In this document: in pieces, positions 1 through 64,000 of the stretch | Numbering within the stretch: position 1 is the stretch's first letter | Layout of the letters: the number at the start of each line of letters is the position of its first letter | Assembly: GCA_947470805.1 (NCBI GenBank) | Contig: CANIVU010000002.1 | Span: 1 to 64,000, forward strand | Length of the DNA: 64,000 bases | From: Acidobacteriota bacterium | GTDB taxonomy: Bacteria; Acidobacteriota; Terriglobia; Bryobacterales; Bryobacteraceae | Direction: 5' to 3' | Made by a program: the position numbers and the translations under genes | Notes under the pieces: model-generated | Told to the model about the DNA's origin: nothing | What the model saw: only the letters and a program-made list of their open reading frames with translations | The model's database searches: none

Positions 1-325
1 CCGGCGCCCCACGTTTGTCCAGTGCCATCTGCAGGGCGCCAACAGCCAGTTTGGCCTCCAGTGTTCGCTCCACGGCCCAGCCGATCACCAGCCTTGAATA
101 GGCGTCCAATACAACGGCGAGATAGACGAACTCATCGGCCAGCCGGATGGCGAAGTTGGCGGGGAGTTTGATTTCAACGCTGCCGCCGATGGTGTAGGGC
201 TTGGATTTGTCGGGCGTGTATTTGAGCTGATCGGTGAAGACGAAGCCGCCTTTTGCGCCGACTTCGATTTGTTGCGCTTGTAACAGGATGCTGGTTACAG
301 TTAGTGCGAGAACGAATAACTTCAT
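1..325 (-). CDS. Chimeric ORF: secreted beta-barrel N-terminus joined to IS3-type transposase core (partial, runs off the left edge)
   Basis: The frame opens at the ATG at 323-325 and is open to the window edge (108 codons). Residues 1-18 form a Sec-type signal peptide (MKLFVLALTVTSILLQAQ). Residues about 19-59 look like the first strands of an outer-membrane beta-barrel protein (KGGFVFTDQL, YTIGGSVEIKLPANF). From about residue 60 the sequence becomes the rve core of an IS3-family OrfB transposase (RLADEFVYLAVVLDAYSR, then IGWAVERTLEAKLAVGALQM). The switch falls in the shared triplet IRL, near 140-148. The first catalytic Asp of the IS3 DDE triad, normally in a DIT motif just before this point, is absent because the barrel part replaces it. 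A functional transposase is therefore unlikely. It could be a recombination product, an IS remnant or an assembly join. The rest lies outside the window. Confidence 0.7.
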   Translation of the reverse strand, partial: MKLFVLALTVTSILLQAQQIEVGAKGGFVFTDQLKYTPDKSKPYTIGGSVEIKLPANFAIRLADEFVYLAVVLDAYSRLVIGWAVERTLEAKLAVGALQMALDKRGAP

Positions 326-335
326 GCTCAAACGG

Positions 336-357
336 ACGGCGCCAGTTACGGCGCCGT
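336..357. terminator. Hairpin downstream of the MFS/PlsC/Aas gene
   Basis: ACGGCGCC (336-343) and GGCGCCGT (350-357) are perfect 8-bp arms with a 6-nt loop. They lie between the end of the large minus-strand gene (404) and the start of the chimeric ORF (325). A short run of T follows on either side only weakly, so this is a possible rather than a certain intrinsic terminator. Confidence 0.4.
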
Positions 358-403
358 TTCGTGTGAAGTTAGTCGTCAGGTGTGCTGGGATGGCACAGTC
401 AAG

Positions 404-3400
404 TTAGTCGGCGACGGCGGGTTGGCGGACCTGGGAGGCGAGTTCGATGGCGAGATCGGTCGCTTTGCGGAGGTCGGTTTTGCCGGTGCCGAGGGTGGGG
501 ATGGACTCGACCGCGAAGAACTGGTTCGGCTTGGGAATCCAGAGGGCGGGGAGGTCGGCTGCGTTGAGATGTTCGACCATGGCGGCCGGGGTTAGCGTTT
601 TGCTGGTGTGGAGGACGACCAGGCGTTCGCCGCGCTGGGCGTCGGGTACGCCGATTACTAAGCAGGTGGCGTCTTCCATGATCTCCTGCAGGCACTCTTC
701 CACCTTCAGGTGCGGGACCATTTCGCCACCGATCTTCGAGAAGCGGGAGAGGCGGCCGGTGATGTGGAGGAATCCTTCGTCGTCCAGGCGGGCCATGTCG
801 CCGGTGTTGTAGTAGCCGTCGATTAAGACCTTAGCGGTGCGGTCGGGTTGCTTCAGGTAGCCGCGCATGCGGCTGGGGCCTTTGACGAGCAGCATGCCTT
901 CCTGGCCGAAGGGGACGGGTTCGAGCGTGGCCGGGTCGACAAAGCGCAGGCTGACGCCAGGGAGCGGGCGGCCGACGGATTCGGACTTGAAGCCGATCTG
1001 GTTGTTCTGGTCGGGATCGTTGGAGATGAAGTCCGGCCCGTTGACGCTGACGACGGGGGCCATCTCGGTGCAGCCGTAGCCTTCGTGCATGCGGATGCCG
1101 AACTTCTCTTGAAACTGCTGGGCGACGGCGGGGCGGAGTTTTTCGGCGCCCACCAGGACGTAGCGGATCTTGGAGAACTGCTCCTTGCTGCACTTACGGG
1201 CGTAGGTGGAGGCGAAGGTCGGGGTGGACAGCAGGAACGTGGCACCGTACTTCTGGCTGAGTTCGCCGATGGTTTTGGCGTCCGACGGGTTGGGGTGGAA
1301 GATGACCGGGAAGCGGTTCAGCAGAGGGAACCAGAGGTTGTAGCCGAAGCCGAAGGAGTGGAAGAAGGGGAGGATGCCGAGCATCACATCGCCGGGGCCG
1401 ACGGGGTAGACCTGGGCCACCGATTCCATGTTCGAGATCAGGTTCCAGTGGGTGAGTTCGACGCCTTTCGGTTCGCCGGTGGAGCCACTGGAGAAGATGA
1501 TCGCGGCGACATCGTCGGTGGTTCCTTTGGCCAGCATGCCGGCGGGGAGGAACTTCGATTGGAGGAAGGCGATGGCTTTATCGACACCGCTGAATTTGGG
1601 CAGCAGTTCTTCGATGTAGACGACGCCGGGCATGGGGTCGATCTTCTGTTTGACGAGGAAGAGTTTGGAGCTTAGCACCGTTTTGATTTCGCACTGCTCG
1701 ATGGCGGAGGCCATGGAGGCAGGGCCGGCGGTGAAGTTCAGGTTCACGGCGGTGCGGCCGCTCAAGGTGACGGCGATGTTGGCTAGCGCGGTGCCGACGG
1801 AGTTGGGCAGGAGCAGGCCGATCATGGGCTGGTTTGGCGCGTGATTATCGAGCCAACGGCGGAGGAGTTGGGCGCCGATCAGCGCTTTGCCGAAGGTCAT
1901 TTCCTTGCCGAAGGAGTCGGCGATGGCGAGTTTGGACCATTGGCTACGGGCAGCGGCGACGAAGCGGCGGCCGATGGTGTCGTGCTGTTCGCGTTTGTCG
2001 GTGGCGGCCTGGCTGGCGAGCTCCATGACCTTGGCGCGGAGGGCTTCCGGGGGGATAGGGCCGAGGACGGGTTCGCCGACGATGACCTTCACTTTGGGGC
2101 GGGGCCAACGGTCGAAGGAGCCGAAGAGCTTGCCGCCTTTCATGCTGAGCGGATGGCCGTAGAGGCCTTCGATCCAGGCGGGGATGATCGGGTATTGTTT
2201 GCCGGACTTCGATTCGGCGATGCGCTCGTAGCCGCGTTTGAAGGGGAGCAGGTGACCGGTGCGGGTGATCTGGCCTTCGGGGAAGATGCCGGCGAGTTCA
2301 CCGGCTTCGACTTCGGCGCGGCAGAAGACGAGGGTGGAGACGGCGTCGCGGGGCTTCGAGAGATCGATCGGCACGGTGCGGAGGAGTTCGAAGATGGGGG
2401 TGAGGAATTTGATGTCGTAGAGGGTCTTCCACAGGATCCAGCGGACGAAGCGCGGGGTGGCCGAACCGATCAGGAAGGCGTCGGCATAGGAGACGTGGTT
2501 GCCGACGACGATACCGCCGCCTTTTGCCGGGATGTTGTGGCCGCCCTTGACTTCGAGATCGAAGAGGATGTGGAGGATGGTCCAGCAGCCGAAGCGGACG
2601 GTGGCGCGGAGGAGGTGGCGGAAGAGGATGTAGAGGCTGGCGAGGACGCTCAGCACGCCGCCGGCGAGGAGGATCATTTCGCCGGAGAGATGGAGTTTGT
2701 CGTGGAGGAGGAAGAGCACGGCGGAGGCGAGGATGACGCCGAGCATGTTGGCGAAGTTGTTGGTGGCCAGGATGCGGCCCTTTTCGGCGGCGGGGGCTTC
2801 GTCCTGCAGGAAGGTGTTCAGAGGCACGATGAAGAGGCCGCCGAAGAAGCCCATGAGCGTGAGCCAGACGAAGGCGGCGGCTTCGGTGGAGACTGTGCCC
2901 AGCGCCATGCCGGAGAGGCCCATGAGGACGCCGGAGGGGGCGACGAGGCCGAGTTCGATGCGTTCGCCGGAGATGCGGCCGCTGGCCATGGAGCCGGCGC
3001 CGATGCCGATGGCGAGGGCGGCGACGAGGAGGCCGATTTGGGACTCGCTGCCGTGGAGGGTGTGGTTGACGAAGACGACCAGTGTGAGTTGGACGAGGCC
3101 GCCGATGAACCAGAAGAAGCTGATGCCGGCGACGGTGAGGGCCATGGGCTTGTCTTTGGCGAGGATTTGGAAGCCCTTGACGATCTCCGAGAAGGGGTTC
3201 CAGTGGAAGGGCTCGGTGCTGGGGGAGGGTTTTACCTTGGGGATGCCGAGGCTGATCAGCGAGCCGAGGACGGCGAGGGTGATGAGGAAGGCGCTCATCT
3301 TCCACTGTTCGTGTTTCCAGTGTTCAAAGAGCAGCGTGCCGAAGCCGCCGCCGATGACGATGGCGACGAAGGTGGTCAGTTCCAGGAGGGCGTTGGCGCG

Positions 3401-3889
3401 AGAGAGATCGCGTTCGGGGAGGATTTCCGGGAGGATGCCGTATTTAGCGGGGGAGAAGAAGTTGGCTTGTGCGGCGAGGAGGAACAGCACGCCCAGGAGC
3501 ATGGGCATGCTGGTGGCTTGCAGGGCGAAGAGGGCGAAGATCATCGTCAGGATTTCGAAGGCTTTGGTGACGATTAGGACTTGGGATTTGGAGAAGCGAT
3601 CGGCAAGTTGACCGGCCCAGCCGGCCATGAGAAGGAAGGGGAGGACGAAGACGGCACCGGTGAGGGCGAGGTACTGGGAGCCGGCTTCGGCGTTGCCGGC
3701 GGTATAGGCGACGGCGGCGACGGAGACGATCATCTTGAAGACGTTGTCGTTGAAGGCGCCGAGGAACTGGGTCCAGAGGAAGGATTGGAAGCCGCGATCT
3801 TTGAGAAGCGTGGCGTAGCTGGAGTGTGTCATGCCCTCTGTAGGGGCATTTTGGTGGCCAAGGGGCTCATTGTTTGTAAGTGATTGCAT
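404..3889 (-). CDS. aas: Trifunctional lysophospholipid transporter / acyltransferase / acyl-ACP synthetase (LplT-Aas fusion)
   Basis: This 1161-residue inner-membrane protein probably imports lysophospholipids and re-acylates them with acyl groups activated on ACP. Three family signatures are seen in order. An MFS domain (about 25-430) contains [11 protein letters not shown] and [15 protein letters not shown] PlsC-type acyltransferase (about 440-630) has the NHVSYAD box near 463 and FPEGQIT. An AMP-binding adenylating domain (about 650-1150) has [11 protein letters not shown] near 797, YGCTEM and [14 protein letters not shown]. The start at 3889 has a GGAAGGA Shine-Dalgarno about 6 nt upstream. 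A second Met at residue 20 is possible. Fusions of LplT with Aas are known in other bacteria, so the architecture is rare but not new. Acyl-chain preference cannot be read from the sequence. Confidence 0.9.
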
Positions 3890-3955
3890 TCTCGTCCTTC
3901 CAGGGGTTCATGCGCGAACGGAGTTCGATTAGGCTCATACATATTTCGAACACGG

Positions 3956-3961
3956 TATGAT
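3956..3961 (+). promoter_or_regulatory. -10-like TATGAT close to the start of the sigma-54 activator gene
   Basis: TATGAT lies 6 nt before the ATG at 3968, and no Shine-Dalgarno is visible. If it is a -10 box, the transcript would begin at or within a few bases of the start codon (leaderless). There is no clear -35 box at normal spacing. Confidence 0.35.
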
Positions 3962-3967
3962 CATTTT

Positions 3968-5440
3968 ATGCACACGGCTATCCGCGCAACGGAACCTCCC
4001 TTCTTGCAGGCTGTGGCGGCTCTTGCCTATGCTAACCCGTTCTCACCCGAGCGCGAGGAGATGGAGCGCCGGGCGTTGGGGCGGGAGTTCGTGGCGGGGG
4101 ATCCGATTTGGAGTGTTTCGGTGGCCGATCCCGAGCGGGCGCGGCCGAATATCTGGCGGATTCAGGAGAAGCTGGAGCCGGTTTTAGAGGCGGTGCGGGA
4201 GCGGTTATTGGTGGAGGACGGGGGCGATTTTGCGCTGTACGAGGAGTGCGTGCATTCGTTGCTGTACCAGCGCTATTACGAAAGTTTTGTGACGGCGAAC
4301 GGGCATTTCGGGTTTTATCGGAAGTTTGCGGCCGATTGGGCGTACTTCTTTGAACTGCCGGGGAAGCGGTATGAGACGGCGCTTTCGGTGGAACATTTCT
4401 TTGCCTGCTGCTGGCAGTTGTGGCGGGCGTTTCACCGGATTTTTGACCACATCATCGGGTCGTCGATGCCGGCGGCGCGGTTGCGGGGGAGTATTTGGGA
4501 GTCCATTTTTACTTGTGATCTGCGGCGGTACCGCCGGGTGTTGTGGCAGAAGATGGGGGATTTTCCGACGCTGATTACGGGGCCGTCGGGGACGGGGAAG
4601 GAGTTGGTGGCGCGGGCGATTGCCGGGGCGCGGTATCTGCCGTTTTCGGGGGCGCGGATGGCGTTCGCGCAGCCGAAGGGGGAGAGTTTTTTTGCGGTGA
4701 ATTTGGCGGCGTTGTCGCCGTCGTTGATTGAGAGTGAGTTGTTCGGGCATAAGCGGGGGGCGTTTACGGGGGCGATTGCGGATAGAGTTGGTTGGTTGGA
4801 GGCTTGTCCGGCGCAGGGGGCGGTTTTCCTGGACGAGTTGGGGGAGATGGAGATGCCGATCCAGGTGAAGCTGCTGCGGGTGATGGAGACGCGGGAGTAT
4901 GCGGCGGTGGGGGACACGGGGTTGAAGCGGTTTGCGGGGAAGTTGATTGCGGCGACGAATCGGGATTTGGCGAAGGAGATTGGGGCGGGGCGGTTCCGGG
5001 AGGATTTGTATTACCGGCTGTGCGCGGATTTGATTGCGACGCCGTCGTTGGCGGAGCAGGTGGCGGAGGCGCCGGGGGCGCTGGATGAGTTGGTTCTGTA
5101 CATGACGCGGCGGGCGGTGGGGGCGGAGGCGGAATCGGTTTACCCGGTGGTGCGGGAGTGGATTGGTTCGCATCTGCCTAAGGGGTATGCGTGGCCGGGG
5201 AACTATCGGGAATTGGAACAGTGTGTGCGGAATGTGTTGATTCGGCAGACGTACCGGCCGTTGGCGGTTGGGGGCGGGGATACGTTTTTTGACCGGTTTG
5301 GGCGGGGGGAGTTGACGGCGGATGAGGTGTTGAACCATTACGCTGCGCTGGTGTATCGGCAGTGCGGGTCGTATGTGGAGACGGCGAAGCGGTTGGGGCT
5401 CGATCGGCGGACGGTAAAGGCGCGGGTGGATTCGGCTTGA
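3968..5440 (+). CDS. Sigma-54 interaction domain transcriptional activator with novel N-terminal region
   Basis: This is a 490-residue AAA+ enhancer-binding protein that would open sigma-54 RNA polymerase promoters. The AAA+ core is complete: Walker A GPSGTGKE near 203, [15 protein letters not shown] with the sigma-54-contacting GAFTGA loop near 263, Walker [11 protein letters not shown] near 284, and arginine-finger region [10 protein letters not shown] Fis-like helix-turn-helix closes the protein ([19 protein letters not shown]). The first 200 residues show neither a receiver, PAS nor GAF domain. They are rich in aromatic residues ([20 protein letters not shown]) and may be the ligand- or partner-sensing part. 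The in-frame ATG at 3884 would overlap the divergent gene, so 3968 is preferred. The nearest convergent neighbour is the S9 peptidase. No target promoter is assigned. Confidence 0.85.
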
Positions 5441-5451
5441 GTTTTGGGTCG

Positions 5452-5486
5452 GACAAATCCTGGGTGACAGTCACCCAGGATTTGTC
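5452..5486. repeat. Perfect 17-bp palindromic element between convergent genes
   Basis: GACAAATCCTGGGTGAC (5452-5468) and its exact reverse complement (5470-5486) flank a single central A. The element lies in the 49-bp gap between two converging genes. No U-run follows on either strand, so it is not a classical intrinsic terminator, though it may stop both transcripts. A diverged copy sits at 41146-41170. Confidence 0.75.
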
Positions 5487-5489
5487 TGG

Positions 5490-7502
5490 TTAGTTGGATA
5501 GGTATTGCTTCAACCAGGCGAGGACTTCCATCATGTGGTGGCGGTTGTTTTCGCCTTTCAAAATCCAGTGGCCTTCGTCGGGGAAGACCATGAGGCGCGC
5601 GGGGATGCCTTGGCGCTGGAGGAGTTTAAACGTCGTGATGCTTTCGCCGATGGGGACGCGGTAGTCGAGTTCGCCTTGCGTAATGAGCGACGGGGTTTTC
5701 CATTCGGCGGCGTACCGGAAGGGGCTTTGGTCCATCCACTGGCCTTTGCCGGATTCCCAGACCTTGGCGCCCATTCGTAGTTCGCGGGAGAGCCCGCCGT
5801 CGTTGACGCCGTATTGGGACTCATTGTTCACCGCGCCGGCGTGGTTGACGATGCACTTGAACTGGCGGGTGTGGCCGTTGAACCAGTTCATCAGATAGCC
5901 GCCGTAGCTGGCGCCGATGGCGCACTGTTTTTCCGTATTCAGGTAGGAGTATTTGGCTGCTGCGGCGTCGACCGCTTCGAGGATCTCGCGGGCCGGGCCG
6001 CGGAGGACGTCGCGTTCGATGTCGTCGGCGAACTTTTCGCCGAAGCCTGTGGAGCCGGTGTAGTTCGTCATCAGCAGCGCGTAGCCGGGGCTGGTTAGCA
6101 AGTGGTAGTTCCAGCGGGTCGTGAAGTTATCGCCCGACATGGCGTTGGGGCCGCCGTGGGGCATGACGAGGAGGGGGTATTTTTTCGATTTATCGAGGGC
6201 GGGGGGCGGGACTACGACACTGTGAATGCGCTTGCCGTTTTTGGCGGTGAACCAGAAGTGCTCGGGTTTGGGCATGTCGAGCTGGGCGAGTTTGGCGGCG
6301 TTGAAGTTGGTCAACAGCGTGTGGCCCTTGGGTTCGATGCGGACGATTTCCGCGGGCTGGGTGCTGGAGCTGTAGGTGGCTAGCAGCTTTGCGCCGGCGT
6401 ATTGCGGGTTGGTGTAGCCGCCTTCGGTGACGTCGAAGAGTTTCGTTGGCGTGCCGCCGCCGGCCGGCATTTGGAAGAGCTTGGTGAAGCCTTCGTCTTC
6501 GGCGGATAGTGTAATCGTTGCGCTGTCGGGGGAGATGGTGAAACCGCCGACGGCGCGGTCGAGGCTGGCGGTGATCGTCTGGTTTTTCGTGACGTTGAAG
6601 AGGCGGGAGAGGGCGTAGGGGTGCTGGGCGGTGGCGGTGCGGTCCTGGAGGGCGTAGAGGTTCTTGCCGTCGGGCCCGTATTGCGGCCGGGTGTAGCTGT
6701 GGCCGGGCTTGGTGAGCTGTTCGGGGACCCCGCCGTTGCGGCTGATTTTGAAGAGATGGGTTTCGGTTTCGGCGGTCATCATCTCGTTTTTGTTTGTCGC
6801 GGCGGCGAAGATGATGTCGCGGCCATTGGGGGCCCAGGTGGCTTGGAGGCTGGTGTCGGAACTCAAGCCCCCGCGGATACCGGAGAAGCCGGGGGAATCG
6901 ACGAGGGTGCCTTTGTCGAGGAGGTCGATCGGGGTGGTCCAGCCGGGTTCCCAGACGTAGAGGTGGGGGCGGGAGTCATCGAGCCAGGCGTTCCAGTAGC
7001 GGATGGGCATGGCGTCGTAGACGCGTGCGGTGGATTTGCCGGGGTTCTTGCGGGGGCCTTTGACCGTTGATTCGAAGAGCAGGCCCTGGCCATCGGGACG
7101 CCATTGAGGATTGGCGGCGGCGGTGGGTAGGTTGGATACGCGTTGCGCTTCGCCGCCCTGGATGGGGAGGATGTAGATTTGGGCTACGTCGTCGCCTTCG
7201 CGTTTGGCGGTGAAGGCGATGCGGGTGCTGTCGGGCGACCAGGCGACGCCGGATTCGGGACCGCGGCTGGCAGTCAGGCGGCGGGCTGGGGTGGCGCCAT
7301 CGACGGGGACGATCCAGAGATCGCTTTGGACTTTGGCGGGGTCGTAATCGGGCTCGGTGAGGGAGAAGATCGCCCATTTACCATCGGGGCTGGGGATGGG
7401 TTCGCCGGTGCGTTTGAGCAGGTAGATGTCTTCGTGGGTGACGGGACGTTTCTGCGCGGGGAGGATGGCGGTAGCCAATAGAATCAGGGTGATGAGGCGC
7501 AT
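5490..7502 (-). CDS. Secreted S9 family (prolyl oligopeptidase / acylaminoacyl-type) peptidase
   Basis: This 670-residue serine peptidase starts with a Sec signal peptide (MRLITLILLATAILPAQ). Residues about 30-400 form a WD40-like beta-propeller with repeated SPDS/SPDG motifs (AWSPDSTRIAFTAKREGD). The alpha/beta-hydrolase catalytic domain follows. It has GASYGGYLMN with the nucleophile Ser near 530, Asp in TQGELDYRVP near 614 and His in FPDEGHWIL near 642. The family cleaves short peptides, often dipeptidyl or acyl-aminoacyl substrates, here presumably in the periplasm. It lies 9 bp downstream of the M20 peptidase gene on the same strand, and the pair would form a peptide-scavenging operon. 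Exact peptide specificity cannot be assigned. Confidence 0.92.
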   Translation of the reverse strand: MRLITLILLATAILPAQKRPVTHEDIYLLKRTGEPIPSPDGKWAIFSLTEPDYDPAKVQSDLWIVPVDGATPARRLTASRGPESGVAWSPDSTRIAFTAKREGDDVAQIYILPIQGGEAQRVSNLPTAAANPQWRPDGQGLLFESTVKGPRKNPGKSTARVYDAMPIRYWNAWLDDSRPHLYVWEPGWTTPIDLLDKGTLVDSPGFSGIRGGLSSDTSLQATWAPNGRDIIFAAATNKNEMMTAETETHLFKISRNGGVPEQLTKPGHSYTRPQYGPDGKNLYALQDRTATAQHPYALSRLFNVTKNQTITASLDRAVGGFTISPDSATITLSAEDEGFTKLFQMPAGGGTPTKLFDVTEGGYTNPQYAGAKLLATYSSSTQPAEIVRIEPKGHTLLTNFNAAKLAQLDMPKPEHFWFTAKNGKRIHSVVVPPPALDKSKKYPLLVMPHGGPNAMSGDNFTTRWNYHLLTSPGYALLMTNYTGSTGFGEKFADDIERDVLRGPAREILEAVDAAAAKYSYLNTEKQCAIGASYGGYLMNWFNGHTRQFKCIVNHAGAVNNESQYGVNDGGLSRELRMGAKVWESGKGQWMDQSPFRYAAEWKTPSLITQGELDYRVPIGESITTFKLLQRQGIPARLMVFPDEGHWILKGENNRHHMMEVLAWLKQYLSN

Positions 7503-7511
7503 GAGTTGCCT

Positions 7512-8861
7512 TTATTCCGGCATGTTGCCGAGAGTGTCGAAGAACCGCTGGACGGCGTCGATGCCCGAGTGGAGATTGGGCAGGTGGAACTTTTCGTTGG
7601 GGGCGTGGAGGTTGTCGTCAGGGAGACCGAAGCCCATCAGGACGCTGGGGATGCCGAGTTCGCGCTGGAAGAGGCCGACGACGGGGATGGAGCCGCCGGA
7701 GCGCATGTAGATGGTTGGTTGCTGGAAGGTTTGGGCGAGGGCGTCGGCGGCGGCGTGGAGGATGGGGTGATTGGGATTGACCACGCTGGCGGGGCCGGAG
7801 CCGAAGAGTTCGAAGCGGCTGGTTACGCCGCGCGGGGTTGCTTGGGCGATGGCGGCCTTGAGGGCGGAGAGAATGACGTTGGGGTCCTGGCCGGGGACCA
7901 GGCGGCAGCTGATTTTGGCGTGGGCTTTGGCGGGGATGACCGTTTTGAAGCCCTTGTTGACGAAGCCGCCGACGATGCCGTGGACTTCAAAGGTCGGCCG
8001 CGACCAGGTGCGTTCGAGGACGCTGAAGCCCGCTTCGCCGGTGAGTTCGGGCGAGCCGACTTCGCGCTGCCGGTACTCCTCTTCGTTGAAGGGAAGCGAG
8101 CGCCATGCGGTGAGTTCTTCGGGGGCGGGGGATTCGACGGCATCGTAGAAGCCAGGGATTTTGATGCGGCCGTCGGTGCCTTTCAGCGCGGCGATGATGT
8201 GGGCGATGGCTTCGAGCGGGTTGGGGGCGGCGCCGCCGTAGACGCCGGAGTGGAGGTCCTGCGCGGCGCCTTCGACATGGAGTTCGCCGAAGATGCCGCC
8301 GCGGAGGCCGGTGCAGAGGGTTGGCAGGTTGGGCGCGAACATTTCGGTGTCGCAGATGAGGGCGGCATCGGCTCGGAGGGCTTCGCGGTGGGCGGGGACG
8401 TAGGCTTCGAGATGATCACCGCCGTCTTCCTCTTCGCCTTCAATTAGCACCTTGACGTTGATGGGGAGTTGGCCGTCGCGGGCGATGGTGCGGCGGATGG
8501 CTTCCATGAGAATCAGCGTTTGGCCTTTGTCGTCACAGGCGCCGCGGGCGAAGATATCGTTGCCACGGATTTCGGGTTCGAAGGGCGGGGATTTCCAGAG
8601 TTCGAGCGGGTCTGGCGGCTGGACGTCGTAGTGGCCGTAGAGGAGGAGCGTGGGCTTACCGGGGGCGCCGGTGAATTCGGCATAGACCAGCGGGTGGCGG
8701 TTTTCCGCTTCAATGAGAGTCGTTTGGGGCAGGCCGGCATCTAAGAGGAACTGCCTCACCCAGAGGGCGGCGCGCCGGCAATCGGCGGCGTGGTCCGGAC
8801 TGGTGCTGATGCTGGGAATTCTGAGGAATTCGTCGAGTTTTTGAACGACGTCGTTATTCAC
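7512..8861 (-). CDS. M20 family metallopeptidase (dipeptidase / carboxypeptidase type)
   Basis: This 449-residue di-zinc exopeptidase shows the M20 signatures: [12 protein letters not shown] near 70-80 (zinc-ligand His and catalytic Asp), RGACDDKGQ near 104 (bridging Asp) and the catalytic Glu pair in EGEEEDGG near 143. A lid/dimerisation domain with HSGVYGG lies in the middle. No signal peptide is present, so it is probably cytosolic. The GTG start at 8859-8861 gives the usual family N-terminus ([13 protein letters not shown]). A TAAACT hexamer sits 6 nt upstream of it. The divergent gene begins only 11 bp away. The S9 peptidase gene follows after 9 bp, which suggests joint use in peptide degradation. 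Confidence 0.9.
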
Positions 8862-8872
8862 ACTTTCAGTTT

Positions 8873-10858
8873 ATGCACACGAATCGGTTGATTAAAGAAC
8901 AGAGCCCGTACCTGCTGCAGCACGCGGAGAACCCGGTGGATTGGTATCCGTGGGGCGAGGAGGCGTTTGCGAAAGCGCGGGCGGAGAATAAGCCGATTTT
9001 CCTGAGCATTGGGTACTCCACTTGTCACTGGTGCCACGTGATGGAGCGGGAGTCGTTTGAGACGGTGGAGACGGCGGAGATCTTGAATCGGGATTTTGTT
9101 TCGATCAAGGTGGACCGGGAGGAGCGGCCGGATGTGGATCGCGTCTACATGCTGTTCGTGCAGGCGACGACGGGCGGGGGCGGATGGCCGATGAGTGTGT
9201 GGTTGACGCCGGATTTGCAGCCTTTTTATGGGGGGACTTACTATCCGCCGGAGAACCGGTATGGGCGGCCTGGGTTTAAGACGGTGTTGGCGCATATTGC
9301 GCAGGTTTGGCGGGATGACCGGGGGAAGATTGACGAGTCCGTTGCCGATATCATGGGGCAACTGCAGGGGTATGCGGCGCTGACGAAGGGGCCGGGGGTG
9401 GTGGAGGATTCCGTGCTGGATGCCGCCTATAACAATGCGCGGCGGACCTTCGACAAGAAGCTGGGCGGGTTTGGGACGGCGCCGAAGTTTCCTCGGCCGG
9501 TGCAGTTGAATTTTCTGATGCGGTATTGGAAGGCGACGGGAGAAGAGGACGCCTTGGACATGGTGGTTCAGACGCTGCGGGCGATGGCGCGCGGCGGGAT
9601 GAACGATCAGTTGGGCGGCGGGTTTCACCGGTATTCGGTGGATGCGCGGTGGTTCGTTCCGCATTTCGAGAAGATGCTGTATGACCAGGCGCAACTGGCG
9701 GTGAGCTATCTGGAGGCGTATCAGGCCACGGGGTTCGCGGATTTGGCGGAGGAAGCGCGGCGGGTTTTTGAGTATGTTCTGCGGGACATGACGCATGGCG
9801 AAGGTGGCTTTTTTAGCGCCGAGGATGCCGATTCGGCGGTGCATCCGGACCATCCGAAGGAGAAGGCCGAGGGCGCGTTTTATGTGTTTGATTGGCGGGA
9901 GCTGGAGGCGGTGTTGGGGGATGAGACGGCGGCGTTCGCGCGGGCGTACGGGTGCAGGGAAGAGGGGAACGTGGAGGCGTATGAGGACCCGCACAAGGAG
10001 TTTGTGAGGAAGAACATCTTGTTCCGGGTGGAGGGCGGGTTTGACTCGGCGCGGGAGAAGTTACTGGGGTATCGCGTGGCGCGGGTGCGGCCGCATCTGG
10101 ACGATAAGGTTTTGACGTCTTGGAACGGGTTGATGATTTCGGCGTTTGCCAAGGGCGCGCAGGTGTTGGGGGAGCCTCGGTATCTGGCGGCGGCGCGGCG
10201 GGCGGCGGCGTTTGTGCGGTCGGCGATGTGGGATGGTCGGGTGTTGCGGCGGCGGTGGCGGGAGGGGGACGCGGCGATTGACGGGTTTTTGGATGACTAT
10301 GCGTTCTTCGTGCTGGCGCTGTTGGATCTGTATGAGACGGAGTTCCGGGCGTCGGACCTGGCGTTCGCGGTGACGCTGGCGGAGCGGATGTGCGCGTTGT
10401 TTGAAGATGCGGAAAACGGAGCGTTCTATTCGACGGCGGAGGGGGACGCGTCGTTGGTGATGCGGTTGAAGGAAGATTACGACGGGGCCGAGCCGTCGGG
10501 GAATTCGATGGCGGCGCTGGCGCTATTGCGGCTGGGGGCGATGACGGGGCGGGCAGAGTTTACTCGTTCCGGGGAGCGGACGATTGCCGCGTTCCATTCG
10601 CGCTTGACGGGGCAGACGGCGGCGGTGCCGCAGATGTTGTGCGCGTATCTGTTCTCACAGCGGAAGCCGCGGCAGATTCAATTTGCGGGAAAAGACGTGG
10701 GCGCGTTGGTGCGGATTGTGCACGGGAAGTTTGCGCCTTTCCAGGTTTTGCTGCGGGCCGCGGAGACGGAAGGGCCGGCGGAGGCGCAGATTTGCGAAGA
10801 CTTTGTTTGCCGGTTGCCGGTGCGGGACCCAGAAGTGCTCGCGGCCCAAGTAGAATAG
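8873..10858 (+). CDS. DUF255 thioredoxin-domain protein (YyaL / SPATA20 family)
   Basis: This 661-residue protein has the full family layout. An N-terminal thioredoxin-like domain (about 1-165) opens with [19 protein letters not shown] and carries the CxxC motif in [15 protein letters not shown] near 50-53. An alpha/alpha-barrel domain follows, of the type seen in N-acylglucosamine 2-epimerases ([51 protein letters not shown]). Length and N-terminus match the family, so the ATG at 8873 is accepted. Family members are conserved from bacteria to mammals, but their biochemical role is not firmly known. Redox or sugar-modifying activity would be a guess. The gene is divergent from the M20 peptidase and 9 bp upstream of the isomerase-like gene. 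Confidence 0.9.
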
Positions 10859-10867
10859 TGGTTTCTC

Positions 10868-11731
10868 ATGGATCCTAAATTTCGAATTGCTTCCATCACT
10901 GATGAATTCTCCCCGGCCGATCCGGCGCGGTCTCTGGCGCAGATGGCGTCCATCGGCATGACGGGCGCCGAGCTCCGCGTGCTGTGGGGCAAGAACATCA
11001 TGGACTTGAACGATGACGAGATGGCACGGCTGCGGCACCTGCTGCAAGGGCACGGCATGGAGGTCATCTCGATCGCTTCGCCGATTCTGAAGTGCGTGCT
11101 GCCGAACGGGCCGGAGATCGACACGCGGTTCCAGCAGGACATTTTCAACTCCAAGCACACCTTTGAAGACCAGCCGGAGTTGCTGGACCGGGCGTTCCGG
11201 ATTGCGAAGTTCTTCGGGGCGCGGATTATTCGCGTGTTTTCCTACTGGCGGACGGTGGATCCGGACGCCTGCTTCGACGCTGTTTGCACGGCGATGCAAG
11301 GGATGGCGGAGAAGGCGGCGAAGGAAGATCTCATTATCGGCATTGAGAACGAGCATGCCTGCAATATCGCCACGGCGGCGCAGGCGGCGCGGCTGTTGAA
11401 TGCGGTGCAGCATCCGAACTTGAAGCTGGTGTGGGATCCGGCGAATGCGCTGGTTTCTGAGGAGATTCCGTTCCCGAACGGCTATGCGCTGTTGCCGAAG
11501 GACCGGATTGCGCATGTGCACGTGAAAGATTGCCATATGGACGGCCACAAGCCGATTTGGGGGCCGGTGGGCACACGCCAGGTGGACTGGAAGGGGCAGG
11601 TGGCCGCGTTGGCCGCCGATGGGTACACGGGCTGGTTGAGCCTGGAGACGCACTGGCCGGGGCCGGGGGGCGATAAGTTCCTGGCGTCGACGATTTGCGG
11701 GTGGAATATGCGCGGTTTGGCATCCATGTAA
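10868..11731 (+). CDS. Sugar phosphate isomerase/epimerase-like TIM-barrel protein
   Basis: This 287-residue protein belongs to the xylose-isomerase-like TIM-barrel family. Candidate metal ligands appear in the expected order: Glu in GIENEHACN, Asp/His region in LVWDPANAL, His in HVHVKDCHMD and Glu in LSLETHW. The family includes hydroxypyruvate isomerases, tagatose/psicose epimerases and inositol-pathway enzymes, and the sequence does not decide between them. There is no signal peptide. The start lies 9 bp after the DUF255 gene, so the two are probably co-transcribed. A TAGAAT hexamer overlaps the end of the preceding gene, 11 nt upstream of the ATG, and could provide an extra promoter. Confidence 0.8.
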   Translation: MDPKFRIASITDEFSPADPARSLAQMASIGMTGAELRVLWGKNIMDLNDDEMARLRHLLQGHGMEVISIASPILKCVLPNGPEIDTRFQQDIFNSKHTFEDQPELLDRAFRIAKFFGARIIRVFSYWRTVDPDACFDAVCTAMQGMAEKAAKEDLIIGIENEHACNIATAAQAARLLNAVQHPNLKLVWDPANALVSEEIPFPNGYALLPKDRIAHVHVKDCHMDGHKPIWGPVGTRQVDWKGQVAALAADGYTGWLSLETHWPGPGGDKFLASTICGWNMRGLASM

Positions 11732-11737
11732 ACTGAT

Positions 11738-11782
11738 TTGACATTTCGGTGACATTGCGGGCAACCGGCGCGTCATTACTTG
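11738..11782 (+). promoter_or_regulatory. Possible promoter region of the Bat/MoxR operon
   Basis: The 71-bp gap before the operon holds TTGACA (11738-11743) without a good -10 partner. It also holds TTGCGG (11755-11760) followed after 16 bp by TACTTG (11777-11782). Neither is a strong sigma-70 promoter. The region is marked because it is the last non-coding gap before eight closely packed genes. Confidence 0.3.
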
Positions 11783-11802
11783 TTACGGAGATGGAGGCGC
11801 GA

Positions 11803-12606
11803 ATGCGCAAGCGGAAAATCCTGGTGGCGGCGGTGTTACTCCTGACACTGGTCGGGGTCATGTTCGCGCAGAGGCGGCGTGGGCCGTTTCCGTTCCGCGA
11901 GGAAGAAGACGTGCCGATGCCGGCCGATGCGGGGGAGAAGACCGAGTTTGCCTTTGCGCGATTGAAGTATCCGAACTGGCGATCGAACGACCGGATGTGG
12001 TCGATGCGGGGGGCGTGGTCGATCGACTACCCGAAGGCGGACCGGCAGTTCATGCAGGGTGTGCGGCGGTTGACGCGATTGCATGTCCGATCGGTGGAGC
12101 AGGTGGTGGACCTGGAGTCGGACGATATCATGAACTACCCGTTTGCCTATGTGGTTGAGGCGGGGCATTGGGACCTGACGGATGGGCAGGTGAAGAAGCT
12201 GCGGGAGTTTCTGCTGAAGGGCGGATTCCTGATGACCGACGACTTCCACGGGACGATGGAGTGGGACATCTTCATGCAGTCGATGCAGCGCGTGTTTCCG
12301 GATCGTCCGGTGGTGGACCTGCCGGACAAGGAGCCGATTTTCCACGTTCTCTACGATTTGGACGACCGGTTTCAGATTCCCGGACTTGTTAACTACCCGT
12401 TTGATCAGACTTACGAATATGATGGCGTGGAGGCGAAGTGGCGCGGCATCTACGACGATCATGGCCGCTTGATGGTGGCCATCTGTCACAACATGGATAT
12501 GGGCGATGCGTGGGAGTGGGCCGATTCGCCGCACTACCCAGAGAAATACGCGTCGCTGGCTTATCGCATCGGTATTAACTACATCATGTACGCTATGTCC
12601 CATTAG
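11803..12606 (+). CDS. Secreted DUF4159 domain protein, first gene of the Bat/MoxR operon
   Basis: This 267-residue protein begins with a signal peptide (KRKILVAAVLLLTLVGVMFA). The DUF4159 part shows FAFARLKYPNWRSNDRMW, a middle segment YVVEAGHWDLTDGQVKKLRE, then GGFLMTDDFHG and DRPVVDLP. The family is found beside MoxR, DUF58 and Bat genes and resembles a glutamine-amidotransferase-like fold, without a proven activity. The ATG at 11803 is chosen because GGAGG lies 5 nt upstream and because the signal peptide begins there. Upstream in-frame starts would add residues before it. The next gene begins 8 bp downstream. A periplasmic, possibly lipoprotein-free envelope role is inferred only from context. 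Confidence 0.8.
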   Translation: MRKRKILVAAVLLLTLVGVMFAQRRRGPFPFREEEDVPMPADAGEKTEFAFARLKYPNWRSNDRMWSMRGAWSIDYPKADRQFMQGVRRLTRLHVRSVEQVVDLESDDIMNYPFAYVVEAGHWDLTDGQVKKLREFLLKGGFLMTDDFHGTMEWDIFMQSMQRVFPDRPVVDLPDKEPIFHVLYDLDDRFQIPGLVNYPFDQTYEYDGVEAKWRGIYDDHGRLMVAICHNMDMGDAWEWADSPHYPEKYASLAYRIGINYIMYAMSH

Positions 12607-12614
12607 AGAGATTC

Positions 12615-14867
12615 ATGTTCGAACTTTTCTTCCAGCATCCGTTGAGCGTTTTCCGTAAGGGCACCTTCGTGCTGCAGAGCGGTTGGCCGGTGTGGTTGCT
12701 GGTGCTGCTGGTGGCGGGCGGGGCGGCGTTGTTGGCCGTGTTTGTGTGGCAGAAGACGCGCGCGGCGGGGTGGTCCGTTTTGCGCAGCGCGACGCTTTGG
12801 GTGATGCAATCGACGATGGTGGCGGTGCTGCTGCTGTTGTTGTGGCAGCCGGGGATTTCTGTGGCCACGCTGAAGAAGCAGCAGAATGTGGTGGCGGTGT
12901 TGTTGGATGATTCGAAGTCGATGGGGTTGTCGGACCAGGGCGCGGTGCGGCGGGACGAGGTAGTGAAGACGCTGGATTCCGGGCTGCTGGATGAGCTGAA
13001 GAAGCGTTTTCAGGTGCGGTTCTACAAGGTGTCGGACCACTTGGAGCGGGCGGAGAACCACAAGGGTTTGAAGGGTGAGAAGACGTCGAGCCGGATCGCC
13101 GATGGGTTGAAGCAGATTGCGGCCGAGACGGGCAGCCTGCCGATTGGCGGGATTGTGCTGATGACTGACGGCGCGGACACGACGGGCGGGATTGACCGCG
13201 AGACAGTGAACGCACTTAAGGGCCGGCAGTTGCCGGTGCACACGGTGGGTTACGGGCGCGAGCAGTACGACCGCGACATTGCGCTGGTGGACGTGCAGGC
13301 GCCGGTGCGGGCGCTGGCCGATTCGCGGCTGGGCGTGCAGGTGATTCTGCGGCAGCGCGGGTATGCGGGGCAGAAGACGAAATTGACGTTGAAGGATGGC
13401 GATAAGACGCTGGCTTCGCGGGAAGTGACCTTGGCCGCCGATGGTTCGGCGCAGGCGGAGACGGTGTTGTTCAACGCCGGGGCGGCGGGCGTGCGGACGG
13501 TGCAGGTGTTGTTGCAGCCGCTGGCAAACGAAGAGAACGCGGGCAACAACACGATGACGCGGCTGGTGCAGGTGGAAGACCGGAAGCCGCGGGTTCTCTA
13601 TATTGAGGGCGAGCCGCGGTGGGAGTTCAAGTTCATTCGCCGGGCGCTGGAAGAGGACAAGAGCGTCCAGATTGTGACGATGCTGCGGACGACGCAGAAC
13701 AAGATCTACCGGCAGGGCGTGAACAATCCGAAGGAGTTGGAGGCGGGTTTTCCGGCGACGCCGGAGGAGATGTTCGCCTATGAAGGGATCGTGATCGGGA
13801 CGGTGGAGGCATCGTACTTCACGGCGACGCAGCAGGCGTTGTTGAAGGCGTTTGTCGACCGGCGTGGGGGCGGTGTGTTGTTCCTTGGGGGCCGCGCGTC
13901 GCTGGCCGATGGCGGATATGGCGCGAGTGATTTCAAGGACATTTTGCCGGTGGTTGTCGGGGACCGGCGAACGACGTTTTTCCGCGATAAGGCCAATGTG
14001 GAGTTGACCGCGCAAGGGCGCGATAACTTGACGCTGCGGTTGGAAGAGGATCCGGCGCGGAATGTGGAACGGTGGAAAAAACTGCCGTTTTTGGCCGATT
14101 TTCAGAATGTCGGGACGGTGAAGCCGGGCGCCGTTGTGCATGTGGACGCGGTGACGGGCCAGGGGCGGACGCCCCTATTCGTGACGCAGAATTATGGACG
14201 CGGGCGGACGGCGGTGATGGCGACGGGTGGCACGTGGCGCTGGCAGATGTCGCAGCCATTGGAAGATAAATCGCACGAGATGTTCTGGCAACAGGTGATG
14301 CGCTGGCTGGTGGCGGGGACGCCGGGCACGGTGCAGGCGTCGACGACGCAGACGGTGTTTACGGACGATCCGCGGATTCCGCTGCGGGCCGAGGTGCGCG
14401 GGAAGCAGTATGAGTTGTTGCCGGATGGGCAGGTGGAGGCGCGGGTTTCCGGGCCGGCCGGTTCGGCCGCGACGGTGCAACTGCAGCCTGATCCGGTGCA
14501 TCCGGGTGTGTACACGGGCGAGTATTCGGCGGACCAGGCGGGGTCGTATCTGGTGGAGATGGTGGCGTCGCAGAATGGCGAACGGACGGGCGTGGACACG
14601 TTGGCGTTCCGGCGCGAAGATGGCGTGGCCGAGAGTTTCCACACCGAGCAGAATAAGGAACTGTTGGAGCGGCTGGCGGCGGAGACGGGCGGGAAGTATT
14701 GGAAGCCGGATAACACGCAGAAGCTGCCGGAAGAGATTGCGTTGAGCGAGGCGGGGATTTCGACGCGCGAGATTCGGGACTTGTGGCATTTGCCGGTGGT
14801 GTTTTTGTTGCTGGCGGCGCTGCGCGCGGGCGAGTGGTTGCTGCGCAGAAGGTGGGGAGCGGTATGA
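12615..14867 (+). CDS. Membrane protein with VWA-like and amidotransferase-like domains
   Basis: This 750-residue protein has two N-terminal membrane segments (about 17-37 and 57-82). A von Willebrand A-like domain follows, beginning with the MIDAS-type VVAVLLDDSKSMG near 92-104 and including GGIVLMTDGADTTGG. Past a beta-sandwich stretch there is a glutamine-amidotransferase-like segment (YIEGEPRWEFKFIRRALEED, GGVLFLGGRASLADGGYG) without an evident catalytic Cys. A final transmembrane helix lies near 725-745. Proteins of this build occur in MoxR/Bat loci, where they are thought to act with MoxR ATPases on envelope stress. Its stop overlaps the next start by 4 bp (ATGA). The molecular role is unknown. 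Confidence 0.8.
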   Translation: MFELFFQHPLSVFRKGTFVLQSGWPVWLLVLLVAGGAALLAVFVWQKTRAAGWSVLRSATLWVMQSTMVAVLLLLLWQPGISVATLKKQQNVVAVLLDDSKSMGLSDQGAVRRDEVVKTLDSGLLDELKKRFQVRFYKVSDHLERAENHKGLKGEKTSSRIADGLKQIAAETGSLPIGGIVLMTDGADTTGGIDRETVNALKGRQLPVHTVGYGREQYDRDIALVDVQAPVRALADSRLGVQVILRQRGYAGQKTKLTLKDGDKTLASREVTLAADGSAQAETVLFNAGAAGVRTVQVLLQPLANEENAGNNTMTRLVQVEDRKPRVLYIEGEPRWEFKFIRRALEEDKSVQIVTMLRTTQNKIYRQGVNNPKELEAGFPATPEEMFAYEGIVIGTVEASYFTATQQALLKAFVDRRGGGVLFLGGRASLADGGYGASDFKDILPVVVGDRRTTFFRDKANVELTAQGRDNLTLRLEEDPARNVERWKKLPFLADFQNVGTVKPGAVVHVDAVTGQGRTPLFVTQNYGRGRTAVMATGGTWRWQMSQPLEDKSHEMFWQQVMRWLVAGTPGTVQASTTQTVFTDDPRIPLRAEVRGKQYELLPDGQVEARVSGPAGSAATVQLQPDPVHPGVYTGEYSADQAGSYLVEMVASQNGERTGVDTLAFRREDGVAESFHTEQNKELLERLAAETGGKYWKPDNTQKLPEEIALSEAGISTREIRDLWHLPVVFLLLAALRAGEWLLRRRWGAV

Positions 14868-15781
14868 GAGTTCTGTTGCTGTTGGCGGCGGCGATGGCTG
14901 CGCCGGGTGCGACTTGGTATGTGACGGTGGCTGGGTTGGGCGGGGACCCGTTGTTTGACCAGCGGTTCAACGGCCTGGCGCAGGAGTTGGACAAGCTGGT
15001 GCGGACGACGCCGGATTCCAAAGTCACGACGCTGATGGGGCCGGAGGCGGTGAAGACGCGCATTCGCGCGGCGTTGGAAGAGGCGGCGAAGAACGGCAAG
15101 GCCGAGGACACGTTGGTGGTGACGCTGATCGGGCATGGGAACTTTGACGGGCAGGACTACAAGGTGAACATTCCGGGCGCCGATATGACGGCGGCGGAAC
15201 TGGCCGAATGGATGGACCGGGTGCCAGCGCAGAAGCAGGTTGTCATCAATACGACTTCCTGTTCCGGGGCTTCGATCGATATGTTGCGGCGGGATAACCG
15301 CGTGGTTGTCACGGCGACGAAGGCGGCGTCCGAACGGTTAGCGACGCAGTTCGCGCGGTTCTGGGTGGAGGCGGTGCGCAACCCGGAGGCGGATACGGAC
15401 AAGAACGAAGTGGTGAGTGTGTTGGAGGCCTTCCGGTTCGCGGATAAGAAGACCGTTGGTTTTTACGAGTCGCAGAAGCGGTTGGCGACTGAGCACGCGA
15501 TGCTAGAGGACACGGGGAAGGGAAATGGCGTGCGGGCGCCGGGTCCGGACAATGGGCACGGGCTGCTGGCGGGGCAGACGGCGCTGGTTCGTTTCGGCGC
15601 GATGCAGCAAGCGGCGAAGGCGCCGGAGAAGCAGGCGTTGTTGAAACGGCGCGAGGAAGTGGAAGCCAAGATTGAGAAGTTGAAGTATGAGAAGGCGGCC
15701 ATTTCTGTGGCCGATTACCGGAAGCAGTTGGGCGCGCTACTGTTGGAGTTAGCGAAGGTGCAGGAGGAGATCGACCGGTGA
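14864..15781 (+). CDS. Secreted clan-CD (caspase/legumain-like) cysteine protease-like protein
   Basis: This 305-residue protein starts at the ATG at 14864, overlapping the previous stop by 4 bp. It has a signal peptide (MRVLLLLAAAMAAPGA). The clan-CD catalytic pair is visible: His in VTLIGHGNFDG near 89 and Cys in INTTSCSGAS near 131, each at the end of a hydrophobic strand as in C13/C14 peptidases. The downstream part is a charged helix (KRREEVEAKIEKLKYEKAA) likely to form a coiled coil. Position inside a Bat/MoxR operon suggests an envelope quality-control or activation protease. Whether it is active and what it cleaves are unknown. A C13-like assignment is somewhat better than C14 because there is no obvious caspase p10 part. 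Confidence 0.7.
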   Translation: MRVLLLLAAAMAAPGATWYVTVAGLGGDPLFDQRFNGLAQELDKLVRTTPDSKVTTLMGPEAVKTRIRAALEEAAKNGKAEDTLVVTLIGHGNFDGQDYKVNIPGADMTAAELAEWMDRVPAQKQVVINTTSCSGASIDMLRRDNRVVVTATKAASERLATQFARFWVEAVRNPEADTDKNEVVSVLEAFRFADKKTVGFYESQKRLATEHAMLEDTGKGNGVRAPGPDNGHGLLAGQTALVRFGAMQQAAKAPEKQALLKRREEVEAKIEKLKYEKAAISVADYRKQLGALLLELAKVQEEIDR

Positions 15782-17952
15782 GATCGCTTGTCCTGTTCGT
15801 AGTTTTTGCGAGCTTGGCGTCGGCGGCGACGCTGGCCGAGTGCCGCGAGCATAAACGGCGCGGACGGCTGGCGGAGGCGCGGGTGTGCTGGCAGGCGTTG
15901 GCGCAGGGGCGGGATGTGGCCTTGCAGGCGGAAGCTTACTGGGCGATGGGCGATTACAATACCGCCAACGATAAGTTTCGCAGCGCTGTGGCGATGCAGC
16001 CGAAGGACCCGGGCGTGCGCGTGCGATGGGGCCGGATGTTCTACGAGCGCGGGCAGCGGAAGGACGCCGCGGCCTTGTATGAAGAGGCGCTGGCGCTGCA
16101 GGAAGACTTTGCGCCGGCGTTGATTGGCACGGCGTATCTGGCGTCGAACAGTTTTGAGAGCAAGGCCGTGGAGTTGGCCGAGAAGGCTTTGGCGAAGGAC
16201 CCGAAGCTGTTTGAGGCGCGCGAGATGCTGGCGCGGTTTGCACTGGAAGAGTACGACGAGAAGAAGGCGATTGCGGAGGCCGATAAGGCGCTGGCGATTT
16301 CGCCGGAAGCGCTCGATGCGTTGATCGTGCGGGCTACGGTGGATTGGCTGAACGATAAGCCGGGCACGGAGTGGGTGGCGAAGCTGGAGAAGATCAACCC
16401 GAACTACGGGGAAGGCTACGCGATGGCGGCGGCGATGTTCATCATCAATCGCCGGTATGAAGAGGGGATTAAGCTCTATCGCACGGCTCTGGCGAAGAAC
16501 CCGGACCTGCTGGCGGCGAAGGCCGAGCTCGGCGTGAACCTGATGCGCCTTGGCGAGGAAGTGGAATCGCGAAAGCTGCTGGAGGAGTGCTACAACGCCA
16601 ACTGGCGCACGGCGCAGGTGACCAACACGCTGACGCTAATGGACAGCTACAAGAACTTCGTGACCTTTAAAAAGGGCATGTTGATTCTGCGCGTGCACAA
16701 GAAGGAAGCCGATCTGCTGCGGCCGTATTTTGAGGCGGAATTGGAACGGGCGTCGAACGTGTTTGAGAAGAAGTACCAGTTGAAGCTGACGGCGCCGGTG
16801 CAGTTGGAAGTGTATCCGGACCATGAAGATTTCGCGGTGCGCACGATGGGGTTGCCGGGGCTGGGCGCGTTGGGCGTTACGTTTGGCAATGTGGTCGCGA
16901 TGGATTCGCCGTCGGGCCGGAAGCCGGGTTCGTTCCACTGGGCGTCGACTTTGTGGCACGAGTTGAGCCACGTGTATGCGCTCGCCTTGACCAAGCATCG
17001 CGTACCGCGGTGGTTTACCGAGGGCCTCGCCGTGCATGAAGAGACGGCGGTGAACAAAGAGTGGGGCGACCGGTTGGATCCATCGACCATTCGCGCGATT
17101 AAAGAGAAAAAGCTGTTGCCGGTGGCGACTCTGGACCGCGGGTTTGTGCGGCCGTCGTATCCGGCGCAGGTGACGGTAAGTTATTTCCAGGCGGGCAAGA
17201 TCTGCGACTACATCAACGAGAAGTGGGGCTGGCAGAAGCTGGTGGAGATGTTGAAGGACTTCGCCACGGGCAAGCCGACTGTGGAGGTGATGGAGTCGCA
17301 TCTGGGGATGAAGACCGAAGCGTTTGATAAAGAGTTCATGGTGTGGCTGGATAAGCAGGTCGGTGAACAGGTGAAGGGCTTTGACGCCTGGCGGAAGAAC
17401 ATCGCAGTGGCCAATGAGCTGGTGAAGGCGAAGAAGTGGGATGAGGTCATCACGACCGCCGAGCCGATTGTGCGCGCGTATCCGGACTACGTGGAATCGG
17501 GGTCGGCGTATGAGCTGCTGGCCGAGGCTTCCGAGAAGAAGGGCGATAAAGCAAAGGCCATTTCGATTCTGGAAGCGTGGGCCAAAGTGGGCGGGCGCCA
17601 ACCGGAGACGTTGAAGAAATTGGCGAAGTTGCTGGAAGACGCCGGCCGCAAGCGGCAGGCGGCGGAGACGTTGGAGCGGATCAACTACATCTACCCGGTG
17701 CAGGACGATGAGTATCACCGGCGGCAGGGAGAGCTGTGGTTGGAAGTGGGCGAGAAGGACAAGGCGATCCGGGAGTTTACGGCCGTGGTCGGATCGAAGC
17801 CCGTGGATGTGGCCGGAAGTTACTACAATTTAGCCAAGGCGCAACGAGCCGCCGGTTTGAACGACCAAGCTCGTGACAATGTCATACTCGCCTTGGAAGC
17901 CGCGCCCAGCTTCCGTCCGGCCCAGAAATTACTCTTGGAGCTCTCTAAATAA
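15778..17952 (+). CDS. Secreted TPR protein with gluzincin (HExxH, peptidase MA-like) domain
   Basis: This 724-residue protein uses a GTG start at 15778, overlapping the previous stop by 4 bp, with GGAGGAG about 9 nt upstream. A short signal peptide (SLVLFVVFASLASAATLA) leads into TPR repeats (about 20-310). The metallopeptidase part has HELSH near 393-397 and a downstream Glu in WFTEGLAVHEE, the usual gluzincin third ligand. More TPRs fill the C-terminus (about 500-724). The family is common in acidobacterial and planctomycetal Bat/MoxR neighbourhoods. With the preceding caspase-like protein it makes a pair of exported protease-like proteins upstream of the MoxR ATPase. Substrate and activity are unknown. 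Confidence 0.82.
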   Translation: MRSLVLFVVFASLASAATLAECREHKRRGRLAEARVCWQALAQGRDVALQAEAYWAMGDYNTANDKFRSAVAMQPKDPGVRVRWGRMFYERGQRKDAAALYEEALALQEDFAPALIGTAYLASNSFESKAVELAEKALAKDPKLFEAREMLARFALEEYDEKKAIAEADKALAISPEALDALIVRATVDWLNDKPGTEWVAKLEKINPNYGEGYAMAAAMFIINRRYEEGIKLYRTALAKNPDLLAAKAELGVNLMRLGEEVESRKLLEECYNANWRTAQVTNTLTLMDSYKNFVTFKKGMLILRVHKKEADLLRPYFEAELERASNVFEKKYQLKLTAPVQLEVYPDHEDFAVRTMGLPGLGALGVTFGNVVAMDSPSGRKPGSFHWASTLWHELSHVYALALTKHRVPRWFTEGLAVHEETAVNKEWGDRLDPSTIRAIKEKKLLPVATLDRGFVRPSYPAQVTVSYFQAGKICDYINEKWGWQKLVEMLKDFATGKPTVEVMESHLGMKTEAFDKEFMVWLDKQVGEQVKGFDAWRKNIAVANELVKAKKWDEVITTAEPIVRAYPDYVESGSAYELLAEASEKKGDKAKAISILEAWAKVGGRQPETLKKLAKLLEDAGRKRQAAETLERINYIYPVQDDEYHRRQGELWLEVGEKDKAIREFTAVVGSKPVDVAGSYYNLAKAQRAAGLNDQARDNVILALEAAPSFRPAQKLLLELSK

Positions 17953-17954
17953 AC

Positions 17955-18980
<1,026 letters not shown>

Positions 18981-18985
18981 TCGGC

Positions 18986-19876
18986 ATGGACCAGCGCTAC
19001 CTCGATCCCCACGTTCTTGCCTCCATCTCGAACCTCGAGCTGGTGGCGAAGACGGTTGTCGATGGGTTTATCTCCGGGCTCCACCGGTCGCCGAAGTTCG
19101 GCTTCTCGCAGGAGTTCGCCGAGTACCGCATGTACAACGAGGGCGACGATCTGCGCTTCGTGGATTGGAACGTCTACGCGCGGACGGAACGGACTTACAT
19201 CAAGCGGTTCAAGGGCGAGACGAACTCGCGGTTGACGCTGTTGCTGGATGGGTCGAAGTCGATGTCCTATACGTCGCACAGCGTGACGAAGATGGACTAC
19301 GCCAAGTACCTGTGCGCGAGCCTGGCCTACATGGCCCATCAGCAGCGCGACGCGGCGGGCGTGATCGTGTTCGACGATGAGGTGCGGGAGTACGTGACGC
19401 CGTCGTCGCGCGCTGGCCAGTTCCGGCGGACGATGTACGCGATTGAGAACGCCGTGCCGGGCAACCGGACGGACTTTGCCAAGCCGTTCTTCCATTTCCT
19501 TTCCACGCTTCGCAACACGCGCGGGATGGCGGTGGTGGTGAGCGATTTCTACGAAGACCCGGAGACGGTGATCAAGACGATCGAGCCGCTGCGGTACCGC
19601 GGGAACGACGTGGTGTTGTTCCATATTCTGGATCCGCAGGAGGTACGGCCGAAGTTCGATGGGCCGGTGCTGCTGATCGATTCCGAGACGGGGCAGGAGT
19701 TGGAAACGTCGCCCGAGTACGCGGTGCAGGAGTATCGCTCGAAGATTGACGCCCACGTGGCGGCGCTGCGGCAGAAGGCGCAATCGGCCGGGCTGACGTA
19801 TCATTTGCACACCACCGATACGCCGCTTGATTCGGCGCTGCGCGAGTTTCTGATGATCCGGCAGGGGAGATCGTAA
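18986..19876 (+). CDS. DUF58 domain protein (VWA-like partner of MoxR)
   Basis: This 296-residue cytosolic protein carries the diagnostic DUF58 segment (EYRMYNEGDDLRFVDWNVYA) and a VWA-like strand with a MIDAS-type DGSKSM near 84-89. There is no membrane segment. DUF58 proteins are obligate neighbours of MoxR ATPases and presumably their adaptor or client. The stop overlaps the next start by one base (TAATG at 19874-19878), so translation is coupled to BatA. Nothing unusual in length or motifs is seen. Confidence 0.93.
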   Translation: MDQRYLDPHVLASISNLELVAKTVVDGFISGLHRSPKFGFSQEFAEYRMYNEGDDLRFVDWNVYARTERTYIKRFKGETNSRLTLLLDGSKSMSYTSHSVTKMDYAKYLCASLAYMAHQQRDAAGVIVFDDEVREYVTPSSRAGQFRRTMYAIENAVPGNRTDFAKPFFHFLSTLRNTRGMAVVVSDFYEDPETVIKTIEPLRYRGNDVVLFHILDPQEVRPKFDGPVLLIDSETGQELETSPEYAVQEYRSKIDAHVAALRQKAQSAGLTYHLHTTDTPLDSALREFLMIRQGRS

Positions 19877-21924
19877 TGGGATTCCTCGCACCTTTCTTCC
19901 TTGGCGCCGCGGCGCTGGCCGGGCTGCCGTACTGGCTGCATCTGTTGCGCCAGCACAAAACGACGCCGGTGCCGGTGAGTTCGCTGATGTTCTGGGAGAA
20001 GCGGACGACGACGTCGACCAAGCAACGGAAGTTACGCTACTTTGCGCTGCTCGCGATGCGGCTGTTGGCGTTGTTGTTTCTGATCCTCGCGTTTTCGCAG
20101 CCCTACTGGGAGCGCACGATTGCGGCTGGCGCGGGGAAGAGAATGACCGTGGCGGCGATCGACAATTCTTTCTCCATGCGGCGCGGCGGGGCGATGGACG
20201 CGGCTCGGCAGCAGGCGTTGGGGCTGGCTGGAAAAGTCAATCCGGCGGAGCCGGGTATTGTGGTCGCGTTCGGTTCCGGGGCTCGCGAAGTGGGGCAGAA
20301 GGCCGAAGACGCCGGGACGTTCCGGAACAACGTGAACGCGATTGTCCCTGGCGATGAACGGACCGCCTATGCGGAGTTGGCGCGGGTGCTGCGCGGATTG
20401 GCGGAGGCGCACCGGATGCCGCTTGACGTGCATGTCTATACCGATTTGCAGAAGTCCGGGATGCCGGCGCGGTTCGCCGATTTGCAGTTGCCGGCCGATG
20501 CGAAGCTGGAGATTCACGACGTGGCGCCGAAGGAACAGGCGAACTTTGCTGTCGAATCGGTGACGCCTCCGGGGCGTATTTTCGATACCGCCAAGGCGCG
20601 CGTGCGCGCGACGATTGCCGGGCTGCACACGCCGAAAGCGGCGAAAGCGATTCAGCTTGTGGCCGATGGGAAAGTGCTGAGCACGAAGACGGTGGAAGTT
20701 CCCGAGAACGGTCGCGCGTCGGTGGAGTTCACGGGGCTGGACACGGGCTACGGTTTCCATCGCGGGGAGATTCGGATTGAGGGCGCGGCGGACGCGTTTC
20801 CGAACGACGATTCGTTCCGGTTTGCGATTGAGCGGTCCGATCCGCGGAAGATCCTTTTCCTGCACGCGGCGCGCGATCCGCGCAGTTCGCTGTATGTGAA
20901 GGCGGCGCTCGATGCTGCCGTGCCGAATGCCTACGCGATTGACGCGGCAGCGTATGATACGACGTCCACGCCGAACCTGACCAATGTTTCCTTTGTGGTG
21001 CTGGCCGATCCGGGGGCGTTGCCGCCGGCGCTCGAAGCATCGTTGAAAGACTACGTGCAGAAGGGCGGGGCACTGTGGATCGCCGCCGGGCCGTTCACGG
21101 GAGCGCTGTCGAAGTTACCCGTCGTTGGGCTGACTGTGAAGGGTTCGGGGATCGCATCGCGATCGCGAGAGATGTTCCAGACGGTGGCGTCGAAGGAGCC
21201 GTTGCATCCGGTGATTGAACGCGCGACGGGCCTGGAATCGGTGAAGTTTTATCAGGTTGTGAACGTGGAGCCGGGCCCGTCGAGCAAGGTGTTGGCGAAG
21301 ACGGCCGACGGCGTTCCGGTGATTCTGGAGCAGGCCGTAGGCGAGGGGCGCGTGCTGGTGCTGACCTCGCCGCTCGATAACCTGGGCAATAATCTGCCGT
21401 TGCATCCGGCGTTCATTCCGTTCGTCGAGCGCGCGGCGCAGTATCTGTCGCGCCAGCAGGAATCGACCGGCATTGTGGCCGTGGGCGAAGGCGTTGAACT
21501 GCGCGCGGCGAATGATCGCGCGATTGGCGTTGAAGTGCTGGACCCGAAGGGCGACCGCGCGTTGACGCTGGAGCAGGCGGCGAAGGCGACCTCTTTCGCA
21601 CCTGGCGCGGAAGGATACTACGAGATCCGGCGCGGCAACGGGCGTTCGAGCCTGGTGGCGGTGAACGCGGACCGGCGCGAGAGTGATTTTGCACGGATGG
21701 AAGACGAGACGGTGGGACTGTGGAAGGCCACGGGCGAGCCGTCGGAAACGCAACGTGTCAACGCGAGCGGGGAACGTACCGAGCGCGTCAGCCCCTGGTG
21801 GTGGCTGCTGCTGTTTGTCCTGTTATTGACGCTGGCCGAAGGGGTCCTGGCGTCACGTTACCTGTACGGATCCGGTGTGGGCGAATCGTCCGAGCCGGAG
21901 TTGGTTGGTAGGGAGGCCGCATGA
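19876..21924 (+). CDS. BatA-like membrane protein with VWA-type domain
   Basis: This 682-residue protein has the BatA N-terminal membrane domain (LAPFFLGAAALAGLPYWLHL, then a second helix LALLFLILAFSQPYW). A periplasmic VWA-like domain with DNSFSMRRGG near 92 follows, then a beta-sandwich region. A C-terminal helix (WWWLLLFVLLLTLAEGVLAS) ends the protein. The MIDAS motif (DNSFS) is close to the consensus DxSxS. Bat proteins were first linked to aerotolerance and act in the envelope with MoxR/DUF58. The stop overlaps the DUF4175-like gene by 4 bp. Confidence 0.88.
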   Translation: MGFLAPFFLGAAALAGLPYWLHLLRQHKTTPVPVSSLMFWEKRTTTSTKQRKLRYFALLAMRLLALLFLILAFSQPYWERTIAAGAGKRMTVAAIDNSFSMRRGGAMDAARQQALGLAGKVNPAEPGIVVAFGSGAREVGQKAEDAGTFRNNVNAIVPGDERTAYAELARVLRGLAEAHRMPLDVHVYTDLQKSGMPARFADLQLPADAKLEIHDVAPKEQANFAVESVTPPGRIFDTAKARVRATIAGLHTPKAAKAIQLVADGKVLSTKTVEVPENGRASVEFTGLDTGYGFHRGEIRIEGAADAFPNDDSFRFAIERSDPRKILFLHAARDPRSSLYVKAALDAAVPNAYAIDAAAYDTTSTPNLTNVSFVVLADPGALPPALEASLKDYVQKGGALWIAAGPFTGALSKLPVVGLTVKGSGIASRSREMFQTVASKEPLHPVIERATGLESVKFYQVVNVEPGPSSKVLAKTADGVPVILEQAVGEGRVLVLTSPLDNLGNNLPLHPAFIPFVERAAQYLSRQQESTGIVAVGEGVELRAANDRAIGVEVLDPKGDRALTLEQAAKATSFAPGAEGYYEIRRGNGRSSLVAVNADRRESDFARMEDETVGLWKATGEPSETQRVNASGERTERVSPWWWLLLFVLLLTLAEGVLASRYLYGSGVGESSEPELVGREAA

Positions 21925-24900
21925 GTGCACTGGAGAGTCTCGACGGGTACTTGAAACAGCTGGAGCGCAAGATGCGTCTGGCGGCGTGGACGCGCGGCGT
22001 GGCCGTGGCGGCTTTCTGCGCCCTGATCGCAACGGCGCTGCTGGTGCTGTACACGAACTCGACGGCGTTTGCCGACAGGCCCGTGATCATTGCCCGCTTC
22101 GTGCTCTTCCTGGTGCTGGCGCTGGCGTTGACGTTCGGCATTATCATCCCGCTATTGAAAGTGAACCGGCGCCGCGCGGCGAGCCGTGCGGAGCAGGCAT
22201 TGCCGTTTGGCGACCGGCTGCTGACGGTGGTGGAGCATCGCAACGATGCCGATCCGTTTCTGGAATTGATCGCGGCCGATGCCTTGCCGGTTGCCATTTC
22301 TGGCGGCACGGCGGCCATCGTGCCGGCGCGCACGCTGATGATGTTCGGCGCGCTGGCGATTGTTGGCGTGGGGTCGATGGTATGGCTGTTGCAGCGCGGG
22401 CCGGGCTACTGGGGCTACGGCGCGAACCTGCTGTGGTTCGGGCCTCCGAAGATTGAGGCGGGTTCCTTCTACGACATTCAGGTCCAGCCGGGGAATAAGG
22501 CTGTCCGCAAGCGCAGCGACGTGACGGTGACCGCCAATCTGGTGGGTATGCAGACGGGTGTCGTGAAGATTTTCGCTCGCTACCGCGGGGCGAGCGAATG
22601 GGAACAATCGCCGATGATGCCCCAGGGCACGGGCTATGAGTTCGTGTTCGCCGGGTTGCCCGACACGGTCGAGTATTACGTCCAGTCGGGGCCGGTGAAA
22701 TCGAAAAGCTACACGCTGACGGCGGTGGATCTGCCGGGCGTGAAGAACATTAAGGTCACCTATGTGTACCCGCCGCAATTGGGCATGCCGTCGACGACGG
22801 AGGAGCATGGCGGCGATGTCCGCGCGGTGACGGGCTCGACGGCGAAGTTGGAAATTGAGTTTGATAAGGCCCTGCAGAATGGGCTGATCGTCATCAACGG
22901 CGAGGAGACGAAATCGCTGCAGATGATCGCGCCGAACAAGGCGATTGTGGAGATCGCGGTCAATAAAAGCGGCGTCTATCACGTGGCCGGGCGTGAGTTG
23001 AACGAGAACGTGCGCCTGACCGATGACTATTTTATTGAGGCGCAGGAGGACGGCGATCCGGTGATCAAGATTCGCCGGCCGGGGCGCGATGCGAAGGTGA
23101 ACCCACTGGAAGAAGTGCCGGTGGAGGTGGAGGCGTCCGACGATTTCGGCTTGCGCGAATTGACGCTCCGGTATTCGGTGAATGGCGGCGAGGAAAAGAC
23201 GATCCAGATGCTGCCCGGCCAGAACGTGAAGCAGGCCAATGGCAAGACGCTGATCACGCTCGAGGATTTCAAGCTGCAGCCGGGCGACGTGGTGTCGATG
23301 TACGCCGTCGGCCGCGATGCGCGCAACACGGTGCAGACCGATATGGTGTTCGTGGAGGCCATGCAGTGGGAACTGGAGTATTCGCAGTCCCAGCAGGGCG
23401 GCGGCGGTGGTGGTGGCGGTGAACAGGAAGACCAGGGCAAGATTTCGGCGCGGCAGAAGGAGATCATCGCGGCTACTTGGAACCAGTTGCGGAACCGGTT
23501 CGCGGACAAGAAATCGATGGCGGAGAACGCCAAGTTCCTGTCGGAGATGCAGGCGAAGTTGAAGGATCAGGCCAAGTCGCTGGCCGAGCGCATGACGCGG
23601 CGCGAACTGTCCGGATCGAATGAGGAGTTCAAGAACTTCACGAAGGAGATGGAAGCGGCGTCGTCGGCGATGGGCTCGGCGGCCGAGAAGTTGAAGGGGG
23701 AGAAGTTCAAGGACTCGCTGCCGCATGAGCAGAAGGCGCTGCAGCATCTAATGCGTGCCGAGAGCTTGCAAAAGCAGATCCAGGTTGCCTTTGGGTCGCA
23801 GGGCGGCGGCGGTGGTGGCGGTGGCGGCGCGTCGCGCGATCTCGACAATTTGTTCGATCTCGAACTCGATACGGAGAAGAACCAGTACGAGACCGGCCAG
23901 CAGCAGGCGGGCGGCGGCGAGAGCCGCGAGAAGCAGGTGGACGAGGCCATGCAGCGGCTGAAGGAGTTGGCGCGGCGGCAGCAGGAGTTGGCCCAGCAGC
24001 AGCGGCAGAACAAACAGAGCTTCCAACAGAAGTGGCAGCAGGAACAGTTGCGCCGCGAGGCGGAAGAGCTGAAGAAGAAGATGCAGGAGTTGGCGCAGCA
24101 ACAGGGCCAGCAGAGTCAGCAGGGGCAACAAGGTCAGCAGGGCCAACAAGGACAACAGGGCCAACAAGGACAACAGGGGCAGCAAGGACAACAGGGACAG
24201 CAAGGTCAGCAAGGACAGCAAGGACAACAAGGCCAGCAGGGCCAGCAGGGCCAGTCGTCCTCGCGGGATCGTTTGCGCCAGATGGCCGGCCAGCAACAGC
24301 AACGGCAGGACCCGCGTTTGCAGCAGGCCTTGGAGCGCCTGGATCAGGCGACCAAGGATATGCAGCGGGCCAATCAGCAGGGCCAGCAGGGACAGTCCGG
24401 ACAGCAATCGGCCGATGCGCAACGAGCGGCCGAACGGCTGAATGAAGCGCAGAACGCGTTGCGCGGGATGCGCCAGGATCAATCGTCGAACAAGATGGGC
24501 GATCTGGCGGAGCGCGCCAAGCAGTTGGCCGAACAGCAGCGGGAGTTTGCCAATCGCGTCAATCAGGAATTCGGGCCGAAGTCCGGTCAACAGGGCCAGG
24601 ATCCGGCGGCGATGCGTGGGCAGAAGATGGATATCCAGCAGCAAATGGCCAAGGAAAAGGAACGCATGACGCAGGCGTCCGAGCGGCTGGAGCGAGACTT
24701 GCAGGACGCCAGCCGGCAGATGCAGGGTTCGCAGCGCCAGACCTCTTCGAAGCTGCGCGAGGCCGTCGGCCAGATGCAGCAGGACCAAGTGACGCTGCGC
24801 AACAAGATGCTTGGCAACTACTACCGGCAGGGCTTGGCGCCGTATCTGGGTTCGCGCGAGCAGTCGTTGGCGAACGATATGGACAAGCTGCGCAAGGCTA

Positions 24901-25679
24901 TTGAAGGCGCCCAGCAGTCGATGGATCCGAACGCGCAGGATGGCGGCAAGAACGAGCGCAATCTGGCCGGCGTCGAGAAGCTCCGTGAACAGCTGCAGCA
25001 GATGGTGCAGGGGCAGCGCGGGCCGAACGGCCAGCGCGGTCAGCAGGGGCAACAGGGTCAGCAAGGACAGCAGGGTCAGGGTCAACAGGGCCAAGGCCAG
25101 CAGCAGGTGCAGAACGGGCAGCGCGGCCAGCAAGGTCAACAGGGCCAGCAAGGCCAAGGTGGCCAACAAGGTCAGCAAGGGCAACAAGGCCAGCAGGGCC
25201 AAGGTGGCCAGCAAGGCCAGGGCGGGCAAATGGGCGGCGGCCAGATGGGCGGCAACGGCCGTCAGCAAAGTCCCGGGCAACGCGGCTGGCGCGAAGGCGG
25301 CGACGCCACCAACGACGGCACACGCGAGTTCAACAGCATGGCCGGCGGTGCCAATCGCACCTGGCAGGACGGCATGCGGGCGCTGAGCGAACTGCGCGGC
25401 GCGGCCGGCGAATCGCCTGAAATGCAGAAGGAAATTGAGCAAATGATCCGCGAGATGCAGCGATTGGACCCGGGTAAGTTCACCGGGAATCCGGAGCTGG
25501 TGGAGCGGATTCGCGCCCAGTTCCTGCCGCAGTTGGAGCAGTTGGAGTTGAAGCTCCGCCGTCAAGTGGAAGCGCAGCAATCCGGCAATGTGCGCAGCGG
25601 CGCCGGCGAACGGATTCCAGCAGGCTACGCCGAACAGGTGGCCGACTACTATCGCCGTCTCAGCAAAGGGAACAAATAA
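21921..25679 (+). CDS. DUF4175-like membrane protein with two long Gly-Gln-Gln repeat tracts
   Basis: This 1252-residue protein ends the operon. Two or three N-terminal membrane helices (about 23-43, 53-75, 135-155) anchor a periplasmic region with Ig-like beta segments (about 185-480). A Gly run (QQGGGGGGGGEQ) follows. The rest is highly charged coiled coil rich in Gln and Arg. It is interrupted by two (Gly-Gln-Gln)n tracts encoded at about 24100-24254 and 25030-25260. The layout matches DUF4175 proteins found next to MoxR/Bat genes, which often have Q-rich coiled coils. The tracts may form extended or triple-helical spacers, or simply be expansion-prone low complexity. It ends 6 bp from the convergent glycosyltransferase gene. 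Confidence 0.8.
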   Translation: MSALESLDGYLKQLERKMRLAAWTRGVAVAAFCALIATALLVLYTNSTAFADRPVIIARFVLFLVLALALTFGIIIPLLKVNRRRAASRAEQALPFGDRLLTVVEHRNDADPFLELIAADALPVAISGGTAAIVPARTLMMFGALAIVGVGSMVWLLQRGPGYWGYGANLLWFGPPKIEAGSFYDIQVQPGNKAVRKRSDVTVTANLVGMQTGVVKIFARYRGASEWEQSPMMPQGTGYEFVFAGLPDTVEYYVQSGPVKSKSYTLTAVDLPGVKNIKVTYVYPPQLGMPSTTEEHGGDVRAVTGSTAKLEIEFDKALQNGLIVINGEETKSLQMIAPNKAIVEIAVNKSGVYHVAGRELNENVRLTDDYFIEAQEDGDPVIKIRRPGRDAKVNPLEEVPVEVEASDDFGLRELTLRYSVNGGEEKTIQMLPGQNVKQANGKTLITLEDFKLQPGDVVSMYAVGRDARNTVQTDMVFVEAMQWELEYSQSQQGGGGGGGGEQEDQGKISARQKEIIAATWNQLRNRFADKKSMAENAKFLSEMQAKLKDQAKSLAERMTRRELSGSNEEFKNFTKEMEAASSAMGSAAEKLKGEKFKDSLPHEQKALQHLMRAESLQKQIQVAFGSQGGGGGGGGGASRDLDNLFDLELDTEKNQYETGQQQAGGGESREKQVDEAMQRLKELARRQQELAQQQRQNKQSFQQKWQQEQLRREAEELKKKMQELAQQQGQQSQQGQQGQQGQQGQQGQQGQQGQQGQQGQQGQQGQQGQQGQQGQQGQSSSRDRLRQMAGQQQQRQDPRLQQALERLDQATKDMQRANQQGQQGQSGQQSADAQRAAERLNEAQNALRGMRQDQSSNKMGDLAERAKQLAEQQREFANRVNQEFGPKSGQQGQDPAAMRGQKMDIQQQMAKEKERMTQASERLERDLQDASRQMQGSQRQTSSKLREAVGQMQQDQVTLRNKMLGNYYRQGLAPYLGSREQSLANDMDKLRKAIEGAQQSMDPNAQDGGKNERNLAGVEKLREQLQQMVQGQRGPNGQRGQQGQQGQQGQQGQGQQGQGQQQVQNGQRGQQGQQGQQGQGGQQGQQGQQGQQGQGGQQGQGGQMGGGQMGGNGRQQSPGQRGWREGGDATNDGTREFNSMAGGANRTWQDGMRALSELRGAAGESPEMQKEIEQMIREMQRLDPGKFTGNPELVERIRAQFLPQLEQLELKLRRQVEAQQSGNVRSGAGERIPAGYAEQVADYYRRLSKGNK
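24100..24254 (+). repeat. Tandem 9-bp coding repeat encoding (Gly-Gln-Gln)n, first tract
   Basis: Units of the form CAGGGCCAA / CAAGGACAA recur about seventeen times with synonymous drift, keeping the Gln-Gln-Gly phase. This is a coding minisatellite within the DUF4175-like gene and a likely site of length variation. Confidence 0.9.
25030..25260 (+). repeat. Tandem 9-bp coding repeat encoding Gly-Gln-Gln, second tract
   Basis: A less regular second tract, with interspersed GlyGly, Arg and Met units (QMGGGQMGGNG at its end). It shares the 9-bp unit with the first tract, which suggests expansion or duplication within the gene. Confidence 0.85.
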
Positions 25680-25685
25680 CCGGTC

Positions 25686-27332
25686 CTACGGTTTGGTTCG
25701 CAAGTCGTAAATGTAGATCGTGTACCCGGCGCGAGCGGTGGGTACACGGTCACGGAATTTCTTGTAGTAGTCCTCGTACGGACTCTTGAAGAAGTGCCCC
25801 GGCAATAGTGTCGCGCTGATCGCGTAGACGGCCGGTTCCGGTTCCAGGATCGTCTGCCCTTTGGCCAACTCCGGGCTCCACGGCGGGGGAGTGGAGACGA
25901 TCTCTTTATCGGTGAAATGGCGCCACGGCGTGTCGGCGCCAAAGTAGGCCAGCCGGAAGCCCTTGGCATTGTTCTTCGTGGCCCACTCGCGCAACGCCGG
26001 CAGGTCTTGCCCCCAGTCCAGATTGCTGTCCGCCAGGTAGTGAAGGCCGTTGGCCGGGCCGCCGGCGAGTGCATTGAAGAACGCGATGCCGTGCGGGTAG
26101 TAGTACAACGATTCCCCCGCACCGAGCAGCAAAGCGACCAGAACGAATCGCCGGTGTTCGACCGCTACGCGCGCGGCCATCAGTGCCGCGAACGGCAGCG
26201 CCGGAAGGATTAGCCGGATGCCCAGTTGATGCCCTGTCATGCTGGCCAGTGCGATATACAACACCGGCGGCAACAACAGGAAGACCGACAACGCGTCGCG
26301 CTTGCGGATCGTATAAACAGCAGCGGCGAGGAACAGGAGTTGATACGCCACCGGCACCTTCACGGCCAGCGCGATCAGGAAGTACCAAGGGTCGGCGGTG
26401 TGCCGAACGGTGCCCAGCAGGTAGATGGGCGGGCGATCCGCCGAGCTCCAGAACAGCCCTATGCAACCCTGCCAGAAGTACGCGGGCACGGGCAGCCACT
26501 GGAAGATCTGGCCGACGGCGGTGAACAGCCACGGCACCTTCGGATCGGCCCATTTATGCACAATTTCCACTGGATGCAACAGGCGCACGTTCCATTGATA
26601 GGCCGTGCACAGGCCCAGGTAGAGGATGGCGACGAACAGCGCGAAGTGCTGCGGAAACCGCCGCCATTGTCGCGCCAACAGAATCACCGGGCCGATACCC
26701 GCCAGAATGATCAATGACAACTTCGCGAACACGCCCAGCAAGGTCGCCGCCGCCAGCCACGACACTGTCCGCCACGACGGAGACTCCCAATAGCGCCACG
26801 CCGCATACCAGAACGCCAGGTAACCCATCGCCGCCGCCACGTCGTTCTTCACCAGTGCCCCATGGCCCAGTGCCGTCGGTTCAAAGGCGAAAATCGCTGC
26901 GGCAATCAGCGCCGCCATTCCGCCGCCAATCGCCCGTCCCCACCGCCATATCAGCAACACGGTGGCAAGGGAAAACAGCAGCGCGGGCAGCCGGAACAAA
27001 AACGTCAGCCGCTGATAAAACGGGTCTTTCAGATCCACGGCCCAGGCCGCGGCGGAAGCCCATTCGTCTTTAGACTGCCAGCGCGGATGGTCGGCGATCT
27101 CCAGCCCAAAGGCGCGCGGCACCCAGCCTGTGGTGATCTTCAACAACGGCGCCAAGTCGGGTACATGGTAAACCTTGTCGCCACCCCAGAAGAAGTGGGC
27201 GCCCAACATGTGGTTGGGTTCGTCCATGGTGACACCGGTAGTGGCCGCCTCCCGGACAAGCAGCGCGAGTAAGATGAACAACAATCCGGAGAGAGCCAGA
27301 CGCTCCTTGGTGAATAAGTTCCCTAACCCCAC
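25686..27332 (-). CDS. Multi-pass membrane glycosyltransferase (GT39/ArnT-like, GT-C fold)
   Basis: This protein of about 548 residues has roughly ten transmembrane helices. The first loop carries the acidic motif MDEPNHM near residues 36-42, the position of the catalytic Asp/Glu of polyprenol-phosphate-sugar-using GT-C enzymes. A C-terminal soluble part has DSNLDWGQDLPALREW, a sequence common to this family. It would transfer a sugar from a lipid-linked donor on the outer face of the inner membrane. The acceptor is unknown. A TTG at 27335 or GTG at 27332 can start it. GTG is preferred because GGGGAAG sits about 4 nt upstream. It overlaps the 3' end of the enolase-superfamily gene, so translation is probably coupled. 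Confidence 0.8.
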   Translation of the reverse strand: MGLGNLFTKERLALSGLLFILLALLVREAATTGVTMDEPNHMLGAHFFWGGDKVYHVPDLAPLLKITTGWVPRAFGLEIADHPRWQSKDEWASAAAWAVDLKDPFYQRLTFLFRLPALLFSLATVLLIWRWGRAIGGGMAALIAAAIFAFEPTALGHGALVKNDVAAAMGYLAFWYAAWRYWESPSWRTVSWLAAATLLGVFAKLSLIILAGIGPVILLARQWRRFPQHFALFVAILYLGLCTAYQWNVRLLHPVEIVHKWADPKVPWLFTAVGQIFQWLPVPAYFWQGCIGLFWSSADRPPIYLLGTVRHTADPWYFLIALAVKVPVAYQLLFLAAAVYTIRKRDALSVFLLLPPVLYIALASMTGHQLGIRLILPALPFAALMAARVAVEHRRFVLVALLLGAGESLYYYPHGIAFFNALAGGPANGLHYLADSNLDWGQDLPALREWATKNNAKGFRLAYFGADTPWRHFTDKEIVSTPPPWSPELAKGQTILEPEPAVYAISATLLPGHFFKSPYEDYYKKFRDRVPTARAGYTIYIYDLRTKP

Positions 27333-28546
27333 CAAACTTCCCCGGCGGCTAAGTGGGCGCGGACAGTGTCCGGATTGAGTTCAATGCCAAGGCCCGGTTT
27401 CTCGGTCGCCTTAATGTATCCGTTCTCAATATACGGGCCATCCAACAGCAATACTTTATCCATCCAGTCGCCCTTGCCGGTTACCGTCTCCGTGGCGATA
27501 TAGTCGCGAATGGTCGACGCCCACTGAATATTTCCATACGTGTGCACCTGGCTGGCCGTATTGTGCGTCGCCATGGGCATGCCGAATGGGCCGGCGAAGT
27601 CCGCGATCCGCTTGGTTTCCAGGAATCCGCCCGAATTTCGCAAGTCCGGATTCAAAATGTCACATCCCTGGTTGACGATAAACTCCTTGAATCCCTCGCG
27701 CCGCGTCAAATTCTCGCCCATACAAATCGGCACCTTGGACGACGCCGTCAACCGTTGCCAGGAAGACGAATAATCCACCAGCAATGGGTCCTCCAGCCAC
27801 AACGGCTTGATGCTCTCCACCGCGTCGGCAATCTGAATCGCCGTTCGCACATCATACTCCCAGTGGCAGTGCACGATAATATCGTGATCGAACCCAATGG
27901 CCTCGCGGCAATTCTCAAACCCCTGTCTAACTTGGAGTAATTCCTTCGTCGTCAAAATCCGGTTACTCGGGTCTTTCGCGACATCGTTCTTCGCGTTCGT
28001 CCGCGGGAATCCGAACTTGTGGCAGGTGAACCCCGCCGGGTCCGCCTTCGCCTGCGCGGCCCACTCGCGGCACGATGCCTTATCGAGCATATTCTTCGGC
28101 GCCGAGTGATCGTAAACTCGCACCTTATCCCGGAATCGCCCGCCCAATAGTGACGAACTCGGCACGCCCAGAATCTTCCCTGCCAAGTCCCACAGCGTCA
28201 TCTCAATCCCGCTCGCCGCGCGCATCAAATTGTGCGCCGAGCCATCGGTGCGGTTCCCCGACAAATTACTGCCGCCCGCCCCCAGGTTCGTGTAGATCGT
28301 ATCGATCTGCAGCGGGTCTTTCCCAATCAGCCACGGCCGCAGCGCCAGGACCTGTTCCTTTACGCCCACACCCGGCGAACCGTACGCCTCGCCGATGCCG
28401 TAAACACCGTTATCCGCCGTGATCTTGATGAGCGTGTACGTGCGCCCACCCTGCATCACCATCACCTGCACGTCTTTGATTTTTACTTTGCCGATTTGCG
28501 CGGCGGCGACTGGCAAGGTCGAGAGGAAGAGGCGTCGGGAGATCAT
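27323..28546 (-). CDS. Tat-exported mandelate racemase / muconate lactonizing-type enolase-superfamily enzyme
   Basis: This 407-residue protein has a twin-arginine signal (MISRRLFLSTLPVAAAQ), so it is probably folded in the cytosol and exported. The enolase-superfamily capping domain is followed by the barrel, with acidic ligands in LWLEDPL near 248, CMGENL near 274 and a His in THNTA near 323. It resembles the sugar-acid dehydratases (galactonate-dehydratase-like). Where that group has a metal-binding Asp (VDFH type), this protein reads VHCHWEYD, so Asp appears replaced by His in an alignment made by eye. The substrate is unknown. The gene begins 3 bp after the Cas6-like gene, whose end carries the GGTGAG ribosome site. 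Confidence 0.82.
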   Translation of the reverse strand: MISRRLFLSTLPVAAAQIGKVKIKDVQVMVMQGGRTYTLIKITADNGVYGIGEAYGSPGVGVKEQVLALRPWLIGKDPLQIDTIYTNLGAGGSNLSGNRTDGSAHNLMRAASGIEMTLWDLAGKILGVPSSSLLGGRFRDKVRVYDHSAPKNMLDKASCREWAAQAKADPAGFTCHKFGFPRTNAKNDVAKDPSNRILTTKELLQVRQGFENCREAIGFDHDIIVHCHWEYDVRTAIQIADAVESIKPLWLEDPLLVDYSSSWQRLTASSKVPICMGENLTRREGFKEFIVNQGCDILNPDLRNSGGFLETKRIADFAGPFGMPMATHNTASQVHTYGNIQWASTIRDYIATETVTGKGDWMDKVLLLDGPYIENGYIKATEKPGLGIELNPDTVRAHLAAGEVWWG

Positions 28547-28549
28547 GGC

Positions 28550-29317
28550 TCACCAATTTATCACTTTCGCGATCTTGAACCACCCGCCGCCCAATCCCGT
28601 CTGCTCCCCGGCCCCTAAAAACGGCATCGCCGCCGTCAACTCTCCCGCATATTCCACCTGCCCCACACGGCCCCCGGTGCCATAGCTCTGCCCGGTCCGC
28701 GTGCTCGTTCGCAGCCGCTCCACCACCACCGTCTCATCCCGAACCACGCGCACCGCGGCCCGTGACAACGGCGCCAGCGGCGGCTCCCCGCCATAACAAC
28801 TCATCAACGCATTGATACGATCATGCAACCGCGCGAAGAAGCCGGAACCGGTATCTGCATCGGTCGGGCTCAGCCAGTCGACAACAACACCCGCCACCGG
28901 CTCCCCAACCTCCAACGGCCACTCTCTTTCCGTCGCCTCCGTCGTCACCAACCGCGCCCTCCCCCGGCCCGGCCCAATCCCTTCGGCTTCCAACAACTCA
29001 CACATCCCCGCAAACGCCTCCCCCACCGGCAGCGCCAACGCGAACTGCACAACCTCAAACGCAAATCGCTCCCCCGCCAAAAGCCGCCGCCCATCCAGCG
29101 GATAGGCACGAATGGCGAACGGCCTCGGCGGCGTCGCATAGCCCGACGGCGCGCCCTCCCACCGCGGCTGCAGCATCGCCGCAGCCTCCGCGCACACCCG
29201 CGGAAGCAACAATCCAGCCGCCCCGCGAATCACATTTTCCGCCTGCAGCGGAGGAAAATACACCGGCGTCAACACGTCCAGTTCAAACCGGTGAATGCGT
29301 AGGGCGAAGGAGCGCAA
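28550..29317 (-). CDS. Stand-alone Cas6-like RAMP endoribonuclease family protein
   Basis: This 255-residue protein matches the CRISPR precrRNA-processing RAMP (Cas6) pattern by eye. The N-terminal ferredoxin-fold has QAENVIRGAAGLLLPR. A middle block has PRPFAIRAYPLDGRRLLAG followed by EGIGPGRGRARLV. The C-terminal G-rich loop is FLGAGEQTGLGGGWFKI. The Cys-rich insertion seen in many relatives is missing. No catalytic His can be assigned with confidence (H9 is one candidate). No CRISPR array and no other cas gene are in the window. It is co-directional with the PEP-CTERM, enolase and glycosyltransferase genes. The TTG start at 29317 has TAGAAT 5 nt upstream and is uncertain. It may be a domesticated RNase or a trans-acting Cas6. 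Confidence 0.7.
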   Translation of the reverse strand: MRSFALRIHRFELDVLTPVYFPPLQAENVIRGAAGLLLPRVCAEAAAMLQPRWEGAPSGYATPPRPFAIRAYPLDGRRLLAGERFAFEVVQFALALPVGEAFAGMCELLEAEGIGPGRGRARLVTTEATEREWPLEVGEPVAGVVVDWLSPTDADTGSGFFARLHDRINALMSCYGGEPPLAPLSRAAVRVVRDETVVVERLRTSTRTGQSYGTGGRVGQVEYAGELTAAMPFLGAGEQTGLGGGWFKIAKVINW

Positions 29318-29325
29318 CCCCTATT

Positions 29326-29961
29326 CTACGGCCTGCCGCCTCGCGTCTTCAGCGCCACTGCCAGCAACCCCGCCGCCAACATTGCGTAACTAGCCGGTTC
29401 CGGCGTCGGCAAGTACACGGTATCCAGAACCGTGAAATCGCCGCTCGAGGTGCCAACGGAGATGTGATAGTCGGCGTAGGTAAACGGCGTGTCCGTAACG
29501 AAGCCAAAGAACGTCGGCGACGCCAGCAGATTGGACGCCGTTTACTGATCACCATTGGAAAATCGAAACACCGGAATGTCGCCATCGGAGTTATACACGC
29601 CCGCATCAAAGGCGATCGCGTAGACCGGCGCCCTGGCCGACGCGCGAATGTACCCGTCGGTGGCGCCCAGCGGCCCCGCCTCCGTCGGCGGCCCCACCAG
29701 GCAGCCGGACCCGCCGCAGTAGCCCGCAAACGTCTGGTGCAAATACCCGTTCCAGGCCCCCGCGCTCAGCCCTTCGAAAAACACTCCATCCACCATCACC
29801 CCAGCGCTGTATGGCCCAGGTGGCAACGGGTTGCTGAAAGTCACGGCCTGAATCGAGCCCCCGGCCGCGGCGGCCCAGGTGGCATAGTCCGAGTAGGCAA
29901 CAACGCCGCCCCATCCAGGCAGCGCGAAAAGCAAAGGCAAAAGCCAGGAATAGATTCGCAT
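29326..29961 (-). pseudogene. PEP-CTERM surface protein interrupted by one in-frame TAA
   Basis: From the ATG at 29961 a signal peptide (MRIYSWLLPLLFALPGWGG) leads into a secreted beta-rich domain (YSDYATWAAAAGGSIQAVTF). The frame hits TAA at 29542-29544 right after FRFSNGDQ. It then continues open in the same frame for 71 codons (FFGFVTDTPFTYADYHISVG) to a PEP-CTERM tail: PEPASYAMLAAGLLAVALK and then RTRGGRP-like basic residues, ending at TAG 29326-29328. Since the sorting signal lies past the stop, the short product would not be anchored by exosortase. A single substitution restores the full 211-residue protein. Recent nonsense mutation, sequencing error or stop readthrough are the options. 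Confidence 0.8.
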
Positions 29962-30025
29962 ACCATCGAATGCGCATGGCCCCATATTTCGGGGGCAACC
30001 CGTCCCCTGATATCCTAGCTAGTTC

Positions 30026-31069
30026 ATGCCTGCGATACGAGATATCTCCGCCGATAAATTTGTCTTTGGCTGCCACCGCTTTGGCTTCGGGCCCGCGCCC
30101 GGCGGCGGCTACGTTGACGTGCAGCGGCACGTGGTGCCGATGGTGCGCACCGCTCTCGAACTGGGTATCCGCACCTTCGACTCCGCCGTCCTCTACCGCG
30201 CCACCCTCCAGCTCGGCAAGGCACTCGAAGCCCTCAACGTCGACCCCAACACCATCCGCCTCCAAACCAAGTGCCTCCGCTTTCTCGGCCTCCAGGTGGA
30301 CAACGCCAAGGAGCACCAGCCCGACGTCCTGCTGCCCAGCATCCCCGAGCGCTACCACGGCCTCACCGACAAATGGGACCCCTCTCCCAAAGGTGTCGAA
30401 CAGCAGATCTGCCGCGAACGCATCGAATTCGGCGGTAAGAATCTATGGGGCGTCGCCCTCCACGATCCGCCGGACATGGCCAAACAGGTCGGAATGAACT
30501 GGGATACCGACATTCGCCCCGCCGTCGCCTTCCTCAAAAAGGCCAAAGCCGCCGGCTTCGTCGAACGCATCGGCCTCGGCATTAAGGAGCCCGAATTCGT
30601 CGACCGCTTCGTGGCCGAAGAACCCGGCGCGCTCGACTACGCCGGCATCACCTTTTGCCCCGCCATTCTCGGGTCCCTCATGAAGGTCATCGAAACCAGC
30701 CACGCGCAGAATTTCGAAGTCACCCTCATGGGCATCAACTACGGCCAGGCCTTCACGCTCACCGAGGACCCGGCCACAGCGCCCCCGTTCCTCTATAACT
30801 ACGAATTCGCCAACGACGCCGAACGCGCCCTCATGTCGAAGTTCTTCCGCATCTGCGGTTCGACGCCGTTAATCCACTTGGCCGCCGCCGTCGCCGGCCT
30901 GCTCGTCGTCCACTTCCCCAAATCGGTCACGCAAATCGTCACCGCCACCAAGACGCCCGAGCGCCTCGCAGAAACCATGCAACTGGTCCGCGAAGCCCAC
31001 GTGCCCGCGCCCGTCTGGGCCGAACTCAAGGCCGCCGAACTCATCCCGCGCGACTTCCCGACGTCATAG
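30026..31069 (+). CDS. Aldo/keto reductase
   Basis: This 347-residue cytosolic NAD(P)H-dependent oxidoreductase keeps the complete AKR catalytic set: Asp and Tyr in RTFDSAVLY near 50-56, Lys in LQTKCLRF near 77 and His in VALHDPPD near 146. It resembles D-threo-aldose/L-fucose dehydrogenase-type members (KFVFGCHRFGFGPAPGG, HAQNFEVTLMGINY). The start has TATCCT 9 nt upstream and no strong Shine-Dalgarno. It converges on the radical SAM gene and the two share 6 bp at their stops (TCATAG at 31064-31069). It may supply or consume a keto/aldehyde sugar intermediate used by the neighbouring aminotransferase fusion. That link is inference. Confidence 0.85.
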   Translation: MPAIRDISADKFVFGCHRFGFGPAPGGGYVDVQRHVVPMVRTALELGIRTFDSAVLYRATLQLGKALEALNVDPNTIRLQTKCLRFLGLQVDNAKEHQPDVLLPSIPERYHGLTDKWDPSPKGVEQQICRERIEFGGKNLWGVALHDPPDMAKQVGMNWDTDIRPAVAFLKKAKAAGFVERIGLGIKEPEFVDRFVAEEPGALDYAGITFCPAILGSLMKVIETSHAQNFEVTLMGINYGQAFTLTEDPATAPPFLYNYEFANDAERALMSKFFRICGSTPLIHLAAAVAGLLVVHFPKSVTQIVTATKTPERLAETMQLVREAHVPAPVWAELKAAELIPRDFPTS

Positions 31070-32149
31070 CGCGATCTGAACCAGCGGCGCCGCCGGCCGG
31101 TGCGATTCCAGCACCAGCGGGCACGCATCGCCGTGGGTGCGGCAGAAATGCGGTACCTTGCCCGCGGCCAGTTCCGTCCGCATGCCAACGATGATTTCGC
31201 CGTTCCAAACATCTTCAATCCGATGCTCCGACGGAGGCGCAATGGACTTCTTCAAAAAACAACACGGCGTATAAATGTCGTGCAGCGGCCGCACGCAAAG
31301 AAATTTCCAAGGAAACAAACAGGGGATGTCGATCCCATCCTCGGCCTGCTCCCGGATGAACGACTCCTCCGGCTTCCACTCGTAGCTGATGTTCAATCCG
31401 CGAAACTCTTCGCTGTCCTCGATTTCCCGCCGGATTTCCACGTATTCCGCATACCCCAGCCGCTCTTCCTCATAGCGGAAGGAATAGCCAAACGACCTGC
31501 TTTCAAACGCCCCCGCGCGCATATCGAACAGGTGGCGCAGGATGATCCGGTCCACGCCCATCGATTGCGCCAACCGCAGAAAATCCAGTACATCATGCCG
31601 GTTCCCGCGCATGACGATATAGCTCAGCACGAACGGCAGCGGCTTGCCCGGCCGCAACTCGGCGTGCAGCGCCGCGAACCGCCGCAGATTGCGAATCACA
31701 ACGTCGAACCCCTTGCCCTGATACTGAAAATACGTGGCCTCCGTGGCGGCGTTCATGCTCACCGCGAACTCCAGTTTATCGGCGTGCGCGATCAGAAACC
31801 GCGACCGCTTCTCCGTCAACAGTTGCCCGATCGTCGTGAACCCGAACTGCACGCCCGCCTCCGATAGCCGTTGCACCACGGTCTCGTGTCCGGGGTAGAG
31901 TTGGAACTCGCCATACGTGCAGTCGTTCACCCGGCGCGCCTGCAGCAGATACGGCCAATACTGGTTCAGCAGGTCATCGGCAATGTGCCCGGGCGCCACA
32001 TAGCCCACGGCATTCTTCCCCACGCAATACGTACAAGGCGGGTTCACATGGCACTGGCCGGTGAACTCAATATTCACCGTCTCCGGCAGGCTCTCCAGAT
32101 ACGTGCGGCCCTCGCGAATCTCCCGCAGCAGCAACGCGCGGTCGCTCAC
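31064..32149 (-). CDS. Radical SAM protein with CX5CX2C cluster motif and Cys-rich C-terminus
   Basis: This 361-residue protein has a radical SAM core beginning at TGQCHVNPPCTYC. The cluster cysteines are C33, C39 and C42, so the spacing is CX5CX2C instead of the usual CX3CX2C. The C-terminal part has a set of cysteines (CLFPWKFLCVRPL, YTPCCFLKKS, HFCRTHGDACPL) like an auxiliary SPASM/twitch iron-sulfur site. The start overlaps the stop of the upstream fusion gene by 4 bp (ATGA), so translation is coupled and equal expression is expected. The reaction is unknown. Acting on the amino product or the keto precursor of the fused aminotransferase is the simplest guess. Confidence 0.85.
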   Translation of the reverse strand: MSDRALLLREIREGRTYLESLPETVNIEFTGQCHVNPPCTYCVGKNAVGYVAPGHIADDLLNQYWPYLLQARRVNDCTYGEFQLYPGHETVVQRLSEAGVQFGFTTIGQLLTEKRSRFLIAHADKLEFAVSMNAATEATYFQYQGKGFDVVIRNLRRFAALHAELRPGKPLPFVLSYIVMRGNRHDVLDFLRLAQSMGVDRIILRHLFDMRAGAFESRSFGYSFRYEEERLGYAEYVEIRREIEDSEEFRGLNISYEWKPEESFIREQAEDGIDIPCLFPWKFLCVRPLHDIYTPCCFLKKSIAPPSEHRIEDVWNGEIIVGMRTELAAGKVPHFCRTHGDACPLVLESHRPAAPLVQIAL

Positions 32150-35100
32150 AGCTGCTTCTCCGACGGCACCACGGTCCGGCGCTCCACCGGAAGGCGCGGC
32201 ACCTCCAAATACGCCTGCGGATCCGCCGCCGCCATCGCCGCCGCCACGGTCCGTAGCGCCCGCGTGTAGGCTTCGACAATCCGCGCCTGCGCCGCCTCAT
32301 CATGCGCCCGGCAGACGATCACGTACCCCTTCACGCTGATCACCCGGTGCCGCGCCAGTTCCTGTTGCAACAGCGTGTGCAGCACCACGTCCATGTCCCC
32401 TTCCGCCTCCAGGTCGAAAAACTTGAAGTACATCCGGTAGGGCGGCCCAATCAGCGCGGCCCGCAGCCCCAGCGCCTGGCACGCCTCCCGCACCCCGCTG
32501 CGAATCGCCTCACCCGCGGCCCACACCTCCACCGGCACCGCCTCTTCGGCATAGATCTCCAACGCCGCCTTCGCCGCCGCGAACGAATGCGTCTCCCCCT
32601 TCATCGTCGGCGCGTACATGATCCGGTCCACGTGATTCATCAACAACCCCTTCCGGCTCACCAGCGCCGATAGCGGCATCCCATTCGCAATCGCCTTCCC
32701 CAAACACGTCAGGTCCGCCGTCACGCCAAACGCCTTCGTCGCGCTTCCGGAGCGAAAGCGGAAGCCCGTCATGATCTCATCAAAAATCAGCAGCGCCCCA
32801 TACTGATCGGCCAGCTCCCGCGCCCGCCGGAAGTACGGCCCGTCCGTCCAGTGCTGCGGATCTTTCGGATGCACGCACATCGCCGCCGGCTCAATCATAA
32901 TCGCGGCCAGGTCCCCCGCGTGCAACGCCGCCGCCTCTTCCAGCGCCGCAATATCCAAAAACGGTAGCGGCACATAATACGCATTGTTCCCCGCCGGCAC
33001 GCCCGTCTTGCCGATCCCCTGCATCCCCGCGAACCAGTCCGCCCACCCGAAATACCCCGCGCCCAGTATCACCTTTCGCCCCGTCGCCACGCGCGCCGTG
33101 CGCACCGCCCACGTGGTCACGTCGGAGCCATTCTTCCCGAAAATCGCCTCCTCCCCCCACGGAAACCGCGAACATACCAATTCCGTCACTTCCATCTCCA
33201 TACGGTGCGGTAACGACAACACGCCGCCGCCCGTGGCCACCGCCCGCTGTACCGCTTCCACCACCCGCGGCTCGCTATACCCCAGTAAATGACAGCCCCA
33301 CCCCATCAGCACATCGGTGAACTCCGCCCCATCCACATCGGTCAACACGCACCCTGTGGCGCGCTCGGCGAACACCGGGAAACACGCCTCTCCCTTGCTC
33401 CGATGCACGCTCATCCCCGGCGAAAAATACGACCGGTTCCGGCGGTGCGAAATCTCCAACAGCTTGTCCGTCACCGACCGCGCCGCCTCCACCACCTCCA
33501 CCGTCAAATCCAGCGTCGGGCTCCCCTTGTCGCGAAACCAGAATTCGTTATAAACCGCCATGTCGAACCGCAGCGTGTGCCGGCCCGCCTGCTCCGGTAC
33601 CTGTGCGTGGATGACGAATTCAGCTTCCTGCCCCGGCCCCACACACGCCACCGCCAGATGCCCTACGGCGTGATACGCCCCATCAACAAAACAACAAAGC
33701 CCCGCCGACTGCCCGTTCGCCGGACTCCGCTCCCATGCCTCCGCGCCCGCGTTCCGCACCACCACGCGGAACTCCACCCGCGCCGCCGCCGGGTAGCTCG
33801 CCACCACATCATGCCTCACCCACTCCGCCCGGTACGCCGGCCGCGTCTGGTGCCGCCAAAAATCCTCCAACGCCAACGTCAACGCCCAATGCGCCGGCGC
33901 CGCAAACGCAAAGTGCCCGTCACCCGTCGGCCACACGGCCTGCCGCAGCCGCACGGGTTCCAACGACAACCCATCGGCCTCAACGTTCAACTCCATCCCC
34001 AGCGGCCACGCCTCCCGCCCCGTATTCCGCAAATGCACCACCACGCGGTCCGAATCCACCTCCAACGACAACAACTTCGCCGACCGCCGCTCCCCGCTCT
34101 GAAAATCCCGCTCATCCCGGTCCGCCCGCGGCACCACCCCCGCCTCCCGCAACTCCAGCATCTTCGCGTGAATCGCCGTCAACTCCCCCGGAATATCAAT
34201 CCCCAGCGAGTCGCACCGGCACGTCCGGTTCGTGCAACTCGCACACCGCGCCTCCTCCCAAGGATGCAGCTTGAAATACTGCAGCGTCGTCGAAATTCCA
34301 AACGGCGCCGTCGGGTACAGGTAGTGGTACGCCGCGCGGAACAGGTAGCTCACCGGCAGTCCTCGGCTGCACAAATCGTCACAATCCCCGCACCGGCTGC
34401 ACAGCGCCGTCTGCAGAATCGGGAACGGCTCCGCCATTGGCTCCCCCGCCACCACGTTCTCCTCCACCTCCGCCACCGACGCCATGCCCGGTACCACCGC
34501 CGCCACCGGCTCGGTGTCCAACAGATGCCGCAGAATCACCGGCGGCGCCGGATACACCGGCAACCCCGCGCGGTACAGCCGGCTGGGAAACGCCTTTCCC
34601 TGGCACAGCAGCCCGCCCGCCAACGGCTTCATCAGCAGCACGCCCACGTCGCGCTCCCGCGCCATCGGCAGGATCTCATCCCGCGTCCGCCACAGGTCCT
34701 CGCGCTCGTAATTGGTCACCGGTTGCGGCGGAGTTTCAAACTCCCACACCGTCTTCGCCCGATACGTCACAAGGTGATGCCCCAGCGGGTTGTACGCCAG
34801 CATCAGCGCGTCAAACACGTCGCGCCGCAGAATCTCCTTCATCTGTTCCGGCGACCCGTGATCGCTGCCGAAAATCCCCTTAATCCGCCCATCCGCCTTC
34901 AGCCGCTGCAGGTACTCCACCAGCCCGCCCGCGCCCCAAACGTTCGCCCCGAACAACTCCTGATCGGAGATCGACGTAACGCCGAACAGCGCAATCCGCT
35001 CCCGCCCAAATGCCTCGCACGTCCCCTCAAACGCCCGCTCGAACTCCTCCCGGCTCCCGCCCGTCTGCACCGAAAGCTGCACCGCCACGCCGTGTTCAGA

Positions 35101-35295
35101 TTCCTCGATCGCCCGCCGCAGTATCCCGAACGCGCCCTCGTACTCCGGCTCCGCATTCACCAGATTCACGCCCAGCGCGAAGGCCCTCTTACACGTCTCT
35201 ATCGCCTGCCGTTCGGGAACCCGCCGCAACTGGTTCGTCCCCAGCCCGACCACAGAAACCTGCAGATTTGTTCGGCCAAGCCGCCGGAATTGCAT
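32146..35295 (-). CDS. Fusion protein: degenerate aldo/keto reductase, 4Fe-4S motif, two beta-sandwich modules and class III aminotransferase
   Basis: This 1049-residue multidomain protein has four parts. An AKR-like domain (about 1-290) opens with FRRLGRTNLQVSVVGLGTNQ. A full 4Fe-4S motif CSRCGDCDDLC is at about 298-308, and a second Cys cluster (CASCTNRTCRC) near 350-362. Two beta-sandwich modules (about 400-610) share an N-x-G-x-x-x-W motif (RNTGREAWPL, RNAGAEAWER). A class III aminotransferase of glutamate-1-semialdehyde aminomutase type (about 620-1030) has PLP-binding IFDEIMTGFR and CLGKAIANG with the Schiff-base Lys near 866. The AKR tetrad is degraded (Asp to Asn in LVNAEPEYEG; Lys and His lost), while the PLP site is intact. 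It lies 29 bp after a kinase gene and overlaps the radical SAM gene. Confidence 0.85.
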   Translation of the reverse strand: MQFRRLGRTNLQVSVVGLGTNQLRRVPERQAIETCKRAFALGVNLVNAEPEYEGAFGILRRAIEESEHGVAVQLSVQTGGSREEFERAFEGTCEAFGRERIALFGVTSISDQELFGANVWGAGGLVEYLQRLKADGRIKGIFGSDHGSPEQMKEILRRDVFDALMLAYNPLGHHLVTYRAKTVWEFETPPQPVTNYEREDLWRTRDEILPMARERDVGVLLMKPLAGGLLCQGKAFPSRLYRAGLPVYPAPPVILRHLLDTEPVAAVVPGMASVAEVEENVVAGEPMAEPFPILQTALCSRCGDCDDLCSRGLPVSYLFRAAYHYLYPTAPFGISTTLQYFKLHPWEEARCASCTNRTCRCDSLGIDIPGELTAIHAKMLELREAGVVPRADRDERDFQSGERRSAKLLSLEVDSDRVVVHLRNTGREAWPLGMELNVEADGLSLEPVRLRQAVWPTGDGHFAFAAPAHWALTLALEDFWRHQTRPAYRAEWVRHDVVASYPAAARVEFRVVVRNAGAEAWERSPANGQSAGLCCFVDGAYHAVGHLAVACVGPGQEAEFVIHAQVPEQAGRHTLRFDMAVYNEFWFRDKGSPTLDLTVEVVEAARSVTDKLLEISHRRNRSYFSPGMSVHRSKGEACFPVFAERATGCVLTDVDGAEFTDVLMGWGCHLLGYSEPRVVEAVQRAVATGGGVLSLPHRMEMEVTELVCSRFPWGEEAIFGKNGSDVTTWAVRTARVATGRKVILGAGYFGWADWFAGMQGIGKTGVPAGNNAYYVPLPFLDIAALEEAAALHAGDLAAIMIEPAAMCVHPKDPQHWTDGPYFRRARELADQYGALLIFDEIMTGFRFRSGSATKAFGVTADLTCLGKAIANGMPLSALVSRKGLLMNHVDRIMYAPTMKGETHSFAAAKAALEIYAEEAVPVEVWAAGEAIRSGVREACQALGLRAALIGPPYRMYFKFFDLEAEGDMDVVLHTLLQQELARHRVISVKGYVIVCRAHDEAAQARIVEAYTRALRTVAAAMAAADPQAYLEVPRLPVERRTVVPSEKQL

Positions 35296-35324
35296 AATCC
35301 CAACCCGAGCCTACCACGCCCGCC

Positions 35325-37424
35325 CTACTGCGCCGATTTCGCCGAAAGCGACTCCCGGATCCGCTGCAACACCCGCCGCGGGTCCACCGTCCGGTCCAGC
35401 CGCAACACATCCTCCGGCCGCAAACCCTGCCGCTCGATCTCCTCCACGCCGCGCGACGTCGCAAACAACGTCCGCACCGCCGGAATCCGCGCCTGCACAG
35501 AATCCGCCAGCGCCGGCCCCGTCATCCGCGGCAGCACCACATCGCTCACCAGCAGGTGCAGAATCTCCACCGTCTTGTGCGCAATTTCCAACGCCTGCAG
35601 CCCGCTCCGCGCCTCCAGCACCCGGTACCCCGCCGCCTCCATCGTCTCCCGCAGCCGTTGCCGCTCCACATCGGATTCCAACGCCAGCAGCACCGTCTCC
35701 TCGCCCTGCAGCGACTCTTCATTCACCGGTTCCGGCTTCGGCCGCACCTGGTTCGGAGCCAGCGGCAGGAAGATGCGGAACGTCGACCCATACTTCGGCG
35801 CCGAATGCACCACAATCGAACCTTCGGCCTGCCGCACAATCCCGTACACCATCGCCAAACCCATGCCATTCGAAACCGGCCCGGTCTTGGTCGTGTAGAA
35901 CGGTTCAAAGATATGCGGCAGCGCTTCCGGCGCGATGCCCGTGCCCGTATCCACCACCGAGAGCGTCACATATTCACCCGGCCCCAACGGAGGCCGCGCG
36001 TCCAGCCGAGTCCGGTTCAACGACCGCACGCCGGTCTGAATCTGCAGCGTACCGCCATTCGGCATCGCCTCTTTGGCGTTCGCCACCAGGTGCAAGATGC
36101 ACTCTTCCACCAACTGCAAATCGGCGATCACCATCGGCAAATCGGCTTCCAGCGACAGATCCACATGAATCCCTTCGCTGGCCATCACGCGCACCAACCG
36201 CTCCACGTTCCGCACGGCGTCGTTGAAACTTACCTGCTTCGTATTCCGCGGATGGTTGCCCGAAAAAGTCAGCAATTGCCGCGTTAACGACGCCCCGCGA
36301 TCGCTCGCCCGCTTGATCTCTTCAATATCGTTCCGCACCGGATCCCGGTCGTCCAGGTTCACCAGCGCCAGCCCCGAATAGCCCGTGATCGCCGTCAACA
36401 GATTGTTGAAATCGTGCGCCACGCCGCCCGCCAGACGCCCCGCCGTGCTCAGCGATTCGGTCTCCCGCCGCCGCTCCTCGGCCTGCAGCGAATTCGTCAC
36501 GTCGGCGCCTGTCGACACCACATGCGTCAGCCGCCCGTACTCATCCCGCAACGCATTGTGGGTCCAGGAAATCGTGCGCATGGAATTGTCCCGCAGGCAC
36601 CACGAACTGTAGCTGTGGGAAGGGAACTCGCCGTTCAACACTTCCAACATCTGCTCCTCGGCCCGCTCCATCTCCGCCGGAGCCGCCACCGCCTGCCACA
36701 CATATTGCCCGCGCAACTCGCCCTCGGAGAACTGCGTCAACTCCTCGCACGTCCGGTTGTACCGCACCAACCGCCCCTCGTGGTCCACCACAATCAGCAG
36801 CGCCGGCAGGTTATCAATCAGCGACGACGCAAACCGCCGCTGCCCGTCAATCTCTTCCTCCGCCCGGTTCCGGTCGCTCCGGTCCCGCACAATCACGCTG
36901 AACCGCTTCTCACCATTCTGCGCCGGCAGTTCGCTCAACACCAGGTCCAACGGAAACCGCGTCCCCGCCTTGCGAATGCCGATCAACTCGCGCCCTTCAG
37001 CCGCGTGGATATAGTTCGCCCGTTTCCGGCCCTTCGCCGGCGGCGGAATCAGCGCCGCAATGCTCTTGCCCCGCACTTCGTTGAACGGATAGCCGAACAG
37101 CTTCTCCGCCGCCGGGTTGCTGCTCAGAATCTCGCCCGATTCCAGAATCACGAAAATCGCATCCCGCGAGAACTTCACGATCTCGCCCGCGCCCGGTACA
37201 ACCACCGGCGCCGCGGCCACCGTCTTCGTGCTCCGTCGCGTCAATAGCAACACGCCAACCAGCGTCAGCAGCATCGCGCACAAGCACCCGAGTGCCACGT
37301 TCACCGCCGTATAATTCGACGCCGGCGTCGGCGCCGCCACCGAGGCAGTGGCCGAAAGAGCAAGGGTCACCGCGAGATTTGCCACGCGGCTTCCAGAGAG
37401 ATCTTTAAGGTAATGGGGGAGCAT
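35325..37424 (-). CDS. Hybrid PAS histidine kinase with degenerate receiver domain
   Basis: This 699-residue protein has an N-terminal membrane helix pair region (ALGCLCAMLLTLVGVLLLTR). Two PAS domains follow (about 95-205 and 210-320), then a HisKA box AGGVAHDFNNLLTAITGYS with the phospho-accepting His near 335. The HATPase domain has DTGTGIAPEALPHIFEPFY and GMGLAMVYGIV. The C-terminal receiver keeps the Asp in LLVSDVVLPRMTG near 624. It lacks the conserved Lys (RLDRT at that place) and has a reduced acidic pocket, so phosphotransfer there may be altered. The ATG at 37424 coincides with a TTAGAAT hexamer. A GTG at residue 14 is an alternative. The gene sits 29 bp upstream of the aminotransferase fusion, so it may sense and control that pathway. 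Confidence 0.85.
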   Translation of the reverse strand: MLPHYLKDLSGSRVANLAVTLALSATASVAAPTPASNYTAVNVALGCLCAMLLTLVGVLLLTRRSTKTVAAAPVVVPGAGEIVKFSRDAIFVILESGEILSSNPAAEKLFGYPFNEVRGKSIAALIPPPAKGRKRANYIHAAEGRELIGIRKAGTRFPLDLVLSELPAQNGEKRFSVIVRDRSDRNRAEEEIDGQRRFASSLIDNLPALLIVVDHEGRLVRYNRTCEELTQFSEGELRGQYVWQAVAAPAEMERAEEQMLEVLNGEFPSHSYSSWCLRDNSMRTISWTHNALRDEYGRLTHVVSTGADVTNSLQAEERRRETESLSTAGRLAGGVAHDFNNLLTAITGYSGLALVNLDDRDPVRNDIEEIKRASDRGASLTRQLLTFSGNHPRNTKQVSFNDAVRNVERLVRVMASEGIHVDLSLEADLPMVIADLQLVEECILHLVANAKEAMPNGGTLQIQTGVRSLNRTRLDARPPLGPGEYVTLSVVDTGTGIAPEALPHIFEPFYTTKTGPVSNGMGLAMVYGIVRQAEGSIVVHSAPKYGSTFRIFLPLAPNQVRPKPEPVNEESLQGEETVLLALESDVERQRLRETMEAAGYRVLEARSGLQALEIAHKTVEILHLLVSDVVLPRMTGPALADSVQARIPAVRTLFATSRGVEEIERQGLRPEDVLRLDRTVDPRRVLQRIRESLSAKSAQ

Positions 37425-37571
37425 TCTAAGGTCTTCACCTGTGATGCTATCGAAACATCAGGACGCATGGCAATCCTGGGACTTCGCATCCGTACTAACG
37501 CGCCAACGGGTAAAGTAACTGGTACTGCATGGGCCATAGACCCTGTCACAATAGGGAGTGGGAGGGAATTG

Positions 37572-38066
37572 ATGGCAGAGTCGTTTTCAGTCCAGCCGGC
37601 CAGTCCGGCGGATGTGGAGTTAATCCTTCAGATGATTCGGGAGATGGCCACCGCCGAACAGCGTCAGGATTCGGTGACGATTACACGCGCTTCGCTCGAA
37701 CGCCATGTGTTCGGGGAACGCCCCATCGCCGAAGTTTTCCTCGGCTACTGGGACGGCGATCCGGTCGCCTATCTTATGACGCAGGCCCGCTACTCCAGCT
37801 ACGGCGGCGCCCCGATGCTCTATGTGGAAGACACGTTTGTACGCGCCCGCGCGCAGGGCCGTGGCCTCGGCAAGAAGTTGATGGCCTTTGCCGCCGCGCT
37901 CGCCGTTAAGCGCGGTTGCGGCTCCATGCAGTGGACCGTCGGCGATTGGAACGCCCCCGCACAGGCCTTCTGCGATCGCCTTGGCGGCATTCGCGAAAAA
38001 GGCCGCATCCACTACTCAATGGACGGCAAAGCCATGGCAACACTGGCCGCGGAAGCCGTTCGTTAA
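37572..38066 (+). CDS. GNAT family N-acetyltransferase
   Basis: This 164-residue acetyl-CoA-dependent acetyltransferase has the GNAT fold: an N-terminal helix segment (SPADVELILQMIREMATAEQ), the substrate strand YLMTQARYSSYGGAPMLYVE and the acetyl-CoA-binding motif A RARAQGRGLGKKLM (R/Q-x-x-G-x-G/L). The ATG at 37572 has GGAGGG 6 nt upstream. Its length is typical. It is divergent from the hybrid kinase. The substrate (a small amine, a spermidine-type compound or a protein) cannot be read from the sequence. Confidence 0.9.
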   Translation: MAESFSVQPASPADVELILQMIREMATAEQRQDSVTITRASLERHVFGERPIAEVFLGYWDGDPVAYLMTQARYSSYGGAPMLYVEDTFVRARAQGRGLGKKLMAFAAALAVKRGCGSMQWTVGDWNAPAQAFCDRLGGIREKGRIHYSMDGKAMATLAAEAVR

Positions 38067-38079
38067 CAAAATCCCCGTT

Positions 38080-38112
38080 CTTTCCACAGCGATTCACAGG
38101 GTTTTCCACAGG
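38080..38112 (+). promoter_or_regulatory. Three spaced CACAG motifs resembling DnaA boxes, upstream of RNase J
   Basis: CTTTCCACAGC, GATTCACAGG and GTTTTCCACAGG follow each other at roughly 10-11 bp spacing. TTTTCCACA (38102-38110) differs from the E. coli DnaA box TTATCCACA at one base and is a known variant form in some phyla. They could bind DnaA as a regulator or be chance. No AT-rich unwinding element is present. Confidence 0.35.
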
Positions 38113-38165
38113 ACTTCCTCGGCTAGGATGGCCGGAAAGTGTTAGTCTGAAAAGAGTTAGGCACG

Positions 38166-39833
38166 ATGTCGGATAAAAAACTACAAGTTATACCCTTAGG
38201 CGGACTCGGTGAGTTCGGCATGAATTCGATGGCCATCCGCTACGGGGATGACATTATCGTTCTGGACGCCGGGATGATGTTCCCCGACGCCGAACTGCTG
38301 GGCGTCGACATCGTCACCCCCGACTTTTCGTACCTCCGGGACAACAAGGAAAAGGTGCGCGGCCTCCTGCTCACCCACGCCCATGAGGACCACATCGGCG
38401 GCGTGCCCTTCCTGCTGGCCGACATGAAGATCCCGGTCTACGGCACCGCCTTCACACTCGCCATGGTCGAACGGCGCCTCGAAGAGCATTCCATGCTCGA
38501 CAAGGTGAACCTCAACGAGATCCAACCCGGCGACCGGATCAAGCTCGGGCCCTTCGACGTCGAGTTCATCCACGTCACCCACTCCACCGCCTCCTGCGTC
38601 GCCCTCGCCATCACCACCCCCCTCGGCGTCATCATCCACACCGGCGATTTCAAAGTGGACCCGACGCCCCTCGATGGCCGCCCCTTCGACCTCCACAAGT
38701 TCGCCGAATACGGCAAGAAAGGCGTCTTGCTCCTCCTGTCGGACTCGACCAACGTCGACCGTTCCGGCTACTCGGAAAGTGAACGCGCCGTCGGCCCGCG
38801 TCTGGAAGAGATCATGGTGCGCAGCGAACGGCGTGTCGTCGTCAGTTGCTTCAGCTCCTCCGTCCACCGCCTGCAGATGATCTTCGACGTGGCCCAGAAG
38901 TCTGGCCGCAAGGTCGGCCTCCTCGGCCGCAGCATGCTCTCGGTCACCGAGATCGCCCACCAGTTGGGCCTCATGCAGATCCACGACAATCTGCTCCTCC
39001 GCCCCCAAGACATCCAACTGGCCGACCCCGCCAAGGTCTGCGTCCTCGTCTCCGGTACCCAGGGCGAACCGATGAGCGCCCTCTCCCGCGTCGCCGTCGA
39101 TAGCCACAAGAGCCTTAAACTCGAAAAGGGCGATACCGTCATCCTCAGCTCCCGCATAATCCCCGGCAACGAAAAGCCCATTATGCGCATGATCAACCAC
39201 GTCGCCCGCCGCGGCTGTAACCTGATCTTCGGCAACATGACGCCGCCCGTCCACGTCTCCGGCCATGGCTACGCCGAAGAGTTGCGGTTAATCCTCAATC
39301 TCGTCCGCCCGAAATACTTTGTGCCCATCCACGGCGAATACTGGCAGCTCTCCCGCCATGCCCACCTCGCCAAGCACCTGCGCGACCAGGGCCTGGAATC
39401 CTCGTTCATCATGGAGACCGGCGAGACCCTCGAAATCGACAAGAACGGCGCCCGCAAAGGCGAACGCATCACCGTCGGCCGCGTCTGTATCGATTCCGGT
39501 TCTATCGACGAAGTGGTGGAAGAAATCGTCATCCGCGACCGCCGCCATCTCTCCGAAGACGGCTTCGTCATGCCGATCATCGCCATCGACAAATCCACCG
39601 GCCGCCCCGAAGGCCTGCCGGAAATCGTCAGCCGCGGCTTCCTCTCCGAAGACAACAAAGAGATCCTCGCCGAAGCCCGCAAAGTCGTCTCCCGCACGCT
39701 CGAAACGTCGAGTCAGGAAGAGCGCGGCGACTGGGGCGTCATGCAGGAAAAGATCCGCGCCGACCTCAAACGCTACCTCACCAAGCAAACCGCTCGCCGT
39801 CCGCTCATCATGCCAGTTATCCTGGAAGTATGA
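38166..39833 (+). CDS. rnj: Ribonuclease J
   Basis: This 555-residue metallo-beta-lactamase/beta-CASP ribonuclease would degrade and process mRNA and rRNA by endo- and 5'-exonuclease action. The catalytic motif LLTHAHEDHIGG (HxHxDH) is near 70-75. Further ligands lie in VTHSTASC and HTGDFKVDPTP. The beta-CASP part includes SDSTNVDRSGYS and SSRIIPGNEKP. The C-terminal region is complete, so length matches the family. The start MSDKKLQVIPLGGLGEFGMN is the normal N-terminus. It overlaps the FAD-linked oxidase start by 4 bp. Confidence 0.95.
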   Translation: MSDKKLQVIPLGGLGEFGMNSMAIRYGDDIIVLDAGMMFPDAELLGVDIVTPDFSYLRDNKEKVRGLLLTHAHEDHIGGVPFLLADMKIPVYGTAFTLAMVERRLEEHSMLDKVNLNEIQPGDRIKLGPFDVEFIHVTHSTASCVALAITTPLGVIIHTGDFKVDPTPLDGRPFDLHKFAEYGKKGVLLLLSDSTNVDRSGYSESERAVGPRLEEIMVRSERRVVVSCFSSSVHRLQMIFDVAQKSGRKVGLLGRSMLSVTEIAHQLGLMQIHDNLLLRPQDIQLADPAKVCVLVSGTQGEPMSALSRVAVDSHKSLKLEKGDTVILSSRIIPGNEKPIMRMINHVARRGCNLIFGNMTPPVHVSGHGYAEELRLILNLVRPKYFVPIHGEYWQLSRHAHLAKHLRDQGLESSFIMETGETLEIDKNGARKGERITVGRVCIDSGSIDEVVEEIVIRDRRHLSEDGFVMPIIAIDKSTGRPEGLPEIVSRGFLSEDNKEILAEARKVVSRTLETSSQEERGDWGVMQEKIRADLKRYLTKQTARRPLIMPVILEV

Positions 39834-41152
39834 ACTTTGAGGATGCCTCCGGCTATGCCGGAGAAGCGGACCGGCTGGAAAAGCCGTCCACCCCGGAAGA
39901 AGTCTCGGCCATCCTGGCGGAGGCTTCCCGCACCGGTACGCCCGTCACTGTGCTGGGCGCCGGCACCGGCGTAACCGGTGGCGCCGTGCCCACCAGCGGC
40001 ATCGTGCTCTCGCTCGAGCGCTTCTGGCGTCTCGATATCGGCCAGGGTGAAGCCCGCGCCGGCGCCGGTGTGCTGCTCCACGAACTCCAATCGGCCGCCC
40101 GCAAGGCCGGCCAGTTCTACGCGCCGGACCCGACGCACAACGCCGCCGCCCTCGGCGGGACGATTGCCAACAACGCCAGCGGCTCCCGCAGCTTCCGCTA
40201 CGGCTCCACCCGCCGCCACCTGAAATCCCTGCTCGTCGCCTTTGCCGACGGCACAGTCCGCGAACTCCCCCGCGGCGAAGCCATCGATTTTGCCGTCACC
40301 CCCGTCCACCGTCCTGCCACCACCAAACACCAGGCCGGGTACCAACTCGCCGAAGGCATGGAATGGGTGGATCTCATCTGCGGCAGTGAAGGCACTCTCG
40401 CCGTCGTCCTCGAAGCCACGTTCAACCTGCTCCCGGCGCCTGGCGACCGCCTGAGCGGCGTCGTCTTCTTTCCCACCGAAGCCCAGGCCATGGACGCCAT
40501 CGATGCCTGGCGCACGATCCCCGAACTCTGCATGTTGGAGTACGTCGACGCGGCCTCCCTCAAACTCATCGATGGCCCCAAAGCCGGCGCGGCGCTTCTC
40601 ATCGAACAGGAGCACCCCGACGAAGACGAGTGGCTCACCCGTCTGGAGCAGACCGGAGCGCTCGAAGAGGAGTCCTGGTTCGGCACCGCCGAAAGCGATC
40701 GCGAACGTTTCCGCAAGTTCCGCCACGCCCTGCCGGAAAAGGTGAACGATACGGTCCGCAAACGCGGCTACATGAAGATGGGGACTGACTACGCGGTACC
40801 CATCGCCCGCCACCGGGAGATGCTGGCCAACTACCGCCAGGGCCTGACGGAAATCGGCGGCGACGGCGTTGTCTACGGCCACGTCGGCGACGCTCATCTG
40901 CACGTGAACATGATGCCCGCCAACGATGGCGAGAAGGATCGCGCCTGGGCCTGGATGCACACCTGGGCCGCGCAAGCGGTGGAACTGGGCGGCACAGTCG
41001 GAGCCGAACACGGCCTAGGCAAGCGCAAAGCGCACCTGCTGAAACTGATGTACTCCGAAGCCGAAATCGCCGCCATGCGCGCCGTTAAGCAACACTTGGA
41101 CCCCCGCTGGCTCCTCGGCCGCGGCAACCTCTTCCCCCCAGACCTTTCCTAA
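39830..41152 (+). CDS. FAD-linked oxidase (GlcD / D-lactate dehydrogenase family)
   Basis: This 440-residue flavoprotein oxidises a 2-hydroxy acid. The PCMH-type FAD-binding domain shows VLGAGTGVTGGAVPTSGIVL and a pyrophosphate-binding block (AALGGTIANNASGSRSFRYG). The C-terminal cap has YGHVGDAHLHVNM and a family-typical AEHGLGKRK, whose His lies near the flavin. It begins inside the RNase J stop (ATGA). The substrate may be D-lactate or glycolate. No iron-sulfur partner (GlcF) is next to it, so a single-subunit D-lactate dehydrogenase is a good alternative. Its stop codon (TAA at 41150-41152) lies within a palindromic repeat. Confidence 0.87.
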   Translation: MNFEDASGYAGEADRLEKPSTPEEVSAILAEASRTGTPVTVLGAGTGVTGGAVPTSGIVLSLERFWRLDIGQGEARAGAGVLLHELQSAARKAGQFYAPDPTHNAAALGGTIANNASGSRSFRYGSTRRHLKSLLVAFADGTVRELPRGEAIDFAVTPVHRPATTKHQAGYQLAEGMEWVDLICGSEGTLAVVLEATFNLLPAPGDRLSGVVFFPTEAQAMDAIDAWRTIPELCMLEYVDAASLKLIDGPKAGAALLIEQEHPDEDEWLTRLEQTGALEEESWFGTAESDRERFRKFRHALPEKVNDTVRKRGYMKMGTDYAVPIARHREMLANYRQGLTEIGGDGVVYGHVGDAHLHVNMMPANDGEKDRAWAWMHTWAAQAVELGGTVGAEHGLGKRKAHLLKLMYSEAEIAAMRAVKQHLDPRWLLGRGNLFPPDLS

Positions 41153-41170
41153 GTGACTGTCACCTAGGAA
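41146..41170. repeat. Palindromic element overlapping a gene end, copy of the 5452 family
   Basis: TTCCTAAGTGAC (41146-41157) and GTCACCTAGGAA (41159-41170) match at 11 of 12 positions around a single T. The right half and its continuation (TTGTCCGG) are nearly identical to the right half at 5470-5488. The left half contains the stop codon of the oxidase gene. Confidence 0.7.
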
Positions 41171-41212
41171 TTGTCCGGAGTGGTCGCCCCCAACGCAGCA
41201 CCCTACCCCTCC

Positions 41213-41236
41213 GGGGACATGCGTCAGCGTGTCCCC
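41213..41236. repeat. Inverted repeat GGGGACA / TGTCCCC between convergent genes
   Basis: Perfect 7-bp arms at 41213-41219 and 41230-41236 with a 10-nt centre (TGCGTCAGCG), followed on the plus strand by CAAAAC. It lies in the same convergent gap as the 41146 palindrome. The arm sequence recurs at 61817-61825 and 61870-61878. It may serve as a terminator for the minus-strand secreted protein gene. Confidence 0.5.
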
Positions 41237-41254
41237 AAAACCCACACTGCCCCC

Positions 41255-42913
41255 CTAATTCCCCTCCATCTCCTTAGACCCAATCAGCCGCACCTTCACC
41301 TGCCCCGTCTCGCCCTCCCCAATTTTCACCATCCCAATCCGGTCCTTAAACTGCTCCCAAAACCCCGGATCATTCAACGCGTCCGACTCCGCCTCCTCAA
41401 ACGCCGCCACCCGGTAACTCCCCGGTCGCAGCGAATCGAAACTAAACGAAGGCGAATCCGACTGCACCCGCACCTTCTTCGTGCTCCACGCCTCAATCGT
41501 AAACGGCTGCGAATCCGGCACCAGCCAAACGGCCACCCGCGGCGCATCCGGCGTCGTCCCCTCCACGGTCCCCGTAATCACCCCCGGCTTGTTACTCAAC
41601 ACAATCTCCAACGGCCCACTAACAGCCGCAATGTCAATTTCCAACCCCGGCAGTAACTGCCCGCCCGCATAAATGCCCTTCACAATCACCCCGGACTTAG
41701 CACGGACATTCACCGTCATCTTATCCCGCGAAACCGCCGCAAAGCTAAATGAACCAGCATCATCACTCTCCGCGCTCGACGGAGGTCCAAACATCGGCCC
41801 ACCCGCCGCCGGCTGCAAAGTGATCGAAACTTTCCCAAACGCAAACGGCGGCTCCCCATCTGCCCGCACCCGTCCATCAACCTTCGGCGGCGCCGCCGCG
41901 GCCACCGCCAACCCCGTCACGTCGTTCTGCCCCACCACCACCGGCTGCTTGGCCATCGTCTTCGGCCCGCCCTTGTCCATCGCCGTAACCGTCAATAAAT
42001 ACTCACCAGGCCGCACATTCCGGAAGAAAAAAGACCCATCCGCCCCAATCGCCCCTTCGCTCCCCCCGCCCATCATCGGCCCGCGGAACACCCCCGCCTC
42101 CCCCGAAGGACGCAACGAAACCCGCGCGCCCCGATTGGCCGGCGGCAAATCCCCCGTCACCCGTCCGCTCACCATCACCACCGGCGACCGCTGCAACCGG
42201 ATCTCCGCCCCCGTCCGCTCCTCGCCCGCATTCACCCGCACCGGACTCGCTGACGCCGCATCCACCGTCCCCGGAAAGTAAGTCGGCGCTTCCGTCGTCG
42301 CCCGCCCGCCCGCTTTCTCTACAAGCATCTCTCCGCGGTCCATCCCCCGCGTCGCCAGTAACTTGTAATTACCCGGCGCTAACTTACTCAGTCGAAACTC
42401 GCCTAAGTCATTCGTCATCGTGGCATTGCTAATCCCGCCCCGCCCGGTCGCTTTCCGCACCGGAATCGCCTGCACCGCCACCCGCTCCACCGGTTCCCCC
42501 GCCTCGTCCACAACACGCCCCGCAATCACACCCTGCTTGGCCAACACAATATCCACGCCCGTCTTCGTTGCCCCATCGGCCAACTCAATCGGATCCCCAT
42601 ACCCGCCCACCGTCCGCCCGCGATAAGCTCCCCGCAAATACCCCGTCTTCTCCGCCGTAATCCAATACTTCCCCTTCGGCAACTCGCGAATCACAAACCC
42701 GCCCTCGTCGTCGGTCATCCCCTTCGCCGTCCGCACGTCCCGCGTCTCGCCCTCCACCGTCACCACCGCCCGCCGCACCGGCGCCCCGGTCGATGGATCC
42801 AGCACCTTCCCCGCAATCGCCGCCGTGCCCGGCGTCGCCGCCGCCTGCGGCCGCCGCCCGCCCTGTCCAAATACGCTCACCGCCACTAACAAAACCAAAA
42901 TGCTACTTTTCAT
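41255..42913 (-). CDS. Secreted protein with carboxypeptidase-regulatory-like domains (paralogue A)
   Basis: This protein of about 552 residues has a signal peptide (MKSSILVLLVAVSVFG). Repeated carboxypeptidase-regulatory/transthyretin-like beta-sandwich modules follow (IAGKVLDPSTGAPVRRAVVT, VIAGRVVDEAGEPVERVAV, MVSGRVTGDLPPANRGARVS). No enzyme motif and no TonB plug or barrel is seen. Such proteins are abundant in Solibacteres, with presumed adhesion or matrix roles. The ATG at 42913 is preferred because the signal peptide begins there. A GTG at 42928 would add five residues. It overlaps the 3' end of the neighbouring paralogue by 11 nt, so the two are co-translated. Confidence 0.82.
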   Translation of the reverse strand: MKSSILVLLVAVSVFGQGGRRPQAAATPGTAAIAGKVLDPSTGAPVRRAVVTVEGETRDVRTAKGMTDDEGGFVIRELPKGKYWITAEKTGYLRGAYRGRTVGGYGDPIELADGATKTGVDIVLAKQGVIAGRVVDEAGEPVERVAVQAIPVRKATGRGGISNATMTNDLGEFRLSKLAPGNYKLLATRGMDRGEMLVEKAGGRATTEAPTYFPGTVDAASASPVRVNAGEERTGAEIRLQRSPVVMVSGRVTGDLPPANRGARVSLRPSGEAGVFRGPMMGGGSEGAIGADGSFFFRNVRPGEYLLTVTAMDKGGPKTMAKQPVVVGQNDVTGLAVAAAAPPKVDGRVRADGEPPFAFGKVSITLQPAAGGPMFGPPSSAESDDAGSFSFAAVSRDKMTVNVRAKSGVIVKGIYAGGQLLPGLEIDIAAVSGPLEIVLSNKPGVITGTVEGTTPDAPRVAVWLVPDSQPFTIEAWSTKKVRVQSDSPSFSFDSLRPGSYRVAAFEEAESDALNDPGFWEQFKDRIGMVKIGEGETGQVKVRLIGSKEMEGN

Positions 42914-44534
42914 CCAAGTCACTCTCACTGATTAGACGCGGCGAACCGGTAACCGTACCGCCTTCTTCCACCTTCACGCTCGCCGCCTTGCCCTTCACTC
43001 GCTCCCACGCCGCCGGATCGCTCAGCGCCTCCAGAAGCCCCGGAACACAAGCAATCAGCAGGTAATTGCCCGGCGGAACGTCTTCAATCTTAAAGCTGTT
43101 CTGCCCCGCCACTACCCCTCCCGTCCTGTAAAGATTTGCAAACACCGGCCCCGTCTCGCCCCCATCCGGCACCGCCGCCACCCGCACCCCCTCCGTCGCC
43201 CCTTCCACCGTACCCGTCACCGTCCCCGGCCGGTTGCTGTACAACAGCTCCACCACCGCGTCCCCGCCCGTCACATCAAACTCCAACCCCGCCTGCCGCT
43301 GCCCGCCCACGCTAACCGCTTTCAAGTACCACCCCCGCGGAGCCATCGGCACCACTTGCATCCGCGTCCGCTGCAAGTTCTCCAGCACAAACGTCCCATC
43401 CGTTTTCACCTGCGCGCCTCCGCCGGCCGGCATCGCCGGATCCGTCCCCCGCACGCTCAAAGAAACGGACGCCAGTTTCCCCCCGCCCTCGGCCACCACG
43501 CGTCCCGTCACCCGCGCCAACGGCTGCAGTGCCAACGACACGTTGTCCACATCCTGCTGCCCCACCCGTACCCGCATTGTCCCGCTCACGCTCGACCCCA
43601 TCCGGTGGATCCCCGCCGACAAAATGTACTCCCCCGCCGTCACGTTCGGAAATACAAACCGCCCATCACCGCCCGCCATCGCGCTCCGCCCGCCCATCTG
43701 GTTCACCATGAAGTTCCCGCCTCGCGCCCCGCCCGCCTGGAACGGCTGCAACGTCAAGGAGACCGGTGCGTCCCCCGCCAACTCGCTCGTCACCCGGCCC
43801 GCCACCCGTACCGCCACCGTCTTCCGCAGCCGGATCTCCAACCCGCTCCGCTCCTCCCCACTCCCCACCGTCACCTCCGACGCCGATGCGGCGTCCATCA
43901 CGGACGGAAAATACGTCGGCGCATACAGCATCACCGGCTCTCCCGCGGCCACTACAGGTGTCGCAAATCCGTTCTCCTGCCGCATCGCCACCAGCTTGTA
44001 CGGCCCCGGCGTCAGCCGGGAGATCCGGAACTCTCCCCTGTCATCGCTCATCGCCTGCCGCGGATTCATCACCTTCCCACGCCCTGCCGGCACCGCCATC
44101 ACGTTGACATACTCCACCGGTTCGCCATCGGCGTCCGTCACCCGGCCGGAGATCACCCCCTGCCGGTTCAGGATAATGTCGCTCCCCTTGGCCTCCTCCC
44201 CCGCCGCCACTCTTGGCCCGCTACCCCGCGCCGTCACCGGGGGAATGTACCCAGTCTTCTCCGCCCGTAATCCATACACCCCCGGCGCCAGACCCGCAAA
44301 CCGATACGTGCCCGAATCTTCAGTCACCGCCGTATAGCTGGTAGGCGGCTGGAACCGCGCCACACCCCCTTGTGATCCGCTGGAAACTTCCCCCGTTGCA
44401 TACACCGTCGCCTTGCGAATCCCCTCTTTCGTGGTGCCGTCCACCACTCTTCCAGTCAACGAACCGGTGGCCGGAGCCCCCTGTCCAAAGGTCAGGGAAA
44501 CCCCCAGGGCGACGAATAGGAGAAAACGTTCCAT
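42903..44534 (-). CDS. Secreted protein with carboxypeptidase-regulatory-like domains (paralogue B)
   Basis: This 543-residue protein starts at 44534 with a signal peptide (MERFLLFVALGVSLTFGQ) and an AAGGGA ribosome site immediately upstream. It shares order and motifs with its downstream neighbour: GSLTGRVVDGTTKEGIRKAT, GVISGRVTDADGEPVEYVNV, AVRVAGRVTSELAGDAPVS. This is best explained by tandem duplication followed by divergence. No catalytic motif is seen. An in-frame extension up to 44642 would run through the gyrA start and is rejected. The promoter region is shared with the divergent gyrA; the heptamer TAGAATA (44543-44549) reads TATTCTA on the minus strand. Confidence 0.82.
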   Translation of the reverse strand: MERFLLFVALGVSLTFGQGAPATGSLTGRVVDGTTKEGIRKATVYATGEVSSGSQGGVARFQPPTSYTAVTEDSGTYRFAGLAPGVYGLRAEKTGYIPPVTARGSGPRVAAGEEAKGSDIILNRQGVISGRVTDADGEPVEYVNVMAVPAGRGKVMNPRQAMSDDRGEFRISRLTPGPYKLVAMRQENGFATPVVAAGEPVMLYAPTYFPSVMDAASASEVTVGSGEERSGLEIRLRKTVAVRVAGRVTSELAGDAPVSLTLQPFQAGGARGGNFMVNQMGGRSAMAGGDGRFVFPNVTAGEYILSAGIHRMGSSVSGTMRVRVGQQDVDNVSLALQPLARVTGRVVAEGGGKLASVSLSVRGTDPAMPAGGGAQVKTDGTFVLENLQRTRMQVVPMAPRGWYLKAVSVGGQRQAGLEFDVTGGDAVVELLYSNRPGTVTGTVEGATEGVRVAAVPDGGETGPVFANLYRTGGVVAGQNSFKIEDVPPGNYLLIACVPGLLEALSDPAAWERVKGKAASVKVEEGGTVTGSPRLISESDLDEK

Positions 44535-44579
44535 TCCCTTGCTAGAATAGTAGGTTCCGAGATCTCTGAGGAGTAACAA

Positions 44580-47129
<2,550 letters not shown>

Positions 47130-47156
47130 AAAGGGGGGCTTCAGAACGGTGCTACA

Positions 47157-47201
47157 GGGGCGCCGGAACTCAAAACAGAGTTCCGGCGCCCCTTCGGTTT
47201 T
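47157..47201 (+). terminator. Rho-independent terminator after gyrA
   Basis: GGGGCGCCGGAACTC (47157-47171) pairs perfectly with GAGTTCCGGCGCCCC (47178-47192) around AAAACA, followed by TTCGGTTTT. It starts 27 bp after the gyrA stop and is the clearest intrinsic terminator in the window. Confidence 0.9.
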
Positions 47202-47228
47202 AGTAGTACTTGGACTTTCGATGGGTGA

Positions 47229-47257
47229 TTCCCAACGGCATCGGCCAGGAGTAAAAT
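47229..47257 (+). promoter_or_regulatory. Candidate sigma-70 promoter of the OB-fold hybrid kinase gene
   Basis: TTCCCA (47229-47234) and TAAAAT (47252-47257) are separated by 17 bp, directly downstream of the gyrA terminator. The predicted leader is about 80 nt and contains a perfect hairpin at 47308-47327. Confidence 0.45.
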
Positions 47258-47307
47258 GGGGGATATCCGCTGGTATTTTTGCTTCGCCCGCGTCAAGTGG
47301 GCTGGAC

Positions 47308-47327
47308 GCCGTACTCGCTTGTACGGC
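47308..47327 (+). promoter_or_regulatory. Leader hairpin upstream of the hybrid kinase
   Basis: GCCGTAC (47308-47314) and GTACGGC (47321-47327) form a 7-bp perfect stem with loop TCGCTT, 17 nt before the ATG at 47345. It could affect translation of the kinase. It does not match a riboswitch class that I recognise. Confidence 0.35.
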
Positions 47328-47344
47328 AGACGGAGCCTTCCCGA

Positions 47345-50263
47345 ATGTCTCTCAACCCGCTTCTGATGCTCGTGACTGGAGCGCTGCTCTGCTCAGCGGT
47401 CCCGGCACGCACAATTGGGGAAATCAGAAGCGGAAAGGTTCCTGCGGGCGAAACCGTTCGCATCCGCGGCATCGTCACCGTTGTTCGCCAGGACCCCGTT
47501 TACCTGATCCTCCAGGAAGGTGGGTATGGGATCTATGCCGAGTTTCCCAAAGGGTACAACGCAAATATGCCGGGTGCAGGGGATAGCGTTGAAGTCGTCG
47601 GCGTCCCCGACTATGAGGGCTTCTCGCCCTATATAAAGGCCTCGTCCCTGACGAAGCTCAACCATCCAGGCTTACCGCCGCCGATCGTCTTTGATGCCTT
47701 TCAACTGGAGCTTGGTAACTACGATCTGCGCTTTGGGGAAGTCACTGGCTCCCTGGTCGACTCCGAGCCGCTAACCGACGACGGACGGAACCTGAACACT
47801 CGCTATTTCCATACCATTCTGGCCGATGGGCATCGCTTCCCCATCCGCGCCTACGGCGCCGCGGACCGTAAATTGCGATCCCAGCTCGACGCGACGATTC
47901 GTGTTCGCGGCGTCGCCTTTCCTGAGTTTCAGGAAAAACGGTTACGCGGCGGGACAATGGTTGTCTCCTGGCCGGAAGCAGTGACTGTGCTCAAACCCGC
48001 CTCGGTCGACCCCTTCGCCCGCCCGTTGCGATCCGTGGACACCGTGATGACCTACTCGGTGGAGGGCCGGCTGCGGCAGCGGATTCGTGTCAAAGGCGTC
48101 ATCACACTCAATGAGCCCAAGTACGGCGTCTATCTGCAGGATGGGAAAACCGGAATCCAGATCCAGGGCCGAGGCATTGCCGGCGTTCGCCCTGGCGATG
48201 CCGTGGAAGTGGCTGGGTTTGAAGGGGTCAGCGACGCCGGGTCACCCATGTTGCGCGATGTCGTCCTGCGCCCTACTACTTTGGCGGTGTCTGACGTCGT
48301 GAAGACCGTTTCCCTCGAACAGCTCTGGAGCCAGAATCACGAGGGTTCGCAAGTGGTCTCCGAAGGCATCGTCACGCACGTGGAAAAAGGCGGCGGCTGG
48401 ACTTCGGTTGGCCTGGAGTCTGAACCGGGGATTATCTGGGCGCGCCTCCGGAATCCCATAGCCCATCGGCGCATTGAGCTCGGTACCCGGCTTCGTGTCT
48501 CCGGGGTGGCCTACTACACACACGTCCCCGGCCGCTCCGGGCCCGGCGATATCAGCATTGTCGGCGGGGTTCACAACGATTGGGTCGTCCTCTCTCGTCC
48601 GCCGCTGCTTAGCCGCGTCCGGTGGGACTACTTCGCCGCCATCGTCTTGGCCCTTGCGCTTCTGGCTGCAATCTATGTCGTCCTGCTCCGCGCTCAAGTC
48701 CGCCATTCGACCATGGAACTCTCAAAAGCCAAGCTCGCCGCCGAATCGGCCAACGAAGCCAAGACTCGGTTCCTGGCCAACATGAGCCATGAAATCCGCA
48801 CTCCCATGAACGCCGTCATCGGCATGTCCGGACTCATGCTCGACATGGAACTGCCCCCGGAAGCCCGCGAATACCTGACCACGATTCGCAACAGCGGCGA
48901 TACCCTCCTGGCGCTGATCAATAACATCCTCGACTATTCCAAGATCGAAGCCGGCTGCCTTGAACTCGAGCGCCAACAGTACGACCTCCGCGAATGTGTC
49001 GAAGAGTCGCTGGCACTGGTCTCCTCCCTGGCGGGTGGCAAACCCATCGAATTAGTGTACGATGCCGATCCTGGCGTACCCGACTTCGTTTGGGGCGACG
49101 CCACCCGCCTTCGCCAAATCCTCGTCAACCTGCTCGGCAATTCCCTCAAATTCACCAAGAAGGGCGAGATTGTCGTTTGCGCCTCCCCTGCCCCGCTCGC
49201 GGCCGATGGCACTGTTACCCTCACCTTCGCCGTCCACGATACCGGCGTCGGTATCCCCGCCGATCGGATCGACAAGATCTTTCACGCCTTCTCCCAGGTG
49301 GATGCTTCCACCACACGCGAACACGGCGGTACCGGGCTCGGCCTGGCCATCTCCCAGCGCCTCGCCGAGGCCATGGGCGGGCGTATATGGGCGGAAAGTG
49401 AAGTGGGAAAGGGCACGACCCTTCACTTTTCCATCGTCGTCGAAGTGGCCGATCTGCCACCAGGTGACCTTCCTCCGCTACCCGCCGACGCGTCGGTACT
49501 TGTCGTTGATGCCAATCCCAGCGCCCGCCGTGTTCTCACCAACCTCCTGACGCAGTGGGGGCTGAAGCCCGATGGGGCCGCCACCACCGCCGCCGCCATG
49601 CGGGCCCTTGCGGAAAACCGCTATTCGCTCATCGCCATCGATCCGCGCCTCCCCGATGGCGATGGCGTCGAACTGGCCTCCGGCCTCCGCGCCTCCGGAT
49701 TTACCGGTCCCATCGTGTTGCTAGCGCCTCGTGGGGTTCGCGTTCACGCCTCCAGCCTGCTCTTCGACGGCCGCGTCGGCAAACCCGTCCGCGCCCGCAT
49801 GTTGCGCCAGACGCTGAGCCGCGTCCTTCACTGCTCCGAACCCCGCCCGGCTCTCGCGCCCACGGCGCCGCCTCCGCCGGCAGGCGGAGGCTTGCGCGTG
49901 CTGCTGGCCGAAGATAACCTTGTGAATCAAAAGGTTGCCGTTCGCCATCTGGAACGCCTCGGATACCGCGTGGATTCGGTGGGGAATGGCATGGAAGCCC
50001 TCGAAGCGCTGCGGCATTCCCGGTACGACGTGGTGCTGATGGACGTCCAGATGCCGGAAATGGATGGCCTGGAGGCCACGCGCCGGATCTGCGCCGAGTG
50101 GACGGAGCCAAACCGACCATGGATTATCGCCCTCACCGCCGGCGCGTTCCTGGAAGACCGCGCCATGTGTATGTCCGCGGGAATGAACGACTTCCTCTCC
50201 AAACCGTTCCGCCGGGAGGACCTCGCCGCGGCGCTCTCCCGCAGCGTCAAAGTCCGGGCCTAA
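47345..50263 (+). CDS. Hybrid sensor histidine kinase with periplasmic OB-fold-like modules and two receivers
   Basis: This protein of about 972 residues has a signal/anchor ([20 protein letters not shown]). About four OB-fold-like beta modules follow ([40 protein letters not shown]). A transmembrane helix ([20 protein letters not shown], near 440) leads to a HisKA domain with [19 protein letters not shown] (His near 481), then HATPase ([19 protein letters not shown]). Receiver 1 has Asp in [13 protein letters not shown] near 764. Receiver 2 has [13 protein letters not shown] near 899 and an intact LSKPF Lys. The ATG at 47345 has GGAG about 9 nt upstream; the frame is open further up but without a signal. 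It is a membrane stress or ligand sensor with an internal phosphorelay. The output is unknown. Confidence 0.87.
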
Positions 50264-50297
50264 TGGGCCTTGCCCGCTCCGCCGATAGTTCCCTTGG

Positions 50298-51908
50298 ATG
50301 CGACTTGCCCTGATTGCCGTGGTTCTTGGAACGCTCGTTGGCGCCCTGAACCATGTGGCGGTGATCGGCGGCATCCTGTCGCCGCCGCCGGGTTTTGAAC
50401 CGGCGTACGTCATCCGGAACCTGGATACGCCGCAGTATCTGGCCTGGGCCGCTCTCGCCAAGGACTATTGGCTGCTCCCGAACTTCCACGCGCCGTGGAA
50501 GACGGAGCCGGCGCTGTTCCAGCCTGTGCTGCAAATTGTTGGAAAAAGTGGGTTTCCGCCGATTGTCGCCCATTACGGCATGCAGTTTCTGCTCTACTGG
50601 GTGACGGCCTACGCCCTGCTGCTGGCCTTCCAGACCTTTTGCAAAACCCGCCGCCAGATGCTGTACGCGGCGATCGTGATGATCGGGGCACTGCCCTTGA
50701 AACTCATCGGCTGGGCAGTAGCGAAGTGGGTGGGCGCGGCGGCGCCGGTCCAGTTGGGACTCGCCTACGGGTTGATCGAGTACTCCTATGAGACCGCCGA
50801 TGGTTTTTTGCGCGGGGGACTTTCCAACTCCTACTCGCTGACGCTGGGGACGGCGGTGACTTTGTTCGCCTTCACCGCACTCGGTCTCTATGTCCGGACG
50901 GGGGAGAAAAAGTACTTCCAAAGGCTGTGCATTTGTGCGTTTTTTGGTGCACTTTTGCATCCTTTTGAGGTGATTGTGGTGTGTTTTGGCGCCATTTGGC
51001 CACTGTTAAAAATGAAACGCCCGTTTGAAATCGGGTGGTTGGGGCTCGCTGGCGGGCTGGGGATGGCGCCGTACCTGGTGCAGTCGGTACGGTCGGCGTG
51101 GGTGCGGGATGCGTCGGATTTGGCCCAATGGCATATGGCTTCGCCGGCCTGGGTACTGCTCGTTTACGGGTTGCCGGCGATTCTGATTTGCTGGCTGATG
51201 CTGATGAAATTTCAGGGTTCGACGCCGGAAGACGACGTTTTGCAGAGCTGGTTTTTGGCGACGGCGCTGCTGCCGCTGATCCCGGCGATTCCGGTTGCGA
51301 TCCATTTGTTTGATGGGTTTACGTACTGTCTGGGGTTTTTGCTGGTCCGGAAAGTCAGTCAGGACAAACTGTTCCAGAAGTACGGGGGGCGGCTGCGGCC
51401 GGTGGCCTATGGGTGGGCGGCGGTGTCGGTGGCGGTGTTGGGAACCGTTTATTTTCAACTGTATAGCGATGGAAAGCAGGCCGATCCGTTGATTGGGCGG
51501 CCGGCGGTGATTGCCAGAGACGAGCGGGCGATGCTCGATTGGATGAAGCAGAATCTTCCACGGGAACGGGTGGTGCTGTCGCCGACCGATATGGCACCGT
51601 GGGTGGCGACGATTCCGATGATCTCCCTGGGAAGCCACGATGTGTCGAGCATCTCCTATGACGCCCAGAGGGCGGCGGCGGCGAAGTTCTATGCCGGGAT
51701 GGATGTGTCCGTAATTGATAGATATGGCGTGAGTTATGTCGTCTCCGAACAGCGTCTGGCGTCCGGATCCTTGTTGCACGAAGAGGGAAAACTTCGGGTT
51801 TACGAGATGCCCGGCCACATGCCGTTGCCCTACGCAGGCAGCACGGGGGAGAAGCGAAACGGGTTCCGGCAGTGGGTCTTCGGGCTCCTAGGCGCGATGG
51901 CAAAATAA
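50298..51908 (+). CDS. Multi-pass membrane protein, possible GT-C type
   Basis: This 536-residue protein has about ten hydrophobic helices. The first is RLALIAVVLGTLVGALNHVA, and an early extracytoplasmic loop holds acidic and aromatic residues (VIRNLDTPQYLAWAALA). The C-terminal 130 residues form a soluble domain (DERAMLDWMKQNLPRERVVL, IDRYGVSYVVSEQRL). This plan of many helices plus a small periplasmic C-terminal domain is typical of GT-C glycosyltransferases, but no family-specific motif is certain, so no function is assigned. It is 34 bp after the kinase gene and on the same strand. The G-rich third-position composition returns within this gene. Confidence 0.65.
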   Translation: MRLALIAVVLGTLVGALNHVAVIGGILSPPPGFEPAYVIRNLDTPQYLAWAALAKDYWLLPNFHAPWKTEPALFQPVLQIVGKSGFPPIVAHYGMQFLLYWVTAYALLLAFQTFCKTRRQMLYAAIVMIGALPLKLIGWAVAKWVGAAAPVQLGLAYGLIEYSYETADGFLRGGLSNSYSLTLGTAVTLFAFTALGLYVRTGEKKYFQRLCICAFFGALLHPFEVIVVCFGAIWPLLKMKRPFEIGWLGLAGGLGMAPYLVQSVRSAWVRDASDLAQWHMASPAWVLLVYGLPAILICWLMLMKFQGSTPEDDVLQSWFLATALLPLIPAIPVAIHLFDGFTYCLGFLLVRKVSQDKLFQKYGGRLRPVAYGWAAVSVAVLGTVYFQLYSDGKQADPLIGRPAVIARDERAMLDWMKQNLPRERVVLSPTDMAPWVATIPMISLGSHDVSSISYDAQRAAAAKFYAGMDVSVIDRYGVSYVVSEQRLASGSLLHEEGKLRVYEMPGHMPLPYAGSTGEKRNGFRQWVFGLLGAMAK

Positions 51909-51913
51909 ATCTG

Positions 51914-51940
51914 GATAAGTTTATCGTTTTATCGTAGAAT
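51914..51940 (+). promoter_or_regulatory. Operator-like inverted repeat and -10 box of the Rrf2 gene
   Basis: GATAA-N2-TTATC (51914-51925) is followed by a second TTTATCG (51927-51933 region) and then TAGAAT (51935-51940), 7 nt before the GTG start. The repeat covers the -35 area and is placed where an Rrf2 regulator would repress its own operon. Confidence 0.5.
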
Positions 51941-51947
51941 CGCCGTA

Positions 51948-52394
51948 GTGTTTAGTACAACGCTTGAATACGCTCTGCGCGCGGTGACGTGGCTGGCGGC
52001 GCGGCCCGGTGAAGGGATGACGGCGGGACGGATCGCCGAGGCGACACAAGTACCGGAGGATTACCTCTCTAAAGTGTTGCAACAATTGGTCCGTGGCGAG
52101 GTTTTGCTCTCGCAGCGGGGGCGGCACGGGGGCTTTCAATTGGCCCGGCCGGCGGCGGAGATTTCGATGCTGGCGGTGGTGAACGCGGTGGAACCGATTC
52201 GACGGATTGATACGTGCCCGTTGCGATTGCGGGAGCACGGGATGGTGTTGTGCCCGCTGCACCGGCGGCTGGACAATGCGTATGCGATGGTTGAAAAGGC
52301 GTTCGCGGAAACGACGCTGTTGGAGTTAGTGGAAGACAACAAGAAGCGGCAGTCGCTGTGCACGAGCGAGACGGAGGGGCTGCATGTCCTGTAA
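51948..52394 (+). CDS. Rrf2 family transcriptional regulator
   Basis: This 148-residue winged-helix regulator has the family N-terminus (TTLEYALRAVTWLAARPGEG) and a DNA-recognition region (RIAEATQVPEDYLSKVLQQL, QRGRHGGFQLARP). Cysteines C90, C102 and C138 are present. IscR/NsrR-type members bind a cluster with three Cys at about 90-105, and here only two lie in that span, with H97 and H105 as other possible ligands. It may sense redox state or nitric oxide through an iron-sulfur cluster. Its last 11 bases overlap the haem-protein gene, which is its obvious target. The GTG start follows TAGAAT closely, so the mRNA may be leaderless. Confidence 0.88.
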   Translation: MFSTTLEYALRAVTWLAARPGEGMTAGRIAEATQVPEDYLSKVLQQLVRGEVLLSQRGRHGGFQLARPAAEISMLAVVNAVEPIRRIDTCPLRLREHGMVLCPLHRRLDNAYAMVEKAFAETTLLELVEDNKKRQSLCTSETEGLHVL

Positions 52395-53643
52395 ACGGTT
52401 GATTGTATTTTGGTTACCTGCGGTGGTGCTGGCCGGGCTGGGCGGGTCGTTCCTGGTGCCGTTGGAGCACGAGGCGATTGATTACGCCAAGCGGCCGACG
52501 CATGACCCGATTACGCGGATGAACGCGAAGTTGAAGGACGGGTCGGTGAAGCTCAAGTTTACCGACGACGGGATGGGGTATTTGGCGGCGGTTTTGAAGG
52601 CACTGGATGTGCCGGTGGAATCGCAGGTGATGGTGTTTTCGAAGACCAGTTTTCAGGCACCTCGGATTGCGCCGCGGACGCCGCGAGCGTTGTATTTCAA
52701 CGATGAAGTGACGGTTGGTTTTGTGCAAACGGGGGACGTGGTCGAGATCACTTCGCTGGATCCGAACCAGGGGGTGATTTTCTATTCGCTGGACCAAGAA
52801 GAGGTCGCGAAACCGCGGTTTGAGCGGCGAGACACGTGTTTGCAGTGTCATCAATCGGCGGCGACGTTGGGGGTGCCGGGGTTGGTGATTCGCAGTGTTG
52901 TCAGTGAGCCGAGTGGGTACCCGATGTTCCAGGCGGGGACGAAGACGACCGATCACCGGAGTCCGCTGGAGGACCGTTGGGGTGGCTGGTATGTGACGGG
53001 GAAGGCGACGGGGAAGCACATGGGCAACCAGGTGGCGGTGGACCGGGATAAGCCGGAGTCATTGAAGGAGATTACGGCGCGGTTTGACGCGGGGCGGTAT
53101 TTGACGCCGAACAGTGACGTGGCGGCGTTGATGGTGTTGGAGCATCAGACGCAGATGGTGAATCTGATGACGCGGGTGAATTTTGAAGTGCGTCATGCGT
53201 TGCATCATCAGCGGACGATGAATCAGATTTTTGGGGATCCTTTAGTGACTCGGTCTGATTCGACTAATCGGCGGATTCGGGAGGCGGCCGAGGAGTTAGT
53301 GGATTACTTGTTGTTTGTGGAGGAGGCGCCGTTGGTGGAACCGGTGCGCGGTTCGAGTGGGTTTGCTGAGGTTTTTGCGAAGCGGGGGCCGTTGCGGGAG
53401 TTGGATCTGGACAAGTGGCTTTTTAAGACTCCTTGTTCGTACATGATTTATTCGGCGGCGTTTGACGGGATGGGGCCGGAGGCGTTGGAGGCGGTGTATG
53501 CGCGGTTGCATCAGGTGTTGATGGGGAAGGTGGAAGACAAGAAGTATCAGCGGTTGACTTTGGCGGACCGGAAGAACGTGTTGCGGATTTTGCAGGCGAC
53601 GAAGAAGGGGATGCCGGAGTATTTGAAAACCGCGAGCTTATAG
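52384..53643 (+). CDS. Membrane-anchored or secreted c-type haem protein (single CxxCH)
   Basis: This 419-residue protein begins with a hydrophobic signal/anchor (LIVFWLPAVVLAGLGGSFLV). It has one haem-binding motif DTCLQCHQS near 151-155, with a conserved domain before it (LALYFNDEV-like strand ALYFNDEVTVGFVQTGDVVE). The remaining part is helical with several His and Met residues that could be distal ligands (EVRHALHHQRTMNQIFGD). It is a recognised but uncharacterised acidobacterial/planctomycetal protein type. The start overlaps the Rrf2 gene by 11 bp, so translation is coupled. A role in periplasmic electron transfer or redox sensing is inferred. Confidence 0.75.
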   Translation: MSCKRLIVFWLPAVVLAGLGGSFLVPLEHEAIDYAKRPTHDPITRMNAKLKDGSVKLKFTDDGMGYLAAVLKALDVPVESQVMVFSKTSFQAPRIAPRTPRALYFNDEVTVGFVQTGDVVEITSLDPNQGVIFYSLDQEEVAKPRFERRDTCLQCHQSAATLGVPGLVIRSVVSEPSGYPMFQAGTKTTDHRSPLEDRWGGWYVTGKATGKHMGNQVAVDRDKPESLKEITARFDAGRYLTPNSDVAALMVLEHQTQMVNLMTRVNFEVRHALHHQRTMNQIFGDPLVTRSDSTNRRIREAAEELVDYLLFVEEAPLVEPVRGSSGFAEVFAKRGPLRELDLDKWLFKTPCSYMIYSAAFDGMGPEALEAVYARLHQVLMGKVEDKKYQRLTLADRKNVLRILQATKKGMPEYLKTASL

Positions 53644-53661
53644 AGCGCGCGATAATGGGGC

Positions 53662-54825
53662 ATGACCTCTCGTTCCTGGGCCGAAGTTTCGCAGATATTG
53701 GCTAGCGGTGATGTGAAGGGCAAGCTGTCGAAGCATGACTTGCCGACGCCTTGTTTGATCGTTGACCTGGATGGGTTGGAGGCCAATTTGTTGAAAATGG
53801 CCTCGTATTTGCGCGGGCAGGGAAGGGCGTTTCGGCCGCATGCGAAGTCGCACAAGTGTGCTGCTATTGCGAAGATGTGTGTGGCGGCGGGGGCTGTGGG
53901 GGCTTGCACGGCGAAGATCGGGGAGGCGGAGGCGTTAGCGGCATTGGGCGTGGGCGGGTTGTTGATTACGACGCCGATGGTGGGACGGTACCGGGTGGAG
54001 CGGGCGGTGGCGTTGGCTGCTTCGCGGCCGGATACCATTTTTGTGGCGGATGATTTGGGGAATCTTTCCGATTTGAATTTGGCGGCTGGGGGGGCGGGTG
54101 TTCGTTTGCGCGTCGCGGTGGATTTGAATGTTACCAATCGAACCGGGGTGATGCCGGGCGCGGCGGCGGTTTCGTTTGTGGAGAAGTTGGTGGGGATGCC
54201 GCATTTGGAGTTCGCCGGGATTCAGGCGTATGCGGGGCATTGCGCGCATATTTATGGGTTTGCGGAGCGGAAGAAGGGGTCGGAAGAGGCGATGGGGTTG
54301 GCGGTGGAGACGCGGTCGTTATTGGCGAAGGCGGGGATTTGTTGTGAATGGTTGAGTGGGGGATCTACGGGGACTTATAACATCGATTCTCATATTGACG
54401 GGATTACGGAGTTACAGCCGGGCAGTTTTCTGTTTATGGATATTGATTACAACCGGATTGGGGGTTCCGATGGCGGGTCTTTCTATTCTGATTTTGTGAA
54501 TACGTTGTTTGTGTTGACGACTGTGTATAGCAAGCCCACGGCGGACTTGGCGATTGTGGATGCGGGGTTTAAAGCGATTGCTACGGATAAGCCGTTTCCG
54601 GCGGAGGCGCGGGCGTATCCGGGGTCTTTGTTTGCTTTCTCCGGGGATGAGCATGGGCGGTTCTTTTTGGAGAATTCTGTTCGGAAGGTTGCGTTGGGGG
54701 ATCGGGTGGAGTTTGTGGTGCCCCATTGCGATCCGAGTGTGAATTTGTATGACCGGATGTTTGGGGTGCGCGGGGATTCGGTGGAGATGGTTTGGAGGGT
54801 GGATGCTCGGGGGCTGGTGGAGTAG
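53662..54825 (+). CDS. D-threonine aldolase / D-serine dehydratase-like PLP enzyme
   Basis: This 387-residue fold-type III PLP enzyme (alanine-racemase-like barrel) would cleave or deaminate D-hydroxy-amino acids. The N-terminus HDLPTPCLIVDLDGLEANL and the PLP-Lys in FRPHAKSHKC near 60 are typical. The metal site is suggested by FVVPHCDPSVNLYDRMFGVR near the C-terminus. GGSTGTYNIDSH supplies phosphate-binding residues. It starts 18 bp after the haem-protein gene. A GATAAT hexamer sits 5 nt before the ATG. Specificity (D-threonine, D-serine or 3-hydroxyaspartate) cannot be decided. Confidence 0.85.
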   Translation: MTSRSWAEVSQILASGDVKGKLSKHDLPTPCLIVDLDGLEANLLKMASYLRGQGRAFRPHAKSHKCAAIAKMCVAAGAVGACTAKIGEAEALAALGVGGLLITTPMVGRYRVERAVALAASRPDTIFVADDLGNLSDLNLAAGGAGVRLRVAVDLNVTNRTGVMPGAAAVSFVEKLVGMPHLEFAGIQAYAGHCAHIYGFAERKKGSEEAMGLAVETRSLLAKAGICCEWLSGGSTGTYNIDSHIDGITELQPGSFLFMDIDYNRIGGSDGGSFYSDFVNTLFVLTTVYSKPTADLAIVDAGFKAIATDKPFPAEARAYPGSLFAFSGDEHGRFFLENSVRKVALGDRVEFVVPHCDPSVNLYDRMFGVRGDSVEMVWRVDARGLVE

Positions 54826-54841
54826 GGTTTTTGCTTCTTGC

Positions 54842-54931
54842 TTCGCAATTCCTGGGTGCCAGGCACCGGGTCGAGTTTCGTCGTGGTTCTACGGAGTATG
54901 GCTGCCCGGAGCCAGGCACCGGGCGGAGTTT
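54842..54931. repeat. Intergenic repeat unit present twice, with GGTGCC/GGCACC palindrome
   Basis: GCCAGGCACCGGG-N2-GAGTTT occurs at 54858-54878 and 54911-54931. The first copy is preceded by CAATTCCTGGGT, giving the inverted repeat GGTGCC-A-GGCACC. Compared with the 5452 element (GGTGAC-A-GTCACC), both arms carry matching base changes that keep pairing. The region lies between convergent genes and holds no gene. Confidence 0.65.
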
Positions 54932-54969
54932 TGGTTGGGAGTGGTCGCTTTCTGCTTCCTCCCTTTCTC

Positions 54970-56595
54970 CTACTGACGGAGGTGGCGTTCGAGCCAGTCC
55001 ATGGCCTTTTGAACGCTGTCTTCGGTGGGGGCGTGGCCGGTGCGGTGGTTGATGAAGCTGGCGTTTTTGTTGGGGGATAGATAGGGGATGCTTTTGTCGC
55101 CGTCGGCGGATTCGCCGGCGATTAGTAAAAATGGCCTCGGTCTGGTGTAGGCGATCAGGTCGTGCTGGTCCGCGGCTGGCGGGAGCTTTTCGATTGCCTT
55201 GCCCAAGTACCAGAAGTCTGCGTAGTTAGAGAATTTCAGGCTGAGGCCGGGTTCGCTGGAGACGGTCGCTTTTATCCTTTCGTCGAAGGCCGCGGCGTAG
55301 AGGGCCATTTTGCCGCCGAGGGAGTGGCCGATCATTCCTATTTTCGTGGGGTCGACGTCGAGGCGAGTTACGAGATAGTCAATGACTCGCTGGCTGTCGA
55401 AGATCCACTTACCCAATGGAGTTACGTTGGGGTGGCGTTTGGCTAAGTTGTAGACGGCTTCGTCGTAGCCCTCGCCGTCGGCTTCTCCGTACCACTTGAC
55501 CGAGACGGCGATCATGCCGCGCTGGGCGGCAAGGCGGGCGAAGGCGCGGGTGCCGCCGGCGGTGTAGCGGCGGCCGCCCAGGTCGGCGCCGGTGGGGGTG
55601 TCGACGTCGTAGTAGGGCACGATGACGACGGGGAGGCGGCCGGTGGGCTTGCGGAGGGGGTAGGTGATGAGGATTCTGGTTGGGTAGTTGGGTTCTGTGT
55701 TCAGGTCGATTAGGTCGGCGGTGAAGGTGGGGTCTGTGAACTTTCGGATTAGGGTAGGGGTGGGTGCCTTCTTGGGGAGGTTGGGGGTGCCTAGGATTTG
55801 GAGCCAGTTGGTGGCGGTGGGTTTTGGGGGATTGTTGGTGGGCGGGGGCGGGTATTCGGGGGCGGGGCCTTTGGGGAGTTGGGCGGGGTAGAGCGTGCGG
55901 GCGAGGCGGAGGCCGGTGAAGGGCGAGTGTTTATTGGGTTCGAGGGAGTTGAGTAGCCCCTTGTTCCATTGGGTTCCGCCGGTGAGGAAGCTGCCGCCGC
56001 GGATGACCTTGGCGATGCCGGTGAGGGGGCCTTGGGGGTCGCGGATGGCGTCCAGTTGGGGGTCCGGGGAGAACCAGTCTTCGCACCACTCCCAGACGTT
56101 GCCGGACATGTCGTGGAGGCCGTACTGGTTGGGCGGGGATTGTTTGACTTCTCGGGTGCCGGGTTTTTCGGCCTCGATCAGGGTTTGGGTGTCCTGGTAG
56201 CCGGTGTTGCGGAAGGCGTTTTTGTCGGGGGCGCCTTGGGCGAGTTGCCATTCGGCGTTGGTGGGCAGGCGGTAGCCGGTGCAGCCTTGGCGGCGCTGGC
56301 CGGTGGCTTCGTTGTAACAGGGTTCCAGTTTGGCGGCGAGGCTGATACGGTTAGCGAATTGGATGGCCTGATGCCAGGTTACGTTTTCGACGGGACGGTT
56401 GGCCCCTTTGTAGTAACTGGGGTTGGCGCCCATTACTTCGCTGTACTGTTGTTGGGTAACTTCGGTACGGCCGAGTAAGTAGGCGCCGGTTTGGATCGAG
56501 ACCTGGAAGCCGGTGGCGGCGTCCCGCACTTTCTGTTCGCCGGCGGGGATGGGGAGCATTTCCGGGAGGAGGAGGAGTGCGGGGAGGAGAAACAT
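54970..56595 (-). CDS. Formylglycine-generating-enzyme-like domain fused to an alpha/beta hydrolase
   Basis: This 541-residue secreted protein starts at 56595 with a signal peptide (MFLLPALLLLPEMLPIPAG). The FGE-sulfatase/SUMF1 domain (about 15-260) shows YLLGRTEVTQQQYSEVMGAN, GYRLPTNAEW and GLHDMSGNVWEWCEDWF. The hydrolase domain (about 290-541) has the nucleophile motif MIGHSLGGKMA near 423, and a His in TGHAPTEDS; the acid is probably in ESADGDKS. FGE-like domains without the copper-binding Cys pair occur widely as binding modules, so sulfatase activation is not implied. The C-terminal part resembles dienelactone hydrolase/acetyl xylan esterase. It begins 5 bp after DinB. The longer upstream frame is rejected because it runs through dinB in another frame. 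Confidence 0.82.
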   Translation of the reverse strand: MFLLPALLLLPEMLPIPAGEQKVRDAATGFQVSIQTGAYLLGRTEVTQQQYSEVMGANPSYYKGANRPVENVTWHQAIQFANRISLAAKLEPCYNEATGQRRQGCTGYRLPTNAEWQLAQGAPDKNAFRNTGYQDTQTLIEAEKPGTREVKQSPPNQYGLHDMSGNVWEWCEDWFSPDPQLDAIRDPQGPLTGIAKVIRGGSFLTGGTQWNKGLLNSLEPNKHSPFTGLRLARTLYPAQLPKGPAPEYPPPPTNNPPKPTATNWLQILGTPNLPKKAPTPTLIRKFTDPTFTADLIDLNTEPNYPTRILITYPLRKPTGRLPVVIVPYYDVDTPTGADLGGRRYTAGGTRAFARLAAQRGMIAVSVKWYGEADGEGYDEAVYNLAKRHPNVTPLGKWIFDSQRVIDYLVTRLDVDPTKIGMIGHSLGGKMALYAAAFDERIKATVSSEPGLSLKFSNYADFWYLGKAIEKLPPAADQHDLIAYTRPRPFLLIAGESADGDKSIPYLSPNKNASFINHRTGHAPTEDSVQKAMDWLERHLRQ

Positions 56596-56600
56596 GGGAG

Positions 56601-57113
56601 TTAGAGGTATTTTTCGACGTAGATGCGGCGGTGGTGTTCGGCGTGGCCTGCGATCATATAGGCCATGGCGCGAGTGGTGACGGAGTTTCCGGACGCGGTG
56701 CCGGTGCGGCTCCAGGCTTCTGCGGGGAGGGATTTCAGCAGCGCCATGGTAGCGGCGCGGATGGCGATGAACTCGTCGACGAGGCTGGACCAGTGGCGGG
56801 CGTCGGCGTTGGCGGTGGCTGAGAAGGCGTCCTGATCGAAGGACGGGAGAGGGGCGTCGCCCGCGCGGGCGAACCAGAAGGCGCGGAAGGCGAAGACGCG
56901 TTCGGTGTCGTTGATGTGGGCGAGGGCTTCGCGGATGGACCACTTATCGGGGGCGTAGCGGTGGAGAGATTGTTCCTCGGAGATGGAGTGAAAGAGGGCG
57001 AGCAGTTCCTGGGTTTGGGTTTCCAGGTGTCCCAGAATGTCGTTGGTTTGCGCTTTGTCTATGTATGTGGCGTAGTAAGGCGCGTATTCGGAGGGAGCGG
57101 GTTGGCCGATCAT
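56601..57113 (-). CDS. DinB family protein
   Basis: This 170-residue four-helix-bundle protein has the DinB_2 pattern with three metal-ligand His: H in LAHINDTERVFAFRAFWFAR and the pair in AGHAEHHRRIYVEKYL. Family members are putative metal-dependent hydrolases or thiol transferases (bacillithiol or mycothiol-type). Function here is unknown. The ATG at 57113 has AGGGGA directly upstream and TATCGT 6 nt upstream. The frame is open 13 codons further but without support. The FGE/hydrolase gene follows after 5 bp, so the two form an operon. Confidence 0.88.
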   Translation of the reverse strand: MIGQPAPSEYAPYYATYIDKAQTNDILGHLETQTQELLALFHSISEEQSLHRYAPDKWSIREALAHINDTERVFAFRAFWFARAGDAPLPSFDQDAFSATANADARHWSSLVDEFIAIRAATMALLKSLPAEAWSRTGTASGNSVTTRAMAYMIAGHAEHHRRIYVEKYL

Positions 57114-57236
57114 TCCCCTACGATACCGCAGCAGCGGAAACCCGGTTTCCATTTCCGGGATACCGAAAGCCGTAGAACCGGTAGCCGGAGGGGGCGGGAA
57201 GTTTAGTATTCTTGTGGTTTCGTCGTAGCCCGAGAG

Positions 57237-57252
57237 TGGTATCTGAATTGCA
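57237..57252 (+). promoter_or_regulatory. Candidate sigma-54 promoter for the kinase/NtrC operon
   Basis: TGG-N8-TTGCA places GG at 57238-57239 and GC at 57250-57251, 10 nt between them, the exact -24/-12 spacing. The -24 element lacks the CAC of the full consensus (TGGTAT instead of TGGCAC). It is 45 nt before the GTG at 57297. Confidence 0.5.
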
Positions 57253-57296
57253 ACGGATTACCCTCCAGGGTTCTGGAAAGGGATAACAAAAAAACG

Positions 57297-60224
57297 GTGC
57301 ACGAGTTGAAGCGACAGTTCGCGGGAGGGTTGATCGTCATTTTGACGATCGCCGCCGTGATTGCTGCTGGGATCAACTTCCAGCAGCAGAAGCGTTTTCA
57401 CCTGCCGGAAGACGGTGTGACATGGGTGGACCGGGAAGGGAAGGCCGGGACCGTTGCGGGCGGGCCGGAGATTATCCGGAACAACATCGTGGCGCTGCAC
57501 ATAGTGAAGGGCGGGCCGGCGGACCGGGCGGGGATTATTGAGGGCGATATTCTGCGCCGGATCGATAATTTGTCGGTGTCGACGGCGGCCGAGGTGTCCG
57601 AGATTCTGGTGGGGCTGGGTGTTTGGAAAAAAGTAGAATATTTCGTGGAGCGGCCCTATAAGCGGGCGGGGAACGAGATTGCGCTGGAAGTCCGGTATAC
57701 CGTTTTCGTGGCGGAGCACACGGCGGGCGATGCGGTTTACTACCAGTACTTTGTGGGCGCGGCGTATCTATTTGTCGGGTTGTTTGTGTTTTTCCGACGC
57801 GGGGATGCGCACAAGGCGCTCCATTTCTACCTGCTTTGCCTGTCGAGTTTCATTTTGTACACGTTCCACTACACGGGGAAGTTGAACAACTTCGACCAGG
57901 GGATTTACTTCGGGAACGTATTCGCGGGGCTGCTGATGCCCACGATGTTTATCCACTTTGCTTTGGTCTTCCCGGATTCGCCGCGGTGGCTACGGGGCTG
58001 GCTGCGGCCGGCGCTGCTATATGTGCCGGCGGTGGTGATGGGCGGGCTGTGGATGGCGATTTTGGGCGGATACATGAAGATTGCGATCAGCCCGATTGAG
58101 TTGCGCTGGATGTTTGACCGGGTATGGCTGGGGTTCCTGGCGGGCGGGCAGTTGGCTGGGGCAGGGATTTTGTCGTGGCGGTACCGTTCGACGGTGGACC
58201 CGATTACGCGGCAGCAGATTAAGTGGCTGCGCAACGGGGCTGTGTTCGGGGTGTTGCCGTTCGCGGCGTTGTACGTGGCCCCCTATTTGGTGGGCGCAGT
58301 GCTGGGGCCGGCGATGGAGATGGCGGTGTTGCCGTTGGCGCTGGTTCCGATTACTTGGGCGTACGCGATTTTCCGCTACCGGCTGATGGACGTGGACATC
58401 ATTTTCCAGCAGGGGTATGTGTACACGCTGGCGACGCTGGCGGTGTTGGCGGTGTTCTACGGGCTGGTGTTTTCGATCACCTCGTCGATGCCACAGGCCG
58501 AAGGGCAACCGGCGGCGCGCGTGGACGATTTGAATCCGGCGGCGCTGGTGAGTTTAATTTTGATTGCCGCCTTCATCTTTCAGCCGGTGCGGAACTGGCT
58601 GCAGGAAGTTCTGGACCGGCACTTTTTCTATAAAGACCGCTACGACTACCGGCGGACGCTGATTGAATTCGCGCGGGAACTGGGGAGCGAGACCGATTTG
58701 AACCGCACGCTGAACGCGGTGGCGGACCGGCTGACGCGCACGCTATCGATTGAGCGGATTGCGTTTTTCCTGAACGATGAGAAGGCGGGCGGGTTCCGGC
58801 TCTACATGACGGCCGGGTTGCAGCGGCCGGTGCCGGATTTGGTGGACCTGGCGTTTTTGCCGGAGACCGAGCCGGGGCCGAACCGGTATTTGTTCTTTGA
58901 ACGGACGCGCGGGCCGTATGACGCGTATTTGAAAGACCAGCCGCAGGCGGTGTTGCACACGATTGCCGATCTGGACCTGACCTACTACATTCCCTGCACG
59001 GCGCGCGGGCGGGTGATTGCCTACCTGGGCGCCAGCAGGACGACCGAGGGTGACTTCCTGTCGTCGGATGACGTGGAGTTGCTGCAGACGCTGTGCGGGT
59101 ATGTGGGGATCTCCATTGAGAACGCGCGGCTGTACCGGAGCCTGGCGCGCAAGGCGGAAGAGTACGAGAGATTGAAGGAGTTCAGCGAGAACATCGTTGA
59201 GTCGATCAACGTTGGCATCGCGGCGGCCGATTTTGAGGACCGCGTGGAGAGTTGGAATTCGCAGATGGAGCAGTTGACCGGGATTCGTCGCGAGGACGCG
59301 ATGGGCCGGCCGCTGCGCGATCTGCTGCCTACCGATCTGATTGAACAGCTGACGCGGTTGCGGACGGAGGCGGGGATCCATACGATCTACAAGTTCCCGT
59401 TGCCGGGGCGGAATGAGATTGACCGGGTGATCAATGTCGTCTTCGCGCCGCTGGTTTCGCGCGAGGGCGAGCAGATTGGCCGGCTGATCCTGTTTGACGA
59501 TATTACGGAACGGTCTGTTCTGGAGAACCGGCTGGTGCAGGCGGATAAGCTGTCGTCGCTGGGGCTACTGGCTGCGGGCGTTGCGCACGAGGTGAACACG
59601 CCGCTGGCGGTGATTTCGACGTATGCGCAGTTGCTGGCCAAGCAAGTGAACGGGGACGAGAGTAAGTCGAAGCTGCTGGAGAAGATTGCCAAGCAGACGT
59701 TCCGGGCGAGCGAGATTGTCAATTCGCTTTTGAACTTCTCGCGGACGTCGTCGACCGAGTATGAAGAAGTGGACTTGAACCGGATTATCCGGGAGACGCT
59801 GCAGTTGATTCATCCGCAGTTGGACAAGTCGCGGATTGCGGCCGAGGAGCGGCTGGACGGGACGTTGGGGCTGGTGCGGGGGAACTCGGGCAAGTTGCAG
59901 CAGGTGTTTTTGAATCTGTTTTTGAATGCGCGCGACGCGATGGAGCAGGGCGGGACGCTGACGGTGGAGACGTCGTCGAACGAGTCGACGGCGCGGGTGG
60001 AGATTATCGACTCCGGATGCGGAATTCCGGAGGAGAATCTGGCGCGGATTTACGATCCCTTCTTTACGACGAAGGGGGCGAAGAAGGGGACGGGTTTGGG
60101 GCTCTCGATTACCTACGGTATTGTGAAAGAGCATGGAGGGTCGATTAGTGTTCTGCCGCAGGTTGGGCAGGGGACGCACTTCCATCTCGAATTCCCGTTG
60201 GTAAGGAAACCTGTTAATGCCTGA
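57297..60224 (+). CDS. Membrane sensor histidine kinase with PDZ, multi-helix, GAF and PAS domains
   Basis: This 975-residue kinase starts at a GTG. An N-terminal helix (LIVILTIAAVIAAGINFQQQ) leads to a periplasmic PDZ-like domain (IVKGGPADRAGIIEGDILRR). About eight membrane helices follow (about 145-415). Then come a GAF domain (about 450-610), a PAS domain (SENIVESINVGIAAADFEDR) and a HisKA box GVAHEVNTPLAVISTYAQLL with His near 763. The HATPase domain has DSGCGIPEENLARIYDPFF and GTGLGLSITYGIV. It is NtrB-like and should phosphorylate the NtrC-type regulator encoded with an 8-bp overlap. A sigma-54-like promoter lies just upstream. PDZ suggests sensing of unfolded or terminal peptides, by analogy with other envelope sensors. 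Confidence 0.88.
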   Translation: MHELKRQFAGGLIVILTIAAVIAAGINFQQQKRFHLPEDGVTWVDREGKAGTVAGGPEIIRNNIVALHIVKGGPADRAGIIEGDILRRIDNLSVSTAAEVSEILVGLGVWKKVEYFVERPYKRAGNEIALEVRYTVFVAEHTAGDAVYYQYFVGAAYLFVGLFVFFRRGDAHKALHFYLLCLSSFILYTFHYTGKLNNFDQGIYFGNVFAGLLMPTMFIHFALVFPDSPRWLRGWLRPALLYVPAVVMGGLWMAILGGYMKIAISPIELRWMFDRVWLGFLAGGQLAGAGILSWRYRSTVDPITRQQIKWLRNGAVFGVLPFAALYVAPYLVGAVLGPAMEMAVLPLALVPITWAYAIFRYRLMDVDIIFQQGYVYTLATLAVLAVFYGLVFSITSSMPQAEGQPAARVDDLNPAALVSLILIAAFIFQPVRNWLQEVLDRHFFYKDRYDYRRTLIEFARELGSETDLNRTLNAVADRLTRTLSIERIAFFLNDEKAGGFRLYMTAGLQRPVPDLVDLAFLPETEPGPNRYLFFERTRGPYDAYLKDQPQAVLHTIADLDLTYYIPCTARGRVIAYLGASRTTEGDFLSSDDVELLQTLCGYVGISIENARLYRSLARKAEEYERLKEFSENIVESINVGIAAADFEDRVESWNSQMEQLTGIRREDAMGRPLRDLLPTDLIEQLTRLRTEAGIHTIYKFPLPGRNEIDRVINVVFAPLVSREGEQIGRLILFDDITERSVLENRLVQADKLSSLGLLAAGVAHEVNTPLAVISTYAQLLAKQVNGDESKSKLLEKIAKQTFRASEIVNSLLNFSRTSSTEYEEVDLNRIIRETLQLIHPQLDKSRIAAEERLDGTLGLVRGNSGKLQQVFLNLFLNARDAMEQGGTLTVETSSNESTARVEIIDSGCGIPEENLARIYDPFFTTKGAKKGTGLGLSITYGIVKEHGGSISVLPQVGQGTHFHLEFPLVRKPVNA

Positions 60225-61659
60225 TTCCGTTGGCGCGCCGATTCGCGGCCGCATTCTGATCGTAGACGACGAAGAGGATATTCGGGAGAGTCTGGAGACG
60301 CTGCTGAGCCTTGAGGGCTACTCGGTGGACCTGGCGGTGAACGCGACGATGGGGTTGGAGCGGATGGCGAAGTCCGCGTATGACCTGGTGTTGCTGGACT
60401 TGATGATGCCGGATAAGTCGGGCATGGAAGTGCTGGCCGAGGTGCGGGAGCGGGACCAGGAGACGCCGATCTTTTTGATTACGGCGTATGGGTCGATTGA
60501 CGTTGCGATTAAGGCGTTGAAGGCCGGGGCGAACGACTATTTTTCGAAGCCTTGGGATAACGAGAAGCTGGTTATCGAGATCGACCGGCAGATCGCCAAA
60601 GGGCGGCTGGAGCGGGAAAACGTCGAGCTGAAGCGGGCGATGAAGCAGCGCTACGCGTTCCCGAACATTGTAGGGAAGAGCGAGCGGATGCTGCGGGTGT
60701 TGGACACGGTGGCGCAGGTGGCGCCTTCGCGGGCGACGGTGTTGATTACGGGCGAGACGGGGACGGGGAAAGAGCTGATCGCCAAGGCGATTCACACGAA
60801 TTCGACGCGGGCGGACCATCCATTTGTGGCGGTGAATAGCGGGTCGTTGCCGCCGGATTTGTTGGAGTCGACGCTGTTCGGGCATGTGAAGGGCGCGTTT
60901 ACGGGGGCGATTGCGACGCGCAAGGGCGTGTTTGAGACGGCCAATCAGGGCACGATTTTCTTTGACGAGATTGGGAATATTTCGCCGGAGATTCAGGCGA
61001 AGCTGCTGCGGGTGATCCAAGAGCGCGAGTTCATGCCGTTGGGGTCTAACGAGACCATGCATGTCGATGTGCGGCTGGTGGCGGCGACCAATGAAGATTT
61101 GAAGAAGATGGTGGAGGAGAAGCGGTTCCGGGAGGATTTGTACTACCGGCTGAATGTGATTCAGATTGCGCTGCCGCCGTTGCGGGACCGGAAGGAAGAT
61201 ATTCCGCTGTTGGTGGAGCACTTCTTTGATAAGTACTCGCGGGAGAACGAGAAGTATTTGGACGCGACGCGGAAGTCGGAGTTGCGGTTTGACCACGAGG
61301 CGTTCCAGTTGTTGATTGAGCATTCCTGGCCGGGGAATGTGCGGGAGTTGGAGAATACGATTGAGCGGGCGGTGGTGCTGTCGACGAGTCCGCATGTGCC
61401 GGCGACGGTGCTGCCGGATTCGGTATTGCATCCGGGGGGCGTGCGGATTCGGCGGGATGCGGCGGGGTTGTTGCCGACGGATGCGAGTTTGTATGAGATT
61501 GTGGCGGATTATGAGCGGCGGACGATTGTGGATGTGTTGGATAGTGTGAGTTATTCGCAGACGGAGGCGGCCGAGCGGTTGCGGATTCCGTTGTCGACGC
61601 TGAATCAGAAGATTAAGCGGTTGAATATTGAGATTAAGCGGACTGGGCGGGGGGCGTAG
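60217..61659 (+). CDS. NtrC-family sigma-54-dependent response regulator
   Basis: This 480-residue regulator has a receiver (ILIVDDEEDIRESLETLL, Asp in LLDLMMPDKSG near 61, Lys in YFSKPWD). Its AAA+ domain has Walker A ITGETGTGKELIA near 177, LFGHVKGAFTGAI with the GAFTGA loop near 226, Walker B IFFDEIGNIS and arginine finger [10 protein letters not shown]. The Fis-type HTH is SQTEAAERLRIPLSTLNQKI. The start lies inside the last codons of the kinase gene, with AAGGAA upstream. The pair is a full two-component system controlling sigma-54 promoters, possibly including its own at 57237. Confidence 0.94.
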   Translation: MPDSVGAPIRGRILIVDDEEDIRESLETLLSLEGYSVDLAVNATMGLERMAKSAYDLVLLDLMMPDKSGMEVLAEVRERDQETPIFLITAYGSIDVAIKALKAGANDYFSKPWDNEKLVIEIDRQIAKGRLERENVELKRAMKQRYAFPNIVGKSERMLRVLDTVAQVAPSRATVLITGETGTGKELIAKAIHTNSTRADHPFVAVNSGSLPPDLLESTLFGHVKGAFTGAIATRKGVFETANQGTIFFDEIGNISPEIQAKLLRVIQEREFMPLGSNETMHVDVRLVAATNEDLKKMVEEKRFREDLYYRLNVIQIALPPLRDRKEDIPLLVEHFFDKYSRENEKYLDATRKSELRFDHEAFQLLIEHSWPGNVRELENTIERAVVLSTSPHVPATVLPDSVLHPGGVRIRRDAAGLLPTDASLYEIVADYERRTIVDVLDSVSYSQTEAAERLRIPLSTLNQKIKRLNIEIKRTGRGA

Positions 61660-61709
61660 GGGCGGCCCTGACCTCTGGCCTTACGCGGGTTGTATCGCGT
61701 CTTTGGGGA

Positions 61710-61738
61710 CCCACCGTCGCCCTTCGGGCTATGGTGGG
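61710..61738. repeat. Strong intergenic hairpin after the NtrC gene
   Basis: CCCACC (61710-61715) pairs with GGTGGG (61733-61738), and GCCC-TTC-GGGC forms the inner stem, with a short mismatched region between. It sits 51 bp after the regulator gene end in a 225-bp convergent gap that has no gene. It may stop transcription. Confidence 0.55.
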
Positions 61739-61816
61739 CAAGCCCGGTTCTCTGGGTTGTCATTCACTCGATCGTTGGCGGGGGCGTTTTGCCTTCGGCG
61801 GGTGATGTCGCGTCTT

Positions 61817-61878
61817 GGGGACAGGTCTGCTGATTCGGACAGGGGAGTGGTGTCGAAGGTTTTGCCCGTCCTGTCCCC
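61817..61878. repeat. Inverted repeat GGGGACAGG / CCTGTCCCC
   Basis: Perfect 9-bp arms at 61817-61825 and 61870-61878 enclose 44 nt that contain another GGACAGGGG. The right arm ends 6 bp before the 3' end of the minus-strand hypothetical gene. The arm shares GGGGACA with the element at 41213. Confidence 0.55.
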
Positions 61879-61884
61879 GGGGGG

Positions 61885-63306
61885 CTAGTTGGCCTGGGGG
61901 CGGGTGGGGTAGGCGGATTCCAGTTCGGCGTAGAGTTGCAGGACGGGGTGGCCGGTTTGGTGGAGGGCTTTGCAGAGGCGGGCGAACTCGGCTCCGTGGA
62001 GGGACCGGGTGATCTCGGCCATCGATTCGAGCTGAGAGTACCAGATGATGGGATCGATGTGTGGGACGTTGGCAAGTAGGAAGGCCAAGAACTGCTGGAG
62101 GGCGCGGTCGCGCGTGGGGCCGGCGGGGGCAGCCATTAATACGCCGGCCCAGAGTTGGGACTGGCGGTAGAAGTATTCGATGTCGGACTCGCCGGCGGCG
62201 CGGGTGCGGGCTTCGATGGATTGGATGTATATCTGGAGTTGCTCGCGCCATTCGGGGGTGTCCTTTTCGGCGTTGGAGAGGCCGCGGCTTTGGGTGCCGA
62301 ATAAGAGTTGGCGGAACTGGCGGGACTGTTCGCGGGTGGCGTCGTTGTCGGCGAAGGGTTCGAAGTTAGTGGGGACGGATTCGCCGGTGGGTTTGAGGAG
62401 TTCGGCGGGGAGGGGCGTTTGGGCACGGTTGAAGAGATCGAAGGCATTCTGGCGGGCCTGCCCCTGGGGGCCAGGGCGGCGCGACTCGTCGCAGGCGGGG
62501 GCGGCCAGGCCGGTTTGCATCCACGTGCGCCAGGCGTCCGGCAGGGGGCCGGCGGGGCGCTGGAGAAGGGTTAGGGTCGACAGGAGGTACTCGATTTTTT
62601 CGGGGAGGGAGAAGAGGGCGGCGTTGAAGGTGCGGTCATCCGGGCGGAAGGATTGCAGGCGGGCGGCGATGGCACCGGCGTAGAGATCCAGCTCCTCGGC
62701 GGGTCCGCGGCGGAAGTAGATCAGATCGATGGCGGGGGCGAGTTCGGTGGGGGCGGTTGCGGTTTGGATGGCGTTGAGGATTGTTCCTGGGTCGGCGCTG
62801 ACTTTGCCGGCGGTGGTGTACCAGAGGGAAAGATCGTCGATGAGCGGGTCCTTGCAGGTGACCGGAGTGGACTGGGGGCGGGGCAGGTGGGTGAAGGCCT
62901 CTTTTGCAGCGGCGCGGTCGAGGCGGCGGAGGTGGGCGATGGCGCGCAGGGAGAGGGAGAGTGAATCGAGGCCTTGATTGTAGGCGGTGTGCCAGAGCAT
63001 GGCGCGGTTGTCGGTGGCGGTGAGGCCGGGGGCGAGGCGTTTGCGGACGGGGTGGCGGGCGGACTGGGCGAGGGTGAGGACTTCGCGGGCGATGTCCTGC
63101 TGCCAGTCGGGGGTGGGGATGGCGTTGGCGTCGAGGAGTTGTAGGAGGCCGCGGGCGGCGAATTCGGGAGGGGTGGAGCGGGCGAGGTCGGTGAGGGCGA
63201 AGATGTGGGGGTGGGCGGTGCGGCGTTCGTCGTTGGTGGCGGCGAAGGCGGTGATGGCGAGGGTGAGGAGGAGAAACCGGCGCACGAATTCAGGGTAACG
63301 CGGCAT
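61885..63306 (-). CDS. Secreted hypothetical protein, helical
   Basis: This 473-residue protein has a signal peptide (RRFLLLTLAITAFAATNDER), preceded by AGGA 8 nt before the ATG at 63306. The mature part is Leu/Ala/Arg-rich and mostly helical (SLSLRAIAHLRRLDRAAAKE, IYIQSIEARTRAAGESDIEY), with two Cys (VTCKDPLIDD, PACDESRR). No catalytic or membrane motif is recognised. TPR-like or alpha-solenoid folding is plausible. It is divergent from the SBBP gene and convergent on the NtrC gene. Function unknown. Confidence 0.75.
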   Translation of the reverse strand: MPRYPEFVRRFLLLTLAITAFAATNDERRTAHPHIFALTDLARSTPPEFAARGLLQLLDANAIPTPDWQQDIAREVLTLAQSARHPVRKRLAPGLTATDNRAMLWHTAYNQGLDSLSLSLRAIAHLRRLDRAAAKEAFTHLPRPQSTPVTCKDPLIDDLSLWYTTAGKVSADPGTILNAIQTATAPTELAPAIDLIYFRRGPAEELDLYAGAIAARLQSFRPDDRTFNAALFSLPEKIEYLLSTLTLLQRPAGPLPDAWRTWMQTGLAAPACDESRRPGPQGQARQNAFDLFNRAQTPLPAELLKPTGESVPTNFEPFADNDATREQSRQFRQLLFGTQSRGLSNAEKDTPEWREQLQIYIQSIEARTRAAGESDIEYFYRQSQLWAGVLMAAPAGPTRDRALQQFLAFLLANVPHIDPIIWYSQLESMAEITRSLHGAEFARLCKALHQTGHPVLQLYAELESAYPTRPQAN

Positions 63307-63323
63307 GAGTTATTCCTGAGAGA

Positions 63324-63385
63324 CGGGGGAGTAGACAGGAAGTTAGGGGCGAAGAGTAGTTCGGGGGAGTAGAACGTAGTACGTT
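63324..63385. promoter_or_regulatory. Direct repeats and palindrome in the divergent control region
   Basis: CGGGGGAGTAGA occurs at 63324-63335 and 63362-63373 (38 bp apart). The second copy runs into a perfect palindrome AACGTA-G-TACGTT (63373-63385). This 117-bp gap separates the divergent hypothetical and SBBP genes, so a shared regulator site is plausible. Confidence 0.4.
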
Positions 63386-63419
63386 GACGCTTGGTTTCCT
63401 ATTGGGGTGGCGGAATCCT

Positions 63420-63425
63420 TATAAT
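63420..63425 (+). promoter_or_regulatory. -10 box TATAAT of the SBBP gene
   Basis: A perfect TATAAT lies 13 nt before the ATG at 63439. There is no good -35 at 16-18 bp; TTGACG at 63384 is 30 bp away. Confidence 0.4.
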
Positions 63426-63438
63426 GAACGAGGACATT

Positions 63439-64000
63439 ATGTCGTACCGAATACTCACTCTACTCACAATTCTCGTTTCGATTCCGGCTTTTTCGGCATC
63501 GGAACGGCATCGCAGCGCCGTGTATTTTGGCGGATCGGCGGCCGATGTGGCCAATGCCGTGGCGGTGGATGGCGAAGGAAACGCCTATGTGGCGGGTTCA
63601 ATGACCCGCGAGGCGGGAAAGAAGTCTGCGTTCGTTTCTAAAACGAAAGCCGACGGAACGGAGGTTCTGTGGACGGCCTACCTGGATGGGGCGTCGGCGG
63701 AATCGATCGCGGTGGATTCGCGCGGGGCCGTTTGGGCCGGCGGCGCGGGTTTTCTGGCGAAACTGAATGGTGAAGACGGTCGCGTAGAGCGGAGTCTGGA
63801 AGTGGCCGGTGTGCGCGCGGTGGCCGTTGATCAGGGCGGCGCGGTGTACGCGGCGGGCGACGGATTTGTGACGAAGTACGCGGGTTTTGAAGTTGTCTAC
63901 ACGGCGAAGGTGGCCGGGATGGTGCAGGGGCTGGCTGTTGATGGCAACGGCGCGGCGTATGCGGCGTTTGGCAACTCGGTGGGCCGGTTGACGGCTGACG
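63439..64000 (+). CDS. SBBP repeat beta-propeller protein (partial, runs off the right edge)
   Basis: From the ATG at 63439 (GAGG 5 nt upstream) the frame is open to the edge. A signal peptide (MSYRILTLLTILVSIPAFSA) precedes SBBP beta-propeller repeats: RHRSAVYFGGSAADVANAVA and VDGEGNAYVAGS, then degenerate repeats (VDSRGAVWAGGAG, VDQGGAVYAAGDG, VDGNGAAYAAFGN). Such secreted propellers are a hallmark of Solibacteres and are usually very long, so most of the gene lies outside. An ATG at 63424 is in frame but lies inside the TATAAT box. The function is probably adhesion or surface binding. Confidence 0.85.
   Translation, partial: MSYRILTLLTILVSIPAFSASERHRSAVYFGGSAADVANAVAVDGEGNAYVAGSMTREAGKKSAFVSKTKADGTEVLWTAYLDGASAESIAVDSRGAVWAGGAGFLAKLNGEDGRVERSLEVAGVRAVAVDQGGAVYAAGDGFVTKYAGFEVVYTAKVAGMVQGLAVDGNGAAYAAFGNSVGRLTAD

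Follow-up and report, generated by a model that had tools for sequence, protein, structure and literature searches.

Among the closest described systems is the butirosin pair BtrN and BtrS. The passages of PMC9012708 dealing with BtrN describe a twitch enzyme that carries out the two-electron oxidation of an aminocyclitol alcohol, with its auxiliary cluster as the proposed electron acceptor, and the pair, a twitch radical SAM (rSAM) protein with one auxiliary cluster in a pathway with a PLP aminotransferase on a sugar-like ring (PMC9012708), resembles the way in which the locus described here may work. A further likeness is found in the AKR-ferredoxin proteins L080, L085 and L086, in which an AKR barrel is followed by a region with eight cysteines (8-Cys region), as in our locus. 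These proteins, which we take to be of the COG1453 type, differ from it in keeping the Asp-Tyr-Lys-His tetrad and in their cysteine order, CxxCxxCxxCP then CxxCxxCxxxCP as against CxxCxxCxxxC then CxxCx4CxC. BtrS is a DegT-type aminotransferase and thus of another family than the class-III domain found here, and to our knowledge BtrN and BtrS work without a pseudo-AKR, 8-Cys or FW domain.

We analysed a stretch of 64,000 nucleotides of acidobacterial DNA (the window), in which a gene for a 1049-residue fusion protein is followed by an rSAM gene. The ORFs, strands and convergent AKR gene given in an earlier sequence-only reading were confirmed by ORF calling, and the stop/start overlap between fusion and rSAM gene was seen as well:

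30026-31069, plus strand: convergent AKR ORF (ORF call)
31064..32149, minus strand: rSAM gene, 361 aa, with a twitch-like C-terminus (NCBIfam below cut-off, dN/dS)
31121..31321, minus strand: twitch-like Cys set C277, C296/297, C336, C343, by eye; one auxiliary cluster predicted
32024..32053, minus strand: CX5CX2C radical SAM motif (C33, C39, C42; sequence motif)
32146..32149, minus strand: stop/start overlap of fusion and rSAM gene, 4 bases, kept in G006 and G010
32146..35295, minus strand: fusion gene, 1049 aa (ORF call, Pfam, dN/dS)
32176..33474, minus strand: class-III (GSAM-like) aminotransferase domain, aa ~608-1040 (Pfam, fold, motifs, clade)
33481..33843, minus strand: second beta-sandwich, FW/N_BRCA1_IG-like, aa ~485-605 (below Pfam gathering score)
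33847..34104, minus strand: first beta-sandwich, aa ~398-483 (AlphaFold2 secondary structure)
34126..34407, minus strand: 8-Cys region, C299xxCxxCxxxC309 ... C351xxCx4CxC361; two 4Fe-4S clusters predicted
34426..35295, minus strand: pseudo-AKR domain, aa ~1-290 (PF00248 and 15-copy alignment with tetrad-bearing controls)
35325-37424, minus strand: histidine kinase ORF (ORF call)

The overlap reads GTGA in the window and ATGA in G006 and G010. The kinase, with two PAS domains, HisKA, HATPase and a receiver (Pfam), and the convergent AKR are not supported as members of the gene set: among 21 stretches, a kinase match beside the module was present only in the window and in G010 (93% identical), the convergent AKR matched in the same two, and another large ORF lies upstream in G006 and G013. 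Since each was refound in G010 only, we rejected both as parts of the module, leaving the fusion gene and the rSAM gene.

The fusion protein starts with a degenerate AKR, continues through the 8-Cys region and two beta-sandwiches and ends in the aminotransferase. Its AKR part matches PF00248 above cut-off (2.4e-11) and L-galactose dehydrogenase by profile (7.6e-19). In the 15-copy alignment, read by eye, the catalytic Lys is present in none of the copies, its place being taken by Gln in 13, Asn in one and Ser in one, and the catalytic His is likewise missing from all 15; in the 14 copies holding that stretch, Asp is never found, the window type having Asn at that place and all others His, and Tyr is always found. 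Of the tetrad, Tyr alone is retained, and the earlier label of a pseudo-AKR was therefore apt, with Lys, His and Asp gone in all copies holding those places. All eight cysteines of the adjoining ferredoxin-like region, for which two 4Fe-4S clusters are predicted, are kept in 15/15 copies; in the AlphaFold2 model this region has a pLDDT below 50.

No family match of its own was obtained for the first beta-sandwich. The second resembles the FW domain of NBR1/ILRUN (PF16158), since 10/10 scanned module sandwiches match it at <=0.1, but differs in that the window copy does not reach the Pfam gathering score (21.3 to 23.2 bits, with a threshold of 28); its match to PDB entry 4ole (0.0029) ranked behind two designed Ig proteins (~0.001). 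The aminotransferase domain matches Aminotran_3 (Pfam, 2.1e-35) and keeps the PLP Lys867 and Asp839. In both fold searches of the fusion, aminotransferases filled the matches listed, among which FumI (6hbv) was best (VIA Z 38.3, rmsd 2.9, 373 aligned), with GSAM structures 1 to 3 Z units behind. Its best NCBIfam model was NF004856, at 218.9 bits against a cut-off of 486. An ordinary HemL was rejected, TIGR00713 scoring 170.7 against 527.3 bits and the tree showing a separate clade: the 15 module aminotransferase domains group together with support of 100/99, apart from 28 class-III controls. Two of these GSAM-like controls, L016 (locus L046) and L017 (locus L047), fall into the same larger, poorly separated group as the module copies, yet outside the module clade. 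Both carry the motifs FGKNGSD and GYHGWQDW, as do most or some module copies, the window having the versions IFGKNGSD and GAGYFGWADW.

For the window rSAM, no Pfam match was obtained at 0.001, while its orthologue in G006, 69% identical and with the same CX5CX2C motif, matches Radical_SAM at 4.5e-9. This motif is shared by the rSAMs of the window, G006 and G010, and CX3CX2C is found in the 11 other rSAMs. In NCBIfam the window protein matches TIGR04317, TIGR04311 and NF033640 (radical SAM/SPASM), all under cut-off. A set of four cysteines fit for one auxiliary cluster was recognised by eye in 14/14 rSAMs compared, located N-terminally in the fused form described below. SPASM (PF13186) exceeds its cut-off in L094b, L095 and L097, is found below cut-off in the G006 orthologue (0.0031) and gives no match in the window protein. 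The AlphaFold2 model was too poor for a fold search (pLDDT 37.7). In a single-sequence phmmer comparison with PDB, the window rSAM matched no entry at 0.01, the BtrN structure included, and monophyly of the partner rSAMs was not obtained, with 4 label changes in a tree with long branches that took in 9/12 control loci (plus-strand ORFs). BtrN-like chemistry is for these two reasons proposed by analogy. It should be noted that L094 has two rSAM genes, either of which may be the partner, and that the rSAM of L097 also bears an FW-like sandwich.

The module was found in 16 genomes, from the window's genus (Candidatus Sulfopaludibacter-like, 8 of 19 genomes searched), two other Acidobacteriota, Deltaproteobacteria and bacterium UASB270. 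In 13/13 testable genomes, whose lineages are not independent, the rSAM gene is adjacent to the fusion or its counterparts (9) or fused to it N-terminally (4); this count leaves out three loci ending at a contig edge (G013, L065, L068). The four fused proteins (G001, G005, G008, G017) are 1,510-1,562 aa long and hold rSAM, pseudo-AKR, 8-Cys region, sandwiches and aminotransferase in a single ORF. Pseudo-AKR and aminotransferase are joined in the window type and in L097 and split in others, and the rSAM lies downstream overlapping, downstream convergent, upstream or fused. Since order and strand vary, the linkage amounts to more than mere synteny, and with rSAM matches at a density of 2.8 to 11 per Mb in eight linked genomes, chance adjacency is rare. 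The two-gene core is thus real and no chance neighbourhood, and the proposal that fusion and rSAM belong together is supported: homologues lacking an rSAM partner did not prevail, and neither a full-length homologue assigned to a known pathway nor a description of such an assembly turned up in open-licence PMC papers. In wider groups, profile searches gave 2/345, 1/4, 3/396, 1/242, 1/39 and 1/18 positive genomes (seed genome included), so the module is rare there. A contig scan with two short peptide patterns, which for that reason will miss copies, gave 12 loci. L074 was rejected as a copy, having an ordinary AKR with 25% identity and the Asp kept (by eye). No match to the module was found in plasmids by tblastn, and no relative in viral contigs.

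We propose, with a probability of about 0.4, a model in which fusion and rSAM form one functional module that most likely converts a carbinol of a sugar or glycan precursor to an amine. The radical SAM/twitch enzyme would abstract a hydrogen and turn C-OH into a carbonyl, its auxiliary cluster taking up the electron, which would then be passed on to the ferredoxin-like 8-Cys region. The AKR barrel, with Tyr but without Lys, His and Asp, would bind the carbonyl unreduced and hand it over for transamination by the aminotransferase domain, while the FW-like sandwiches might hold partners or substrate together. A glycan sugar may be the substrate; the keto sugar or aldehyde suggested in the sequence-only reading is a candidate from context only. 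More tentatively, the system can be pictured as a self-contained radical SAM/PLP amination machine that aminates glycans, with a dead AKR as carbonyl shuttle, a two-cluster ferredoxin as electron exit and a GSAM-like transaminase, in some species within one chain of ~1,560 residues. If correct, radical oxidation and transamination would be joined within one assembly that brings its own electron carrier, a reductase fold would have become a non-reducing carbonyl holder, a further route to amino sugars would exist, and the natural fusion would make the electron bookkeeping of a radical SAM enzyme testable, practically so because the ~1,560-aa forms offer a single gene and a single protein. Even with other chemistry, the recurring set marks an uncharacterised biosynthetic module of several bacterial groups. 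Enzyme parts travelling together in several distant groups suggest that radical chemistry is put to a use not yet described, perhaps the addition of nitrogen to a sugar-like molecule.

The same module could, however, carry out another radical step, a possibility we regard as rather doubtful, in which the rSAM epimerises, dehydrates or rearranges its substrate, the GSAM-like domain acts as an aminomutase, shifting an amino group already present, and the 8-Cys region feeds electrons to the rSAM, as suggested in the sequence-only reading. GSAM catalyses a 1,2-amino shift and provides the nearest NCBIfam names of the window aminotransferase, and varied radical chemistry would fit rSAMs that are mostly 20-30% identical between lineages, whereas the AKR-FeS part is 39-46% identical to the window. 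No GSAM model reaches its cut-off, however, the clade lies apart from all 28 controls, and FumI, the best structural match, is presumably a plain transaminase, though with GSAM structures close behind. A dedicated electron exit also fits a net oxidation better, and an electron flow out of the rSAM seems likelier than one into it. We consider it improbable that the pseudo-AKR itself still works as an oxidoreductase through a remodelled active site, in which Tyr and Gln/His, replacing Lys and Asp, reduce or oxidise the substrate: the constancy of Tyr (14/14) and the frequency of Gln (13/15) would agree with this, but Lys, His and Asp are absent from every copy holding those places, Gln gives way to Asn or Ser in two copies, and the Asp place differs between the window type and the rest.

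Similarly improbable is an rSAM acting in peptide modification or metalloenzyme maturation, with the fusion as its redox or amination partner. TIGR04317 and TIGR04311, the best NCBIfam matches of the partner rSAMs, are putative maturases, but scores stay far under the cut-offs, the window reaching 47.2 of the 380 bits required and L095, the best, 130.5 of 400. In L068, but at this one locus only, the pseudo-AKR gene is immediately preceded by one for a molybdopterin oxidoreductase (PF00384, PF01568), and no small free ORF (20-119 aa) occurs at 29.6-38.1 kb of the window, although precursors farther away are possible. Finally, it is very improbable that the genes are neighbours by chance or belong to a decaying locus and have no function in common. 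The fusion genes of two draft assemblies are damaged, G010 lacking aa 85-606 with a frame change and G013 having an in-frame stop. Against decay, dN/dS is 0.09-0.15 across the rSAM, G006, G013 and fused-form comparisons, with synonymous sites saturated in most; the rSAM gene gave 0.13 and 0.15, the window-G010 pair 0.13 free of synonymous saturation, and the fusion gene 0.12-0.15 in comparisons with G006 and G013 that are close to synonymous saturation. Together with the 13/13 linkage, the four fused forms already contradict this explanation.

The surroundings of the module give a weak glycan context. Glycan-type genes lie within ~10 kb in 7/16 genomes (window, G008, G017, L065, L066, L094, L097), a count from loci whose ORFs were scanned in part and for a gene type that is common in general; near the window copy, a PMT_2 gene is located at 25686-27335. 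The control loci L046 and L047 adjoin NeuB and cytidylyltransferase genes and differ from the module in showing no match to its rSAMs or its pseudo-AKR; at 1e-3, two NeuB queries matched these two loci only, and the 19 module stretches, among them the window and several short ones, gave no match. In L067, a corrinoid adenosyltransferase gene is found directly upstream.

In this analysis, we explored four neighbouring genes of the window, whose genome belongs to the same genus as genomes recorded as Candidatus Sulfopaludibacter (Acidobacteriota), by ORF and domain search. Compared genomes carry G numbers, and loci or control sequences from such genomes L numbers.

30026-31069, plus strand, AKR (aldo/keto reductase) gene, convergent on the radical SAM gene
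31064-32149, minus strand, radical SAM gene
32146-35295, minus strand, fusion gene, 1049 aa
35325-37424, minus strand, PAS/histidine-kinase/receiver gene

The sequence-only reading had proposed that the fusion and the radical SAM enzyme form a set, with a gap of minus 4 bp between their genes. The overlap was found as claimed, its four shared bases being GTGA in the window and ATGA in G006 and G010, and the set was borne out, with the radical SAM domain fused or adjacent in 13/13 testable genomes. It is fused ahead of the pseudo-AKR in four (G001, G005, G008 and G017; proteins of 1,510 to 1,562 aa, with the Radical_SAM profile checked for G017 and G005, and a frame change close to the end of the G001 copy) and is a neighbouring gene in nine (window, G006, G010, L066, L067, L094, L095, L096 and L097); three genomes in which the gene reaches the contig end (G013, L065 and L068) were set aside, and neither ORF listing nor tblastn with three module radical SAM proteins returned one on their other flank. 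The start of the G010 contig falls inside the fusion gene, among its final 44 codons, and the radical SAM gene comes next. This gene is convergent in L066, L067 and L094, with a second one beyond it in L094, upstream in L095, where the ORFs as called share 266 bases, an overlap that may stem from a frame error, and downstream in L096 (with overlap) and L097. Background density in eight linked genomes was 18 to 71 Radical_SAM matches per genome, or 2.8 to 11 per Mb. We consider fusion and radical SAM partner to be a real module, with a probability of about 0.9. Both genes look to be under purifying selection from sequence comparison, with dN/dS of 0.12 to 0.15 against G006 and G013 at a dS of 1.6 to 2.2, where synonymous sites are near saturation, and of 0.13 for the radical SAM gene against G010 at an unsaturated dS of 0.30.

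The kinase, which the sequence-only reading had counted in the same gene set, and the convergent AKR were rejected as members. Among 21 stretches searched at 1e-3, module-neighbour matches of the kinase and all matches of the AKR were limited to the window copy and G010, and G006 and G013 carry a different large ORF upstream of the fusion. The kinase query also matches a second kinase at window 59148-60200.

From 151 genomes searched with the fusion, additional profile searches and a scan of genome contigs, the module was found in 16 genomes overall. Within the genus, 8 of the 19 genomes in the 151-genome search carry it (G000, G001, G005, G006, G008, G010, G013 and G017). Further carriers are the Acidobacteriota G559 and G738, G151 to G154 (labelled Syntrophobacteraceae, Deltaproteobacteria and Desulfococcus), G407 from the same phylum as G152, and G155, bacterium UASB270. 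Outside the genus it is rare, with 2/345, 3/396 and 1/242 in large samples, seed genomes counted.

The fusion opens with an AKR domain (PF00248, 2.4e-11) and ends in a class-III aminotransferase (2.1e-35); between them lie an eight-cysteine region and then two beta-sandwiches. Alignment with tetrad-bearing controls, read by eye, upheld the earlier description of the AKR as a pseudo-enzyme: the catalytic Lys is kept in none of 15 copies (Gln in 13, Asn and Ser in one each), His is absent from all of them, and of the 14 copies covering the remaining stretch none has Asp and all have Tyr. All eight cysteines are present in 15/15 copies; a fragmentary 16th copy from G010, also with Gln at the Lys position, was excluded from these counts. 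The AlphaFold2 model (mean pLDDT 71.1, pTM 0.46, residues 297-397 below 50) is unreliable in its domain arrangement. The aminotransferase part matches FumI structurally (Z 38.3), closely followed by acetylornithine aminotransferase, GSAM and PctV. All ten sandwiches scanned, the second one of the window among them, weakly match the FW/N_BRCA1_IG family; passages of PMC9233695 and PMC3357945 describe FW domains in bacterial proteins and one in fungal Nbr1 that binds protein cargo.

The window radical SAM protein and the G006 and G010 orthologues carry CX5CX2C instead of the CX3CX2C of the 11 remaining sequences compared. A twitch-like set of four cysteines, seen by eye, lies C-terminal to this motif, and N-terminal to it in the fused form and in the L094 sequence L094b; SPASM profiles matched L094b, L095 and L097, and the closest named families are maturases, at scores far under cut-off. 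The second L094 gene (3506-5035), beside the first, has an N-terminal SPASM domain, with cysteine spacing almost identical to that of the fused forms. Long N-terminal extensions with no family match were observed in radical SAM ORFs of L066 (13389-15329) and L094 (5135-7336).

In a tree with 28 class-III controls, the 15 module aminotransferase domains separate as a single clade (ultrafast bootstrap 100, SH-aLRT 99; damaged G010 copy omitted), and no single clade was resolved for the partners in the radical SAM tree. Radical SAM identity between lineages is mostly 20 to 30% across the matched part, reaching 40% for L095-L096 and 43 to 52% among L066, L067 and L094a, while the AKR-FeS part retains 39 to 46% identity to the window. 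Judged from these sequences, the radical SAM partner would either evolve faster or else have been exchanged. In G010 (L041 4082-5659) the fusion gene lacks the stretch of aa 85-606 and shows several frame changes, either by recent decay or by misassembly, while the flanking kinase and radical SAM genes stay open at 93% identity. The copy of the draft genome G013 (L038 114-2729) is conserved apart from one in-frame TGA in its aminotransferase part.

As the likeliest mechanism, we tentatively propose a model in which the radical SAM protein would generate a carbonyl, in analogy to BtrN, a twitch radical SAM enzyme for which PMC9012708 describes two-electron oxidation of an aminocyclitol alcohol with the auxiliary cluster as proposed acceptor. 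The electrons would leave through the eight-cysteine region, and the carbonyl, kept in place by the pseudo-AKR, would receive its amino group from the PLP domain. Domains, residues and linkage are the grounds for this scheme, the remainder of which we infer. As far as searched, the assembly is undescribed while its component families are known: in agreement with the sequence-only reading, we found no description of this domain combination in open-licence PMC literature, judged by titles, abstracts and term counts.

Glycan-type genes lie close to the module in 7/16 genomes. Since this is a raw count from part of the ORFs, with several contigs being short, the context is a hint only. A PMT_2 (GT-C type) glycosyltransferase gene is located at window 25686-27335, with 3.7 kb between it and the radical SAM gene, and G010 has one too; the single ORF tested in G006 gave no match. 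Glycan-type genes also occur near L065, L066, L094 and L097, a glycosyltransferase 2 near the fused form of G017, and WecG, a Wzy_C match and a sub-threshold PMT_2 near that of G008. GSAM-like aminotransferase controls from outside the module (L016, L017) share its aminotransferase motifs and have NeuB and a cytidylyltransferase alongside; NeuB had no match in any module stretch. Directly upstream of the pseudo-AKR are a corrinoid adenosyltransferase gene in L067 (1-759) and a molybdopterin oxidoreductase gene in L068 (1-1380). The fused form of G017 adjoins a NagA-like gene (TIGR00221, 119 bits, below the cut-off of 225.65), with similar ORFs, by eye, in G008 and G001. In L042 (5298-7793), L043 and L045, a NagA-like and a weakly ROK-like ORF (22.3 vs 22.9 bits in L042) converge on the fused gene. 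A sulfatase gene (PF00884) lies directly upstream of the UASB270 module (L097 10506-12914), with glycosyltransferase genes farther out. The window also contains an ORF of 1252 aa (21921-25679), the second half of which has long repeats rich in Gln and Gly, and a tandem pair of ORFs (41255-44642) that resemble each other by eye and in which carboxypeptidase-regulatory-like segments recur.
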